This document shows positions 1-47,584 of a stretch of DNA of 47,584 nucleotides, piece by piece. The DNA lies in NCBI GenBank assembly GCA_947589385.1, contig CANPZW010000013.1, forward strand, positions 1-47,584, read 5' to 3'. A program made the position numbers and the translations under genes. The notes below the pieces were generated by a model, which worked only from the letters and a program-made list of their open reading frames with translations, had not been told where the DNA came from and did not search any database. Source of the stretch: an uncultured Clostridia bacterium (GTDB lineage: Bacteria; Bacillota; Clostridia; Christensenellales; Borkfalkiaceae). Position 1 is the stretch's first letter. Each line of letters starts with the position of its first letter.

Positions 1-140
1 GAAAGCGCACGGTCGATATAGGACTTTATCACGTCGATTCCTGCGTGTTCGGCAAATTCCATACATTCGCGGAGTTGTCCCTCGATAGAGGCTTCCGTTT
101 GGTTGTCGCTCGAATAGCGGGCGTAAATCACGGCTTTCAT
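1..140 (-). CDS. Serine site-specific recombinase, N-terminal fragment (runs off window)
   Basis: The first 46 codons are visible. They read as the start of a resolvase/invertase catalytic domain: MKAVIYARYSSDNQ, with the YARYSS motif that holds the nucleophilic serine, followed by a short polar segment and an ECMEFAE-like helix. This is the usual N-terminus of large serine recombinases from Firmicutes mobile elements, which cut and rejoin DNA through a 5'-phosphoserine link. The ATG overlaps the TGA of the upstream YhcG-like gene in an ATGA junction, so the two are probably translationally coupled. Whether the protein is full length cannot be seen. Confidence 0.85.
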   Translation of the reverse strand, partial: MKAVIYARYSSDNQTEASIEGQLRECMEFAEHAGIDVIKSYIDRAL

Positions 141-1141
141 TTGTCGTCATCCTCTGAAATAAGTTCGGTAATTTCACGAAGTTTTGCGGTCAGCAACTTC
201 TTATCGGGCAGTTGCAACGTATAATCCGCCACCATGGCGGGGGAGAGTGAACGGCTCAACGCATATTCCACAACCGCGTCGTCTTTGGATGCGCAAAGGA
301 TAAGACCAACACTCGGATTTTCGTTTTCTTTCTTGACATCGCGGTCGAGTGCTTCCAAATAGAAGTTGAGTTGTCCCAAATGTTCGGGCTTGAATTTCCC
401 GACTTTGAGTTCGACGGCAACGAGACAGGAAAGCGCACGGTTGAAAAAGAGCAAATCGATATAAAAATCGCTGTTTCCGACCTGAACCTTATATTCTTCC
501 CCTACGAAGGAGAAATCCTTGCCGAACTCCAAAATAAATTGCTTTAAATTAGCTATAATTGACTTACGCAAATCCCTTTCCTTATAATCTTCGGGAACAT
601 CGAGAAATTCAAGGACATAAGTGTCCCGCAGACTGCCTATCGCAGGCGTTTGGGCAATCAGCTCCTTATGCTTTGCAGAAGAAATCATTGTCCGCTCAAA
701 CAGCATACTGTCGATTTGCCGTTCGAGTTCCCGCTTCCCGTATCCGTTGGCGATACAAAGTTTCAAATAAAATTCGCGCGCTTCGTCGGTCTTGCATCCT
801 GCCATTATAAGCAAATTGTTCGACCAAGTAATTTCTCTCACCAGCGGTGAGAGTTTTTCATTGCCGCGGTAAGTTTCATAAAACTGCTTCATTCGCCAAA
901 TGTTTTGTGAGGACAGCCCGCTTGTGGAAGGGTATTTCTTTTGCAGAAAATCGGCAAACTCTTTTACCACGCCCTTGCCCCAACCTGCGGACTCCGTTTT
1001 CTCGCTGATATACTTGCCTATTTGCCAATACATCTCAATGAGTTCGGTGTTGACGGCTTTCATTGCGCGACATTTGGCGTTTTCTATGATTTGTATGACA
1101 GCTTCAAAATCATGTTCAAAATTGATAATCTCGTTAGCCAT
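137..1141 (-). CDS. YhcG/DUF1016-family PDDEXK nuclease-like protein
   Basis: 334 aa. The N-terminal half (about residues 10-150) has the DUF1016 pattern with MYWQIGKYI and a SSQNIWRMKQFYE segment. The C-terminal half carries a PD-(D/E)XK-type core: FYIDLLFFNRAL around residues 226-238, then VAVELKVGKFKPEHLGQLNFYL. Members are widespread in mobile elements and restriction islands and are thought to act on DNA; the exact role is not established. It lies between an XRE regulator, which overlaps its start by 8 nt, and a serine recombinase, which overlaps its stop by 4 nt, so the three form one tightly packed minus-strand operon. No damage is seen in the frame. Confidence 0.85.
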   Translation of the reverse strand: MANEIINFEHDFEAVIQIIENAKCRAMKAVNTELIEMYWQIGKYISEKTESAGWGKGVVKEFADFLQKKYPSTSGLSSQNIWRMKQFYETYRGNEKLSPLVREITWSNNLLIMAGCKTDEAREFYLKLCIANGYGKRELERQIDSMLFERTMISSAKHKELIAQTPAIGSLRDTYVLEFLDVPEDYKERDLRKSIIANLKQFILEFGKDFSFVGEEYKVQVGNSDFYIDLLFFNRALSCLVAVELKVGKFKPEHLGQLNFYLEALDRDVKKENENPSVGLILCASKDDAVVEYALSRSLSPAMVADYTLQLPDKKLLTAKLREITELISEDDDK

Positions 1142-1502
1142 TTTGTTCCTCCATAAGATGTAAAAGCGTTTCTTTCAATTTGGCATTTGCGGGCGAGGAC
1201 GGATCGAAGCACATTTCGATGAAGTCCTGCATTTGTTTGTTGTCTTTCCACACTTTGGCTTGGCAATCGTATAACTTCCCCTGCGGGCTATCTGTTCTTC
1301 CAAAGATATAGTCGAGAGATACGTCAAAAAAATCGGCGTATTTCATCAGGACTTGATAGGGCGGGAATGACTGTCCGACTTCATAACGGAAGATTGCCGT
1401 CTGTTGAAAGCCGAGCATGGAGGCAAGTTTGCCCTGTGAGAGTTTTATTCCCTCCCGTAGCTCCCTCATCCTTGTGGCAACAATCGTGGGTTTTACTTTC
1501 AT
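1134..1502 (-). CDS. XRE-family HTH transcriptional regulator
   Basis: 122 aa with the start at MKVKPTIVATRM, chosen because AGAGGTG lies 5-6 nt upstream; a longer frame exists but has no ribosome site. Residues about 8-64 form a Cro/C1-type helix-turn-helix (LREGIKLSQGKLASMLGFQQ, then a YEVG..FP recognition region and a SLDYIFGRTD end, as in small Clostridia repressors). The tail (residues 65-122) is helical and of unknown use. As first gene of the operon with the YhcG nuclease and the recombinase, it is probably the element's own regulator, repressing its promoter and perhaps the divergent defence operon. The targets are inference. Confidence 0.85.
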   Translation of the reverse strand: MKVKPTIVATRMRELREGIKLSQGKLASMLGFQQTAIFRYEVGQSFPPYQVLMKYADFFDVSLDYIFGRTDSPQGKLYDCQAKVWKDNKQMQDFIEMCFDPSSPANAKLKETLLHLMEEQNG

Positions 1503-1531
1503 AAACACCTCTAAATCAATAATCGTATTAA

Positions 1532-1560
1532 AGTATAGCACAAAAATAGATTATAAGCAA
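1532..1560 (-). promoter_or_regulatory. Promoter of the XRE-YhcG-recombinase operon
   Basis: Read on the minus strand: TTGCTT, 17-nt spacer, TATACT, then a leader of about 25 nt with an AGAGGTG ribosome site before the ATG at 1502. Confidence 0.6.
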
Positions 1561-1719
1561 GTGGTTTAATATACATTTCGCGTAAAATGAGAGCAGTTTT
1601 AATATGTATAAGCGGAATTATATGCCTTGCAATTCTACTTGATAGCTGTTATAATAGAAATTGGAAAAATTTTGGAAAAAATTTTTTAATTGTGCTGTTT
1701 TTTGTCATATTTAGTATTG

Positions 1720-1737
1720 TATAATGTTCGCGGAGGC
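1720..1737 (+). promoter_or_regulatory. -10 box and ribosome site ahead of the defence operon
   Basis: A TATAAT at 1720-1725 follows an AT-rich run with no good -35 box, suggesting an activated or repressed promoter. CGGAGG at 1731-1736 is well placed for the microprotein ATG at 1742. Confidence 0.45.
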
Positions 1738-1741
1738 TGAA

Positions 1742-1837
1742 ATGGGCATTTTTGATTGGATTTTCGGCGCGGACGACTCCGAAGAAAGCCAATTTGAAGA
1801 TATGATACTGATGGACATGGACGACGAGGACGAGTAA
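1742..1837 (+). CDS. Acidic 31-residue microprotein heading the defence operon
   Basis: A 31-codon open frame starting MGIFDWIFG after a well-spaced CGGAGG and ending 20 nt before the helicase ATG. After a short hydrophobic, Trp-containing start, it is almost all Asp, Glu and Met: close to half of its residues are acidic and there is no Lys or Arg. The good ribosome site, closeness to a -10 box and unbroken spacing into the operon argue for real translation. No family recognised. Possible roles are a DNA-mimic inhibitor of the nuclease-helicase, a membrane-peripheral peptide, or a leader setting expression of the downstream genes; none is proven. Confidence 0.5.
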   Translation: MGIFDWIFGADDSEESQFEDMILMDMDDEDE

Positions 1838-1857
1838 CTTTTGTTAAGGAGAAATTT

Positions 1858-4800
1858 ATGCCGACGAATGATTTAAAGTTTTTTACGAACGAGCCTGAAA
1901 GAACGCTGTACGACAGGTTCAATAAAATATTAAAGACTAATACTCAATACTTTGATGTGATAGTCGGCTATTTTCGCACGAGCGGATTTTTCAGATTGTG
2001 TGCGGCTATGAAGGATATTGAAAAAATACGCATCCTTGTAGGTCTGAACGTTGACAAAACTACGGTTGAGCTTATCGAGCAGTCCGACACGGATACCATA
2101 GTCATGTCGCAAAAAGAGAGCAAGCAAAAGTACAGCGAGCAAATCGTAAGTGAATTTGAGGATTCCGAAGATAGTCGGGAAGTTGAGGACGGCGTTCGCT
2201 GTTTTGTTGAGTGGCTTAAATCCGGCAAACTTGAATTGCGCATGTACACCGAGCAGCCTATCCACGCCAAAGTTTACATAATGCGCAAAAATCCCGAATT
2301 GTGCGATTACTACGGTAGCGTAATAACGGGGTCAAGCAATTTCTCTTATAGCGGATTGGTTAATAATCTTGAATTTAACGTTGAATTAAAGGACAGTGCG
2401 GACGTACAGTTTGCGTTGAAATGTTTTGAGGAACTCTGGGCAAAGGCTGTTGACATCAGCCAAATAACGCAGGAAACCATTGAAGAAAAAACTTGGATAA
2501 AGGACAATATTACGCCTTACGAGCTTTATTTAAAGACGATATTTGAATATTTCGACGACGAAATCAACGCCGACCAAATCGCCTTTATAAATGATTTGTT
2601 CCCCGAAGGATTTATGAAGTTGCGCTATCAGAGCGAAGCGATAATTCAGGCAAGAAATATTCTCGAAAAATATAACGGCGTGTTTATTTCGGACGTCGTA
2701 GGTTTGGGAAAAACCTATATTTGCGCCTTGCTTGCAAAGAGTTTTAAAAACGCTCGGCATTTAATAATATGTCCTCCTGTCCTTGTAGAATATTGGCAGA
2801 GCGTCTTGGATGATTTTTATGTACATGCTGATGTCTGCTCGCTCGGCAAGCTCGACCATATTCTTGAAAATCTCGAAAAATTAGACAGATACGATTTTGT
2901 GTTTGTTGACGAAGCTCATAGATTCCGCAACGCCAAAACGGAAGGTTACGAAAAGCTCCATCAGATTTGTTACGGCAAAAAGGTTGTGCTTATTTCCGCA
3001 ACGCCTATGAACAACTATGCCAGCGATATTGAAAATCAGATTTACCTGTTTCAATCCAAACATAACAGCAACATTATTCCCAATATCACTAATTTGGAAG
3101 GCTTTTTCTCTCGCCTGCGGACGAAGCTCAATGCTTACGAAAAAGGCACTCCGCAGTATTTCGCGCAGATGAGGAAGAACTCGGAAGAAATTAGGGACAG
3201 GCTGTTGCGCCACGTTATGGTGCGCAGAACGCGCGGAGAAATAAAAGAATATTATTCGGACGATCTGGAACAGCAGGGCTTATCTTTCCCCAAGCTCGGC
3301 AGCCCCGAAAAGGTCATTTACTCGTTTGACAAACAAATCGAAAGCGTATTTAACGAAACGGTCAATGCAATCAAGTCAATATCCTACGCCCGTTATCAGC
3401 CGATATTGTATTTAAAAGACAATAAAAAATATTCCACAATGGTTACGGCTCAAAAGAATATGGGCGGATTTATGAAATCTATTCTCGTAAAGCGTTTGGA
3501 GAGTAGCTTTTATGCGTTCCGCAAAACGCTGGGAAGATTTATCGAATCGCACAAGAAGTTTATTGAAATGTTCAAGGGCGGCGAAGTTTACGTCAGCAAA
3601 AAAGTTGACGTATATGACCTCCTCGACAACGACGACGATTATAAACTTATGCAGCTTGTTGAAAATAACAAGGTGCAGTATTTCAAGAGCGAAGATTTTA
3701 ATGCGTTTTTCTTGCCGAGCATAGAAAAAGATATTGCTTTGTTGGAATACATATATGACCTTTGGGCAGGCGTTACTTCCGACCCGAAGATTGAAGAATT
3801 TATCCGCGAGCTGAAAGAAAAGCCGATTTTGCAGGGCAATAAAAAGATTATTTTTACCGAGTCAAAAGAAACAGCCAACTATATAGGCGAAAAATTAAAA
3901 GAAATTTACGGCGAGCGAGTCGTAGTCTTTTCGGGTGAAAGCTCCGAATATTTAAAACAGGAAATAGAAAACAGTTATAATCCCAAAAACAAATCGAAAG
4001 GACAGGACAAGTACGATATTCTTATAACGACGGACGTGCTTGCGGAAGGTATAAACCTGCACAGATCCAACGTCATTGTAAACTATGATTTGCCGTGGAA
4101 TCCCACAAGGATTATGCAACGTGTCGGGCGTATAAACCGCGTAGGCACGGAGTTTGACCAAATTTATGTGTTTAACTTCTTCCCCACTTCGCAGGCAAAT
4201 GCAGAATTGCCGCTTGAAAATAGGATTATGGAAAAGTTGCAAGCCTTCCACGATATTTTGGGCGAGGATTTTAAATATTTGTCCGACGACGAACAAGTAT
4301 CTTGCCACAAGTTATACGAGTCTTTGACGGGGTCGCTTGACACCGAAGATGAAATCAATCCCGAACTTGCCTATCTTGCTTTGGTAAGAAAAATAAGGGA
4401 TGAAGATACCGATTTGTTTGAAAAAATAAAAAAGCTGCCCCGCAAATGCAAGGCAGGAAAAAAGTCCGGGCGCGTTCCTGAAGCGGCAACTATTTCGTTT
4501 ATCCGCAAGGGCAAGCTAAAAACGTTCTTCAAGGCAGAAGGCAATAACGTTACGGAGTTGACCTTCCTCGAAACAATGCAGTATTTGCAGTGCCCTCCCG
4601 AAGAAAGCGGAATTGCAATTGGCAAAGATTTTTACGACCAACTTGCAAATAACAAGGCGGCTTTCAACAACAAAATCATTGCAGAACAGCTTGAAACCAC
4701 CGAGGGCAAGATTATCAGCGGCAACGATAAAAAAATTCTTACATATCTTAAAGCGTTGCTCTCTTGCAGAAAATTCACCGAAAATCAAGAGCTTATGATT

Positions 4801-5019
4801 GAAAAAATGAAGGTGCTTCTTGAAAACGGCGAGCTTCCGCAGGCACTTACCAAACAAATCGTAGCCGACATTAAAACGTCAAAATCGGAAAACGAAGTCG
4901 AGATTTATCATATTATTCTCGACGGTATTCCCGCCAAATATTTTGAAGGCAGAAAGGGCAAACAGTTCAACCGCAACGGTAAAAAGCAAGTTATTTTGTC
5001 TTGCTATATGGAGGGTTAA
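1858..5019 (+). CDS. PLD-nuclease/SF2 (SNF2-like) helicase, restriction-type
   Basis: 1053 aa, start supported by AAGGAG 6 nt upstream. Residues about 20-200 are a phospholipase-D-type nuclease domain with one HxK...GSSN motif (H136, K138, GSSN 158-161). An ATPase follows: Walker A VGLGKT (about 281-286), DEAH box 351-354, a C-terminal helicase lobe with TDVLAEGINLH near residue 725 and QRVGRINRVG. One HKD motif per chain implies a dimeric nuclease, as in known PLD enzymes. It abuts the methyltransferase gene with no gap, so the pair should act as an ATP-driven restriction and protective methylation system. The architecture recalls NgoAVII-type PLD/helicase enzymes and the SNF2/methylase pair of DISARM class 1, but is not identical to either as far as can be seen. 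Confidence 0.85.
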   Translation: MPTNDLKFFTNEPERTLYDRFNKILKTNTQYFDVIVGYFRTSGFFRLCAAMKDIEKIRILVGLNVDKTTVELIEQSDTDTIVMSQKESKQKYSEQIVSEFEDSEDSREVEDGVRCFVEWLKSGKLELRMYTEQPIHAKVYIMRKNPELCDYYGSVITGSSNFSYSGLVNNLEFNVELKDSADVQFALKCFEELWAKAVDISQITQETIEEKTWIKDNITPYELYLKTIFEYFDDEINADQIAFINDLFPEGFMKLRYQSEAIIQARNILEKYNGVFISDVVGLGKTYICALLAKSFKNARHLIICPPVLVEYWQSVLDDFYVHADVCSLGKLDHILENLEKLDRYDFVFVDEAHRFRNAKTEGYEKLHQICYGKKVVLISATPMNNYASDIENQIYLFQSKHNSNIIPNITNLEGFFSRLRTKLNAYEKGTPQYFAQMRKNSEEIRDRLLRHVMVRRTRGEIKEYYSDDLEQQGLSFPKLGSPEKVIYSFDKQIESVFNETVNAIKSISYARYQPILYLKDNKKYSTMVTAQKNMGGFMKSILVKRLESSFYAFRKTLGRFIESHKKFIEMFKGGEVYVSKKVDVYDLLDNDDDYKLMQLVENNKVQYFKSEDFNAFFLPSIEKDIALLEYIYDLWAGVTSDPKIEEFIRELKEKPILQGNKKIIFTESKETANYIGEKLKEIYGERVVVFSGESSEYLKQEIENSYNPKNKSKGQDKYDILITTDVLAEGINLHRSNVIVNYDLPWNPTRIMQRVGRINRVGTEFDQIYVFNFFPTSQANAELPLENRIMEKLQAFHDILGEDFKYLSDDEQVSCHKLYESLTGSLDTEDEINPELAYLALVRKIRDEDTDLFEKIKKLPRKCKAGKKSGRVPEAATISFIRKGKLKTFFKAEGNNVTELTFLETMQYLQCPPEESGIAIGKDFYDQLANNKAAFNNKIIAEQLETTEGKIISGNDKKILTYLKALLSCRKFTENQELMIEKMKVLLENGELPQALTKQIVADIKTSKSENEVEIYHIILDGIPAKYFEGRKGKQFNRNGKKQVILSCYMEG

Positions 5020-8000
5020 ATGGAATACGCCAACTTACTTACGGAGTGCTTGCAAAGTCCTTTTAATATAGGCAACTATCGCAAGTTTATAGTCAATTTT
5101 CTAAACGGAACCACGCTCCGCGAAATTTCGGGTATGCGTTCCGCAGAGCTTTTTGCCGAATATAGTTTTTACGTCGAGGGCTTTGCGCTTGTAGGTGATT
5201 ACGTTGACCCGAAAGGTAAGCGTGTCGGTATTTTTGCTGTAAAATTAAAACCCGGACGCGATATAGAAAAGGCGCGTAGCAAGCAAAGAAATTTTATCGC
5301 AAGATTGTTGGCAGATTATAATCTGGACGCGGCGTTGGCGGCGTTTTATCTGAACGAAGAAACAAAATGGCGGCTCTCTTTTGTGCGCCTCGATTACGAG
5401 TTTTTAAAGGGCAAAGTTGCAAAAAGCATTACGCCCGCAAAAAGATACTCCTATCTTGTTGGTAAGGACGAGCCTTGCCATACGGCGCAGGAAAGTCTTT
5501 TGCCTATCTTCGAGGCGGAAAATTTCCGCCCCACTATCGACAGCATAGAGCAGGCGTTCAGTATCGAAAAAGTTACAAAACAGTTCTTTGAAAAGTACAA
5601 AGAAAAATATCTGCAATTAAAGGAATACCTCGAAAATACTCCCTGTTTTGTAGAGGAAGCGAATATACGCAAATTCACAACCGAGCAATTTGCCAAAAAG
5701 CTGATGGGGCAAATCGTATTTATGTACTTTTTGCAAAAGAAGGGCTGGCTCGGCGTTAAGGCAATAAAGCAAACTATTACCGCAAGCGAATATAAAAAGC
5801 TGTTTTGGTATAGCGCAAAAACCCGCGAGTTTGCGCCGCGCCTATATACTCAAATAAACGACAATACATACAAACTTAATCAAGCTGTCTTAACGTCGCT
5901 TTCGGACGAAGAAGAAAAACTGATAGCTATGGCAATCAAAGGCGAACCGTGGGGAACAGGCTCTCGGACGTTTATGCGCGACCTCTTTAACTTCGCCATG
6001 AAAAAGAACGCTAACTTTTTTGACGATTTTCTTGAACCGCTCTTTTACGAAGGTATGAACAGGCAACGCGACGCGGACAACTATTTTCCTCATTTACATT
6101 GCAGAATACCCTTCCTCAACGGCGGGCTTTTTGAGGAATTGGGGCACTATGATTGGCGCAATAACGCTTTCAGAATACCCAACGAAATGTTCTCGAATAT
6201 TGCCGAAAAGGGAGCGCGTGAAGCGGACGGAATCCTCGATATTTTCGACCGTTACAACTTCACAATGAACGAGGACGAGCCGCTTGAAAAAGAAGTCGCC
6301 GTCGATCCTGAAATGCTCGGCAAGATTTTTGAAAATCTGCTTGACGTAACCGACAGAAAATCAAAGGGGGCGTTCTATACCCCGCGCGAAATAGTCCACT
6401 ATATGTGTCAAGAGAGTTTAACCAACTATCTTGTCAATACCGTCGGCACTCCTTATGAAGATACCAAAGATTTTGTGCTGTACGGCGAAATAATGAAAGA
6501 TGAGGATTGCAGCCGCGAAGCAATATACGGCTTTTCGGTAATGCAACTGCCGGATAGTATTTACAAAAACCTTAAAGCCATTGACGACGCGCTTGCGGAC
6601 GTCCGTATTGCCGACCCCGCCGTCGGTTCGGGTGCTTTCCCTATGGGTATGCTTTCCGAAATTGTTAAGCTCCGTAATATTATAACGGAATACATGGCGA
6701 GAGATTTAATCAAAAAACCCGAATTTGCTAATTGGAAACACGACCAAAAGGTCTTTTCTATGGTGAATATCGAAAGGTGGAAACTGCGTAATTATCAGAG
6801 AAACGCCTATAAGCTCAAACAAGAAACTATACGCAATTCCATATATGCCGTAGATATAGAGCCTTCGGCTGTTGATATTGCCAAACTGCGCTTGTGGCTG
6901 ACCCTTGTCGTCGAGCAGGAAATAGACCCGAACGATTCCGAAAACGACAGCCCTCTCACCCTTCCCAACCTCGATTGCAATATTATGTGCGGCAACAGCC
7001 TTATTGACGAGTTTGAAGGCATAGATTTGAGCTTTGACAGCGTTTTGTTCGGTAACAACGGACAAGGAACGATTTGGGGCGGCGGCATAGATACCGATTT
7101 GGAACGCCTTTTTGTGGCTGAACACGATTATTTCTACGCCAACACACGCGATAAAAAGATTAAATATGCCGACGCCATAAGCGAAATTAAGGGCAGACTT
7201 ATCAACCTTGCCTTTACTTCCGCAGATACTCAAAAAAGAGAGCGTTTTAACGAGGCGTTATCGTCGGCCTCCACTCCGTTCTTCTTGTGGAAGTTAAATT
7301 TTGCCAAAGTATTCAAAGATAAAGGCGGCTTCGATATAGTAATCGGCAACCCGCCGTATGTGGACTCTGAAACGATGACTCGTAATATGAAAGAAGCACG
7401 AGAAAACTATACTAAGTTATATAAGGTTGCAAAAGGCAATTGGGATTTATTCTTGTTATTTATTGAATTGGGAATTAAGCTGTTAAAGACGAATGGTATA
7501 AACTCCTTTATTTTACCAAATAAACTAATCGCTGCGAATTATGCAAAAGCGACACGAAAACTAATGTCTGAATATGACATTAAGGGAATCCGCGATTATT
7601 CTGACGTCAAGGTTTTCGATGCCGCCGCTGTATACCCTATTGTTTACATTTTAATTAAATCACATGAGCTGAATTTTTCTGTCATAGAAAAAATGCAATC
7701 AGTTGAGGAATGTTTATATAAAAGAACGATAGAACAGACATTATTTAGGAAATCAGCATCTTGGGATCAATTCCTTGTAAACGATGAAAATATTACTAAA
7801 ATTTTATCAAAGATGGATAGTAATGTGCCATTAAGTGAATTTGCGACCGTAAAAGGAGCGGCGACAGTTGATGAGGCGTACACCATTAAGGACAATCTTT
7901 CCGAACAAGAATATAATGAAGAAAAGAACTTTAAGTTTATAAATACAGGAACAATCGACCAATATAAAACAACTTGGGCGACAGATAAAACCACATATAT

Positions 8001-8496
8001 TAAAGGAACATATATCAGACCAACTTTCGATAAACATATTCTTAAAACACAACTCCCCACCCGATATGAGGAATCATGTAAAGAGAAAATCATAGTTGGG
8101 GGAATGTGCAAGGTTTTGGAATGCTATTATGACAAAGGAATGTGCTTGGCGGGGAAAAGCACGGTTATTATATTTGACTCATCTATGCCATTAGCTTGCC
8201 TATTGTCAATATTAAATAGTAAACTTATGAGTTTTTATTATCAAAACCATTTTTCTTCATTATCTTTGGCTGGAGGTTTTTATAGATTTGGCACACCACA
8301 AATTAAACTTCTGCCAATTCCGAACTTACCAGAAGATGTGATTAAACAGCTTGTAAAATTAGCATTTGAAGTAATCGAACAAATGAGTGGCAATAATGCT
8401 TGCAATAAGCAGATTGATGAAATCGACCATATAATTTATAGTTTATATGGCTTAACCCCTGAAGAAATCGCCCTCGTGGAAAATACGGTGAAGTAA
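5020..8496 (+). CDS. Large N6-adenine DNA methyltransferase (Eco57I-like) with C-terminal specificity region
   Basis: 1158 aa. Motif I DPAVGSGAF begins at D532 (SAM binding) and the catalytic motif IV NPPY at N777, the NPPY class that methylates adenine N6. The first ~400 residues are a helical region typical of type IIG/PglX-size enzymes; no PD-(D/E)XK site was recognised, so cleavage probably comes from the partner helicase-nuclease. Residues about 785-1140 form the likely target-recognition region. DNA coding for that part (about 7376-8440) is strikingly more AT-rich than the rest, then the last ~15 codons return to the earlier composition, as expected for a swapped specificity module. GGAGG lies 5 nt before the ATG, next to the preceding stop. 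Confidence 0.85.
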   Translation: MEYANLLTECLQSPFNIGNYRKFIVNFLNGTTLREISGMRSAELFAEYSFYVEGFALVGDYVDPKGKRVGIFAVKLKPGRDIEKARSKQRNFIARLLADYNLDAALAAFYLNEETKWRLSFVRLDYEFLKGKVAKSITPAKRYSYLVGKDEPCHTAQESLLPIFEAENFRPTIDSIEQAFSIEKVTKQFFEKYKEKYLQLKEYLENTPCFVEEANIRKFTTEQFAKKLMGQIVFMYFLQKKGWLGVKAIKQTITASEYKKLFWYSAKTREFAPRLYTQINDNTYKLNQAVLTSLSDEEEKLIAMAIKGEPWGTGSRTFMRDLFNFAMKKNANFFDDFLEPLFYEGMNRQRDADNYFPHLHCRIPFLNGGLFEELGHYDWRNNAFRIPNEMFSNIAEKGAREADGILDIFDRYNFTMNEDEPLEKEVAVDPEMLGKIFENLLDVTDRKSKGAFYTPREIVHYMCQESLTNYLVNTVGTPYEDTKDFVLYGEIMKDEDCSREAIYGFSVMQLPDSIYKNLKAIDDALADVRIADPAVGSGAFPMGMLSEIVKLRNIITEYMARDLIKKPEFANWKHDQKVFSMVNIERWKLRNYQRNAYKLKQETIRNSIYAVDIEPSAVDIAKLRLWLTLVVEQEIDPNDSENDSPLTLPNLDCNIMCGNSLIDEFEGIDLSFDSVLFGNNGQGTIWGGGIDTDLERLFVAEHDYFYANTRDKKIKYADAISEIKGRLINLAFTSADTQKRERFNEALSSASTPFFLWKLNFAKVFKDKGGFDIVIGNPPYVDSETMTRNMKEARENYTKLYKVAKGNWDLFLLFIELGIKLLKTNGINSFILPNKLIAANYAKATRKLMSEYDIKGIRDYSDVKVFDAAAVYPIVYILIKSHELNFSVIEKMQSVEECLYKRTIEQTLFRKSASWDQFLVNDENITKILSKMDSNVPLSEFATVKGAATVDEAYTIKDNLSEQEYNEEKNFKFINTGTIDQYKTTWATDKTTYIKGTYIRPTFDKHILKTQLPTRYEESCKEKIIVGGMCKVLECYYDKGMCLAGKSTVIIFDSSMPLACLLSILNSKLMSFYYQNHFSSLSLAGGFYRFGTPQIKLLPIPNLPEDVIKQLVKLAFEVIEQMSGNNACNKQIDEIDHIIYSLYGLTPEEIALVENTVK

Positions 8497-8515
8497 TTAA
8501 AAGGATTTTGTTATT

Positions 8516-9526
8516 ATGAAGTTAAAGCAGATGATTGGACTCGGCAAATTGTATAAAATGTTCAAAGGCAAAGATTATGATTATGAAGCCTTAAAAAATA
8601 ATGAGATTTTTCTTGCATACCCTTCTACTTTTAATGATCCTTTTGATTGTTTTATAAGTTTTTTAAAGGACGATTTTGAGCGAGAGTTTCTTAAGCTAAA
8701 ACTTCCAAAAGAAAAATATTTGGAGATTCTTCAGAGTGTTAATCAGGTAACTTTTTCGTGGATGAGAATTTTAGAACATAATAAATGCTGTCAACATGTT
8801 AAACCATTTCCTTTTGTTTCAGCGTTGACAAGCCCGGAAACAGATAAACTTGAAAAAGAATGTTGGGATTTATATGACAAATATTATAAAGAACTTTCAA
8901 AGATAAGAAATCAGTATGGCATCGTTTGTTTTACTAAAAATGAACCGGCTAAAAATATGGTAATGTGGGCGCATTATGCAGACAATTATAAAGGCTTTTG
9001 CGCACAGTATGCTTTAAGTAATTCAAGTGATTTGTGTTCCAAACAAAGACGAGACGAATACACTTTTAACCTATTAAAACATATGGGCAAAGTTCATTAT
9101 AGAGATGGTGCAGTAAAAATTGATTGTGAAAAGATATTAAAAATTCCACCTGCAAAATTAGCGACAAATCCTTACATAAAAAATTATATAAAGCGAATTT
9201 TGTTTACAAAGAATAAACAGTGGAATTATGAAAACGAATATAGATTGGTATTAAAAAAGAGTGATTTTAAAATAATAAATGAAACCAGCAATGGGTTTTC
9301 GATAAGATTTCCTTATGTTGAAAAAGTGTATATAGAGCGTGGTGAAAATAAATTATCATTAAAACATAATTCAATAGATGAAATTACTAAAGAACTTGAA
9401 GTCGATTGCGATTTTTTAGTGCCGTCAAATGAATGGATAACTTTAGAAACAGCAGAAACACATAAAAACAGCGATCCTCTCGGACTGAAAGAAGTGCAAA
9501 TAGATTATACTAATATCCCATTTTAA
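8516..9526 (+). CDS. DUF2971 family protein
   Basis: 336 aa. Recognised by family motifs: FLAYPSTFNDPFD (residues about 32-44), IVCFTKNEPAKNMVMWAHYADNYKGFC split across 136-162, and W.YENEYRLV near 240. DUF2971 proteins are cytosolic, have no assigned biochemical activity, and are common next to restriction and other defence genes. This one begins 19 nt after the methyltransferase stop with a weak AAAGGA site, so it is probably an operon member. The gene is AT-rich like the methyltransferase specificity region, suggesting both came from another source. Its role, whether effector, sensor or passenger, is unknown. Confidence 0.75.
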   Translation: MKLKQMIGLGKLYKMFKGKDYDYEALKNNEIFLAYPSTFNDPFDCFISFLKDDFEREFLKLKLPKEKYLEILQSVNQVTFSWMRILEHNKCCQHVKPFPFVSALTSPETDKLEKECWDLYDKYYKELSKIRNQYGIVCFTKNEPAKNMVMWAHYADNYKGFCAQYALSNSSDLCSKQRRDEYTFNLLKHMGKVHYRDGAVKIDCEKILKIPPAKLATNPYIKNYIKRILFTKNKQWNYENEYRLVLKKSDFKIINETSNGFSIRFPYVEKVYIERGENKLSLKHNSIDEITKELEVDCDFLVPSNEWITLETAETHKNSDPLGLKEVQIDYTNIPF

Positions 9527-9539
9527 TGGAGAAAAAAAT

Positions 9540-10058
9540 ATGCCGTTATGGTTTGAATGGATACTTTCGATAACTTCTTTAATTGCTAACGTTATGGTAA
9601 TAAGCGGTATAGCCGTTTATTTAAATAATCGACCAGCAAAACGAAAATTTCTGCTTACCAATATAGCCATTGACAATCCCGAACCTTGTACGGGGAATGA
9701 AATTTTAAGTAAACAAAAAATTAAAATATGGTTTTATAATAAGACAAACTCTCAATTCTATATAAATCGAATCAATTTATATGACATTGGAGCGATTGAG
9801 CATTTGCGTAATTTTAGGCATGAAGATGAGTTAAAAGATATTCATAATTATTCTTCTGTATATTATAGTGAAGATGGGCATAATAACCCCACTATAAATG
9901 TTTGCGTTAATCCTTGTTCGCCTTGTGTTATTGACGGCTATTTGCTACTTGACGAGGGAGAGCAATTACCTGAACAAATCACTCTTGTAGTAGTTACCGC
10001 TACAAAGAAAATATTTAAATATGATATTCATACAGTAGCGCAGCATGAGTTGACGTAA
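9540..10058 (+). CDS. Small single-pass membrane protein of the defence operon
   Basis: 172 aa, start supported by GGAG 7 nt upstream and only 13 nt after the DUF2971 gene. Residues about 5-27 form one hydrophobic helix (WILSITSLIANVMVISGIAV) followed by NNRPAKRK, giving an N-out or signal-anchor form with a soluble domain of ~140 residues. That domain has many beta-prone stretches (IKIWFYNK, FYINRINLYDIG, ITLVVVTATKKIF) and two Cys-rich turns (CVNPCSPCV). No family recognised. Its place as last gene of the operon and its AT-rich DNA match the DUF2971 gene, so the two may be an accessory pair added to the nuclease/methylase core. Confidence 0.6.
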   Translation: MPLWFEWILSITSLIANVMVISGIAVYLNNRPAKRKFLLTNIAIDNPEPCTGNEILSKQKIKIWFYNKTNSQFYINRINLYDIGAIEHLRNFRHEDELKDIHNYSSVYYSEDGHNNPTINVCVNPCSPCVIDGYLLLDEGEQLPEQITLVVVTATKKIFKYDIHTVAQHELT

Positions 10059-10748
10059 CTGTTGTAGAAGCCATTGTTTAATTAACGATATTTGAGTTTA
10101 TATAAAAATATGAGGGCGAAGTACGCCCTTGCCGCTATTTGGTGGCATTATGATGAGAAGTATGTCCTACTTCTCACTCGGCAAAAAGGGTTGCCGAGCT
10201 GCCTCGCACTTTTACAAGGTCAAGACGGATCTTATTGTTTTTTCGGTGTGTGAGGTTGGGCTTTATTGCTGTGCAATTTTTTAGAAAAAATTTTTTAATT
10301 TGCTGAAATTTTCAGTAATTTTTTTATCTAATTATATGAAGGGCATTGTTCCCCTCAAAGCAGGAATTATGAGATAATCTTAAATCAAAACTTTATAGAA
10401 TGGTTGACCCCCATAGAGCAATTTGAAGTTGCTAAATACGGTTAAAGTCGGTGATTTGCAAATGGCAGTCAGCGGCTTTTTCGTTGTTTTTTTCAAGTCA
10501 ATTACCGTTACTTTGAACGGTAAAATAAAAATATTTTAGGATATGAATAATGCAAATTAGACCGCCATAACAAGTAAAATCTACATACCGAATGAACGCC
10601 GATTACACACCGAAGTTACTAAACAGCTCACTGCAAGGGCGAACGAAACTTATGGAGCGAAGCGCAACTAAGTGTAGTGAGCTACACTTCCGCAGGAAGT
10701 TAGCGGTAATTCAGCATTTATCCAAATTTAAAACAGGAGGAAAAATTT
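10059..10748 (+). other. Structured non-coding stretch upstream of the relaxase (possible oriT region)
   Basis: 690 nt with no credible gene. It contains four hairpins in 10,113-10,250: AGGGCG/CGCCCT (10,113-10,129), a 9-bp perfect stem (10,154-10,176), an 8-bp perfect stem directly abutting it (10,177-10,198), and an imperfect outer pairing CCTCGCAC (10,202) with GTGTGAGG (about 10,243). A second pair of hairpins lies at 10,670-10,700. MobV relaxases normally nick near their own gene, so an origin of transfer is likely somewhere here, but no known nick sequence was recognised. Confidence 0.4.
10670..10700 (+). promoter_or_regulatory. Two overlapping, mutually exclusive hairpins before the relaxase
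   Basis: AAGTGTAG-TGAG-CTACACTT (10,670-10,689) and ACTTCC-GCA-GGAAGT (10,686-10,700) share 10,686-10,689, so only one can form fully. They end 35 nt before the AGGAGG of the relaxase gene; an attenuator or nick-site structure is possible. Confidence 0.4.
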
Positions 10749-11699
10749 ATTTCATATTTAGTTTGTCATATGGAAAAGTACACTCGGCAGGAGGTCTCGC
10801 CCGTCGAGAGAGAAAACGAAAGAGACGAGAATTACGAAGCTACAAATCCACAAATAGATAGTAGCCGCACAAACCAAAACTACCACTTAAAACGCCCGCA
10901 GGGCAGTTATATCGAGATGATAAACGAGAGACTGTCCCAGCTAACTTTAAAACGCAAGTTGAGGTCTGACGCAGTCTATATGGATTCGTTTGTGTTAGGC
11001 TCGGACAGAGAGTTTTTCGGCTGTTTAACCGAGGGTCAACAAAAAGAATTTTTTTGGGACTGCTTGGACTTCTTCTCGGAAAAATACGGCTATGAAAATA
11101 TTTTATCTGCCGTAGTCCACAAGGACGAAACAACCCCTCATCTTCACCTCAACATAGTGCCGATAGTCAACGGCAAGTTGTGTTCAAAGGACTTGTTCGA
11201 CAGGCAGAAGCTCTCTCAGCTTCAAACGGAGTTCTATGAGAAGGTCGGCAAAAAATGGGGACTTCAACGCGGCAAGGAAGGAAGCACTGCAAAGCACCTC
11301 AACACAGCAGAGTTTAAGGCAAAGAAAATAATCGAGGATGCGGAGCAACAAGCGCAGGAATATCTAGACGGAGTACACTCCTCTATTGCCGAGGCGCAAA
11401 ATCAGCCGTTGCCAAAAAAGAAAAAAGAGGTTGCGGAAGAAATAACTTCTCTGCGTAAAGACAACGCCGCATATAAGCAACAGCTTGAAATTAAGAATAG
11501 GGATTCAAAAGACCTATTCAATCTTGTGCAGGAACAGGAGCGAAAATTGCGGACTTCGGAGAAAGCGTACAGAATGGTAACCGACATAATAGAAACCTAT
11601 CCCGACGAGTTTGAGGCACTCCTTTCAAAGGCGCGCCAAAAGAAAAATCCGCCTGCCTATTTTAACGGAAATCGCAAAGGCGGCGGTAACGCGAAGTAA
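10749..11699 (+). CDS. MobV-family relaxase (Pre/Mob plasmid recombination enzyme type), apparent ATT start
   Basis: Family marks: an N-terminal ISYLVCHMEKY segment, a TNQNYHL motif near residue 45, and the metal-binding HKDETTPHLHLNIVPI (about 124-137, counted from the ATT). The C-terminal third is a charged coiled-coil region. The protein nicks oriT and leads the strand during mobilization. The conserved N-terminus reads through seven codons upstream of the first ATG (10,770); the only initiator there is ATT at 10,749, 8 nt after a perfect AGGAGG. Starting at ATG would delete the conserved SYLVCH part. So either AUU initiation or a decayed start codon is indicated. Length is near 316 aa, short for the family but otherwise intact. 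Confidence 0.8.
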   Translation: MSYLVCHMEKYTRQEVSPVERENERDENYEATNPQIDSSRTNQNYHLKRPQGSYIEMINERLSQLTLKRKLRSDAVYMDSFVLGSDREFFGCLTEGQQKEFFWDCLDFFSEKYGYENILSAVVHKDETTPHLHLNIVPIVNGKLCSKDLFDRQKLSQLQTEFYEKVGKKWGLQRGKEGSTAKHLNTAEFKAKKIIEDAEQQAQEYLDGVHSSIAEAQNQPLPKKKKEVAEEITSLRKDNAAYKQQLEIKNRDSKDLFNLVQEQERKLRTSEKAYRMVTDIIETYPDEFEALLSKARQKKNPPAYFNGNRKGGGNAK

Positions 11700-11745
11700 C
11701 AACTGAATAAGTTTATAAGGAGGTAAATTTATAAGATAATTTTAA

Positions 11746-11934
11746 ATGTCGAGACGGAAAAAGAACACCACGGGAATACCCGATTTTGAAATCGATTCGC
11801 TTGCAAGAGCATTACTGCCCGCCATTCAACAATTATTTGAAACGGAAGAAGGCAAAAAGGAGTTTGCGGCTTGGCAAGCCGAACGGCAACAACGACAACT
11901 GAATAATAAAAATCAAAATAAAGAGTCCCATTGA
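11746..11934 (+). CDS. Small protein following the relaxase gene
   Basis: 62 aa, strongly charged (MSRRKKNTTGIPDFEIDSL at the start), with an acidic-amphipathic helix and a Gln/Asn-rich tail. An in-frame stop directly before the ATG fixes the start; AAGGAGG lies about 25 nt upstream, unusually far, so expression may be weak. It is the last gene before a strong terminator, 46 nt after the relaxase stop, so it shares that transcript. Short Arg/Lys-start proteins like this often follow relaxase genes in Clostridia elements; no function is assigned. Confidence 0.55.
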   Translation: MSRRKKNTTGIPDFEIDSLARALLPAIQQLFETEEGKKEFAAWQAERQQRQLNNKNQNKESH

Positions 11935-11995
11935 TTGCAAGGGATTAGCCTATTATAAATAGGGTCAAGGTTAGCCGTAGGTCCCATAAACGGCT

Positions 11996-12033
11996 GGCGG
12001 GCGGAACGCAATTGTTCCGCCCCGCCTATTTTT
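11996..12033 (+). terminator. Intrinsic terminator after the relaxase operon
   Basis: GCGGAAC/GTTCCGC stem with a GC-rich outer extension (GGCGG/CCGCC), a 6-nt loop, then TATTTTT. Confidence 0.8.
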
Positions 12034-12080
12034 AATGATATAATATCATTATTGACATTTAAAAAAATATGTGTTAGAAT
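12034..12080 (+). promoter_or_regulatory. Promoter with an adjacent 17-bp palindrome
   Basis: TTGACA (12,052-12,057), 17-nt spacer, TAGAAT (12,075-12,080). Directly upstream, 12,034-12,050 is a perfect palindrome, AATGATA-TAA-TATCATT, ending 1 nt before the -35 box; a regulator-binding site is plausible. Confidence 0.65.
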
Positions 12081-12111
12081 TTCTATTGAACAATATTTTT
12101 TGAGGTTACTT

Positions 12112-12660
12112 ATGAAATATTTACGACTTCATGTTGCATTTTCAGGAAATCTAAATAGCATTAACAACATGAAAAAAGCCTTACAAAGAATTGGGGAGGT
12201 GAATCCTTTCAATATAAAGCGTACCACCTTAAGAGTTAATTACATTAAAAAGGAAACACTTAGCGAAAAAGATTATTTTAATCGAGGCATACTTAATGTT
12301 AGAAAAGAGCTGAATAAAAATCTAGGAAAAAACGGAAAATACAAAAACAAAATGATCCGTCTATCCTCTAAAGTAAAAACATCTAATAAAGGAGAAGGAT
12401 TTTGTTCTATATGCGTACCGCACGCGGAGTTTATTAAAATCATTAATGCAACATATACTTTACTATCTAAAGTAGACCCTGCCTTTTGTAAAAAACTTTT
12501 GGATATAGAAATTTTTGCAACATATAAACCTAAATCAATAATTAATAAAGTTTCTAATCAAACTGTTGCTCCGGTTCAAACTCATATTATAAATATGTCT
12601 GAGAGCACTTTATTCAATAAAAAACAGTATAAAGATTTAAAAGATGCGATAAGGAGGTAA
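12112..12660 (+). CDS. Unknown protein, first gene of an AT-rich two-gene operon
   Basis: 182 aa from the ATG preceded by GAGGT 5 nt upstream; an earlier in-frame TTG is the -35 box itself. No family recognised. The protein is Lys/Asn-rich, starts MKYLRLHVAFSGNLNSINNM, and has predicted alpha/beta content in its first ~150 residues (IKRTTLRVNYIKKETLS, GFCSICVPHAEFIKIINATYTLL) and a polar tail. There is no signal peptide or membrane helix. It stops 2 nt before the next gene, whose AAGGAGG overlaps its last codons, so the two are co-translated. Strong AT bias and the position inside the mobile element indicate transferred DNA. A defence or toxin-type pair is possible but not shown. Confidence 0.6.
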   Translation: MKYLRLHVAFSGNLNSINNMKKALQRIGEVNPFNIKRTTLRVNYIKKETLSEKDYFNRGILNVRKELNKNLGKNGKYKNKMIRLSSKVKTSNKGEGFCSICVPHAEFIKIINATYTLLSKVDPAFCKKLLDIEIFATYKPKSIINKVSNQTVAPVQTHIINMSESTLFNKKQYKDLKDAIRR

Positions 12661-12662
12661 TT

Positions 12663-13286
12663 ATGGCAAACTTTCCGAGTAAATGGTTTGATTTTTTAAA
12701 CCAAAAGGAATTAAAGCGGCTAAGACGAGATATAAATAATACATTTTGGTTAAAAATTCAAATAGTCGTATCGTTGATTGTTGCGATTTTTCCTTTAATA
12801 TTTAGTGATAACATTAAAGCACTAAGCATAGAATGTAAAGTTGTCTTATGTGTTGTGTTGAGTTTTATTATAGTTTTGGTATTTATTCTTCCTATAATTA
12901 TAAAAAAACTAAAATTATTGAAATTTAATAATTATATAATTGATGGGAAAATTGCCACAAGCATTTTTGATGAGGAAATAGTTTATAATATTTTGGTAGC
13001 GAGTGAATTTTATGACATATACAATAGCACAATTACAAACAAATTATCTAATGAACTAAAAGAATTTTATAAAATAGAAACAAAATACTATATTAAAACT
13101 GCAATGGAAAAGTTAATTACATTTAGTTCTAATATGGTAAATATTATTGGTAACAAAAAAAATCAGATTCCGCCTGATAGAGTAAAAAATATTACAAATA
13201 TGATTGATATAATTATATATAATATGGGTTTAACAGTTGAACAAGATATACTTGATAGCTATAATAATTTTAAACAAAATATTTAA
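12663..13286 (+). CDS. Unknown two-helix membrane protein, partner of the preceding gene
   Basis: 207 aa with AAGGAGG 4 nt before the ATG. Two hydrophobic helices at about residues 29-48 (LKIQIVVSLIVAIFPLIF) and 60-82 (KVVLCVVLSFIIVLVFILPIII) form a hairpin anchor; the N-terminal 28 residues and the ~125-residue C-terminal helical domain should both be cytosolic. No family recognised. Cytosolic protein plus two-helix membrane protein in one operon is a layout often seen in bacterial defence modules in which the membrane part is the effector; that reading is inference from layout only. Confidence 0.6.
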   Translation: MANFPSKWFDFLNQKELKRLRRDINNTFWLKIQIVVSLIVAIFPLIFSDNIKALSIECKVVLCVVLSFIIVLVFILPIIIKKLKLLKFNNYIIDGKIATSIFDEEIVYNILVASEFYDIYNSTITNKLSNELKEFYKIETKYYIKTAMEKLITFSSNMVNIIGNKKNQIPPDRVKNITNMIDIIIYNMGLTVEQDILDSYNNFKQNI

Positions 13287-13330
13287 TCATTAAGTAAAAT
13301 AGTTTGATTAAATCTATAAAGATGAATCTA

Positions 13331-13383
13331 AACAAGCGAGCTTGCATAAAATTTTAAGTTTTGCAAACTTGCTTGTTTTTTAT
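13331..13383 (+). terminator. Intrinsic terminator after the two-gene operon
   Basis: AACAAGC pairs with GCTTGTT around a second partial stem, followed by a T run. Confidence 0.65.
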
Positions 13384-13438
13384 AATAAATACTTGAAGAA
13401 AAAGTAAATCCGTAAGGAGTGCGTAAGCGCGACGGAAT

Positions 13439-13461
13439 AGCGATTGTTGCGAAGCCAATCG
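13439..13461. repeat. Inverted repeat in the element/tRNA border zone
   Basis: GCGATTG and CAATCGC (perfect 7 bp) separated by 9 nt. This spacer, 13,384-13,477, also has AAAAAGTAAATCCG near 13,398, repeated near 13,485 next to the tRNA operon terminator; no gene is seen in it. Confidence 0.4.
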
Positions 13462-13477
13462 CGTCACCATTACTTGC

Positions 13478-13532
13478 CAAAATAAAAAGTAAATCCGAAC
13501 CATTCACTCGTTACAAGTAAACAATTCGGATT
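13478..13532 (-). terminator. Terminator of the tRNA operon
   Basis: On the minus strand an 8-bp perfect stem (AATCCGAA/TTCGGATT) encloses a smaller helix and is followed by a T-rich tract. Confidence 0.65.
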
Positions 13533-13541
13533 ATACTCTTT

Positions 13542-13617
<76 letters not shown>

Positions 13618-13747
13618 TTATATTTAAACGATTTTTAATCGTTGCTTTAAGATTCAGGTGGTTCTATGCGGCGCATATTCCACCTTTTACGGTGGACTTT
13701 TCTTGCAAAAAATACGCACCGTCCACCTGATACGTATTTGCATTTTA
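13618..13747 (-). other. tRNA spacer with nested hairpins
   Basis: An unusually long spacer between the two tRNA-Lys genes. TCAGGTGG (13,654-13,661) pairs with CCACCTGA (13,723-13,730); inside lie TATGC-GGC-GCATA (13,665-13,677) and TCCACC/GGTGGA (13,679-13,696). No gene is seen. Confidence 0.5.
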
Positions 13748-13823
13748 TGGTGGTCCATCCGAGACTCGAACCCGGGACACCTTGATTAAAAGTCAAGTGC
13801 TCTGCCGACTGAGCTAATGGGCC
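13748..13823 (-). tRNA. tRNA-Lys (anticodon TTT), acceptor-stem mismatch
   Basis: 76 nt with encoded CCA. Anticodon loop CTTTTAA. The acceptor stem is GGCCCAT/ATGGACC, so position 3-70 is a C-A mismatch; the T stem has one G-T wobble. Otherwise standard. Confidence 0.92.
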
Positions 13824-13827
13824 GAAT

Positions 13828-13902
13828 TGGCTGGGGTAGCTGGATTTGAACCAACGAATGCGGGAATCAAAATCCCGTGCCTTACCGCTTGGCGATACCC
13901 CA
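13828..13902 (-). tRNA. tRNA-Gln (anticodon TTG)
   Basis: 75 nt with encoded CCA. Acceptor TGGGGTA/TACCCCA with the U1-A72 pair and G73 usual for bacterial tRNA-Gln; anticodon loop TTTTGAT. Confidence 0.95.
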
Positions 13903-13932
13903 ACGCTTCCCCGCACGAGCGGAAAAGATAAG

Positions 13933-14009
13933 TGGGGCGGGCGACAAGTTTCGAACTTGCTGCCTCCAGAGCCACAATCTGGCGCTCTACCGATTGAGCT
14001 ACGCCCGCC
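13933..14009 (-). tRNA. tRNA-His (anticodon GTG)
   Basis: Includes the encoded extra G at -1 opposite C73, the hallmark of bacterial tRNA-His; acceptor GCGGGCG/CGCCCGC; anticodon loop TTGTGGC; encoded CCA. Confidence 0.95.
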
Positions 14010-14015
14010 ATACTT

Positions 14016-14092
14016 TGGTGCGCCTGGAGAGATTCGAACCCCCGACACACGGCTTAGAAGGCCGTTGCTCTATCCTACTGAGCTACAAGCGC
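14016..14092 (-). tRNA. tRNA-Arg (anticodon TCT)
   Basis: 77 nt with encoded CCA; acceptor GCGCTTG/CAGGCGC; anticodon stem ACGGC/GCCGT with loop CTTCTAA. Confidence 0.95.
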
Positions 14093-14132
14093 ATAACAGC
14101 ATTTGATTGCGCGCATCAGCCTAAAAAGCATT

Positions 14133-14206
14133 TGGAGCGGGTGATGGGAATCGGACCCACGCAACCAGCTTGGAAGGCTAGTGTTCTACCATTGAACTAC
14201 ACCCGC
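14133..14206 (-). tRNA. tRNA-Gly (anticodon TCC)
   Basis: 74 nt with encoded CCA; acceptor GCGGGTG/CACCCGC; anticodon loop CTTCCAA. First tRNA of the operon, 54 nt after the -10 box. Confidence 0.95.
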
Positions 14207-14260
14207 ATTGTTTGTTTGCCTACAAACGCACGAGCGGTTTGCACAACTCAATGCTAAAAG

Positions 14261-14289
14261 ATTATATCAAATCAAAAAAATACTGTCAA
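14261..14289 (-). promoter_or_regulatory. Consensus promoter of the tRNA operon
   Basis: On the minus strand TTGACA, 17-nt spacer, TATAAT: a perfect sigma-A promoter as expected for stable RNA genes. Confidence 0.9.
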
Positions 14290-14350
14290 CTTATTTTAAA
14301 AGATTTTAAGATAAATTTGAAAAAATCAAAATAAGGTTTTCCGCAAAGAA

Positions 14351-14386
14351 AAGGGGCGCGTTTTTATTTTCGCGCGCCCTTTTTTA
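14351..14386 (-). terminator. Intrinsic terminator after the exported protein gene
   Basis: GGGCGCG/CGCGCCC stem around an AT-rich loop, with T-rich tails on both strands. Serves the minus-strand gene; it may also stop stray plus-strand reads. Confidence 0.75.
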
Positions 14387-14396
14387 ATGTTTGGAT

Positions 14397-15737
14397 TTAT
14401 TTTTTTGAGTCGTCGATTTCCATATCGTCTTTTACTTCCCGTTTTGGTTTGGCGGGAATTTTTTTGCCCGATGAGCTGACCCAAGTTATGTATCCTGCGG
14501 CAATCAGCGCAAGCACTATTACGACAAGCACAAGCACGACCGTGCGTATGTAGTCGTCGTGACTTTCGTTCGGGTCGGGCAAAACGTTGGCGCCGCCTTC
14601 GTTCACGTCGGGATATTCCAGGTTGAGAAATTCTTTCGCCACATAGCCCTGTACCGCCCTGCCGTCCTCGGTTATTTTTTCTATCAGATAGAAGTCGTGG
14701 GCAAGCTTGTTTGTCGAATCGGCGGTAACCAATGCCAGCACTTCGAAATCGTCGGAGGGAGAAAGCTGAAAAATCCTTGAAGGACCTGTCATAAAGGGAA
14801 GGGAATATGCCCATTCGGGGGCGTTTATAGTCGCCGTCGCGTTTTCTATCGGCGTTGCTTCCAGCTTTATTATCTTTGCGTAGCCCGAGCGGTTCATGAT
14901 ATAGGTTTTGGTATCTATGGCGACCACGCCTGTGTTTTCGCCCGTTTCGCAGAGCAGAAGGGCTTGTCCTTTAAGGTCGGTGCGAGTGTTCTGTCGGGGA
15001 GATGTTACGGGATAGTATTCCGAATCCTTTTCCAGACGGTCGAGGTTAAATTCCGTCATATTGCTGCCTTCCGTCAAAGCGACCAGCCACAAGTCCGTAG
15101 AAAAGCCGTTAAGCTGCGAATACGCGCCCGCCGCGCTGATTTTCGTAAGACTTTGGAAGTTTGAATAGATAAGGGAAACTTCCGAGGCGTCTTTTCCGCT
15201 TAGAGTATAGAGTTTGTTCCCGCCCATTACATATAAATTATTGCCGTATTGCTTTATGCGGGAATAATCCCGAAGCTCCACGGTAAGCTCCTCAGGGAAA
15301 CTTGCGCCCCTGTCCGTCATGGTAAGCACGCCGCTTTTGGTGTTGTAAAAATACTGATAATCGCCGACTATGATGTCCTCTTTAAAATCGGGCATTTTAA
15401 AGTCGGCTTCTTTACATTCGGGGAGAGAATAGACGGTGCCGTCTTTTTCCGAATAATAATATACTCCCTCAAAGAAGTGAATGGCGGAGACTTCCGATTT
15501 AGCTTCGTAAGTTTCGGCGATTTCGTTTTCAAGCACCGTCAGTGTATTTCCCTCTGCAAAGGCGTAGGAATTTTCGCCCACGGCATAGTCCGAAAGCCGT
15601 TCAAATTCCAGATTTTCACTGAGGATTTCGGGATAGTCGGCAATTTTATCCTGCTTCGCCGCAAACGCCGTTTGCGGCGCGGCGATTACCGATGCCGCAA
15701 TACACAATGAAATTGTCAACATACAAATTTTTTTCAT
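14397..15737 (-). CDS. Exported single-pass membrane protein with propeller-like ectodomain
   Basis: 446 aa from the second of two adjacent ATGs. Signal peptide (residues about 1-26, ending AFAA), a ~360-residue ectodomain with repeated short beta segments and YxxxN-type turns that looks like a beta-propeller, an SH3-like stretch near residues 330-375 ending GYVAKEFLNLEYP, then a C-terminal transmembrane helix (VVLVLVVIVLALIAAGYITWV) and a charged cytosolic tail. Cell-surface role; no enzyme motif is seen. The protein 16,342-17,007 repeats the final SH3, linker, helix plan, so the two are probably paralogues. A TATAAT ends 4 nt before the first ATG and 7 nt before the second, and there is no ribosome site, so the mRNA is predicted leaderless. 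Confidence 0.75.
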   Translation of the reverse strand: MKKICMLTISLCIAASVIAAPQTAFAAKQDKIADYPEILSENLEFERLSDYAVGENSYAFAEGNTLTVLENEIAETYEAKSEVSAIHFFEGVYYYSEKDGTVYSLPECKEADFKMPDFKEDIIVGDYQYFYNTKSGVLTMTDRGASFPEELTVELRDYSRIKQYGNNLYVMGGNKLYTLSGKDASEVSLIYSNFQSLTKISAAGAYSQLNGFSTDLWLVALTEGSNMTEFNLDRLEKDSEYYPVTSPRQNTRTDLKGQALLLCETGENTGVVAIDTKTYIMNRSGYAKIIKLEATPIENATATINAPEWAYSLPFMTGPSRIFQLSPSDDFEVLALVTADSTNKLAHDFYLIEKITEDGRAVQGYVAKEFLNLEYPDVNEGGANVLPDPNESHDDYIRTVVLVLVVIVLALIAAGYITWVSSSGKKIPAKPKREVKDDMEIDDSKK

Positions 15738-15744
15738 CATAAAA

Positions 15745-15774
15745 ATTATAGCACACCTTCGTTTTATTTGTAAA
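15745..15774 (-). promoter_or_regulatory. Promoter giving a leaderless transcript
   Basis: On the minus strand TTTACA, 18-nt spacer, TATAAT. The predicted start site falls on the second ATG at 15,737. Confidence 0.7.
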
Positions 15775-15935
15775 CCGTTTGATAAGGGTTAAAAATTCAA
15801 ATTGTTACAGCAAAGTTTCAAAAAAATTTATTAAAAACCCCATATTTATTTTCAAAGTTTCCGTTTGGTGTCAAGTTTGGCGGTTATAATGTAAATACAA
15901 AAACCAAACAAACGTTTAAATATTCGGGACAACAC

Positions 15936-16325
15936 ATGAAAAGTAAACGGCTTTTGCGCTTTTATTACAGTGCCGACGGCTTGGACGAAGCGCTTGACAG
16001 ATTGATTTTGACCTGCGCCTTGAAGTCGGCGGAAGGAGAGGGTAGCGGGGCGCATTATGCCGACAGAATCCTTAAAATAATAGAGGCGAAAGACAGACTT
16101 TCGGAGTTGTGGAATTATCTCGACTTCGTGATAAACGGGTTGAAAATCCGCGACAGGGAAGTTTTAAGGAATTATGCGGCGATGAGAACGGGCATAAAGC
16201 TTTTGCCCGAAGCGGAGCAACGTGGGGTAAAGCGGGCGGTTATCAAATTTACGCGGCATTTCAGGCGCGGGGAGCAATTCACCGAGGGGATAAGGCTAGT
16301 AAACGAATACTACTGCCTGTTTTGA
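15936..16325 (+). CDS. Small basic helical protein of unknown function
   Basis: 129 aa, mostly helical and rich in Arg/Lys, with pattern ...RILKIIEAKDRLSELWNYLDFV, then RDREVLRNYAAMRTG, then RGVKRAVIKFTRHFRRGE. The RDREVL...Y stretch faintly recalls the C-terminal helix-turn-helix of phage late regulators and sigma-like proteins, but this is not enough to assign it. There is no signal or membrane segment. A TATAAT sits about 50 nt upstream (near 15,886); no strong ribosome site is seen. It lies between two exported-protein genes on the other strand and upstream of the terminase, so it could belong to the host or be a relic of the head cassette. Intact. Confidence 0.5.
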   Translation: MKSKRLLRFYYSADGLDEALDRLILTCALKSAEGEGSGAHYADRILKIIEAKDRLSELWNYLDFVINGLKIRDREVLRNYAAMRTGIKLLPEAEQRGVKRAVIKFTRHFRRGEQFTEGIRLVNEYYCLF

Positions 16326-16341
16326 GGAAAGAGGGGGTACG

Positions 16342-17007
16342 TCATTTGTTTTTCAGCCCTTTGCGCTTGCCCGTGAACACAAGAATAACTACTGCCGAGG
16401 CGGCGACGACGGTAATCAAAATGGCGGTGACCAGTTTCGCGTTTCCATCCTGCGGCTCTGCGGCGTCGGTAGAAAATGTAGGCTGCGCGGGAATTTCGTT
16501 CAATGGATAATCGTCGTTCGCGCCCGGGATATACCCAAATTCTCCGTTGTACAGCACGTAGGAATACGCCGCCGCACCTCTGTAATAAACGCCGTAATAC
16601 GCCGCCGTGACGGAAATCTGCAAGCCGGACAAAGAGCCGTCCTGCGGCACGTCCGCCCTTATTACGGCGGTCACGGGGTAATTGAGATACACGTTTTCGG
16701 GCGGGACGGTTACGGGCGTGAGCCCCGATTTCAGGCAGTAGCCCGTGATTTCCGAGTAAAAGCCGTCGTTCTGCGCGTACCGCGCCAGATACCATTCGCC
16801 GTGTTCGACAAGAATTTCCACGCAATAGGTATATGGAACGGCAAAAAGAGCGGTAGCCGTATCCATTTTTTCGCAAAGATAGACGTTGCGCGTGTCCGCG
16901 CGTGCGTATTGCCTGCCGTCCGCGGCACGGGCGGTTTTTACGGGGAACGCCGTAGCCGAAATTATAAAAATTACAATAAGGCATAGCGCTGCCCGCAATA
17001 CTTTCAT
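16342..17007 (-). CDS. Exported single-pass protein with SH3-like domain
   Basis: 221 aa. Signal peptide (residues about 1-28, ending ARAA), an SH3-like region around residues 35-100 (LFAVPYTYCVEILVEHGEWYLARYAQNDGF in part), a second beta-rich region (105-170), a short low-complexity linker, a C-terminal transmembrane helix (LVTAILITVVAASAVVILVF) and a basic tail. Probably surface-located and peptidoglycan-facing. Same plan as the product of 14,397-15,737. A TATAAT at 17,016-17,021 ends 8 nt before the ATG with no ribosome site, again suggesting a leaderless or near-leaderless mRNA. It converges with the small gene at 15,936 and diverges from the terminase gene. Confidence 0.7.
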   Translation of the reverse strand: MKVLRAALCLIVIFIISATAFPVKTARAADGRQYARADTRNVYLCEKMDTATALFAVPYTYCVEILVEHGEWYLARYAQNDGFYSEITGYCLKSGLTPVTVPPENVYLNYPVTAVIRADVPQDGSLSGLQISVTAAYYGVYYRGAAAYSYVLYNGEFGYIPGANDDYPLNEIPAQPTFSTDAAEPQDGNAKLVTAILITVVAASAVVILVFTGKRKGLKNK

Positions 17008-17015
17008 ACCTACCG

Positions 17016-17021
17016 ATTATA
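17016..17021 (-). promoter_or_regulatory. -10 box 8 nt from the start codon
   Basis: TATAAT on the minus strand; no convincing -35 box at 16-18 nt. Confidence 0.45.
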
Positions 17022-17069
17022 TACGTTCACACCTGTAATATTTTAAGGAGTTTTGTCTTATTAAGTCTT

Positions 17070-18509
17070 ATGCAAAGGGAAGAAATTCTTAAAAGAATAG
17101 CCGAGATAGAAGAGGAACAGAAAAAACGGCGGGAGAGCAACCTTCTGCTGTACTACAACACGGGCAAAAAAAAGCATAAAAAACAGCTTGCCTTCCATAA
17201 ATGCAAAAAGCGCAACCGTTGGGTGTTCGGCGGCAACCGTTCGGGGAAAACCGAGTGCGGGGCGGTGGAATGTCTGTGGCTTCTCCGCGGCTGTCATCCC
17301 TACCGCAAAAACAGGCGGGACGTGTTCGGATGGTGCGTATCTTTGTCGCAACAGGTCCAGCGGGATGTGGCGCAGGCAAAAATTCTGCATTACCTGCCCA
17401 AAAGCTGGATAGCGGATATAGTTATGCTTTCCGGACGTAAGGACAGCCCTGCGGGCGGCGTCATAGACCAGATAAAAATCAAGAACGTATTCGGGGGAAT
17501 TTCCACGCTGGGCTTCAAAAGCTGCGACCAGGGGCGGGAAAAATTTCAGGGTTCGAGTTTGGATTTCGTATGGTTCGACGAAGAGCCGCCGCGAGACATA
17601 TACGAGGAATGTGTAATGCGCGTCATGGACAAGCGGGGGGATATCTTCGGCACGATGACGCCTTTGAAGGGCAAGACGTTCGTCTATAACGAAATCTACC
17701 TGAATGTTCGCAAAAATCCCGAAATATGGCACGAATTTATGACCTGGGACGACAACCCCTTTCTTTCGGGAAAGGAGATTGCGCTTTTGGAAACTGCTAT
17801 GGACGGCAGCGCGCTGGATTCCCGCAGATACGGCAGGTTTTCCGAGGGGAAGGGGCTTGTCTATCCCGAATTTGACGAAAGCGTGCACGTTATAAAGCCG
17901 TTTAAAGTTCCCGAAGAATGGCAGGACGCGATTTCAATCGACCCGGGGCTGAATAACCCGCTTTCGGCGCATTGGTATTGCGTGGATTGGGACGGCAACG
18001 TATATGTGGTGGCAGAGCATTTTGCAAGCGGACGGGACATAGATTTTCACGCGCAGGCGATTTTGGAAATAAGCCGCAAATTGGGCTGGAAAACGGACAG
18101 GCACGGGCGGGTCGGAGCGCTTATAGACAGCGCGGCAAACCAAAGGACGCTGGCTTCGGCGAAGTCGGTTTCCGAACTTTTTTCGGAGCGCGGGATTCTT
18201 GTCAATCCCAACGTCAACAAGGATGTATTTGCGGGTATATCACGCGTAAAAGCCTTCTTAAAGCGGGACAACGGCGAGGGGAACCTGTATATCTTTTCAA
18301 ACTGCGTGAACATGATAGAAGAGTTTAAAGGTTATTTTTGGGCGGGCGGCGACGTACCCGTAAAGCGCGACGACCACTGCATGGACGAGCTGAGATATTA
18401 TATCATGACCCGCCCCCGCGCCCCGGAAAAGAGGGAAGCCGTATCCGACGTGGGCAGGGACAAGCTTAAACGCATAAAGCGTATGCGCCGCCCCATTACG
18501 GGGGAGTAA
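17070..18509 (+). CDS. Phage terminase large subunit (TerL)
   Basis: 479 aa, usual size for TerL. ATPase domain: Walker A GGNRSGKT (54-61), Walker B/DEAH-like VWFDEEP near residue 171, and a GTMTPLKGK coupling motif. RNase H-like nuclease domain from about 285: SIDPGLNNP (first Asp), GALIDSAANQ (middle), and DDHCMDELRYY (last Asp cluster near 442). It pumps and cuts DNA during packaging into the prohead. An AAGGAG occurs ~20 nt upstream of the ATG, far for normal initiation, and no closer in-frame initiator exists. No small terminase subunit is recognised nearby, so substrate choice is unclear. Confidence 0.92.
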   Translation: MQREEILKRIAEIEEEQKKRRESNLLLYYNTGKKKHKKQLAFHKCKKRNRWVFGGNRSGKTECGAVECLWLLRGCHPYRKNRRDVFGWCVSLSQQVQRDVAQAKILHYLPKSWIADIVMLSGRKDSPAGGVIDQIKIKNVFGGISTLGFKSCDQGREKFQGSSLDFVWFDEEPPRDIYEECVMRVMDKRGDIFGTMTPLKGKTFVYNEIYLNVRKNPEIWHEFMTWDDNPFLSGKEIALLETAMDGSALDSRRYGRFSEGKGLVYPEFDESVHVIKPFKVPEEWQDAISIDPGLNNPLSAHWYCVDWDGNVYVVAEHFASGRDIDFHAQAILEISRKLGWKTDRHGRVGALIDSAANQRTLASAKSVSELFSERGILVNPNVNKDVFAGISRVKAFLKRDNGEGNLYIFSNCVNMIEEFKGYFWAGGDVPVKRDDHCMDELRYYIMTRPRAPEKREAVSDVGRDKLKRIKRMRRPITGE

Positions 18510-18563
18510 AAACGCAATACGTATGCGATTAAAGGTAAATTATCGGTAACGGGAGGTGGCAAT

Positions 18564-18812
18564 ATTTCTGATGAGGACAGCGTAAAGCGGGCGCTTATAA
18601 AGTGCGCCACGGGGCTTTCGGCAAGCGAAACGGTGGAGGAGTTCTCCGTCGAAAACGGCGAGCTGAAACTTGTGAAGAAGAAAATCACGAGAAGGGAAAT
18701 TCCGCCCGACATAAAGGCGGTAAAACTGCTTTTGGACGGCAGAGAGGAACTTTCGGACGAAGAGCTCGAAGCCGAGAAGCAAAAACTTATGGATATGTTA
18801 AAGGAGGAATAA
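18564..18812 (+). CDS. Small acidic phage-type protein between terminase and portal, apparent ATT start
   Basis: 82 aa (ISDEDSVKRALIKCATGLSA at the start), Glu/Lys-rich and helical. The frame has no ATG, GTG or TTG before the conserved-looking region; the only initiator in place is ATT at 18,564, 5 nt after GGGAGGTG. Its TAA overlaps the portal ATG by one base (TAATG), the mark of translational coupling, which supports real expression. The frame continues straight from the terminase stop, so readthrough would give a fused protein. Proteins of this size between terL and portal are sometimes head-assembly or small-terminase-like, with residues 11-35 resembling a short helix-turn-helix, but no family is recognised. 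Confidence 0.6.
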   Translation: MSDEDSVKRALIKCATGLSASETVEEFSVENGELKLVKKKITRREIPPDIKAVKLLLDGREELSDEELEAEKQKLMDMLKEE

Positions 18813-20491
18813 TGGAACAAAAAACAAACGAAGAAGAACAAAAGACGGCGGAAGAATTGCTTTGCCGAGAGGTGCTGGACGACTTTACGGAAAGGCAGCG
18901 CAGGCGCAAAAAGCTGGAACGGCAGTGGGAACTTAACCTGAAATTCGTGCAGGGCAACCAATATTGCCGCATAACGGAAGGCGGGGATATCGCGCCGACC
19001 GACAGGCTTTACGAATGGGAGCAAAGGCGGGTTTTCAACCATATAGCGCCCGTGATAGACACGCGGCTTTCCAAGCTTTCGCGCATACGCCCCGCGCTTG
19101 CGGTGCGCCCCGCTTCGGATGAGGAAAACGACAGGCAGGCTTCCGAACTCGCTTCCGCAATCCTTTCCGCGGTGCAGGAGGAAAGCGACCTCGACGGCGT
19201 TATATCTTCCGCCACCATGTGGTCGGAAATATGCGGTACGTCCTTTTATAAAACGGTCTGGGATTCGGCGGGCGGCAAAAAACTCGGCGAAACGGAAAGC
19301 GGCGCAAGCGTGAACGAGGGCGGCGTAAGCGTCGCGGCGGTGTCGCCTTTCGAAATCTACCCTTTCTGCCAGGACGAGGAAAGCCTTGAAATGCAGCCCA
19401 GCATAATTCATGCGAAGCTATTGCCCGTGTCGGAAATTTACACTATGTACGGCGTAAAGCTTGCGGGCAGGGAGCTTCCGGCGTCCGCCCCGTCGCGTTT
19501 CGAATCGGGCGACAGGCAGGAGGGATTCGAGCTGGTTTTGGAAAGGTATGAAAAACCCACGGTTGACCTCCCCGAAGGCAGGCTTACCGTAACGGCAGGC
19601 GAAAGGCTTCTTTACGACGGCGTTCTGCCGTACGTAAACTGCGAAAACGGCACTCGCGGATATCCCTTTGTAAAGCAGGTTTCCGTGCCCGTGGCGGGCA
19701 GTTTTTTCGGCGCGAGCGTTGTGGAAAGGCTTATACCCGTCCAGCGCGCGTACAACGCCGTCAAAAACCGAAAGCACGAATATCTCAACCGCATTTCGAT
19801 GGGCACGGTGGCGGTGGAGGACGGCTCGGTCGATGTTGACGAACTCGCCGACGACGGGCTTGCGCCCGGCAAGGTAATCGTCTATCGGCAGGGCGGAAAT
19901 CCTCCCGAAATGCTCACATTGGGCAGCGTTCCCGACGAATTTTGGAAAGAGGAAAACAGTCTTCTGACCGAATTTTCGAAAATTTCGGGCACGGGCGATA
20001 TTTCGGAGAACGCGGACAGCTTCGCGGGGATAACTTCTGCAACGGGGCTTCAACTGATTATAGAGCAGGACGACGCCCGTCTTAACGTAGCCTATCAAAG
20101 CTTAAAGCGCGCCGTAAGGAGCATAGGGCGGCAGATACTGCGTCTTTACAGGCAATTCGCAACGGACGTACGCCTTTTAAGGCTTGCGCAGAAGGACGGC
20201 AAGGTTAAGGTCTATTGTTTCAAGGGCAGCGATATTTCGGGCGAGGACGTGATTTTGGAGGCGGACACCGACCTTAATCTTTCGCCCGCGCAGAGGCGTT
20301 CGGTTATATTCGACCTGTTGGACAAGGGGCTTTTTTCGGACGCGGACGGAAAAACCCCACAGGCTGCGAAAAAGAAACTTTTGGAGCTTTTGGGCTACGC
20401 GTCGCTTGCCGACCTTATTCCCGCCGAAGAAAAGGGCGGCGCAAAAAAAACCGAGAATGAAGAATATGAAGATAAGGAGAAAAGAAATTGA
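18812..20491 (+). CDS. Phage portal protein, P22-like
   Basis: 559 aa from the ATG preceded by AAGGAGG 5 nt upstream; a longer open frame reaches back but only overlaps the previous gene. Recognised by position after TerL and by portal-like features: an N-terminal basic helical wing, FNHIAPVIDTRLSKLSRIRPAL around 72-95, PFEIYPFCQDEES near 185, the GASVVERLIPVQRAYNAVKNRKHEYLN clip/stem stretch near 300, and SATGLQLIIEQDDARL. It forms the dodecameric ring for DNA entry and joins scaffold, connector and terminase. The tail is a low-complexity Glu/Lys segment. Stop overlaps the scaffold TTG by 4 nt. Confidence 0.88.
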   Translation: MEQKTNEEEQKTAEELLCREVLDDFTERQRRRKKLERQWELNLKFVQGNQYCRITEGGDIAPTDRLYEWEQRRVFNHIAPVIDTRLSKLSRIRPALAVRPASDEENDRQASELASAILSAVQEESDLDGVISSATMWSEICGTSFYKTVWDSAGGKKLGETESGASVNEGGVSVAAVSPFEIYPFCQDEESLEMQPSIIHAKLLPVSEIYTMYGVKLAGRELPASAPSRFESGDRQEGFELVLERYEKPTVDLPEGRLTVTAGERLLYDGVLPYVNCENGTRGYPFVKQVSVPVAGSFFGASVVERLIPVQRAYNAVKNRKHEYLNRISMGTVAVEDGSVDVDELADDGLAPGKVIVYRQGGNPPEMLTLGSVPDEFWKEENSLLTEFSKISGTGDISENADSFAGITSATGLQLIIEQDDARLNVAYQSLKRAVRSIGRQILRLYRQFATDVRLLRLAQKDGKVKVYCFKGSDISGEDVILEADTDLNLSPAQRRSVIFDLLDKGLFSDADGKTPQAAKKKLLELLGYASLADLIPAEEKGGAKKTENEEYEDKEKRN

Positions 20492-20982
20492 CTGACGAAA
20501 ACGCGGTACATACCGAGGATTTTGATAAAAGCAGCCCCGATACGGCTGCGGCGCTTAACGCGCCGGATAGGGAGAACCTTGACGAAGGAGTTTGCGTTGC
20601 GGCGGAAACCGCGGAAGCGGAAAAAGAAGAAAGTAAAGCCGCGCCTGCAACGGGCAAATTCAAAAGCGTCGAAGCCCTGATGTCGGCGTACCTCAATCTG
20701 GAAGCGGAGTTCACCCGGCGCAGCCAGAAACTTAAAGAGCTTGAAGAGAACAAGGCGTGCGAGGCGCCCTCTGTTAAGCGCATTACGGGGGAGGAGCTTC
20801 TGAACGCGGCGCTGGCGGATGAAAACGTCAGGAACGCCGTGGTGGGCGATTATCTCAAAACGGTAATCGCGGGCAAAAGCGTACCCCTGATTGTCGGCGG
20901 CGTGGCTTGCGCCGCACCCGCGTGCGAACCCAAATCCGTAAAGGAAGCGGGCGCGCTCGTAAAACAATTTTTAAAAAAATAA
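20488..20982 (+). CDS. Scaffolding protein of the capsid
   Basis: 164 aa with a TTG start supported by AAGGAG 7 nt upstream and a TTGA overlap with the portal stop. Composition is typical of scaffolds: acidic and Ala/Glu-rich N-terminus, central helix (FKSVEALMSAYLNLEAEFTRRSQKLKELEE, about residues 56-85), and a C-terminal helical end with basic Lys residues (KEAGALVKQFLKK). Its position directly before the capsid gene is the classical scaffold slot. No protease motif is seen, so the scaffold would be released rather than digested, as in P22. Assignment rests on order and composition, not on a conserved motif. Confidence 0.75.
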   Translation: MTDENAVHTEDFDKSSPDTAAALNAPDRENLDEGVCVAAETAEAEKEESKAAPATGKFKSVEALMSAYLNLEAEFTRRSQKLKELEENKACEAPSVKRITGEELLNAALADENVRNAVVGDYLKTVIAGKSVPLIVGGVACAAPACEPKSVKEAGALVKQFLKK

Positions 20983-20997
20983 AGGAGAATTTTATAA

Positions 20998-22149
20998 TTG
21001 ATTACCATTGAAAACGCAGATAAAGCATTGAAAGAATATTACCTTCAAGCCGTAACGGCACAGCTCAACGACAACATTTCCCCTTTCTTTTCGGCAATAG
21101 AAAAGACGGCGGAAAATGTGACAGGCAAGGACGTCAGCATTGCGGTTATCCGCAACAGCATAGACAGCGTGAATGCCTGCGCCGAGGACGCGGACCTGCC
21201 CGAACCCCACAAAAACAGATACCTTAAAATTAGCGTGCCTTTGAAAAACATCTACGGCACAATACAAATCAGCGATAAGGCGCTGCGCGCCTCCCGCGAC
21301 AGCTCGGGCGCTTTCGTAAACCTTGTGAACGCAGAAATGGACGGACTTGTCTCTGGCGCAAAGTATAATTTCCAGCGTATGCTCTACGGCGACGGCACGG
21401 CGAAAATCTGCACCGTATCCTCAGTCGTCGCAGAATCGGACAGCAAGAAATTCAACGTTGACGACGTTTCCAATCTCACCAAGGGCATGCTGGTTGACCT
21501 TATCCGCGCGGACGGCACGAAAGTGGAAAGAATCACCATAACCGACATCAGCGAGAAAGTCATTACTTTGAGCACCGCCATTACGGGCAATGTCGTAAAC
21601 GCGGTAATCGCCAAGGCGGGGGCTTATAAAAACGAACTCACGGGTCTTGCCGCAATTTTCGGCGAAGGCGATTTGTACGGCTACGACAGGGCGGAAGAGC
21701 CTTATTTCAAGCCCTATTCCGCAACGGCGGAGTCGGCGGGCTTTACCGAAGAAAGCATGACGGACGTGCTCGACTATATGGAGCAGAATTTCAACAGCAA
21801 GATAAATATGATTCTCTGCTCGTTCGCCACCCGTAAAAAAATCGCCGCGTTCGTTGCTGCCCGCAAGCTGGTTGCGAACACTATCGACGCGCCTACTGGC
21901 TTCGGAGTGGTTACCGTAAACGGAATACCCGTATATGCCGACAGATTCTGCCCCGACAACACGGTATATTTCGTGAACACGGACGACTTCGTATTAAGCC
22001 AGCTCTGCGATTGGGAGTGGTTGGAGGACGAGGACGGCAAAATTTTAAAGCAGGTTCCCGGCAAGGCGGCGTACAGCGCGACCCTCGTCAAATATGCCGA
22101 GCTCATCTGCAAGAAACCCTGCGGACAGGCAGTTCTGACCATTAGCTGA
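20998..22149 (+). CDS. Major capsid protein, HK97-fold type
   Basis: 383 aa, TTG start with AAGGAG 9 nt upstream. The N-terminal E-loop-like region contains ISDKALRAS, followed by an Ala/Gly-rich alpha-helical core (AEMDGLVSGAKYNFQRMLYGDG). Residues about 130-205 form an inserted beta domain (TKGMLVDLIRADGTKVERIT), then a core A-domain with VTVNGIPVYADRFCPDNTVYFVN, a strand-turn pattern found in HK97-fold coats. No N-terminal prohead protease domain or delta domain is present, consistent with a separate scaffold. It would build the icosahedral shell. Gap to the scaffold is 15 nt, to the connector 7 nt. Confidence 0.85.
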   Translation: MITIENADKALKEYYLQAVTAQLNDNISPFFSAIEKTAENVTGKDVSIAVIRNSIDSVNACAEDADLPEPHKNRYLKISVPLKNIYGTIQISDKALRASRDSSGAFVNLVNAEMDGLVSGAKYNFQRMLYGDGTAKICTVSSVVAESDSKKFNVDDVSNLTKGMLVDLIRADGTKVERITITDISEKVITLSTAITGNVVNAVIAKAGAYKNELTGLAAIFGEGDLYGYDRAEEPYFKPYSATAESAGFTEESMTDVLDYMEQNFNSKINMILCSFATRKKIAAFVAARKLVANTIDAPTGFGVVTVNGIPVYADRFCPDNTVYFVNTDDFVLSQLCDWEWLEDEDGKILKQVPGKAAYSATLVKYAELICKKPCGQAVLTIS

Positions 22150-22156
22150 GGCGGAT

Positions 22157-22714
22157 ATGTCGATTAAAGACGTTATGGTAAGCGCTTTGAGGCGCATAGG
22201 TAGAGAGGAGCTTGCCGCCGACGTCGAGGACGGCGGCGCTCCCGTCGGAGAGGGCGGCGAGGTGGTAAAAACCCTGCTGTACTGCATAAACGCAACCGAG
22301 GATGAGCTCGCAAGGCATTATCTGCCGCTTAAAGCGTCGGAAATCCTGCGTTCCGCCGACAATAAATTCGCATATACGCTTTTTTCGCACACGCCCGTTA
22401 AAATTCTGAATGTGAAAGCGGGCGGCAGAGAAATTCCTTTTACGCTTTCCCCCGATTTTTTTACGGCGGACGCGGCGGAGGCGGAGGTGGAATACCTCTA
22501 TGCCCCCGCTAAAAAGGAATTGGAGGACGAAAGCGAGTTCGGCGAGCTTGCGGACGGAAATCTGACCGCGCTCGGCGCGGCGGCGGAGTACTGCCTTATA
22601 TGCGGTGAAACCGCTATGGCGGAGGTATGGGAAACGCGCTACCGCGCGGCGATAGACAGGGCACGGCGGGAAAGACGTTCCCCCGTATATGTGCCCCCGA
22701 GGAGGTGGGTATAG
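22157..22714 (+). CDS. Head-tail connector/adaptor protein (T7 gp11/P22 gp4-like position)
   Basis: 185 aa, GAGG 4-5 nt upstream of the ATG. The pattern MSIKDVMVSALRRIG, a helix with CINATEDELARHYLPL, a beta hairpin (AEVEYLYAP) and an all-helical C-terminal part (AAAEYCLICGETAMAEVWETRYRAAIDRARR) matches the usual plan of portal-binding connector proteins of podoviruses and siphoviruses. It would sit under the portal ring and close the head after packaging. The last codons hold a strong GAGGAGGTG that drives the next gene. Assignment is by fold-like pattern and gene order. Confidence 0.7.
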   Translation: MSIKDVMVSALRRIGREELAADVEDGGAPVGEGGEVVKTLLYCINATEDELARHYLPLKASEILRSADNKFAYTLFSHTPVKILNVKAGGREIPFTLSPDFFTADAAEAEVEYLYAPAKKELEDESEFGELADGNLTALGAAAEYCLICGETAMAEVWETRYRAAIDRARRERRSPVYVPPRRWV

Positions 22715-23953
22715 TTGGCTTTGAAATATCCCAAATGCGCAAGTGCGCAGGTTGACCTGCTTGCAGGCAAAGACGTTTTCCCCGTGGGCTGCGTTTTAAA
22801 GGACGGAAAGCTTTCGCCCGCATTCAACGCCGTGGATACCTTTCATGCGACGGTAAAAAAGTTGGTATGTCTCAGACAGTCGAACTCCGCAAGCGGCTCG
22901 CTTGCATATTCCAGCGACGGCAAGGTTTATCGCGGGGATAATCTTGACGCTACCGTACTTACGCAGATAGAGACCATGACCGCTTCTTTGCCATTTTTCA
23001 TAGAGCAGAAGAGCGGTACAAGCAACGACCTTGTGCTTCTCGGAAACACGAACTACGTGCGTATGCGCAACGGTGGATATTACAAGGGCGAACTTGCCTC
23101 GTCGTTGCGCTGCGGGACTATAAGGTGCGGCAGATTGTTCGGAATAGACAGAAGCAACGCCTATCTTTTCAAGTGGTCGGGACCGGGGGGATACACCGAT
23201 TGGGAATCAGGCATTTCGGGCGCGGGGCAAGCCTATCTCGAAGAATACGGCGGACAGTCGTGGGAAATTTTCAGCCTCGACGACGAGCTTGTCATCCTGC
23301 GCGAATACGGTATAACGCGTATTTCCGCCGCGGGCGACCCCGAAAACTTCCGTCTTGACGGGGATACCATACCCATTCCCAGCTTTTACAGAAAGACCGC
23401 CGCGCTTGCCGGCGACGGGCTGTATTTTTGTGCGGACGGCGGGCTGTACCGCTACAAGGGCGGCAAAGTCAGCAAGATGGAGGGACTTGTGACGGACGAC
23501 GCCGCCACGCCCATGCTTTCGGCTTCGTATGGGGGCAGATACTATCTTGCGGCAGGCATTTCTTCAAGGCTTTCGAGGAGGGTGGTTTATATCTACGACA
23601 CGGTTGACAAGACTTACCAGGTAGTGGATATTCCCGCTATATGTCTGTCCTCGGACAACCGCTCGATGATAGGCTTTGCCGCGGATACTGCATACCGCAT
23701 ACAAAATACGGGGGAATACTCCTTTTCCTGTGGGGAATTTGATTTCGGCTCACATTCGAGAAAACTTCTTACGTCGCTTGAAGCCGACTGTGACGAGGGC
23801 GTGGAAGTAAGCATATCCAACGGCAGATTCACGCGCACAGTCACTGCTGGCGGAAAGACGAGGCTTAACATGCGCGGCGTAAGTTTTTCGGTGACGGTGA
23901 GCGGCTCGGGCGAGGTGCGCTCGCTGAAACTGAACGCGGAGGTGCGCAAATGA
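22715..23953 (+). CDS. Beta-propeller nozzle/stabilization-like protein
   Basis: 412 aa, TTG start 7-8 nt after a GAGGAGGTG site and touching the previous stop. The sequence has repeated blade-like strands: LAYSSDGKVYRGD, DLVLLGNTNYVRMR, DELVILREYGITRI, GDGLYFCADGGLYRYKGG, RRVVYIYDTVDKTYQVV. Such propellers form the tail nozzle of short-tailed phages (T7 gp12, P22 gp10), which fits its place after the connector. At 412 residues it lies near P22 gp10 in size. No receptor-binding or needle domain is attached. Its end overlaps the next ATG in an ATGA junction. Confidence 0.6.
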   Translation: MALKYPKCASAQVDLLAGKDVFPVGCVLKDGKLSPAFNAVDTFHATVKKLVCLRQSNSASGSLAYSSDGKVYRGDNLDATVLTQIETMTASLPFFIEQKSGTSNDLVLLGNTNYVRMRNGGYYKGELASSLRCGTIRCGRLFGIDRSNAYLFKWSGPGGYTDWESGISGAGQAYLEEYGGQSWEIFSLDDELVILREYGITRISAAGDPENFRLDGDTIPIPSFYRKTAALAGDGLYFCADGGLYRYKGGKVSKMEGLVTDDAATPMLSASYGGRYYLAAGISSRLSRRVVYIYDTVDKTYQVVDIPAICLSSDNRSMIGFAADTAYRIQNTGEYSFSCGEFDFGSHSRKLLTSLEADCDEGVEVSISNGRFTRTVTAGGKTRLNMRGVSFSVTVSGSGEVRSLKLNAEVRK

Positions 23954-24435
23954 CTTTCGATATTGTAACCTTTTCGCAGGAACAGCTCGACGCCCTTTCA
24001 AACGTGCAGATGCAGCTTCTGCGCACGGCGCAAAAGAACAAGAACAAGCTCCAACACGATATGGAGAATGATTTGGCTCTGTTCAAAAAGTTGCTTCTCA
24101 CAAACGGTATGTACAATTCCACGTTGTACTCGCAAAAGGAAGCGGCGTTGCTCGCGGAATTCAACTATCAGGTCGAGATACTCAAAGAACAGCTTTTGTA
24201 CGCGCTGTCGATAAACGAACCATTTCCCGACCAGGAAGCCGACCAGGAAAAAGTGGGGTATATCGTCGATTATTCGCTGTCCTATACGGAGCGCTATGCG
24301 ATTGTGCGGGAGTATTATCTTGCGCTCGACGCAGCGACGAGAATGAATTTATACACCAACGACGACGTAGCAAAGCGCTATCTCGGCAATTACTACACAA
24401 CCCTTTACAACGTGCTATACACTTACAGCCAATAG
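23950..24435 (+). CDS. Last gene of the head cassette, helical protein of unknown function
   Basis: 161 aa. Coiled-coil-like helices at residues about 8-60 (QEQLDALSNVQMQLLRTAQKN onward) and 65-90, then a Tyr-rich second half (YIVDYSLSYTERYAIVREYYLAL and YLGNYYTTLYNVLYTYSQ at the end). No signal peptide, membrane segment or enzyme motif. By position after the nozzle-like gene it could be an internal, ejection or tail-tip protein; its short length and Tyr-rich tail fit none of the known families that I recognise. The transcript ends at a strong terminator 124 nt later. Confidence 0.55.
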   Translation: MTFDIVTFSQEQLDALSNVQMQLLRTAQKNKNKLQHDMENDLALFKKLLLTNGMYNSTLYSQKEAALLAEFNYQVEILKEQLLYALSINEPFPDQEADQEKVGYIVDYSLSYTERYAIVREYYLALDAATRMNLYTNDDVAKRYLGNYYTTLYNVLYTYSQ

Positions 24436-24558
24436 CCGCGGATTTTCGGGCGGGTAAACCGTTTTCTAAGCGAAACCCTAAGGAGGGAGCGGGGGCTTTC
24501 GATTTAATTAAAGGCAGTTTAAGGGTTTAAACTTTACGGAACATGGGCTCGGCGGCGG

Positions 24559-24593
24559 GGCGGCGGCGGAATTTTCCGCCGCCGCCTTTTTTT
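24559..24593 (+). terminator. Strong terminator closing the head cassette
   Basis: 13-bp perfect stem (GGCGGCGGCGGAA with its complement), 2-nt loop, then seven T. Confidence 0.9.
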
Positions 24594-24595
24594 AC

Positions 24596-24624
24596 TTTAC
24601 AAGCCGCACGGTATTTGATATAAT
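24596..24624 (+). promoter_or_regulatory. Promoter giving a leaderless methyltransferase mRNA
   Basis: TTTACA, 17-nt spacer, TATAAT; seven bases later comes the ATG, so transcription should begin at or next to the start codon. Confidence 0.8.
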
Positions 24625-24631
24625 CCGTAGT

Positions 24632-25513
24632 ATGAAAATCGCAGACGGTTGGCAGGATTATAAAATTTTAGCCACTTCGGACGGAATGAAGCTGGAAAAT
24701 TGGAAGGGCGTTATACTTCTCCGCCCCGACCCGCAGGTTATCTGGAAGGGTCGCGATTTGTACGCCTGCGAAAATTTGAACGCCGTCTATCACAGAAGCG
24801 AAAAAGGGGGCGGCGCGTGGGAGATAAAAAAGCCCTTTCCCGCAGAATGGACGGTGAGCTACCGCGATTTGACTTTCAAGGTCAAACCCACAGGCTTCAA
24901 GCATACGGGGCTTTTCCCCGAACAGGCGGTCAACTGGGACGAATGCAGGCGGCTTATAGGGCTTGCAAAACGCAAAATTCCAGACCGAGAAATAAAAATT
25001 TTAAATCTTTTCGCATATACGGGCGCGGCGTCGGTCGCCTGCGCGAAGGCGGGCGCGACCGTCACGCATGTTGACGCCGCCAAGGGCATGGTGGAGCGCG
25101 CGGGCGAAAACGCGCGGCTTTCGGGCGCGGACGGCGGGATACGCTACATAATCGACGACTGTATGAAGTTCGTCGCGCGCGAAATCCGCCGCGGCAACTG
25201 TTACGACGGAATAATTATGGACCCGCCCAGCTACGGGCGCGGTCCGAGCGGCGAGATGTGGAAGATAGAGCGGAATCTGTTCGATTTCGTAACGCAGTGC
25301 GCGGGGCTGCTTGCCCCCGAACCGCTGTTTTTTCTTATCAACAGCTACACGACGGGGCTTCAACCCGCCGTGCTGAAAAATATACTTACGTTGGCGCTTA
25401 AAGGTTTCAAAGGCGTTTCGGACGCCTACGAGATAGGCATAGCCACGGAAGAGGGCATACCTTTGCCGTGCGGCGCAAGCGGATTTTTCACGGGTGAGAA
25501 CTATGCAGGATAA
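24632..25513 (+). CDS. Class I SAM-dependent methyltransferase, RlmI-like (probable rRNA methyltransferase)
   Basis: 293 aa. N-terminal region LLRPDPQVIWKG and the TFKVKPTGFKHTGLFPEQAVNW substrate loop, SAM motif I ILNLFAYTGAAS (123-134), acidic post-I VTHVDAAKGMVERA, and the motif IV MDPPSYGRG (196-204) found in this COG1092-type family, whose members modify cytosines or guanines of 23S rRNA. The PUA domain of RlmI is not present, so the target is uncertain. The ATG is fixed by the family N-terminus, yet it has no ribosome site and lies 8 nt from a -10 box, predicting leaderless translation. The end overlaps the pseudouridine synthase start, so the two RNA-modifying genes form one operon. 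Confidence 0.85.
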   Translation: MKIADGWQDYKILATSDGMKLENWKGVILLRPDPQVIWKGRDLYACENLNAVYHRSEKGGGAWEIKKPFPAEWTVSYRDLTFKVKPTGFKHTGLFPEQAVNWDECRRLIGLAKRKIPDREIKILNLFAYTGAASVACAKAGATVTHVDAAKGMVERAGENARLSGADGGIRYIIDDCMKFVAREIRRGNCYDGIIMDPPSYGRGPSGEMWKIERNLFDFVTQCAGLLAPEPLFFLINSYTTGLQPAVLKNILTLALKGFKGVSDAYEIGIATEEGIPLPCGASGFFTGENYAG

Positions 25514-26198
25514 CGAACTGAACATTTTATTCGAGGACAACCATCTGATAGTTGTCATGAAGCCGCAGATGATTGCTTGCTGTCCCGACGAAAGCGGCGA
25601 CGACAACCTTTTCGACTGCGTGAAAAGGTATATAAAGACGGCGTACGGCAAGCCGGGCAACGTTTATCTGGGGCTTGTGCACAGGCTGGACCGCCCCACG
25701 GGCGGCGTTATGGTGTTTGCCAAAACCTCGAAGGCGGCGGCAAGGCTTTCCGAACAGATGAAAAACGGCGGCTTCGAAAAAAGATATTTCGCCGTGCTCT
25801 GCGGTATTCCCGGGCGCGACCGCGCCACGCTTGTAAATTATCTGCGCAAAAATTCCGTGAATAATACCGTTTACGTCTGCACCGAAAGCGAAGAAGGCGC
25901 AAAGTTCGCCTCTCTCGAATACGAGATAAAGGAAAAATGCGGCGGACTTTCGCTTGCGGAGATAATTCTGCATACGGGCAGAACCCATCAGATACGCGTG
26001 CAGACGGCGGCTATAAATTGCCCCGTTTACGGCGATATGCGCTACGGCGGCGAAAGGGCGATAAAGGGCAAACTTGCACTTTGGGCATATTCTTTGCGGT
26101 TTACCCACCCCGTCACGGGAGACGCGCTGCGTTTTATTGTCGAACCGCCCGCAGAAGAAACGCCGTGGAACAGGTTTAAAGTCGAAATTCAGCCTTAA
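25503..26198 (+). CDS. RluA/RluD-family pseudouridine synthase
   Basis: 231 aa from the ATG with GGTGAG upstream; a GTG 9 nt earlier is an alternative start. Catalytic motif VHRLDRPTGG with Asp63, then MVFAKTSKAA, the RYFAVLCG strand and HTGRTHQIRVQ near residue 155, all diagnostic of the RluA group that isomerizes uridine in 23S rRNA or tRNA. There is no N-terminal S4 domain, so it resembles the short RluA/YjbO-like forms. It overlaps the upstream methyltransferase by 11 nt. The AAACGCC/GGCGTTT hairpin just after its stop is a weak possible terminator. Confidence 0.88.
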   Translation: MQDNELNILFEDNHLIVVMKPQMIACCPDESGDDNLFDCVKRYIKTAYGKPGNVYLGLVHRLDRPTGGVMVFAKTSKAAARLSEQMKNGGFEKRYFAVLCGIPGRDRATLVNYLRKNSVNNTVYVCTESEEGAKFASLEYEIKEKCGGLSLAEIILHTGRTHQIRVQTAAINCPVYGDMRYGGERAIKGKLALWAYSLRFTHPVTGDALRFIVEPPAEETPWNRFKVEIQP

Positions 26199-26243
26199 AA
26201 CGCCCCTAATTTAATAATTTTGGCGTTTCGGCGGGAAAATTCA

Positions 26244-26276
26244 TTGACAAATCGCTTTTTATTATAGTAATATAAT
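26244..26276 (+). promoter_or_regulatory. Promoter region of the large exported protein gene
   Basis: TTGACA at 26,244-26,249; -10 candidates are TAATAT at 18 nt and TATAAT at 21 nt spacing. The ~90-nt leader that follows holds a GC-rich hairpin around GCGCCTTTAAGGCG, and only a weak ribosome site precedes the ATG at 26,371. Confidence 0.5.
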
Positions 26277-26370
26277 TCAGTGTTAATTCGGCGTTTGGCT
26301 CGCGCGCGCCTTTAAGGCGGGCGGGACTTGCGCTTTTACATAAAAAATCCAACTTTTAAGTGAGAAAGTT

Positions 26371-28896
26371 ATGAAGTCTGTAAAAATCAAACTCTGTTTA
26401 ATCATTGCTCTTGCGTTTACGTTTATCGCTTCGGCGGGCGCGTTTATAGGCAGAATTACGGCAAAAGCGAACAGATACGTCACTTTGAGCGGCACGAGTA
26501 TTTTCTATACCGCGGGCAGCGCCGAAATTTGGGCGCACAGGGTGGAACATAAAATTCCCGACGAAACGGCGGGAGAGGTAGATGACCCCTATTATTACAC
26601 GATGTTCACCTTCGAAACGGACGACGACGCCGTAAGTTACAGGCGCAATCTTGCATATTCCTGGTTCTACAACGAAAAGGACAGGGATGACTCCGATACC
26701 GACAACGTCGGCGGAAGCGGCGAAGAAGGCGAGGATACCCCTCACGTCGCGCCCGAAATTTCCTGCGCAAAGGGCTATTTCCATATGGAGATAGGCTTCG
26801 AGGAGGTAAATTTCGAAAAATTCGTAATTACTTTCGAAACCCAGCAGTTCGGCATGACCGAGGATAAAAAGACGGTCAATTATATCATATTCGTTCCCGC
26901 AGAGGGCGGCGTTAAGGCGGTAATAACCGCCGAAAAAGAAAGGGCGGAAGCTAAGGCGGAGGATATAGACGTATCCGAAAGCGCGCTTCTCGGCACGGAC
27001 CATATAACTATTGCGCTTTCGGGCGGCGAAAACGGCGTTTATGACGTAGATATAACCAATGCAGAGGGCTTCGGCGCGGAAGATAGCGGCGCAAACGCCG
27101 TGCAGAAAGGCACGTTCGAAAACGTCGGCAAAATGTACGCGAAGTACGTTTCTTCAACCACAAATCCCGTAATTCCCCTTTCTTTCAAGGCGGACATGCC
27201 CGAAAAGGCGGATACGGACAGAACGGAAGTTCGGGCGCGCATGGCGATATACGAAATGAACGGACAGAGCTTTGCGCTTAACCGCAACTCCGAAGGCGCA
27301 ACGATACAGAACCCCAGCCGCGACATAAACGAGGTTGACGACGGCGAGGGCAAGGTGCACTATACGGGCGGTCAGGTAAACGACACTACGCCCCCCGTGC
27401 TTTGCCTTGACAAAGGGTTAAGATACATTGCCGAGGGCAGCGAAATAAGTTTTGCCTACACCGCGGTAGATGTCCTCACCCAATCTCCCAGCCTCGAAAC
27501 GGGTTATTTCCTTCTCACCAAGGAACAGGCTGCCGACGCGGAATTTAACGCAAACGACTACACTGCGGATAAGCTTTTCAGAATCGTTAAGGATTCGGAC
27601 GACCAGTACGTTAATCCCCACGCGAACCATTACGTCCCCCAAGAGGGCGATTATAAAGCGGAAAGCTTCGAAAAGGGCTTTGCTCCCGACGCCGCAATAA
27701 AAATATATCTCAAAATAACAGACACTGCTTCCACTGGCGGACAGTCAACATATATAATGCTCGACTGGTTTGTTGACGAAAACTACGTAATAACCGTAAA
27801 CAATAATAATTATATCGCCGTGGCAAACGATACCGAGGGCGCGCACTACAATACGGAATCCGCGGATTGGGATACGCTTGTTGAGGAATACCAGGCGGAA
27901 GTGACGAAAGCCGCCGAGGATTTGCGCGCGGGCAAGGACGACTTCTATCTTCCCTCGCTTGAAAAGCTTGTTTCTGACAATGCCACCGCCTATGCGGACA
28001 TGACATATTCCATATATTTTATGGTAAACGGCACTAAATCGTCCTCGACGGGCAACAGCGCTTCTTCGCTTTCGATTGACCTTACCGCCGCAGGCGACTA
28101 TCTGTTTACCGTATATGCGTCCGATTCGGCGTCCAACAAAATGTGGTATCTGAAAGAATCCGAAACGCAGGACGGCGAGCCCGAGGTGGTTGAATTCGAA
28201 ACGGGCGACATCTGGACGATTTACGACGACGAGGACCTTCATTCCAAACTCCCGTGGTTCACTTTCTCGGCGGGCATTGCGGATATTTCGGTCGAGGACC
28301 CCGGCGAACAGGACACGGCTTACGTAGGCACTTCCTACACGGGCAAGGCTTTTGAAATAAACGGCGTTTCCACAAGCGCGGCATATACTCTGTACATCTT
28401 CAACAACGACCTGTATAAGGAGAGGAACGGCGAAGTGCTGACCTACTCGCAGTTTATGGAACGCAAACAGGAGTTGTTCGAGGGCGAAGGCAGGATATAT
28501 TTCACAAACATAGCCGCAGTTGCCGACCTCGACGAGGACAGCGAGGAATACGAGGAGTTTGCAAAGTACAGCTGGAACGCTTCGGCGCGTTCGTTCGTGC
28601 CGCAGGATGAAAACTCTTTCTACCTTATCAAGTGCGAAGTTACAAGCACGCAGTTCCCCACAATCGAGCCCGTAAAGGCGTATATGGGAATAGCCGCTTC
28701 GGTTACCCCCGCGGCGCTCGACGGTGAGGACACGTGGTTGCAGGACAACATGGTTTCGGTTATTCTGCTTGCGGTAGCGGGCGTTGCGTTTATAGGAATT
28801 ATTCTCCTGCTTGTAATCAAACCCAAGGAAAAAGGCGACGTTGACGAAATGTACGCAAAGGAAGAAGCCGCGAAAGACGCAAAGAAAAACAAATAA
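26371..28896 (+). CDS. Large exported single-pass surface protein
   Basis: 841 aa. Signal peptide at residues about 1-33 (KIKLCLIIALAFTFIASAGAF core), a ~760-residue acidic ectodomain with several beta-sandwich-like stretches (for example ALNRNSEGATIQNPSRDINE, DTTPPVLCLDKGLRYIAEGS and the Ala/Ser-rich TSSSTGNSASSLSIDLTAAG region), then a C-terminal transmembrane helix (VSVILLAVAGVAFIGIILLLV, about 792-813) and a short Lys/Glu tail. The segment TPPVLCL...ISFAYTAVD and later GDYLFTVYASDSASN look like Ig-type or cadherin-type units. No enzyme motif. It shares its membrane layout with the products of 14,397 and 16,342. Surface role is inference; function unknown. Confidence 0.75.
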   Translation: MKSVKIKLCLIIALAFTFIASAGAFIGRITAKANRYVTLSGTSIFYTAGSAEIWAHRVEHKIPDETAGEVDDPYYYTMFTFETDDDAVSYRRNLAYSWFYNEKDRDDSDTDNVGGSGEEGEDTPHVAPEISCAKGYFHMEIGFEEVNFEKFVITFETQQFGMTEDKKTVNYIIFVPAEGGVKAVITAEKERAEAKAEDIDVSESALLGTDHITIALSGGENGVYDVDITNAEGFGAEDSGANAVQKGTFENVGKMYAKYVSSTTNPVIPLSFKADMPEKADTDRTEVRARMAIYEMNGQSFALNRNSEGATIQNPSRDINEVDDGEGKVHYTGGQVNDTTPPVLCLDKGLRYIAEGSEISFAYTAVDVLTQSPSLETGYFLLTKEQAADAEFNANDYTADKLFRIVKDSDDQYVNPHANHYVPQEGDYKAESFEKGFAPDAAIKIYLKITDTASTGGQSTYIMLDWFVDENYVITVNNNNYIAVANDTEGAHYNTESADWDTLVEEYQAEVTKAAEDLRAGKDDFYLPSLEKLVSDNATAYADMTYSIYFMVNGTKSSSTGNSASSLSIDLTAAGDYLFTVYASDSASNKMWYLKESETQDGEPEVVEFETGDIWTIYDDEDLHSKLPWFTFSAGIADISVEDPGEQDTAYVGTSYTGKAFEINGVSTSAAYTLYIFNNDLYKERNGEVLTYSQFMERKQELFEGEGRIYFTNIAAVADLDEDSEEYEEFAKYSWNASARSFVPQDENSFYLIKCEVTSTQFPTIEPVKAYMGIAASVTPAALDGEDTWLQDNMVSVILLAVAGVAFIGIILLLVIKPKEKGDVDEMYAKEEAAKDAKKNK

Positions 28897-28914
28897 ACGC
28901 GCGTGAAAAACGCT

Positions 28915-28955
28915 ATACCCGCCGCGGGATAACCCGCGGCGGGTATTTTCATTTG
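28915..28955 (+). terminator. Intrinsic terminator with CCGCGG core
   Basis: 14-bp perfect stem around an ATAA loop, then a T-rich tail. The following 28,956-29,121 holds no gene; it includes a TTCACTCGCCG...CTCGGAATGAC stretch resembling common intergenic repeats. Confidence 0.85.
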
Positions 28956-29121
28956 ATAGAATTTTTGCTTTAAGTCTGCCGTCGTTTCGGGGGCTAAGTC
29001 CAATTAACCCTTGCCTTTGCGCCCGAGGGGATTCACTCGCCGCAAACGGCTCGGAATGACTATATATAACTTTACTTCTTCGGAATTATTGTTTTGTTAA
29101 ATCTTTTTTTCGGAATGGATT

Positions 29122-29370
29122 TTATTCTTCGATTTCAAGATTATCAAAATTAAAAACGTCGCTGTCGAAAAATTCAGCCATTGATACGTCCAAAACCTTA
29201 ATAATCAACGCCATAGTTTTGAAATTAGACGCTTTTGTTTTGCTGTGCAGAATATAATTCATCGTGCTCGGATACAATCCTGTTTCTTGCGTTATTCTGT
29301 ATGCGGAAATATTTTTCATCTCCATAAATTCTTTAACTCTTTTTGCAAACGCTTCGTTTAAAGTCATCAT
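29122..29370 (-). CDS. Small XRE-family HTH regulator
   Basis: 82 aa. One Cro/C1-type helix-turn-helix over residues about 8-63: FAKRVKEFMEMKNISAYRIT, QETGLYPSTMNYILH (recognition helix), then an acidic tail FDSDVFNFDNLEIEE. It begins with two adjacent ATGs; a TACAAT sits 5 and 8 nt before them and no ribosome site is present, so a leaderless mRNA starting at the second ATG (29,367) is likely. It is divergent from the DUF6809 gene, with two palindromes in between that could be its operators. Confidence 0.8.
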   Translation of the reverse strand: MMTLNEAFAKRVKEFMEMKNISAYRITQETGLYPSTMNYILHSKTKASNFKTMALIIKVLDVSMAEFFDSDVFNFDNLEIEE

Positions 29371-29391
29371 AATCCATTGTAACCTATTTTT

Positions 29392-29437
29392 TGATAAATA
29401 TTATCATAAAACCGATTTTTAATAATTAGTAATTATT
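29392..29437. promoter_or_regulatory. Two palindromes in the XRE/DUF6809 divergent region
   Basis: TGATAA-ATA-TTATCA (29,392-29,406, perfect) and AATAATTAGTAATTATT (29,421-29,437, near perfect) lie 29-30 bp centre to centre, between the two start regions. Confidence 0.5.
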
Positions 29438-29446
29438 AGGAAGAGC

Positions 29447-29475
29447 TTTACTTTTTTATGATTAGCCTTTATAAT
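29447..29475 (+). promoter_or_regulatory. Promoter of the DUF6809 gene
   Basis: TTTACT, 17-nt spacer, TATAAT. Confidence 0.75.
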
Positions 29476-29501
29476 GTCTTATTGAATTAGGAGTTAAAAT
29501 T

Positions 29502-29780
29502 ATGAAAGGAATTATTAAAGAAATTTTTCTTTGTGAAAACGGAGTAGAGAAAATTAAAATCCCAAAATCGCAGGAATACAAGGAACTCACAGAGAAAGAG
29601 AGAAAATTATTTGAGAAACTGAAAGCTGAGCTCACCGAAGAAAATTTCAAAGATTTCATTGAATTTACCGAAACTTTTGAAGTCAGGCACGTAATGTTAT
29701 GCGAACAATATTATACTTCGGGCTTTAAAACTGCTGTAAACATAATAATGGAAAGTGCCGATTTTTCGGATATGTTTTAA
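29502..29780 (+). CDS. DUF6809-like small protein
   Basis: 92 aa. Starts MKGIIKEIFLCENGVEKIKI, then an EYKELTEKERKLFEKLKAEL helix and a final GFKTAVNIIMESADF helix, the pattern of the DUF6809 family found in Clostridia and their mobile elements. Function is unknown; there is no signal or membrane segment. The ATG has TAGGAG 8 nt upstream. It is divergent from a small XRE repressor, and such DUF6809-repressor pairs are frequent in accessory DNA. It is not obviously linked to the parE operon that follows, which has its own promoter. Confidence 0.6.
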   Translation: MKGIIKEIFLCENGVEKIKIPKSQEYKELTEKERKLFEKLKAELTEENFKDFIEFTETFEVRHVMLCEQYYTSGFKTAVNIIMESADFSDMF

Positions 29781-29847
29781 TATTCAGCGACCAAAACGAA
29801 AACGCAGTATTTTCTTTGTGCGGAAACAAAATTTTATCTGTCTGTCC

Positions 29848-29876
29848 TTTACTTTTTATACAAAATATGGTATAAT
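29848..29876 (+). promoter_or_regulatory. Promoter of the parE-parC-mscS operon
   Basis: TTTACT, 17-nt spacer, TATAAT. The ~65-nt leader includes a small GGGG/CCCC hairpin and a weak AAAGGG ribosome site. Confidence 0.75.
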
Positions 29877-29948
29877 AACAAAGTTGATTATTACTATATG
29901 TGCCCGACGGGGCTGAAAATCCCCTCGGAGATTCGGTAAAGGGTATTT

Positions 29949-32027
29949 ATGGAAAAACAGCAGCATTATAATGCGGACGACTTAAAAATTCTGGAAGGGC
30001 TTGAAGCGGTGCGCGTGCGCCCCGGTATGTATATCGGCTCTACGGGCGTGAACGGGCTTCACCATATTCTGTGGGAAATCGTAGATAACTCCATAGACGA
30101 GGCGGCTAACGGCTATGCGGACGAAATAACCGTCACTCTGCACAAAGACGGCTCGGCTTCGGTGGAGGACAACGGCCGCGGTATGCCGACGGACATAAAC
30201 TCCAAAGCAAAAATGAGCGGCGTGGAGATAATCTTCACCAAATTACATGCGGGCGGCAAGTTTGACAACGAAAATTACGCATTTTCGGGCGGGCTTCACG
30301 GCGTGGGCGCTTCGGTCACCAACGCCCTTTCCAAGTGGCTTAACGTAGAGGTCTATCGCGGCAACGTGTTTAAAATGTCGTTTACCTCTACATACGACAA
30401 ATCCAAAAAGAAGTGGCTTTGCGGTATTCCAACCGCGCCCCTTCTCGACACAAAGGAAAAGACGAAAAAGAAGGGTACGCTTGTGCGTTTTATGCCCGAC
30501 GGCGAAGTTTTCGAAACGACCGAATGGAACTACGATACCGTAGCTAAACGTCTTAAAGAGCTTGCGTTTTTAAACAAGGGCGTGAAGATAAATCTTCTCG
30601 ACGAACGTCCGCAGTACTCCTTCGAAACGGGCGAGGACGCGGACGGCAACGTAACCAACGTCAGGGTGGAAAGACCCCCGCGGGAACCCGTAACCTATAA
30701 ATACGACGGCGGGCTTGTGGATTTCGTAAAATATCTCAACGACGGCAAAACGCCCCTGTACGAAGAACCTTTGTACTATTCGGATATCAAGGACATTCAG
30801 ATAAAGGGTGCGCCCGCGGGCAAAATAAAAATAGAATTTGCAATGTGCCACACGAAGGACGATACGGAAAGCCTGTTTTCCTTCGTCAACAACATATCCA
30901 CGGTAGAGGGGGGCTACCACGAAAACGGTTTCCACTCGGGACTTTTGAAGGCTATGAACGACTACGCCCGCAACAACGGCTTTCTGAAAGCGAAGGACGC
31001 CCCTTTCATTCCCGACGATATAAAGGAAGGGCTTACGGCGGTGCTTACCGTCAAGCTTGCGAACGTTGAGTTCGAGGGGCAGACAAAGACCAAACTCGGC
31101 AACCCCGAGGTGCGCCAGCCCGTGGAGCAGACCGTTATAGAGGGGCTTTCCAAACTTCAAAACGAGCGCGGCAGAAAGACGGTTTTCGAGGAGATAGCAA
31201 AGAAAGCGAAATTTGCCGCGGACGACAGGATAAAGCATCGCGCGGAGCGCGACGTCGCAAAGGCGGCAAGCGAGAACGACGGGCTGAATCTTGTGGGAAA
31301 GCTTGCGTCGTGTTCGGGTAAAAATCCCGACCTGAACGAGCTTTTCATAGTAGAGGGCGATTCGGCGGGCGGCACGGCGAAGCAGGCGCGCGTAAGGGCG
31401 TACCAAAGCATACTTCCCCTGCGCGGAAAACCGCTTAACGTACAGAAAAAAAGCGCCTTGCAGGCGTTGCAGAACGAAGAAATAAAGACTATGATTTCTG
31501 CGATAGGCGCGGGCTTCAACCGTTCCTTCGACGTGGAAAAGACCAAATACAAAAAGGTTATAATTTTATCGGATGCAGACCAGGACGGCATGCATATCCG
31601 CTGTATTCTTTTAACCTTTTTCTTCAAATATATGCGCGACCTTATAAATGCGGGCTACGTTTATATAGGAATGCCGCCGCTTTATAAGGTTTACAAAAAA
31701 GACGTCGTCGAATACGCCTACGACGACGAGGAGCTGGACGAAAAAATCAAAAAAGTAGGCAAAGGATATTCTATACAGCGCTATAAGGGGCTTGGCGAAA
31801 TGTCCGCGGACCAGCTTTGGGACACAACCATGAACCCCGAAACCCGCAATATGATACAGGTAACGATAGAGGACGCGGCTGAGGCGGCAAGCGTCATCGA
31901 AATGCTTATGGGCGACAAGGTAGAGGGCAGAAAGGAATTTCTTGCGCAGAACGCCAACTTCAACAAGGTTGACGGATTTATCGAAAAGGTCAATTTCAAA
32001 TCCGCGGAAAGCGGGGAGGCTGACTGA
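29949..32027 (+). CDS. parE: DNA topoisomerase IV subunit B (ParE)
   Basis: 692 aa. GHKL ATPase domain ([16 protein letters not shown] near 43-58, [17 protein letters not shown]), transducer domain, and Toprim domain with [12 protein letters not shown] (Glu near 468) and the [13 protein letters not shown] metal site, ending with the [22 protein letters not shown] tail. It uses ATP to drive strand passage that unlinks daughter chromosomes. Features favouring ParE over Gyr[20 protein letters not shown] with [16 protein letters not shown] rather than ALGTG, and the partner gene directly following (TGATG, 1-nt overlap). A gyrB located elsewhere is assumed. ParE is favoured at about three to one. 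Confidence 0.8.
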
Positions 32028-34519
32028 TGGCTAAGAAGAAAGACGGAATCCAGACCTCCATACCGCAGGGCAACGTGTATGTACAGCCCCTCGAACAGGT
32101 TATGCCCGGCGCGATGCTCCCCTATGCGGAATTTGTTATACTCGACAGGGCGCTGCCCCGCGTTGAGGACGGTTTGAAGCCCGTCCAAAGGCGTATTTTA
32201 TACACTATGATGGAAATGGGGCTTACGCCGGACAAGCCCCACAAGAAATCCGCGAGAATCGTGGGCGACTGCATGGGTAAATATCATCCCCACGGCGACA
32301 GTTCGGTTTACGACGCAATGGTCAGAATGGCGCAGCCGTTCAATATGCGCCAAACCCTCGTAAACGGGCACGGCAACTTCGGCTCGGTTGACGGCGACCC
32401 CGCCGCGGCGATGAGATATACCGAGGCGCGGCTGGAACCGCTTGCCCTTGAACTTTTGAAAGACCTCGACAAAGAGACCGTTCCCTTTTCATTCAACTTC
32501 GACGATTCGCTGTTGGAGCCCGACATTCTGCCTGGAAGATTCCCCAATCTTTTGGTAAACGGCGCAAACGGAATAGCGGTGGGGCTTGCCACAAATATCC
32601 CCACGCATAATCTGGGCGAGGTTATAGACGGCTGCTGCGCGTATATAGACGCAACATTAAACGACAGGAAAATTTCGCTTGCCGACATAATGAAGATAAT
32701 ACCCGGTCCCGACTTTTCCACGGGCGGGTACGTAATCGCCAACGAATTGAAGCAGGCTTACGAAACGGGCAAGGGCAAAATCACTCTCCGCGCGAAATAT
32801 TCCGTCGAGACGGGCGATTACGGCAAAAAACTGATTGTAATCACCGAACTGCCCTACCAGACAAACAAGGCGGAGCTGTTGCGCAAAATAATGCTTCTGC
32901 GCGAAGATAAAAAGGAGCTTCTGGAAGGAATCACGGATATCGTGGACGAATCCGACCGTTCGGGTATGCGCGCCGTCATAACTCTCAGAAAGGACGCCGA
33001 TGCCGACGCCGTGCTGCAATGCCTTTTCAAATATACCGACCTCGAATGTACGTTCGGCATAAATATGGTGGCTATCGCGGGCGGCAAGCCCAGGCAGCTC
33101 GGGCTTCTCGACATACTAAAATATTATACAAAATACCAGCAGCAGGTAATCGTCCGCCGCTGCAAGTTCGAGCTTAAAGAAGCCGAAGCCCGCTGCCATA
33201 TTTTGGAAGGGCTTATCATCGGCGTGCATAACGTAGATGAAGTTGTAAGGATAATAAAGACTTCCGAAAACACCGCGCACGCCCGCACAAGACTTATGGA
33301 AAGGTTTGCGCTGTCCGAAATACAGGCGCAGGCTATACTCGATTTACGGCTTGCCCGGCTGGCAAAGCTGGAAGTGAATAAGCTGGAAGAGGAGTTGAAA
33401 CAGCTTAAACTTCGCATAGAGGAACTCAAACGCATACTTGCAAGCAAGGAACTGCAATACGGCATCGTCAAAAAAGAGATGCTGGAAATCAAGGAAAAAT
33501 ACAAATCCGAAAGAAAGACGGTAATAGTCGATAGCGTGGAAAAAATCAACGTCAAGCGCGCTGACCTCAAACGGCAGGTTACGGGCTGGACGGTTGCAAT
33601 AACGGGCTCGAACGCGCTGAAATTTATGGAGCGCGAGGATTTCAAGGAATTTGCAAAGAAAAAGACGAGCCCTTCCTCCACTCTATCCCAGCTTCACAGG
33701 GCGGTGACGGAGTGCGGTTCGGACGCAACGCTGTACGCTTTCACAAATTTAGGCAACTGCGTTAAAATTCTCCTCGACGAGGTTGACCCCGTAGAAGTAA
33801 AGGCGGCGGGCGTTAAGCTTGAAACGCTTGCGGACGGAGTTATGAAAGGGGAATACCCCGTAGGCATGTTCGCGCTTGCGGGCGCGCCCGCGGAAGGGGA
33901 ACTGTTGTTCTTCACGAAACAGGGTTCGGTCAAGCGCACGGCGTGGACGGAGTACGACGTAGGCAAGCGTTACTTCCAGGCGATAAAGCTGAAACCGGGC
34001 GACGAGGTGCTCTGCGTGGAGCAATACGACCCCGACGAATACGCCACAATGCTGTTTGTCACAAAACAGGCGATGTGTCTGAACGCTTCCAAAGACGACG
34101 TGCCCGTGCAGGGGCGCGTTGCGGGCGGAGTCCGCGGGATTTCGCTTGCCGACGGCGACGAGGTATTATTCGCAACCCAGCACAGAAGCGAAGGCGAGAT
34201 TATCGTAGCGACCTCTCTGGGCGGTTTCAAACGGGTTATATCCTCGCTGTTCGACGAACACGGCAGGGGTTCCAAGGGCGTGATGATAGCCGACTTGAAG
34301 GATAAGGGCAACCTTATTTTTGCCGATTACGTCACTATGCCCTATAAACTTGCGGTTGTGGGAGAGGACAAGTCGGTTCTCGAAGTCGATACCGAGGACA
34401 TATCGATAGAAAACCGCGTTTCCAAGGGCAAGCCCCTTATAAAAACGGGCGTATCCGCGGTGGTCGCGCTTAAATATAAATCGGATTTAGACGGCAATGC
34501 CGTTCAAATAAAATTTTAA
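32027..34519 (+). CDS. parC: DNA topoisomerase IV subunit A (ParC)
   Basis: 830 aa. Winged-helix and tower region with the catalytic Tyr131 in [10 protein letters not shown]; the quinolone-region segment [17 protein letters not shown] carries the usual Ser92 and an Asp at 96, i.e. no classical resistance change. The C-terminal beta-pinwheel (from about 500) has HGRGSKGV in place of a canonical QRRGGKG GyrA box, which favours ParC. It forms the DNA-cleaving half of topoisomerase IV with ParE. It starts on the ParE stop codon (TGATG) and is followed 13 nt later by mscS, so the three genes are one transcript. Confidence 0.8.
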
Positions 34520-34532
34520 GGAGTAAAAAATT

Positions 34533-35495
34533 ATGACAAAAATGGAAGAAATCAAAGAACGTCACGAGGAAAACAAAAAGAAGCTGAAAGCGGCTGGACC
34601 CGTAAAGCTTATAATTCTTGCTATTCTTCTGATAGGTACGATATGTTCGTATGTATTTTACGATTATATCTACGGCGGCAAAAACCAATGGTGCACCACG
34701 CGTGACTACGGCAACGGGCTTTTAAACAGCGTCACAAGGCTTGTTCCGCAGCTGATAACCTGTATCCAGGTTATCACGATAGTGCTTATTTGCGTTACGA
34801 TATTGCTTGCGGTGATACGCAAATTGTTCGGCAAAACGCAGCGTTCCATTACCGTTTCAAGGCTTGTTGCAAATCTTATCCGCTGGCTTACGGCAATAAT
34901 CCTTGTTATCGCGGTGCTCGCAATCTGGGGAGTTGACACAACGGCTTTAATCACCGGAGCGGGAGTCGTAACGTTGGTCGTAGGTCTTGGTATGCAGTCT
35001 TTGATAGCCGACGTGGTCGCAGGACTTTTCATAGTATTTGAAAACGAGTTCAACGTTGGCGACTGGATAACGGTTGACGGTTTCCGCGGAGAAGTTATAG
35101 ATATCGGCATACGTACCACAAAGTTAAAGGCGGTGGGCAACGTTAAAATCTTCAACAACAACGCCATTCAGGGCGTACTCAATCATTCCACGGACAATTC
35201 TATTGCGCTTACCTATATCGATATCGAATACGGCGCAAATCTTCCGAAGGTTGAAGAAGTTATCCGCGCGCACGTGGGCGAACTCAAAGTGCCCGGCGCA
35301 TTGTCAGAGGTCAAGTACGACGGCGTTTCGTCGCTCGGTGCAAGCGGCGTTACCCTTCAATTCGAAACGAATTGTCTCGAAGCCGATATTTTTGCGGTCG
35401 GCCGCGCAATGAACGGCGCTATAAAGAATATGTTCGACCAAAACCATATCGATATTCCCTTCCCCCAAATCGTCGTTCACAATTCCAAAGACTGA
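34533..35495 (+). CDS. Small-conductance mechanosensitive channel, MscS family
   Basis: 320 aa, AAGGAG 8 nt upstream. Four hydrophobic helices near residues 24-48, 74-98, 108-132 and 134-160; the pore-lining region GMQSLIADVVAGLFIVFENEFNVGDWITVDG (about 152-182) is the MscS signature with small residues lining TM3. The beta domain and C-terminal alpha/beta part (IDIEYGANLPKVEEVIRAHV) follow. It opens under membrane tension to release solutes in osmotic downshock. The longer N-terminus with extra helices is common in Clostridia relatives. Part of the parE operon by spacing. Confidence 0.9.
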   Translation: MTKMEEIKERHEENKKKLKAAGPVKLIILAILLIGTICSYVFYDYIYGGKNQWCTTRDYGNGLLNSVTRLVPQLITCIQVITIVLICVTILLAVIRKLFGKTQRSITVSRLVANLIRWLTAIILVIAVLAIWGVDTTALITGAGVVTLVVGLGMQSLIADVVAGLFIVFENEFNVGDWITVDGFRGEVIDIGIRTTKLKAVGNVKIFNNNAIQGVLNHSTDNSIALTYIDIEYGANLPKVEEVIRAHVGELKVPGALSEVKYDGVSSLGASGVTLQFETNCLEADIFAVGRAMNGAIKNMFDQNHIDIPFPQIVVHNSKD

Positions 35496-35523
35496 AAAGC
35501 ATAAAGTATAAAACAGTAAAGAT

Positions 35524-37212
35524 ATGATTAAATTTTCCGAAATAAAATACGCCCGTCCCGACCTCGATAAGGCGAACGCGGAATTTAAAAAAGCCATGCA
35601 GGGCATTGCCTCGGCAAAAAGCTATGCGCAGGCGCGCGAAGGCTATATTCATTACGAAAAGGTAGCTTTCGACGTAAACACTATGTACAGCGTGGCATTC
35701 ATCCGCAACACCATGGACACGCGCGACAAATTCTACGACGGAGAAATGAATTTCTTCTTCGAAGAAAATCCGAAAATAGAGCTTGTACAAAAGGATATTT
35801 GCAAACTTGTGCTGGATTCGCCTTTCGTAAAAGACTTCGAAAAAGAGTTCGGAACGGACTTCATAAAGGGCATGGAAGCGCAGATACGCCTTGCCGACGA
35901 TTGCGTTTCCGCCGATAAGGTGGAAGAATCCAAACTCGGACAGGAATATTCGAAGATAACCGCTTCCTGCTCGGTGGATTTCCGCGGCGAAGAGTGCAAT
36001 TTTTACGGGCTTATGAAGCATATGCTCTCCCGCGACCGCGAAGAACGCAGACAGGCGTACAAGGCGTGGGCGGACCTGTATGAAAGCGTATCGGGCAAGC
36101 TGGACGAAATCTACGACAGAATGATAGTCCTCAGAAAGCGAATGGCGGAAAAGCTCGGTTTCAAAAGCTATATCGACATGGCTTATCTTCTCAACGGGCA
36201 TTACTTTTACGGGGCTGAGGACGTGGCGGCTTTCCGCAGGCAGGTCGTAGAAACGGTAGTTCCCGTAGCCGCGGAGCTGTACGAACGCCAGCGCGAACGT
36301 TTGGGGATAGACGTGCTGTATATGTACGACGAGCAGCTTATATTCCCCGACGGCAACGCGGAACCCGCGGGCGGCAAGGATTTCCTTTTGAAGGGCGCAA
36401 AGGAGATGTACGGCGAAATTTCGCCTGAAACGGCGGAGTTCTTCGACTTTATGCTGAAAGGGGAGTATTTCGACCTTGAAACCCGTCCGGGAAAGCATAT
36501 GGGCGGATACTGCACTTTCATTCATAACTACGGCGCACCTTTCATCTTTTCGAATTTCAACGGAAGTTCGGCGGACGTTGACGTATTGACGCACGAGGCG
36601 GGGCATGCCTTTCAGGCTTACTCGGCTTCCAAATGCGTGCCGCTTGCCTCGCAGGTATTTTCGTCGAGCGATATAAGCGAAATTCACTCTATGACAATGG
36701 AGCTTTTCGCGCACCCGTATATGGAAAAGTTCTTCGGCAAGGACGCGGATAAATACCGTTACGCCCACCTTTCGGAGGCGGTGAAAGTCATTCCGTATAT
36801 GTGCCTTGTCGATCATTTCCAGCACGAGGTCTATTCGCACGATTATACGGCGAAGGAACGCCGTGCATGTTGGCGCAGGCTTGAAAAAATCTATATGCCT
36901 TGGCGGAAATACGACGGCAATGCCTTTCTTGAAGAGGGCGGATATTGGATGCAGAAACAGCATATATTCCTTTATCCTTTCTATTATGCCGATTACGCTT
37001 TGGCGCAGATAAGCGCGTTCGAGTACTACGACCGCTGCCGCGAGGATAAAAAAGCCGCGTGGCGGGATTATCTTAATCTGTGTCGGGCTGGCGGCAGCCA
37101 AAGCTATTACGAGCTGTTTAAAACGGGCGGGCTGACCGTTCCCTTCGCAGAGGGGGCAGTGGAGCGCGCCGTAAAGCCGATAGCCGAGCTTCTTTTAAAT
37201 AAAAAGCTTTAA
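35524..37212 (+). CDS. M3-family oligoendopeptidase (PepF-like)
   Basis: 562 aa, typical length. Zinc site HEAGH with H357, Glu358 and H361, and the distal Glu ligand in EIHSMTMELF about 27 residues later; also the conserved GGYCTFIHNYGAPFIFSNFNGSS stretch (about 326-348) that lines the substrate cleft. No signal peptide: cytosolic enzyme cleaving short peptides for amino-acid recycling. Only a weak ribosome site (AGTAAAGAT) precedes the ATG, 28 nt after the mscS stop, so it may be the tail of that operon. Long antisense frame over it is codon-bias shadow. Confidence 0.9.
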   Translation: MIKFSEIKYARPDLDKANAEFKKAMQGIASAKSYAQAREGYIHYEKVAFDVNTMYSVAFIRNTMDTRDKFYDGEMNFFFEENPKIELVQKDICKLVLDSPFVKDFEKEFGTDFIKGMEAQIRLADDCVSADKVEESKLGQEYSKITASCSVDFRGEECNFYGLMKHMLSRDREERRQAYKAWADLYESVSGKLDEIYDRMIVLRKRMAEKLGFKSYIDMAYLLNGHYFYGAEDVAAFRRQVVETVVPVAAELYERQRERLGIDVLYMYDEQLIFPDGNAEPAGGKDFLLKGAKEMYGEISPETAEFFDFMLKGEYFDLETRPGKHMGGYCTFIHNYGAPFIFSNFNGSSADVDVLTHEAGHAFQAYSASKCVPLASQVFSSSDISEIHSMTMELFAHPYMEKFFGKDADKYRYAHLSEAVKVIPYMCLVDHFQHEVYSHDYTAKERRACWRRLEKIYMPWRKYDGNAFLEEGGYWMQKQHIFLYPFYYADYALAQISAFEYYDRCREDKKAAWRDYLNLCRAGGSQSYYELFKTGGLTVPFAEGAVERAVKPIAELLLNKKL

Positions 37213-37217
37213 ATTTA

Positions 37218-37246
37218 TTGTAAATTGTGAATTTAAGTGGTATAAT
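37218..37246 (+). promoter_or_regulatory. Promoter of the DUF1858 gene
   Basis: TTGTAA, 17-nt spacer, TATAAT; ACGGAG ribosome site before the ATG at 37,278. Confidence 0.7.
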
Positions 37247-37277
37247 AAGACTATAAAAAATTTAACGGAGCAAAATT

Positions 37278-37475
37278 ATGGCAAAGATAACCAAGGATAC
37301 TTTAATTTCCGATTGCCTTAAAATCAATCCCAACAGCGGCGAAATTTTAATGGCTGTCGGCATGCACTGCCTCGGCTGCGCCATGGCGCACGGCGAGACC
37401 ATAGAGGAAGCGGTTTTCGTCCACGGAAACGATTTGGACGCCCTTCTCGAAAAGCTGAACGAAGGAGTGGAATAA
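37278..37475 (+). CDS. DUF1858 domain protein
   Basis: 65 aa, the whole DUF1858 domain: an N-terminal TKDTLISDCLKINPNSGEIL helix and the redox-type motif GMHCLGCAMAHGETIEEA with a CxxC pair (residues about 31-34). Members occur alone or next to hybrid-cluster proteins and are thought to bind a metal or form a disulfide; no activity is firmly shown. It has its own promoter and a terminator directly behind, so it is a single-gene transcript in the cytosol. Confidence 0.9.
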   Translation: MAKITKDTLISDCLKINPNSGEILMAVGMHCLGCAMAHGETIEEAVFVHGNDLDALLEKLNEGVE

Positions 37476-37479
37476 TTTT

Positions 37480-37514
37480 AAAGCCCGCCGCGGAATCCTG
37501 CGGCGGGCTTTTAC
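37480..37514 (+). terminator. Intrinsic terminator with CCGCGG core
   Basis: AAGCCCGCCG/CGGCGGGCTT stem, short loop containing GGAATCC, four T. Confidence 0.9.
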
Positions 37515-37562
37515 CACATTTAGTAAATCCCATGTCGGTTATGGACGAAAAAATTGATTTTT

Positions 37563-38285
37563 ATGGAAAATAATACACAACGTCTGCAAAAAATCATCGA
37601 TGAAAGCGATAACATAGTGTTTTTCGGCGGGGCGGGGGTGAGCACGGAAAGCGGGATACCCGACTTCCGTTCCCAGGACGGTTTGTATGCGCAAAAATAC
37701 AAATATCCGCCCGAGCAAATAGTGTCGCATACATTTTTCACGGCGCGTACGGCGGAATTTTTCGAATTTTACCGCGACAAAATGCTGTATCCCGGTGCAA
37801 AGCCGAACGCCGCGCATATTTATCTTGCCCGTCTTGAAGAAAAGGGCAAGCTTAAAGCGGTGATAACGCAGAACATAGACGGACTTCATCAAGCTGCGGG
37901 CAGTAAAAACGTTTTGGAACTGCACGGTAGCGTTTTGCGCAACTATTGCCAAAAGTGCGGCAAATTTTATCCCGTGGAATTTATAAAAGAGGGGAAGGGC
38001 GTGCCGAAATGTTCTTGCGGGGGCGTGATAAAGCCCGACGTCGTACTGTACGAGGAAAGTCTTGACGGCGGCACGATAAACGCCGCTGTCAAAGCCATTT
38101 CGGAGGCGGATACCCTAATAATAGGCGGCACTTCACTTGTGGTTTATCCCGCCGCGGGATTTATAAGTTTTTTCCGCGGCAAACACCTTGTTGTGATAAA
38201 CAAATCCGAAACCTCTGCTGACAGCCGCGCCGACCTCGTCATAAACGACAGCATAGGCAAAGTCTTTTCTCGGCTGAAATTGTAA
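37563..38285 (+). CDS. NAD-dependent protein deacylase, sirtuin (CobB-like)
   Basis: 240 aa. NAD-binding GGAGVSTESGIPDFRS (22-37), TQNIDGLH (102-109), catalytic His121 in ELHGSV, four zinc Cys (129, 132, 150, 152 in YCQKCGKFY...PKCSCGG), GTSLVVYPAAGF (189-200). Removes acyl groups from Lys with NAD use; works in the cytosol. The presence of Ala-Thr-X-X-Phe after the NAD loop rather than the Tyr/Arg of desuccinylases points to deacetylase preference, a weak inference. The ATG lacks a visible ribosome site; an out-of-frame mini-ORF (ATG at 37,531, 13 codons) overlaps the start and might couple translation. Confidence 0.92.
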   Translation: MENNTQRLQKIIDESDNIVFFGGAGVSTESGIPDFRSQDGLYAQKYKYPPEQIVSHTFFTARTAEFFEFYRDKMLYPGAKPNAAHIYLARLEEKGKLKAVITQNIDGLHQAAGSKNVLELHGSVLRNYCQKCGKFYPVEFIKEGKGVPKCSCGGVIKPDVVLYEESLDGGTINAAVKAISEADTLIIGGTSLVVYPAAGFISFFRGKHLVVINKSETSADSRADLVINDSIGKVFSRLKL

Positions 38286-38407
38286 CGTTAAGCGTTTTTC
38301 TGCAAGCTATCCGCTTTTTGACCTTAAACGCGGCAAAAGGAAAGTCCGCTCGGGCAGAAAGCATTACAGAAAGCATTTCATTCAAATCTTTCAATATTCA
38401 TAATTAC

Positions 38408-38439
38408 GGCGGCGGGCGCGAAATTTCGCGCCCGCCGCC
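38408..38439. repeat. 32-bp perfect palindrome
   Basis: GGCGGCGGGCGCGAAA followed at once by its exact reverse complement, without a loop and without a T tract on either side; lies between the sirtuin stop and the lipoprotein terminator. Could extrude as a cruciform. Confidence 0.8.
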
Positions 38440-38447
38440 AATGAAAT

Positions 38448-38477
38448 AAAGCGGGTATTACGCCCGCTTTTCGTTTT
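38448..38477 (-). terminator. Terminator of the LRR lipoprotein gene (first of a duplicated pair)
   Basis: AAAGCGGG/CCCGCTTT stem with T-rich tails on both strands; nearly the same sequence recurs at 39,681. Confidence 0.8.
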
Positions 38478-38495
38478 AGAATTAAATTTCCGAAA

Positions 38496-39332
38496 TCATT
38501 CGCTACGTATCCAGCAATATCCGCTGAATTTATCGGTTAAGTTTTCGGCATTTTCGGCTATGTTTTCCACATCTACGCTTTTTGACTGTGCAAAGGGGTT
38601 GAGCGGGTTAAATATTTCCCAACCCGTTAAATTTTCAAAAATTATGCTTTTAAGATTAGTGCATTTGTAGAATGCCGTCGTATTTATGTAATCAACGCTT
38701 TTCGGAATTGTTATACAGCTCAGGTTACTGCAATAATAAAAAGCAGATTGTCCTATGGACGCCAAACCTTCGGGCAAAGAAATTTCTTCAAGACTTTCGC
38801 ATACGCTGAACGCGCTGTCACCGACGGAAACGACTTGTTTGCCGTTATAGAGCTTTGGCACTATGATTTTGCCGTTAAAAGGCGTTCCTTCCGTTAAAGA
38901 ATACAAGTTTTCATTGTCCAATTCGAATTTTAAACTTTCGGCAAGCTTTTTGCCGCAAAAAGAACATTCAAGTTTGTTTCCCTCTAAACCGTGCCCAAGC
39001 GCCGCGCCGCTTTTTCTTGTTTCCTTGTGGGAATTGTTTGTTTTGCAGACCCGCGTTTCTTCGCCTTGCTCGGTGCAGGTGGCGGGGGTGGTAAGTTGCC
39101 ATTCGCCCCAATCGTGTAAATGTTCCGCGGGGCTTTCTTCGTTGCCGTCCTGCCCGTCGGGCTTTCCGTCTTGTTTGCCGCCTTGTTCTCCCTGTCCGTC
39201 GGGATGCTCATGTTGAGTGTTGCCGCTGTTTTCGTTTCCGCCGTTTTTGTGCGGATTGCAGCCCGCAATTACGAAAACAAGACAAACTGCGCATGTGAGC
39301 GCTATAAGCGCAAGTAAAAGTTTTCTTTTCAT
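38496..39332 (-). CDS. Lipoprotein with Cys-rich module and BspA-type leucine-rich repeats
   Basis: 278 aa. Lipobox VIAGC with Cys25; a His/Gly/Asp-rich linker (26-70); a module HDWGEW...PATCTEQG...RVCKTN...CSFCGKKL (73-130) with two Cys pairs, possibly metal-binding; then LRR_5/BspA repeats (168-235: SVGDSAFSVCESLEEISLPEGLASIG and similar), commonly used for adhesion. Surface-anchored outside the cytoplasmic membrane. GGAGG 9 nt upstream of the ATG. Its consensus promoter is overlapped by two 15-bp operators shared with a divergent XRE gene, so it is probably repressed by that protein. The Cys module recurs in the lipoprotein at 39,794. Confidence 0.8.
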   Translation of the reverse strand: MKRKLLLALIALTCAVCLVFVIAGCNPHKNGGNENSGNTQHEHPDGQGEQGGKQDGKPDGQDGNEESPAEHLHDWGEWQLTTPATCTEQGEETRVCKTNNSHKETRKSGAALGHGLEGNKLECSFCGKKLAESLKFELDNENLYSLTEGTPFNGKIIVPKLYNGKQVVSVGDSAFSVCESLEEISLPEGLASIGQSAFYYCSNLSCITIPKSVDYINTTAFYKCTNLKSIIFENLTGWEIFNPLNPFAQSKSVDVENIAENAENLTDKFSGYCWIRSE

Positions 39333-39355
39333 TTTTGTTCCTCCGTGAGTTTTTG

Positions 39356-39409
39356 ATACAGAAACTGTATATTTAAACCCATTATACAGAAAATGTATGA
39401 TAATGTCAA
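39356..39409 (-). promoter_or_regulatory. Repressible promoter with two palindromic operators
   Basis: Minus-strand TTGACA (39,404-39,409), 17-nt spacer, TATAAT (39,381-39,386). ATACAG-AAA-CTGTAT (39,356-39,370) lies over the start site, and ATACAGAAAATGTAT (39,384-39,398) over the -10 and spacer; centres are 28 bp apart. Confidence 0.8.
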
Positions 39410-39424
39410 TAAATTTTACGGAAA

Positions 39425-39646
39425 ATGTTGAATATGCTTAAAGAAAGCGTGGGGAAGAAGTTACGGGAGCGGCGCGAGCAACTAAATTTGACCCAAAGGG
39501 AGGTCGCGGAAAAATTAGGCGTCGCACAGCCTGTATATCAAAGGTTTGAAAAGGGCATTTACGAGTGCAATTACGACCAGCTTTATGCGCTGTGCAATAT
39601 TTTCGACATTTCCGCTGATTATCTTTTGGGAATTACCGAATATTGA
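39425..39646 (+). CDS. XRE-family repressor divergent from the lipoprotein gene
   Basis: 73 aa (70 if the ATG at 39,434 is used). A single Cro/C1 helix-turn-helix: LRERREQLNLTQREVAEKLG, VAQPVYQRFEKG recognition helix, ending DISADYLLGITEY, the shape of minimal Clostridia repressors. There is no sensor domain, so induction would need another input. The two 15-bp ATACAG...TGTAT operators in the shared intergenic region are the obvious binding sites, giving repression of the lipoprotein and autoregulation. No strong ribosome site is seen. Confidence 0.85.
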   Translation: MLNMLKESVGKKLRERREQLNLTQREVAEKLGVAQPVYQRFEKGIYECNYDQLYALCNIFDISADYLLGITEY

Positions 39647-39680
39647 GTTAATTTAAGCGAAAAGTCATAATTATAAAATT

Positions 39681-39712
39681 AAAGCGGGCATTACGCCCGC
39701 TTTTCGTTTTAT
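39681..39712. terminator. Bidirectional terminator, copy of the one at 38,448
   Basis: AAAGCGGG/CCCGCTTT stem plus TTTTCGTTTT; serves the XRE gene on the plus strand and the lipoprotein gene on the minus strand. The similarity to 38,448 continues into CCGAAATC downstream. Confidence 0.8.
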
Positions 39713-39793
39713 AATAAAATCCCGAAATCCCCGCCGCTTTTTCGCTTTGCACCGTAAGCGCCGTTATGCCACCCCGTGCCGAAAAATCCGCAT

Positions 39794-41275
39794 TTACAAT
39801 TTAATATACAAGGCGGGAACTACGCCCTCAGTGCGCACAACGTCGGCATAGTCCAACGCGCCGTGGTAAGCGACGTACGCATAACTTGACTTTTGGTACG
39901 GCGAGCGCAGCCAGAAAGTACTGTATTCTTTGTCGCGATAAAATGTTTCGCGCAAGCCCAGCGATTTCGCATAATCGCTGCCGTTCAACAGACGGGCAGA
40001 ATCGCCGTACGCCACGGCGTTTGGGTTGAAGCCGTATTCTGCGTTTACCATATCGTGCCAGCTAAGTAAAAACACTTTGTCCTCGGTATTTTCGCATACG
40101 TATTCCGAAAAGAAATCTCCCGTGGAAGCCAAACCGTTTTTCACTTCGGTTAATTCTATGATATTTTTCTCAGTGTCTCCGAACGCCGTTGAATAAAAAG
40201 CTCCGTTCAGCCATTCGCGTATGTCGCTTTCGGCATAATTGTTGGGGAAAACGGTTTTTCCGTCTATGACCCGATTTTTCGTATTTACGCTGAAATATTG
40301 CATACAGTCGAGCACGTAGTCCGCCATAAGAAGCGCCCTTCCGTCTTGGCGCGACAGTACACGCCATTCGATAGGCTCGTACTTAAACCAATATTTGGTA
40401 TTTACTATATACCCGTTGTTGTCCTGGTATGAGTTATCCCTCGTATTGCCGTAAGTCGTATAAGTGGGGCGATAGCTTGTAAAAAATACTCCGCGGTAGC
40501 GCTCGCCTTCGTAAGTTACGTCGTTGTACCACATATAGCTTTGGACTTTACCCGATGTGAAATACCCGTAATCTTTCCAAGTGTGGTTGAAAGTGTAATC
40601 GGGTGTTGCGCCCGCAAGCCAGTCGAGCGCGGACTTTAATTTTTCGTCCTTGACTTCTGTTTTCGGATATTCCCCGAAATAAATCTTGCCGCCGTCCGCG
40701 CTTAGGGTATAGGCAGGCTTGATTTTTCCGCAGTATTTGCATTTACCGTTTTCCCACTTGTGCGCTTCGGGGTCGGGTTCGGTGTTTCTCGTCTGCTTGT
40801 GCGCGTTATCGGCTTTGCACAGCCGCATTTCTACGCCCGCCGTAGTGCAGGTGGCGGGTACGACCGTTTCCCATTCTCCCCAATCGTGGGTATGCCCCGC
40901 GGTATTTTGCCCGTCCGAAGCGCCGCCGCGCTCTTCCTCGGGCGCGCAGCCGTATATGTAAAATTCAAGCGTGCCGCCCCAGCCGGGAACAGTCAGTTTG
41001 CCGCCGCCGACCGAGCCCTTTAAGTATTTTTCTTCTCTGCCGTAGCGGGAGACGTAAAAAATTATTTCGTTTTCGTGCACCTCGTATCTGCCTTCGGTGC
41101 CGTCGGAATACGACCACTTATCCCGAGAAAGCTTGTAAAAAAATTGTTTTTCGTACTCGCCGCCGACGAACAAAAAATATGTGCCTTCCACCGATTCCTT
41201 TGCCGAACAGGCGGCGCCCGTACAGCAAAGAATCAAAAGCAGAGCCAAAAGCGCGTTTAAAATTCTTCTTTTCAT
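39794..41275 (-). CDS. Lipoprotein with Cys-rich module and DUF6273 domain
   Basis: 493 aa from MKRRILNALL; an ATG 12 nt earlier is an alternative. Lipobox-like TGAAC with Cys23. Residues about 28-105 are a beta-rich domain (YFLFVGGEYEKQFFYKLSR...). The HDWGEW...ATCTTAG...LCKAD...CKYCGK module (130-185) matches the lipoprotein at 38,496. From about 195 to the end is a DUF6273 domain: IYFGEYPK, EPIEWRVLSRQDGRALLMAD, DIREWLNGAFYSTAF, DKVFLLSWHDM, STFWLRSPY, and VVPALYIKL. The pattern looks like a C-type-lectin-fold binding domain; ligand unknown. Outside-facing, membrane-anchored. No clear ribosome site. Confidence 0.78.
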   Translation of the reverse strand: MKRRILNALLALLLILCCTGAACSAKESVEGTYFLFVGGEYEKQFFYKLSRDKWSYSDGTEGRYEVHENEIIFYVSRYGREEKYLKGSVGGGKLTVPGWGGTLEFYIYGCAPEEERGGASDGQNTAGHTHDWGEWETVVPATCTTAGVEMRLCKADNAHKQTRNTEPDPEAHKWENGKCKYCGKIKPAYTLSADGGKIYFGEYPKTEVKDEKLKSALDWLAGATPDYTFNHTWKDYGYFTSGKVQSYMWYNDVTYEGERYRGVFFTSYRPTYTTYGNTRDNSYQDNNGYIVNTKYWFKYEPIEWRVLSRQDGRALLMADYVLDCMQYFSVNTKNRVIDGKTVFPNNYAESDIREWLNGAFYSTAFGDTEKNIIELTEVKNGLASTGDFFSEYVCENTEDKVFLLSWHDMVNAEYGFNPNAVAYGDSARLLNGSDYAKSLGLRETFYRDKEYSTFWLRSPYQKSSYAYVAYHGALDYADVVRTEGVVPALYIKL

Positions 41276-41387
41276 GGCTATGTGCATATAATCACGGCTA
41301 TTATATCACGGAACGCGGCTTTGCGCAACTGCCTTTTGAAAATTTATCCTTATGGTTTTCCTTGCCGTAGCTGCCATAATCTTTGCA

Positions 41388-41416
41388 TTGATTGCGCTCT
41401 TTTCCCGTGTTATAAT
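41388..41416 (+). promoter_or_regulatory. Promoter giving a leaderless NlpC/P60 mRNA
   Basis: TTGATT, 17-nt spacer, TATAAT, then 6 nt to the ATG. Confidence 0.7.
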
Positions 41417-41422
41417 GCATTT

Positions 41423-42304
41423 ATGAAAAATTTGAAATTTGTTTGCGCGGTTGCCGCGGCGGCGCTTGCGGCGGCGATACCTTTAAGCGCATGCGGCGGT
41501 AAAAGCGGGGGAATGCCGAAAGACTTCTCGGAGAATGGGCAAAACCTTTTACCCGACGGCGGATTGGACGGTTTTCTTCCCGAAAACGGGCAAGACGTGA
41601 CCGACGATTTCCCCGAAAGCCCGAACATTCCCGCGGACGGCGGCGGAAAAGCCTCCGAAAAAACCAAAACCGTATCGTACATAAAAATAACCGCGGACGG
41701 AGTGAATATCCGTTCGGGCGCGGGCACGGGATATTCTGCGCGCGGCGTTGCCGAAAAATCCGCTCTGTATGCAAGGCTTGGCGGTACGGGCGGATGGGTA
41801 GAAACGGGTTACAGGAACGGTAAGGGATATATTTCCGAAAAGTACTGCGTGCCCGTCGAAATGGAAACGGAAGGCGACAGTCGGATAGAAGCCGTCATTT
41901 TTGAGGGAACGAAACTTCTGGGCACGCCCTACGTTTACGGTGCGGTGCGTTATCACGACGGCAGCGGCAGGCTTCTGAAAGGATTTACCGCCAATGAGTT
42001 CGACTGTTCCTCGCTTATGCAGTACATATTTTACAAGGGCGCAGACAAGCTTTTGCAAGTCAACACTCGCACGCAGGTATTACAGGGCAAGGAAGTGGAG
42101 AAGGGCGAGTTGAAGCGTGGGGACCTTATGTTTTTTACCAATTCTTCGCGCAAAAACAATAAAGGTATAGAGAGAATCGGGCATGTCGCGCTCTATTTGG
42201 GCGGCAACTATATTTTGCACACCGCCTCAGATTATGCCAAAATAGAGCAGGTTTCCGAGCTTCGGTGGAGCTATTTTATCTGCGCCCGCAGGGTTATTTG
42301 TTGA
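41423..42304 (+). CDS. SH3b and NlpC/P60 peptidoglycan hydrolase lipoprotein
   Basis: 293 aa from the ATG that follows TATAAT by 6 nt; an upstream open extension has no start signals. Lipobox LSAC with Cys24; disordered Pro/Gly/Asp linker to about 80; SH3b domain 84-142 (ITADGVNIRSGAGTGYSARG); NlpC/P60 domain 155-293 with catalytic Cys195 in EFDCSSLMQYIF, His254 in RIGHVALYLG and a polar third position at His266. It cuts D-Glu-diamino-acid bonds in peptidoglycan stem peptides outside the membrane. The DUF1292 promoter -35 box overlaps its stop codon. Confidence 0.88.
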   Translation: MKNLKFVCAVAAAALAAAIPLSACGGKSGGMPKDFSENGQNLLPDGGLDGFLPENGQDVTDDFPESPNIPADGGGKASEKTKTVSYIKITADGVNIRSGAGTGYSARGVAEKSALYARLGGTGGWVETGYRNGKGYISEKYCVPVEMETEGDSRIEAVIFEGTKLLGTPYVYGAVRYHDGSGRLLKGFTANEFDCSSLMQYIFYKGADKLLQVNTRTQVLQGKEVEKGELKRGDLMFFTNSSRKNNKGIERIGHVALYLGGNYILHTASDYAKIEQVSELRWSYFICARRVIC

Positions 42305-42329
42305 CAACGGCGGCTGCGGAATATATAAT
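42301..42329 (+). promoter_or_regulatory. Promoter of the DUF1292 gene
   Basis: Consensus TTGACA, 17-nt spacer, TATAAT. Confidence 0.85.
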
Positions 42330-42381
42330 AAAATTGAACTTATATTAAAATTATTGTAATAGAAAAACTATGAGGTGAAAA

Positions 42382-42690
42382 ATGTCCGAAGAAATAATGA
42401 ACGACGACGAAGAACTTGATGATATAATTACCTTGCAGGCGGACAGCGGCGAGGAGATAGATTTTTACGAAATCGCAAGCATAGAGTATGAAAAGTGCTG
42501 TTACGCCATAATGCAGCCCGTCGAACTTCTGGAAGGAATGGAGGACGACGAAGCGCTGGTATTCAAGGTTACCGAGGGCGGCGACGGCTCAAACAAATAC
42601 GAAATAGAACTTGACGACGGGGTCATAGATGCGGTTTTCGCAGAATACAATAAGCTTCTCGACGAAATCGATACGGAAGAAGAGAGTTGA
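42382..42690 (+). CDS. DUF1292 family protein
   Basis: 102 aa, acidic, full DUF1292 domain: DDIITLQADSGEEIDFYEIASIEY, YAIMQPVELLEGMEDDEALVF, then YEIELDDGVIDAVFAEYNKLLDE. Members are conserved in Firmicutes, often beside yrrK/ruvX-mltG-alaS genes, without known activity; the Asp/Glu-rich small beta fold may bind a partner protein. ATG preceded by GAGGTG. Its last 51 nt plus the terminator are repeated intact 3.15 kb downstream, on the far side of an AT-rich island, so its 3' end is the apparent insertion site. Confidence 0.88.
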   Translation: MSEEIMNDDEELDDIITLQADSGEEIDFYEIASIEYEKCCYAIMQPVELLEGMEDDEALVFKVTEGGDGSNKYEIELDDGVIDAVFAEYNKLLDEIDTEEES

Positions 42691-42721
42691 AATTTTTAAG
42701 GCGATAATTATAAACGCCGCC
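42640..42721 (+). repeat. Left copy of the 82-nt direct repeat
   Basis: Within the DUF1292 gene 3' end and into the terminator stem; intact gene side. Confidence 0.9.
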
Positions 42722-42756
42722 TGCCGCGGGGATTCCGCGGCAGGCGGCTTAGCTTT
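42716..42756 (+). terminator. Terminator of the DUF1292 gene (left copy)
   Basis: 14-bp perfect stem with a T-A pair at position 7 (GCCGCCTGCCGCGG), loop GGATT, T-rich tail. The right copy has the same stem with the pair exchanged to A-T. The remaining 42,757-42,943 holds no gene; TGACAC/GTGTCA is a weak inverted repeat there. Confidence 0.85.
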
Positions 42757-42943
42757 AAATCAAAATAGGCGTTCTCTGTTTTGACACTGCCTAGTTTGGT
42801 GTCAGCCGCCGAATATGCAGGGGGAAAGAACTTTTGTATATGTCAGTAACATAATAAATCTGCAAAATAATTAAAAAGAGGCGACCAACCGAAATTGAGA
42901 ATTAAAGATTTGAAGACCCCCCCTATTGAGCTATCAGTCAAAA

Positions 42944-43438
42944 TTACAGCGTAAGCAAATAAATATCTCTTAAATATCCGTTGCTTTTAATGTAGGTACA
43001 TTGTTTTTTCATCCCCAACTTCAAAAATGATTTTTTGCTTGGGATATTTTTTGGATGAATTGTGGCAATTAAATTTTTTATATGCTTTGCTTTTGCCACT
43101 TCTAGTAATGTTTTGTTTAGATGAAATAAAATATTGTTCCCTCTGTATTTTGGGTGAACCATAGCCCTTCCTATTTCCGCGACATTAGTGAAACCGCTAT
43201 TTAAATATTGTAAACTTTCGCCGTATTCATATTCATTATAAAACAAAGCAACAGCACCGATTAAATCGGTCCCATCAAACATTCCATAAAATTCGGTCCA
43301 TTTGTCATCAAAGAAATGTTCTTTTGCCGTTGGTTTTAATGGCAACCAAAAATCCTTGTTTTGTAGATTTTCTTCTATGACCGATATCAAGTTGTTTAAC
43401 TCATTTTCATCGGAGCGAAGCAGTTTTCTAATTTCCAT
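42944..43438 (-). CDS. GNAT-family N-acetyltransferase-like protein
   Basis: 164 aa. GNAT pattern: an N-terminal strand EIRKLLRSDENELNNL, the IGAVALFYNEYEY beta strands, the acetyl-CoA binding stretch IGRAMVHPKYRGNNILFHLNKTL (about 88-110; the usual Q/R-x-x-G-x-A is present as KYRGNNI), and the terminal NIPSKKSFLKLGMKK. Substrate unknown. Its start overlaps the end of the TIR-DUF6273 gene by 11 nt, so it is made from the same mRNA and probably works with that protein, for example by modifying a protein or small molecule in the same response. AT-rich, part of the 3-kb island. Confidence 0.8.
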   Translation of the reverse strand: MEIRKLLRSDENELNNLISVIEENLQNKDFWLPLKPTAKEHFFDDKWTEFYGMFDGTDLIGAVALFYNEYEYGESLQYLNSGFTNVAEIGRAMVHPKYRGNNILFHLNKTLLEVAKAKHIKNLIATIHPKNIPSKKSFLKLGMKKQCTYIKSNGYLRDIYLLTL

Positions 43439-44783
43439 TATTCAGCGCATCCTTTTTAATTAAAATACACGGTCGAACTCCTGCGGAAGTATCATTTACA
43501 TAATTGCAAAACGGGGGAGCATCTAAGCAACCTCTGCGATCCACGTTTTCCACGGACGATGGTATATTACCTGGTGAACGAGTCCACCAATCGCCATATT
43601 TGTCGCATGTCGCGCTTGTGCTTGCATAAGCGCCTCGTGCTCTTGCATAATCACTTACTTTTGCACAGCCGTTACCCACGATGTAAATTTCTTTGTGGCT
43701 AATCAAAAACACCCTGTCCTTAGTGTCGGGCTTGTTTGCAGTTTCGTAATAACTGCTTTGGGATGAATTTTCGATTAACGAATTCTGAATAAACGAACGT
43801 TCTTTTTCTGAAAAAGCATCATAATAAAATTCACTGTTTAACCAACGCCTGATGTATGAAACTTCCCAATCGTTTGGTAGTCTGTATTGGTTGCTTTCAA
43901 TATTACGGTGAGGATTGCGGTCCAAATTAAACATCGTCGCATCAATTATGTCTTTTGTGATCAGAACAGAATATTGCTCGTTAGTATAAATTTCCAGCCA
44001 AATAATAGGCTCGACCACATAAAAGCTATAAGATCCGTCTGCTCTTTCGTTTTCAAAAGTCCTTTTATTGAATTTATTTTCGCAGATATTGTAATAAGTT
44101 TTGCCTGAAAATTCATATTGAGATTCTTTCTTTTTTGTGACGCCAGTTGCCAATCCTTCATAGATTTTATGAACCATGTCTTCATCTTTCAGAATGGTTT
44201 GGGGGTATCTGCCAAAATTTACTGATCTTGGATTTGAAATTTCAGAAAATTTATTTAAATCGAATTTAACCACTTCGGCCGCATTTTCGATATAACTCTT
44301 TTTTTCAAGTGCTTTTTTTATGGCGGGAAGTACATCGACTTCGGTATTGAAGTCATAAATCCCATGATGATTTATTGCGTTTATATGTTTAAATCTTGTT
44401 ATTTCGTCTTCTGTGAATAGGTATTCTACCGACTTTAATTCGGTATCGAATGTGAAACCTTCCATTACGATCGGAATAAAAGAAATGTTCGGATTTTTTA
44501 AGGATTCTTTTAATTCATAAAAGACCATATCATCCGGCTCTTTGCAACTTTCAAAAAAACGGGGGCTCAAAATCAAAATTACACAAGAAACATTTTTTAA
44601 GACCTCTGTAATAACCTGTTTAAAATTTTCCCCCCTTTCTATGCATGCGGGTGCAAAAAAAGGAGTTATAAATTCGCCGTTGTCTTCGTTTTTGCAATGG
44701 CGCAAATCTGTATAAATTTCTTTTCCTAATAATCCGCCGCTGCTTGAACCTCTATATGAAATAAATACATTATATTTTTGCAT
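43428..44783 (-). CDS. TIR-like/DUF6273 fusion protein
   Basis: 451 aa. Residues 1-150 form a TIR-like domain: YNVFISYRGSSSGGLLGKEI at the start, a VSCVILILSPRFFESC strand-helix and FYELKES in which Glu90 matches the position of the NADase Glu in bacterial TIR proteins. Residues about 184-445 are a DUF6273 domain: VNFGRYPQ (188-195), EPIIWLEIY, SYIRRWLNSEFYYDAF (309-324), DRVFLISHKE, DWWTRSPG (398-405) and AGVRPCILIKK. No membrane segment. A TIR effector joined to a probable ligand-binding domain, with a GNAT partner in the same operon, suggests a cytosolic sensor-effector. A new defence type is inference. Confidence 0.8.
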   Translation of the reverse strand: MQKYNVFISYRGSSSGGLLGKEIYTDLRHCKNEDNGEFITPFFAPACIERGENFKQVITEVLKNVSCVILILSPRFFESCKEPDDMVFYELKESLKNPNISFIPIVMEGFTFDTELKSVEYLFTEDEITRFKHINAINHHGIYDFNTEVDVLPAIKKALEKKSYIENAAEVVKFDLNKFSEISNPRSVNFGRYPQTILKDEDMVHKIYEGLATGVTKKKESQYEFSGKTYYNICENKFNKRTFENERADGSYSFYVVEPIIWLEIYTNEQYSVLITKDIIDATMFNLDRNPHRNIESNQYRLPNDWEVSYIRRWLNSEFYYDAFSEKERSFIQNSLIENSSQSSYYETANKPDTKDRVFLISHKEIYIVGNGCAKVSDYARARGAYASTSATCDKYGDWWTRSPGNIPSSVENVDRRGCLDAPPFCNYVNDTSAGVRPCILIKKDALNNGN

Positions 44784-44828
44784 TTGTTCTTCCCATTAAT
44801 AATTAGTTTATATCATTTTATTAATTGT

Positions 44829-44856
44829 ATTATAGCAAAATATTAAAAAAATGCAA
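44829..44856 (-). promoter_or_regulatory. Promoter of the TIR-DUF6273/GNAT operon
   Basis: Minus-strand TTGCAT, 16-nt spacer, TATAAT; a ~38-nt AT-rich leader with a weak GGGAAG ribosome site follows. Confidence 0.6.
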
Positions 44857-44899
44857 CTATTTATAAAGTTGGTTTGGAATTGCTTTAGAATTAAATTGC

Positions 44900-44928
44900 T
44901 TTACAAAGCCAAATAAATCCATTAAAAT
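44900..44928 (+). promoter_or_regulatory. Promoter of the PHP gene
   Basis: TTTACA, 17-nt spacer, TAAAAT, with AAGGAG before the GTG start. Confidence 0.65.
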
Positions 44929-44967
44929 ATCAGTATATAAAAATGATAAAAAAAGGAGCTTATTATA

Positions 44968-45759
44968 GTGCCGCTTATAAAAAGTAATATACATACCCAT
45001 ACTGAGTTTTGCGATGGCAGAAACAGTATGGAACAAATGGTACAAGTCGCTATCAAAAAAGGTTTTGAAACCATTGGGTTTTCGCCGCATTCGTTTACAA
45101 AGTTTGATTTAAGATATTGTTGCAAGGATTTCAATGCTTTTCGTCAAGAGTTTATGCGCATAAAAACTATATATGGGGATAAAATCAAACTTCTCATGGG
45201 AATAGAACTCGATGCTTACGGAGAATTACCGAAAAATCTCGATTACATAATTGCATCCGTACATTATGTGAAAAAAGGCGATAACTATTATTCAGTTGAT
45301 AGCAGTAAACTACATTTTGAAAACGCTTTGATAAATGGTTTCTGTGGCGACAAGTTGAAATTGGCAGAATGTTATTTTGATACTTTGGTGAAAGCTGTAA
45401 GAACGATTAAGCCTGATGTTATTGGTCATTTTGATTTGTTGGATTTATATGGCAAATACGAAGGTGAACAATATAAACAAATAGCGTTAACTGCAGTGGA
45501 GAGACTTAAAGAAACTAATAGTCTTGTTGAAATAAATCTTGGGCGGTGCTTTAAAAGGATGGGCGGTGCTTATCCTGCGGATTTTATTGTGCAATATATG
45601 GCGCGGCACGGATTTGATTTTATTTTATCTAATGATGCTCATTGTACAGATGCGCTCGGATATATGTTTGACGAAGAAGTGGAAAGGCTTAAAACCTTGG
45701 GCGTAAATCGACTGTTTTATTTCGACGGAACCGATAAAAAGCAAATTGAATTGATTTAA
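44968..45759 (+). CDS. PHP-domain phosphoesterase, histidinol-phosphatase (HisJ/HisK) type
   Basis: 263 aa, GTG start with AAGGAG about 9 nt upstream. PHP metal motifs: IHTHTEFCDG (His9, His11, Asp16), GFSPHSF (His in the second motif), GIELDAYG (Glu near 79), SVHYV, GHFDLLD and NDAHCTDALG near the end, matching the HisK family that removes phosphate from histidinol phosphate. No his genes are nearby, and it sits inside the AT-rich island, divergent from the TIR operon, so another phosphoester substrate is equally likely. Expressed from its own promoter. Confidence 0.8.
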   Translation: MPLIKSNIHTHTEFCDGRNSMEQMVQVAIKKGFETIGFSPHSFTKFDLRYCCKDFNAFRQEFMRIKTIYGDKIKLLMGIELDAYGELPKNLDYIIASVHYVKKGDNYYSVDSSKLHFENALINGFCGDKLKLAECYFDTLVKAVRTIKPDVIGHFDLLDLYGKYEGEQYKQIALTAVERLKETNSLVEINLGRCFKRMGGAYPADFIVQYMARHGFDFILSNDAHCTDALGYMFDEEVERLKTLGVNRLFYFDGTDKKQIELI

Positions 45760-45789
45760 GCCTGACAGTTTCGCATTTTGCAGTGACTT

Positions 45790-45840
45790 GCAGAATACAA
45801 TAAGCTTCTCGACGAAATCGATACGGAAGAAGAGGGTTGA
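45790..45840 (+). pseudogene. 3' fragment of a DUF1292 gene at the island's right edge
   Basis: Keeps the last 16 codons in frame (AEYNKLLDEIDTEEEG and stop) but has no start or upstream part. It differs from the intact gene at one base, changing the last Ser to Gly. It is the right copy of the direct repeat. Confidence 0.85.
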
Positions 45841-45871
45841 AATTTTTAAGGCGATAATTATAAACGCCGCC
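45790..45871 (+). repeat. Right copy of the 82-nt direct repeat
   Basis: 81 of 82 bases equal to 42,640-42,721. Confidence 0.9.
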
Positions 45872-45904
45872 AGCCGCGGAATCTCCGCGGCTGGCGGCGT
45901 TTTA
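45864..45904 (+). terminator. Terminator at the island's right edge
   Basis: 16-bp stem ending in four T; same design as the left copy, with a compensatory A-T/T-A exchange in the stem. Confidence 0.85.
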
Positions 45905-45920
45905 ATGTCGTTCTATGGCT

Positions 45921-46421
45921 TTATCGGGGATTTATTTGTCGCGTTTTTCGTGATGTAAAGGCGATTATAAGCGAGGCGGCGAAAAACGCGGCTTCGCACA
46001 GGGAAAGGATAATAAAAACAGCGCTTACCGCCGCAAAATAATTATAGCTTAAAAACGCGCAGAATGCGTACAGTAGGGCATTCGGAATACAGGGCACGGC
46101 GGAAGTGATTATAAATCCGTTTTTCTTTTCGGCGCGTTTTGCGGATTTTACGGTAAAGCCTACTGCCCCGATAATTCTCGGAATGAAAAACCCCGCAATA
46201 CCCGTGCCCGACAGAATAAGAAAAATCTGTATGAAAGCTATTCCCAGCCCTTCGCCCTCGGGTCCGTCGTCGGGAGAGAGTTCGATAAAAATTTCGGTGA
46301 GCTTTGAAAAACCGCCGAAGCAGTAAACCAAAGCGGCGCAGCCCGCCGCCGTAAGCGTCCACAGAGCCGCCGTATAGGCAATCTTTGCGGCGTTTCTTTT
46401 ATTTGAGGTTAAATCGGACAT
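45921..46421 (-). CDS. Four-helix membrane protein of unknown function
   Basis: 166 aa. Hydrophobic helices at about residues 15-35 (AYTAALWTLTAAGCAALVYCF), 60-85 (IAFIQIFLILSGTGIAGFFI), 103-122 and 128-152 (VSAVFIILSLCEAAFFAASLIIAF), with a basic C-terminal tail. No motif recognised. It is 12 nt downstream of the small two-helix gene on the same strand, so the two are an operon; the role is unknown. Only a weak ribosome site is visible. It converges with the terminator at 45,864. Confidence 0.65.
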   Translation of the reverse strand: MSDLTSNKRNAAKIAYTAALWTLTAAGCAALVYCFGGFSKLTEIFIELSPDDGPEGEGLGIAFIQIFLILSGTGIAGFFIPRIIGAVGFTVKSAKRAEKKNGFIITSAVPCIPNALLYAFCAFLSYNYFAAVSAVFIILSLCEAAFFAASLIIAFTSRKTRQINPR

Positions 46422-46433
46422 TTTATTCTCGCT

Positions 46434-46694
46434 TCAATGAGTTTCTTTTCCGCCGTCGGCGGGCGCGTTCTTTTCCACCCTGCCCGTAATAAAATCTCCC
46501 TCGGGCGCGGGCGGATTTTTTTTCAGTTCGGCTTTTTCCTGTTCATATTTGCATATGAACATAATTGCGGCGAACGCTATGCATAGCCCTACGGGGATAA
46601 GTCCCCACAGGTCGAAAAATATGAATATCGGCACTGCCACCGCCGCCGCTGTCGCCGCGAGTACGCAGGAAATTATCCTTAACGCTTTAAGCAT
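46434..46694 (-). CDS. Two-helix small membrane protein
   Basis: 86 aa. Helices at about residues 5-28 (LRIISCVLAATAAAVAVPIFIFF) and 31-49 (LIPVGLCIAFAAIMFICKY), then a polar Lys/Glu/Pro-rich cytosolic tail. Looks like a small accessory membrane protein; no family recognised. First gene of a two-gene minus-strand operon with the four-helix protein. The region upstream leads to the divergent rrn promoter zone. Confidence 0.6.
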   Translation of the reverse strand: MLKALRIISCVLAATAAAVAVPIFIFFDLWGLIPVGLCIAFAAIMFICKYEQEKAELKKNPPAPEGDFITGRVEKNAPADGGKETH

Positions 46695-46889
46695 AAATTC
46701 TCACCTTCTTTTGCGCGCGTACGTGGTCCGCCGCCCGCCTTATAAACATATTATAATAATATAATAAAGCGACCGCGCTGTCAAGTTTCTTTTGAAAAGC
46801 GCAAAAAAACGGAGGGGAGGGCGTATAAACGCCTTTAAAATTGTCAAAAACAAAAATGCAAAAAAATTTAAAAAAATTGCAAAATTCGC

Positions 46890-46918
46890 TTGACATTGCA
46901 TTTCCGTTGTGTTATTTT
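46890..46918 (+). promoter_or_regulatory. rrn promoter P1
   Basis: TTGACA, 17-nt spacer, TATTTT. Confidence 0.65.
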
Positions 46919-47005
46919 GGATAGGCTCTGTGCGAGAGAGCGCCTCAAACGGCAAAATCTGTCGGAAAGTTTTTAAAAATTTTCGAAAAATTTTTTAAAA
47001 AACAG

Positions 47006-47034
47006 TTGACAAGCCCTTTGAAGTGTGATAGTAT
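47006..47034 (+). promoter_or_regulatory. rrn promoter P2
   Basis: TTGACA, 17-nt spacer, TAGTAT, after an A/T-rich upstream element. Confidence 0.75.
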
Positions 47035-47231
47035 AGAAAAGCTCGCTGGTGAGCGCCGACTGTTTGGGTCGGATAACGAAGCTTAAAAATTGAATAGAAG
47101 GAAACGAATTTAAAAAAGTTTCTGTCAATAACTTTGAAGTACATTAGTACCACAAAGCAAAGTCAGCAAAGATAATTTGACTAAAATAGTCGAGATAGAG
47201 CCACAATCGAAAGATTGGTTTTATACAAATT

Positions 47232-47584
<353 letters not shown>

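Follow-up and report, generated by a model that had tools for sequence, protein, structure and literature searches.

The eight adjoining forward genes at 17070-24435 of the window (the whole stretch of 47,584 nucleotides analysed here, from an uncultured Clostridia bacterium) appear, from their sequences, to form the core cluster of a podovirus-type gene transfer agent (GTA) lineage that was domesticated by its hosts long ago and is vertically inherited, a reading to which we give a probability of roughly three in four. Phage-derived structural genes in a host genome, vertical inheritance in a clade and purifying selection on head genes, all features of GTAs, are found together here. The cluster is most likely kept for the assembly of particles by which pieces of the bacterium's own DNA reach other cells, and from its gene content we infer packaging, release and transfer by such particles.

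Genes of the cluster and of its upstream flank

Reading of the window bore out the preliminary description of eight intact, tightly packed genes with a closing terminator: no frame is broken, and an intrinsic terminator (14 pairs, then a T-run) lies on the forward strand at 24557-24588. The host-like base composition was likewise confirmed, with a GC content of 0.50-0.57 in the cluster versus 0.49-0.56 across the 5 kb downstream. The first gene (17070-18509) codes for the large terminase (TerL), an ATPase and nuclease that matched phrog_2 (1.1e-32) and Terminase_6N in family searches; the positions that we take to be its Walker-type motifs and acidic residues are conserved in 149 sequences. 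The portal (18812-20491), of the P22/SU10 type, matched phrog_156 (7.8e-34), P22_portal (2.5e-18) and SU10_portal, while the major capsid protein (20998-22149) matched phrog_14242 (4.9e-40), with SU10_MCP below the cut-off. The scaffold-like protein (20488-20982) gave no convincing family match and is named for its place between portal and capsid, where such a gene is kept in the loci of relatives. Position, together with a SU10_adaptor match below the cut-off (E 0.021), suggests a connector/adaptor at 22157-22714. Family searches recognised no integrase, repressor, replication, lysis or tail fibre gene among the nine proteins scanned at the locus, in agreement with what had been listed as missing.

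A small terminase had also been listed as not recognisable, and this point had to be revised. The small ORF at about 18567-18812 has no in-frame ATG, GTG or TTG, and by reading it probably starts at an ATT that follows GGAGG. The window copy matched nothing in direct family searches, but it aligns throughout with its relatives (alignment A2). At a threshold of E 0.1, 8 of 14 of these relatives matched phrog_309 'terminase small subunit', with a best value of 3.7e-07. Matches of TerS-like relatives to this family (9/10) always fell within 189-261 of its 319 positions, so these proteins lack what corresponds to its N-terminal part. This restriction to the late part of the family may correspond to the TerS trait put forward for GTAs in the excerpted text of PMC6854486, the absence of an N-terminal DNA-binding domain. 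The gene lies downstream of TerL in the window, upstream of it in three other loci (L256, L281 and L282) and overlaps the TerL start in L139; no match was obtained when the TerS-like protein of one relative was compared with phages by tblastn.

The last two genes were assigned through structure and profile comparisons. The nozzle (22715-23953) had no match in family searches, and PDB sequence searches by nozzle and capsid profiles gave nothing convincing. Its AlphaFold model (pLDDT 92.7) resembles in Foldseek the podovirus nozzles of Pa223, Sf6 (gp8) and the P22 tail, so that the predicted structure upholds the propeller nozzle-like protein of the preliminary description. The protein at 23950-24435 has a predicted model that is helical, for which the fold search found no convincing PDB match and nothing at E up to 0.001. 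In other families the gene after the nozzle codes for a DUF7934 protein, and profile-profile comparison makes the window protein a short relative of it (probability 96.6, E 5.1e-10); across the class, DUF7934 had matches in 37 of 293 genomes, just 3 of them above the cut-off.

The unit probably extends upstream over 15936-16325, a phage-type regulator, and 16342-17007, a protein that looks membrane-anchored. The former gene (up129, forward strand) is a relative of phage-type transcription activators and sigma region 4 proteins of other families: with E values up to 0.5 admitted, 7 of the 15 members aligned matched phrog_36 'transcriptional regulator' (best 4.8e-15) and 5 of 15 matched Sigma70_r4_2 (best 3.2e-10), and at that same threshold the window copy gave neither match and no detectable HTH. 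The latter (up_sec221) is a divergent gene on the reverse strand, without a Pfam match, in which a hydrophobic N-terminal stretch and a C-terminal segment were seen by eye. It adjoins TerL in 58/58 genus-type loci and in 37/42 order-level loci, and it co-occurs with the capsid gene, with a p value that is inflated by relatedness. Since co-occurrence was scored strictly, from matches with an E of 1e-15 or lower, weak upstream matches, mostly in families f3 and f6, counted as absent. A gene of this type is also present without the cluster nearby in one genome (G238).

Distribution, inheritance and selection

Of the good genomes, 56 of 61 in the genus and 187 of 197 in the family have the capsid gene; within the family it occurs in 15/15 genera and as a single match in 184 of 190 positive genomes. 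Among 393 good genomes sampled from the order, 243 carry it (70/135 genera), including genomes as small as 0.8 Mb, and 150 do not; none of the sampled genomes of families f4, f10, f19, f20 and f25 has it. Gene order and strand do not vary among the 53 order-level loci in which five core genes or more are present. In order-level loci, too, phage-derived structural genes stand without genes for replication or integration. The preliminary description had proposed a search for the same flanking genes across species. In genus-type loci, the cluster indeed has the same genes immediately on both sides, at a fixed location, which leaves no room for a full prophage of which it would be one end. In a tree of TerL, portal and capsid, the family labels need 12 changes, which is the minimum (mean of shuffled labels, 32.7), and the branch leading to three phage/prophage rows has an SH-aLRT of 100; 20 of 73 rows were excluded from this tree, namely 15 from host loci in which a gene is missing or short, and 5 from phages.

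These data bear on whether the cluster could be a mobile element in its integrated state, be it a phage, a satellite or a capsid-forming island. Its genes are of phage type and IMG/VR includes such pieces as viral contigs, as would be expected of such an element; however, position and flanks are constant across species, the tree follows the hosts, no integrase was recognised at the locus and the capsid has no match on plasmids, so we regard this origin as very improbable. A mobile satellite in particular was discarded on the fixed position and order across loci and the lack of plasmid matches. The best capsid match in an isolated phage is 26.9% identical.

Purifying selection was evident in most of the cluster, with dN/dS of 0.00-0.15 in six of the eight genes (TerL 0.034, capsid 0.023, portal 0.106), comparable figures for the neighbours being 0.116 (RlmI) and 0.051 (RluD). 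Higher values were obtained for the nozzle (0.199) and for the scaffold, whose 0.475 comes from few changes. The ratios are far below 1, and a value near 1 had been named beforehand as evidence against a maintained particle. Near-full-length frames, defined as 75% or more of the median length, were found in 140/143 copies of TerL, 167/168 of the portal and 166/167 of the capsid; copies touching a contig end were skipped, and phage/prophage rows and loci L219-L230 were excluded from the count.

That the cluster is a decaying prophage remnant might be argued from its deletion in some relatives and from the fact that lysis, integration and replication genes were not recognised, but with frames so rarely damaged and dN/dS so low we consider this hardly credible. 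The unit is dispensable, since it is gone from its place in two close relatives (G016 and G017), the capsid gene is missing in some genomes, and an island interrupts the locus in seven relatives. The preliminary description had left a choice between a very recent remnant and a maintained particle. The wide capsid distribution, the shared place and order, the host-following tree and purifying selection dispose of a recent remnant and favour the maintained particle.

Nozzle variability, release and a proposed route of transfer

Of the cluster's genes the nozzle varies most, with a mean identity of 27% versus 75.5% for TerL in 49 genus-type loci; it is mosaic, and the nearest relative carries a different allele. 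Such variation between near relatives is expected of a target-binding part and would also suit a domesticated PBSX-like weapon, a particle that packages host DNA or none, binds kin by its nozzle and kills without gene transfer, as would the fact that no fibre or delivery gene was recognised at the locus. We hold this to be unlikely, since no toxin, immunity or contractile-tail gene was recognised among the cluster proteins and the form of TerS may point to non-specific packaging.

Nor did the locus show a recognisable lysis gene in this genus, and none of 30 genomes from the genus has Holin_BhlA, the single lysis family searched outside the locus. This could fit a domesticated capsid with an in-cell role, such as DNA storage or protection, that is never released. 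Conservation of the nozzle and connector would be hard to explain if nothing left the cell, however, and a holin adjoins the cluster in other families, so that a purely intracellular capsid seems quite improbable.

Acting as a gene transfer agent, the cluster would be induced either by the phage-type activator upstream or by some other signal from the host. The capsid would assemble on the portal, the TerL motor and a TerS of little sequence specificity would package any host DNA at hand, and the connector and nozzle would close the particle. Particles would leave by lysis (lysis genes were not found at the locus in the window's family), the fast-evolving nozzle would contact recipient cells, and ComEC-type uptake followed by recombination could bring the DNA into the recipient. 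ComEC was detected in 115 of 120 genomes of the order, both with and without the cluster; being near-universal, it lends no specific support to gene transfer and was dropped as an argument for it.

Known systems and interrupting islands

Faecalibacterium, the host of FpGTA, belongs to a different order from the window's bacterium. RcGTA of the alphaproteobacterium Rhodobacter capsulatus has a long tail of the siphovirus type, and the tail of PBSX of Bacillus subtilis is contractile, with no counterpart of its tail genes recognised in the window cluster. The podoviruses P22, Sf6 and SU10 have the portal family and nozzle fold in common with the cluster but, unlike it, are full phages. Based on the excerpts of PMC12946183, FpGTA is also a podovirus-type, host-encoded head operon with TerL, portal, scaffold and capsid, with a possible TerS without an obvious DNA-binding domain and no replication genes; the likeness is one of gene set and description. 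It differs in the position of TerS, which precedes TerL in FpGTA and lies downstream of it in the window, and in having a further operon for fibre, receptor-binding and lysis functions, of which none was seen at the window locus (PMC12946183, excerpts). FpGTA particles have been shown with about 9 kb of DNA, whereas those of the window cluster are predicted, and FpGTA was present in 12/12 Faecalibacterium genomes examined (same excerpts). RcGTA resembles the window cluster as a host-kept cluster with a TerS apparently devoid of the N-terminal DNA-binding domain (PMC6854486, excerpts), and PBSX as a phage-like element kept by a Gram-positive host (PMC12946183, excerpts).

According to the same excerpts, GTAs are formally recognised mainly in Alphaproteobacteria and Brachyspira, FpGTA is the first of podovirus-like morphology, and Christensenellaceae DNA showed GTA-like packaging in 3 of 25 events, for which the excerpts name no operon (PMC12946183). 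The window cluster is a candidate cause of that packaging. A literature search, preprints aside, brought up no other description of it. Passed down across much of an order of uncultured Clostridia from the gut, such a cluster would mean that capsid-borne gene exchange is of old standing there.

In the seven relatives with an interrupted locus, the island has conserved ends and lies at fixed points; the single island that was read through carries defence genes. We tentatively propose, as a possibility with the odds still against it, that a working podovirus-type GTA inherited through much of the order is exploited by a family of site-specific mobile islands. These would interrupt TerL and the capsid gene at one codon each and put cargo such as Thoeris and a DNA methyltransferase in place of the head genes; island and intact allele would occur side by side within one population, as a polymorphism of GTA producers and non-producers. 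Intact and island-interrupted alleles would then offer a natural-population test of how GTAs persist despite the killing of producers.

Gene content and the small terminase

The window corresponds to contig 13 in a 1.53 Mb genome that is 97.65% complete and that we take to belong to the order Christensenellales; relatives identified through TerL include records under the names Candidatus Coproplasma and uncultured Clostridia. As the preliminary description had it, positions 17070-24435 hold eight forward genes, intact, tightly packed and closed by a terminator. TerL, portal and capsid were clearly identified by family search. The nozzle gene gave no match in this search, and its predicted model (pLDDT 92.7, pTM 0.90) resembles podovirus nozzles, with Pseudomonas phage Pa223 as the top match (E 3e-17, TM 0.72 by query), followed in turn by Sf6 gp8, Pan3, GP4 and P22. 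The last protein is helical in its predicted model and yielded no convincing PDB match in a fold search; it is a short relative of a DUF7934 protein (hhalign probability 96.6, E 5.1e-10) that comes after the nozzle in other families, whose clusters also contain the small genes c17 and c19, the full DUF7934 gene and a BhlA-type holin. A tandem pair of capsid genes was seen at locus L135 (8035-10379), as well as at L202 and L217.

It had been stated that the cluster has no recognisable small terminase, which did not hold once relatives were considered. Between TerL and portal lies an ORF of 81 aa, here called TerS-like, in which ATG, GTG and TTG starts are all absent; ATT at 18567, 3' of GGAGG, is its probable start codon as judged from sequence, and the start pattern in locus L036 appeared similar when read by eye. 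Searched alone, the window's ORF gave no family match. Among 14 aligned members, eight matched phrog_309 and three phrog_23444, both annotated as terminase small subunit (E up to 0.1). Nine of ten full ORFs of relatives matched phrog_309, always inside positions 189-261 of 319, and therefore the N-terminal part is missing from these relatives. In the portions of PMC6854486 that bear on this point, the N-terminal DNA-binding domain is apparently absent from the TerS of the Rhodobacter capsulatus gene transfer agent (GTA), and such absence is proposed as the defining trait of GTA small terminases; section 9 of PMC12946183 describes the Faecalibacterium GTA TerS as lacking an obvious DNA-binding domain.

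Inheritance, selection and nozzle divergence

A check of whether the same genes flank the cluster across species found RlmI directly next to it in genus-type loci. By a strict rule, RlmI lies within 2.5 kb downstream in 38 of 46 loci, and in the remaining eight it is still the immediate neighbour, the overlap arising from the ORF extension used. Upstream, the divergent gene up_sec221 (16342-17007, minus strand) adjoins TerL in 58/58 loci. At the order level, where loci were sampled through capsid matches, 53 of 55 hold at least five core genes, and gene order and strand are identical in all 53.

On the capsid tree, family labels need 17 changes (minimum 15, shuffled mean 49.4), two each for f1, f6 and f17 and three for f23. 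A quick search with TerL, portal and capsid combined gave 12 changes, which is the minimum (shuffled mean 32.7); here f1 forms a single clade with SH-aLRT 100, f23 is the only family to require two changes, and SH-aLRT is also 100 for the branch leading to three phage or prophage rows. The closest capsid of an isolated phage shares 26.9% identity, and a capsid search of plasmids gave no match.

Between the window and its nearest relative, L032, dN/dS was 0.034 for TerL, 0 for TerS-like, 0.023 for capsid, 0.106 for portal, 0.149 for connector, 0.199 for nozzle and 0.071 for the last gene, with 0.116 and 0.051 for the neighbours RlmI and RluD; the scaffold value of 0.475 comes from few changes (dS 0.031). 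Three more pairs gave 0.034-0.080 for TerL and 0.093-0.133 for capsid. In a set biased towards loci obtained through TerL or capsid matches, frames reached at least 75% of median length in 140/143 cases for TerL, 156/168 for TerS-like, 167/168 for portal, 158/170 for scaffold, 166/167 for capsid, 150/151 for connector and 140/144 for nozzle; TerL is split across two frames in L247, and portal likewise in L210. In 149 TerL sequences, DEEP, presumably the Walker-B-like motif, and two acidic positions, which we take to be nuclease residues, are kept in all, a third acidic position is kept in 148 (one gap), and Walker A varies only between S and T.

Inside the gene, the nozzle (22715-23800) differs from that of the nearest relative at 35-37% of DNA positions; the corresponding divergence is 1-7% for the part of the cluster that precedes it, 8-11% for the last gene and 2-6% for RlmI and RluD. 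Since the divergence of the nozzle and its dS (1.34 versus 0.03-0.32 in the remaining cluster genes, window against L032) are far above those of the other cluster genes, the nozzle allele was probably exchanged. Mean identity over 49 genus-type loci was 27% for nozzle, 75.5% for TerL, 57% for capsid and 73.5% for RlmI; this variability is consistent with a component that contacts other cells.

A candidate gene transfer agent

The preliminary description had allowed either a very recent remnant or a maintained particle. The former was rejected, as the tree follows the hosts and the genes are under selection; the maintained part stands. Together with the conserved TerL motor motifs, the shortened TerS, the nozzle fold and the nozzle allele difference, these features make the cluster a candidate for a maintained, host-owned GTA of podovirus type. 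Such an agent would package random host DNA into particles, which would be released from the cell and deliver the DNA. ComEC is encoded in the window's genome, but likewise in almost every relative. The kind of system is known, and what is new is the lineage, which is much wider. In the relevant parts of PMC12946183, GTA-like packaging is reported for Christensenellaceae (3/25 events) and operons are named for Faecalibacterium only.

A BhlA-type holin was not found beside the cluster in 11 f1 loci scanned, nor Holin_BhlA in any of 30 genomes of the genus. Relatives of the upstream gene up129 (15936-16325, plus strand) in other families resemble phage-type activators; no HTH was detected in the window's own copy. 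Among 198 genomes of the order, 86 have both up_sec221 and capsid, 23 capsid only (21 of these with a weak up_sec221 match), four up_sec221 only and 85 neither, a co-occurrence whose p value is inflated by the relatedness of the genomes. Of the four, G251 shows matches to TerL, DUF7934 and a holin in the vicinity and G342 one to a holin; in G238 a stretch of 19 kb contains none of the cluster genes, and in G296 up_sec221 lies at the end of its contig. In two f23 genomes (genus g37), a distance of about 43-53 kb separates up129, up_sec221 and TerL from the portal-capsid block.

Distribution and interrupting islands

The capsid gene is present in 84/93 genomes of the genus (56/61 good ones), in 190/201 family genomes at ≥90% completeness (187/197 good ones, 15/15 genera; two matches in six of the 190) and in 244/395 of the order sample (243/393 good ones, 70/135 genera). 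In the class sample it occurs in 30/392 genomes, 23 of them from the window's order, three with a related capsid from family f62 and four with distant capsids, two of whose three examined loci are prophage-like clusters. Because no sampled genome of f4, f10, f19, f20 or f25 carries it, the gene was either present in the ancestor of the order and then lost in some lines, or entered a large sub-clade.

Eleven family genomes have no capsid match; TerL is whole in two, cut in three and absent from six. In two of the six, G016 and G017, up447 now stands beside RlmI and the whole unit from up129 through the last gene is missing from that place, which suggests where the unit begins and ends. The other four either gave no RlmI, had it at a contig start or had no up447 near it.

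In G031 (L283, 5558-13797), 8.2 kb replaces everything between codon 278 of TerL and codon 340 of the capsid gene, leaving open frames for connector, nozzle and last gene. This island, the only one whose cargo was read through, encodes a C5 DNA methyltransferase, Thoeris ThsA and two ThsB proteins, besides two proteins (772 and 259 aa) that matched nothing in Pfam or PADLOC; it contains no recognisable integrase or transposase. Its left junction also occurs in two genomes of the same genus, G065 and G066, and in G126, G142 and G146 of genus g4, and its right one in G051 and G066, G031 alone having both ends on a single contig. Because ends are common to several genomes, the islands appear to be mobile. 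With up to one mismatch, the left-end pattern was found in 8/221 family genomes versus 12 for the reversed control, a count that by itself proves nothing; the five exact matches (G031, G066, G126, G142 and G146) all fall at TerL codon 278 and the three inexact ones elsewhere. As G146 has the junction on one contig and an intact stretch on another, with about 77 identical bases before the junction, island and intact alleles seem to coexist in one population, unless the pattern reflects a binning mixture, as it may.

Two f62 loci (L141 and L142, in G669 and G687) hold a smaller cluster of scaffold-like, capsid and c17-like genes, with a nozzle-like gene in L142; neither TerL nor portal gave a match within 19.5 kb. 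This may be a GTA of a different lineage whose genes are split. Window positions 1-13300 are mostly of low GC, adjoin a tRNA cluster and carry genes that, from their sequence, we take to encode large proteins of helicase-like and methyltransferase-like type and a MobV-like relaxase. Many IMG/VR "viral" contigs found by capsid (L177-L230) resemble pieces of the same cluster, and 15 of these 54 loci carry up129 or up_sec221, its neighbours in host genomes.
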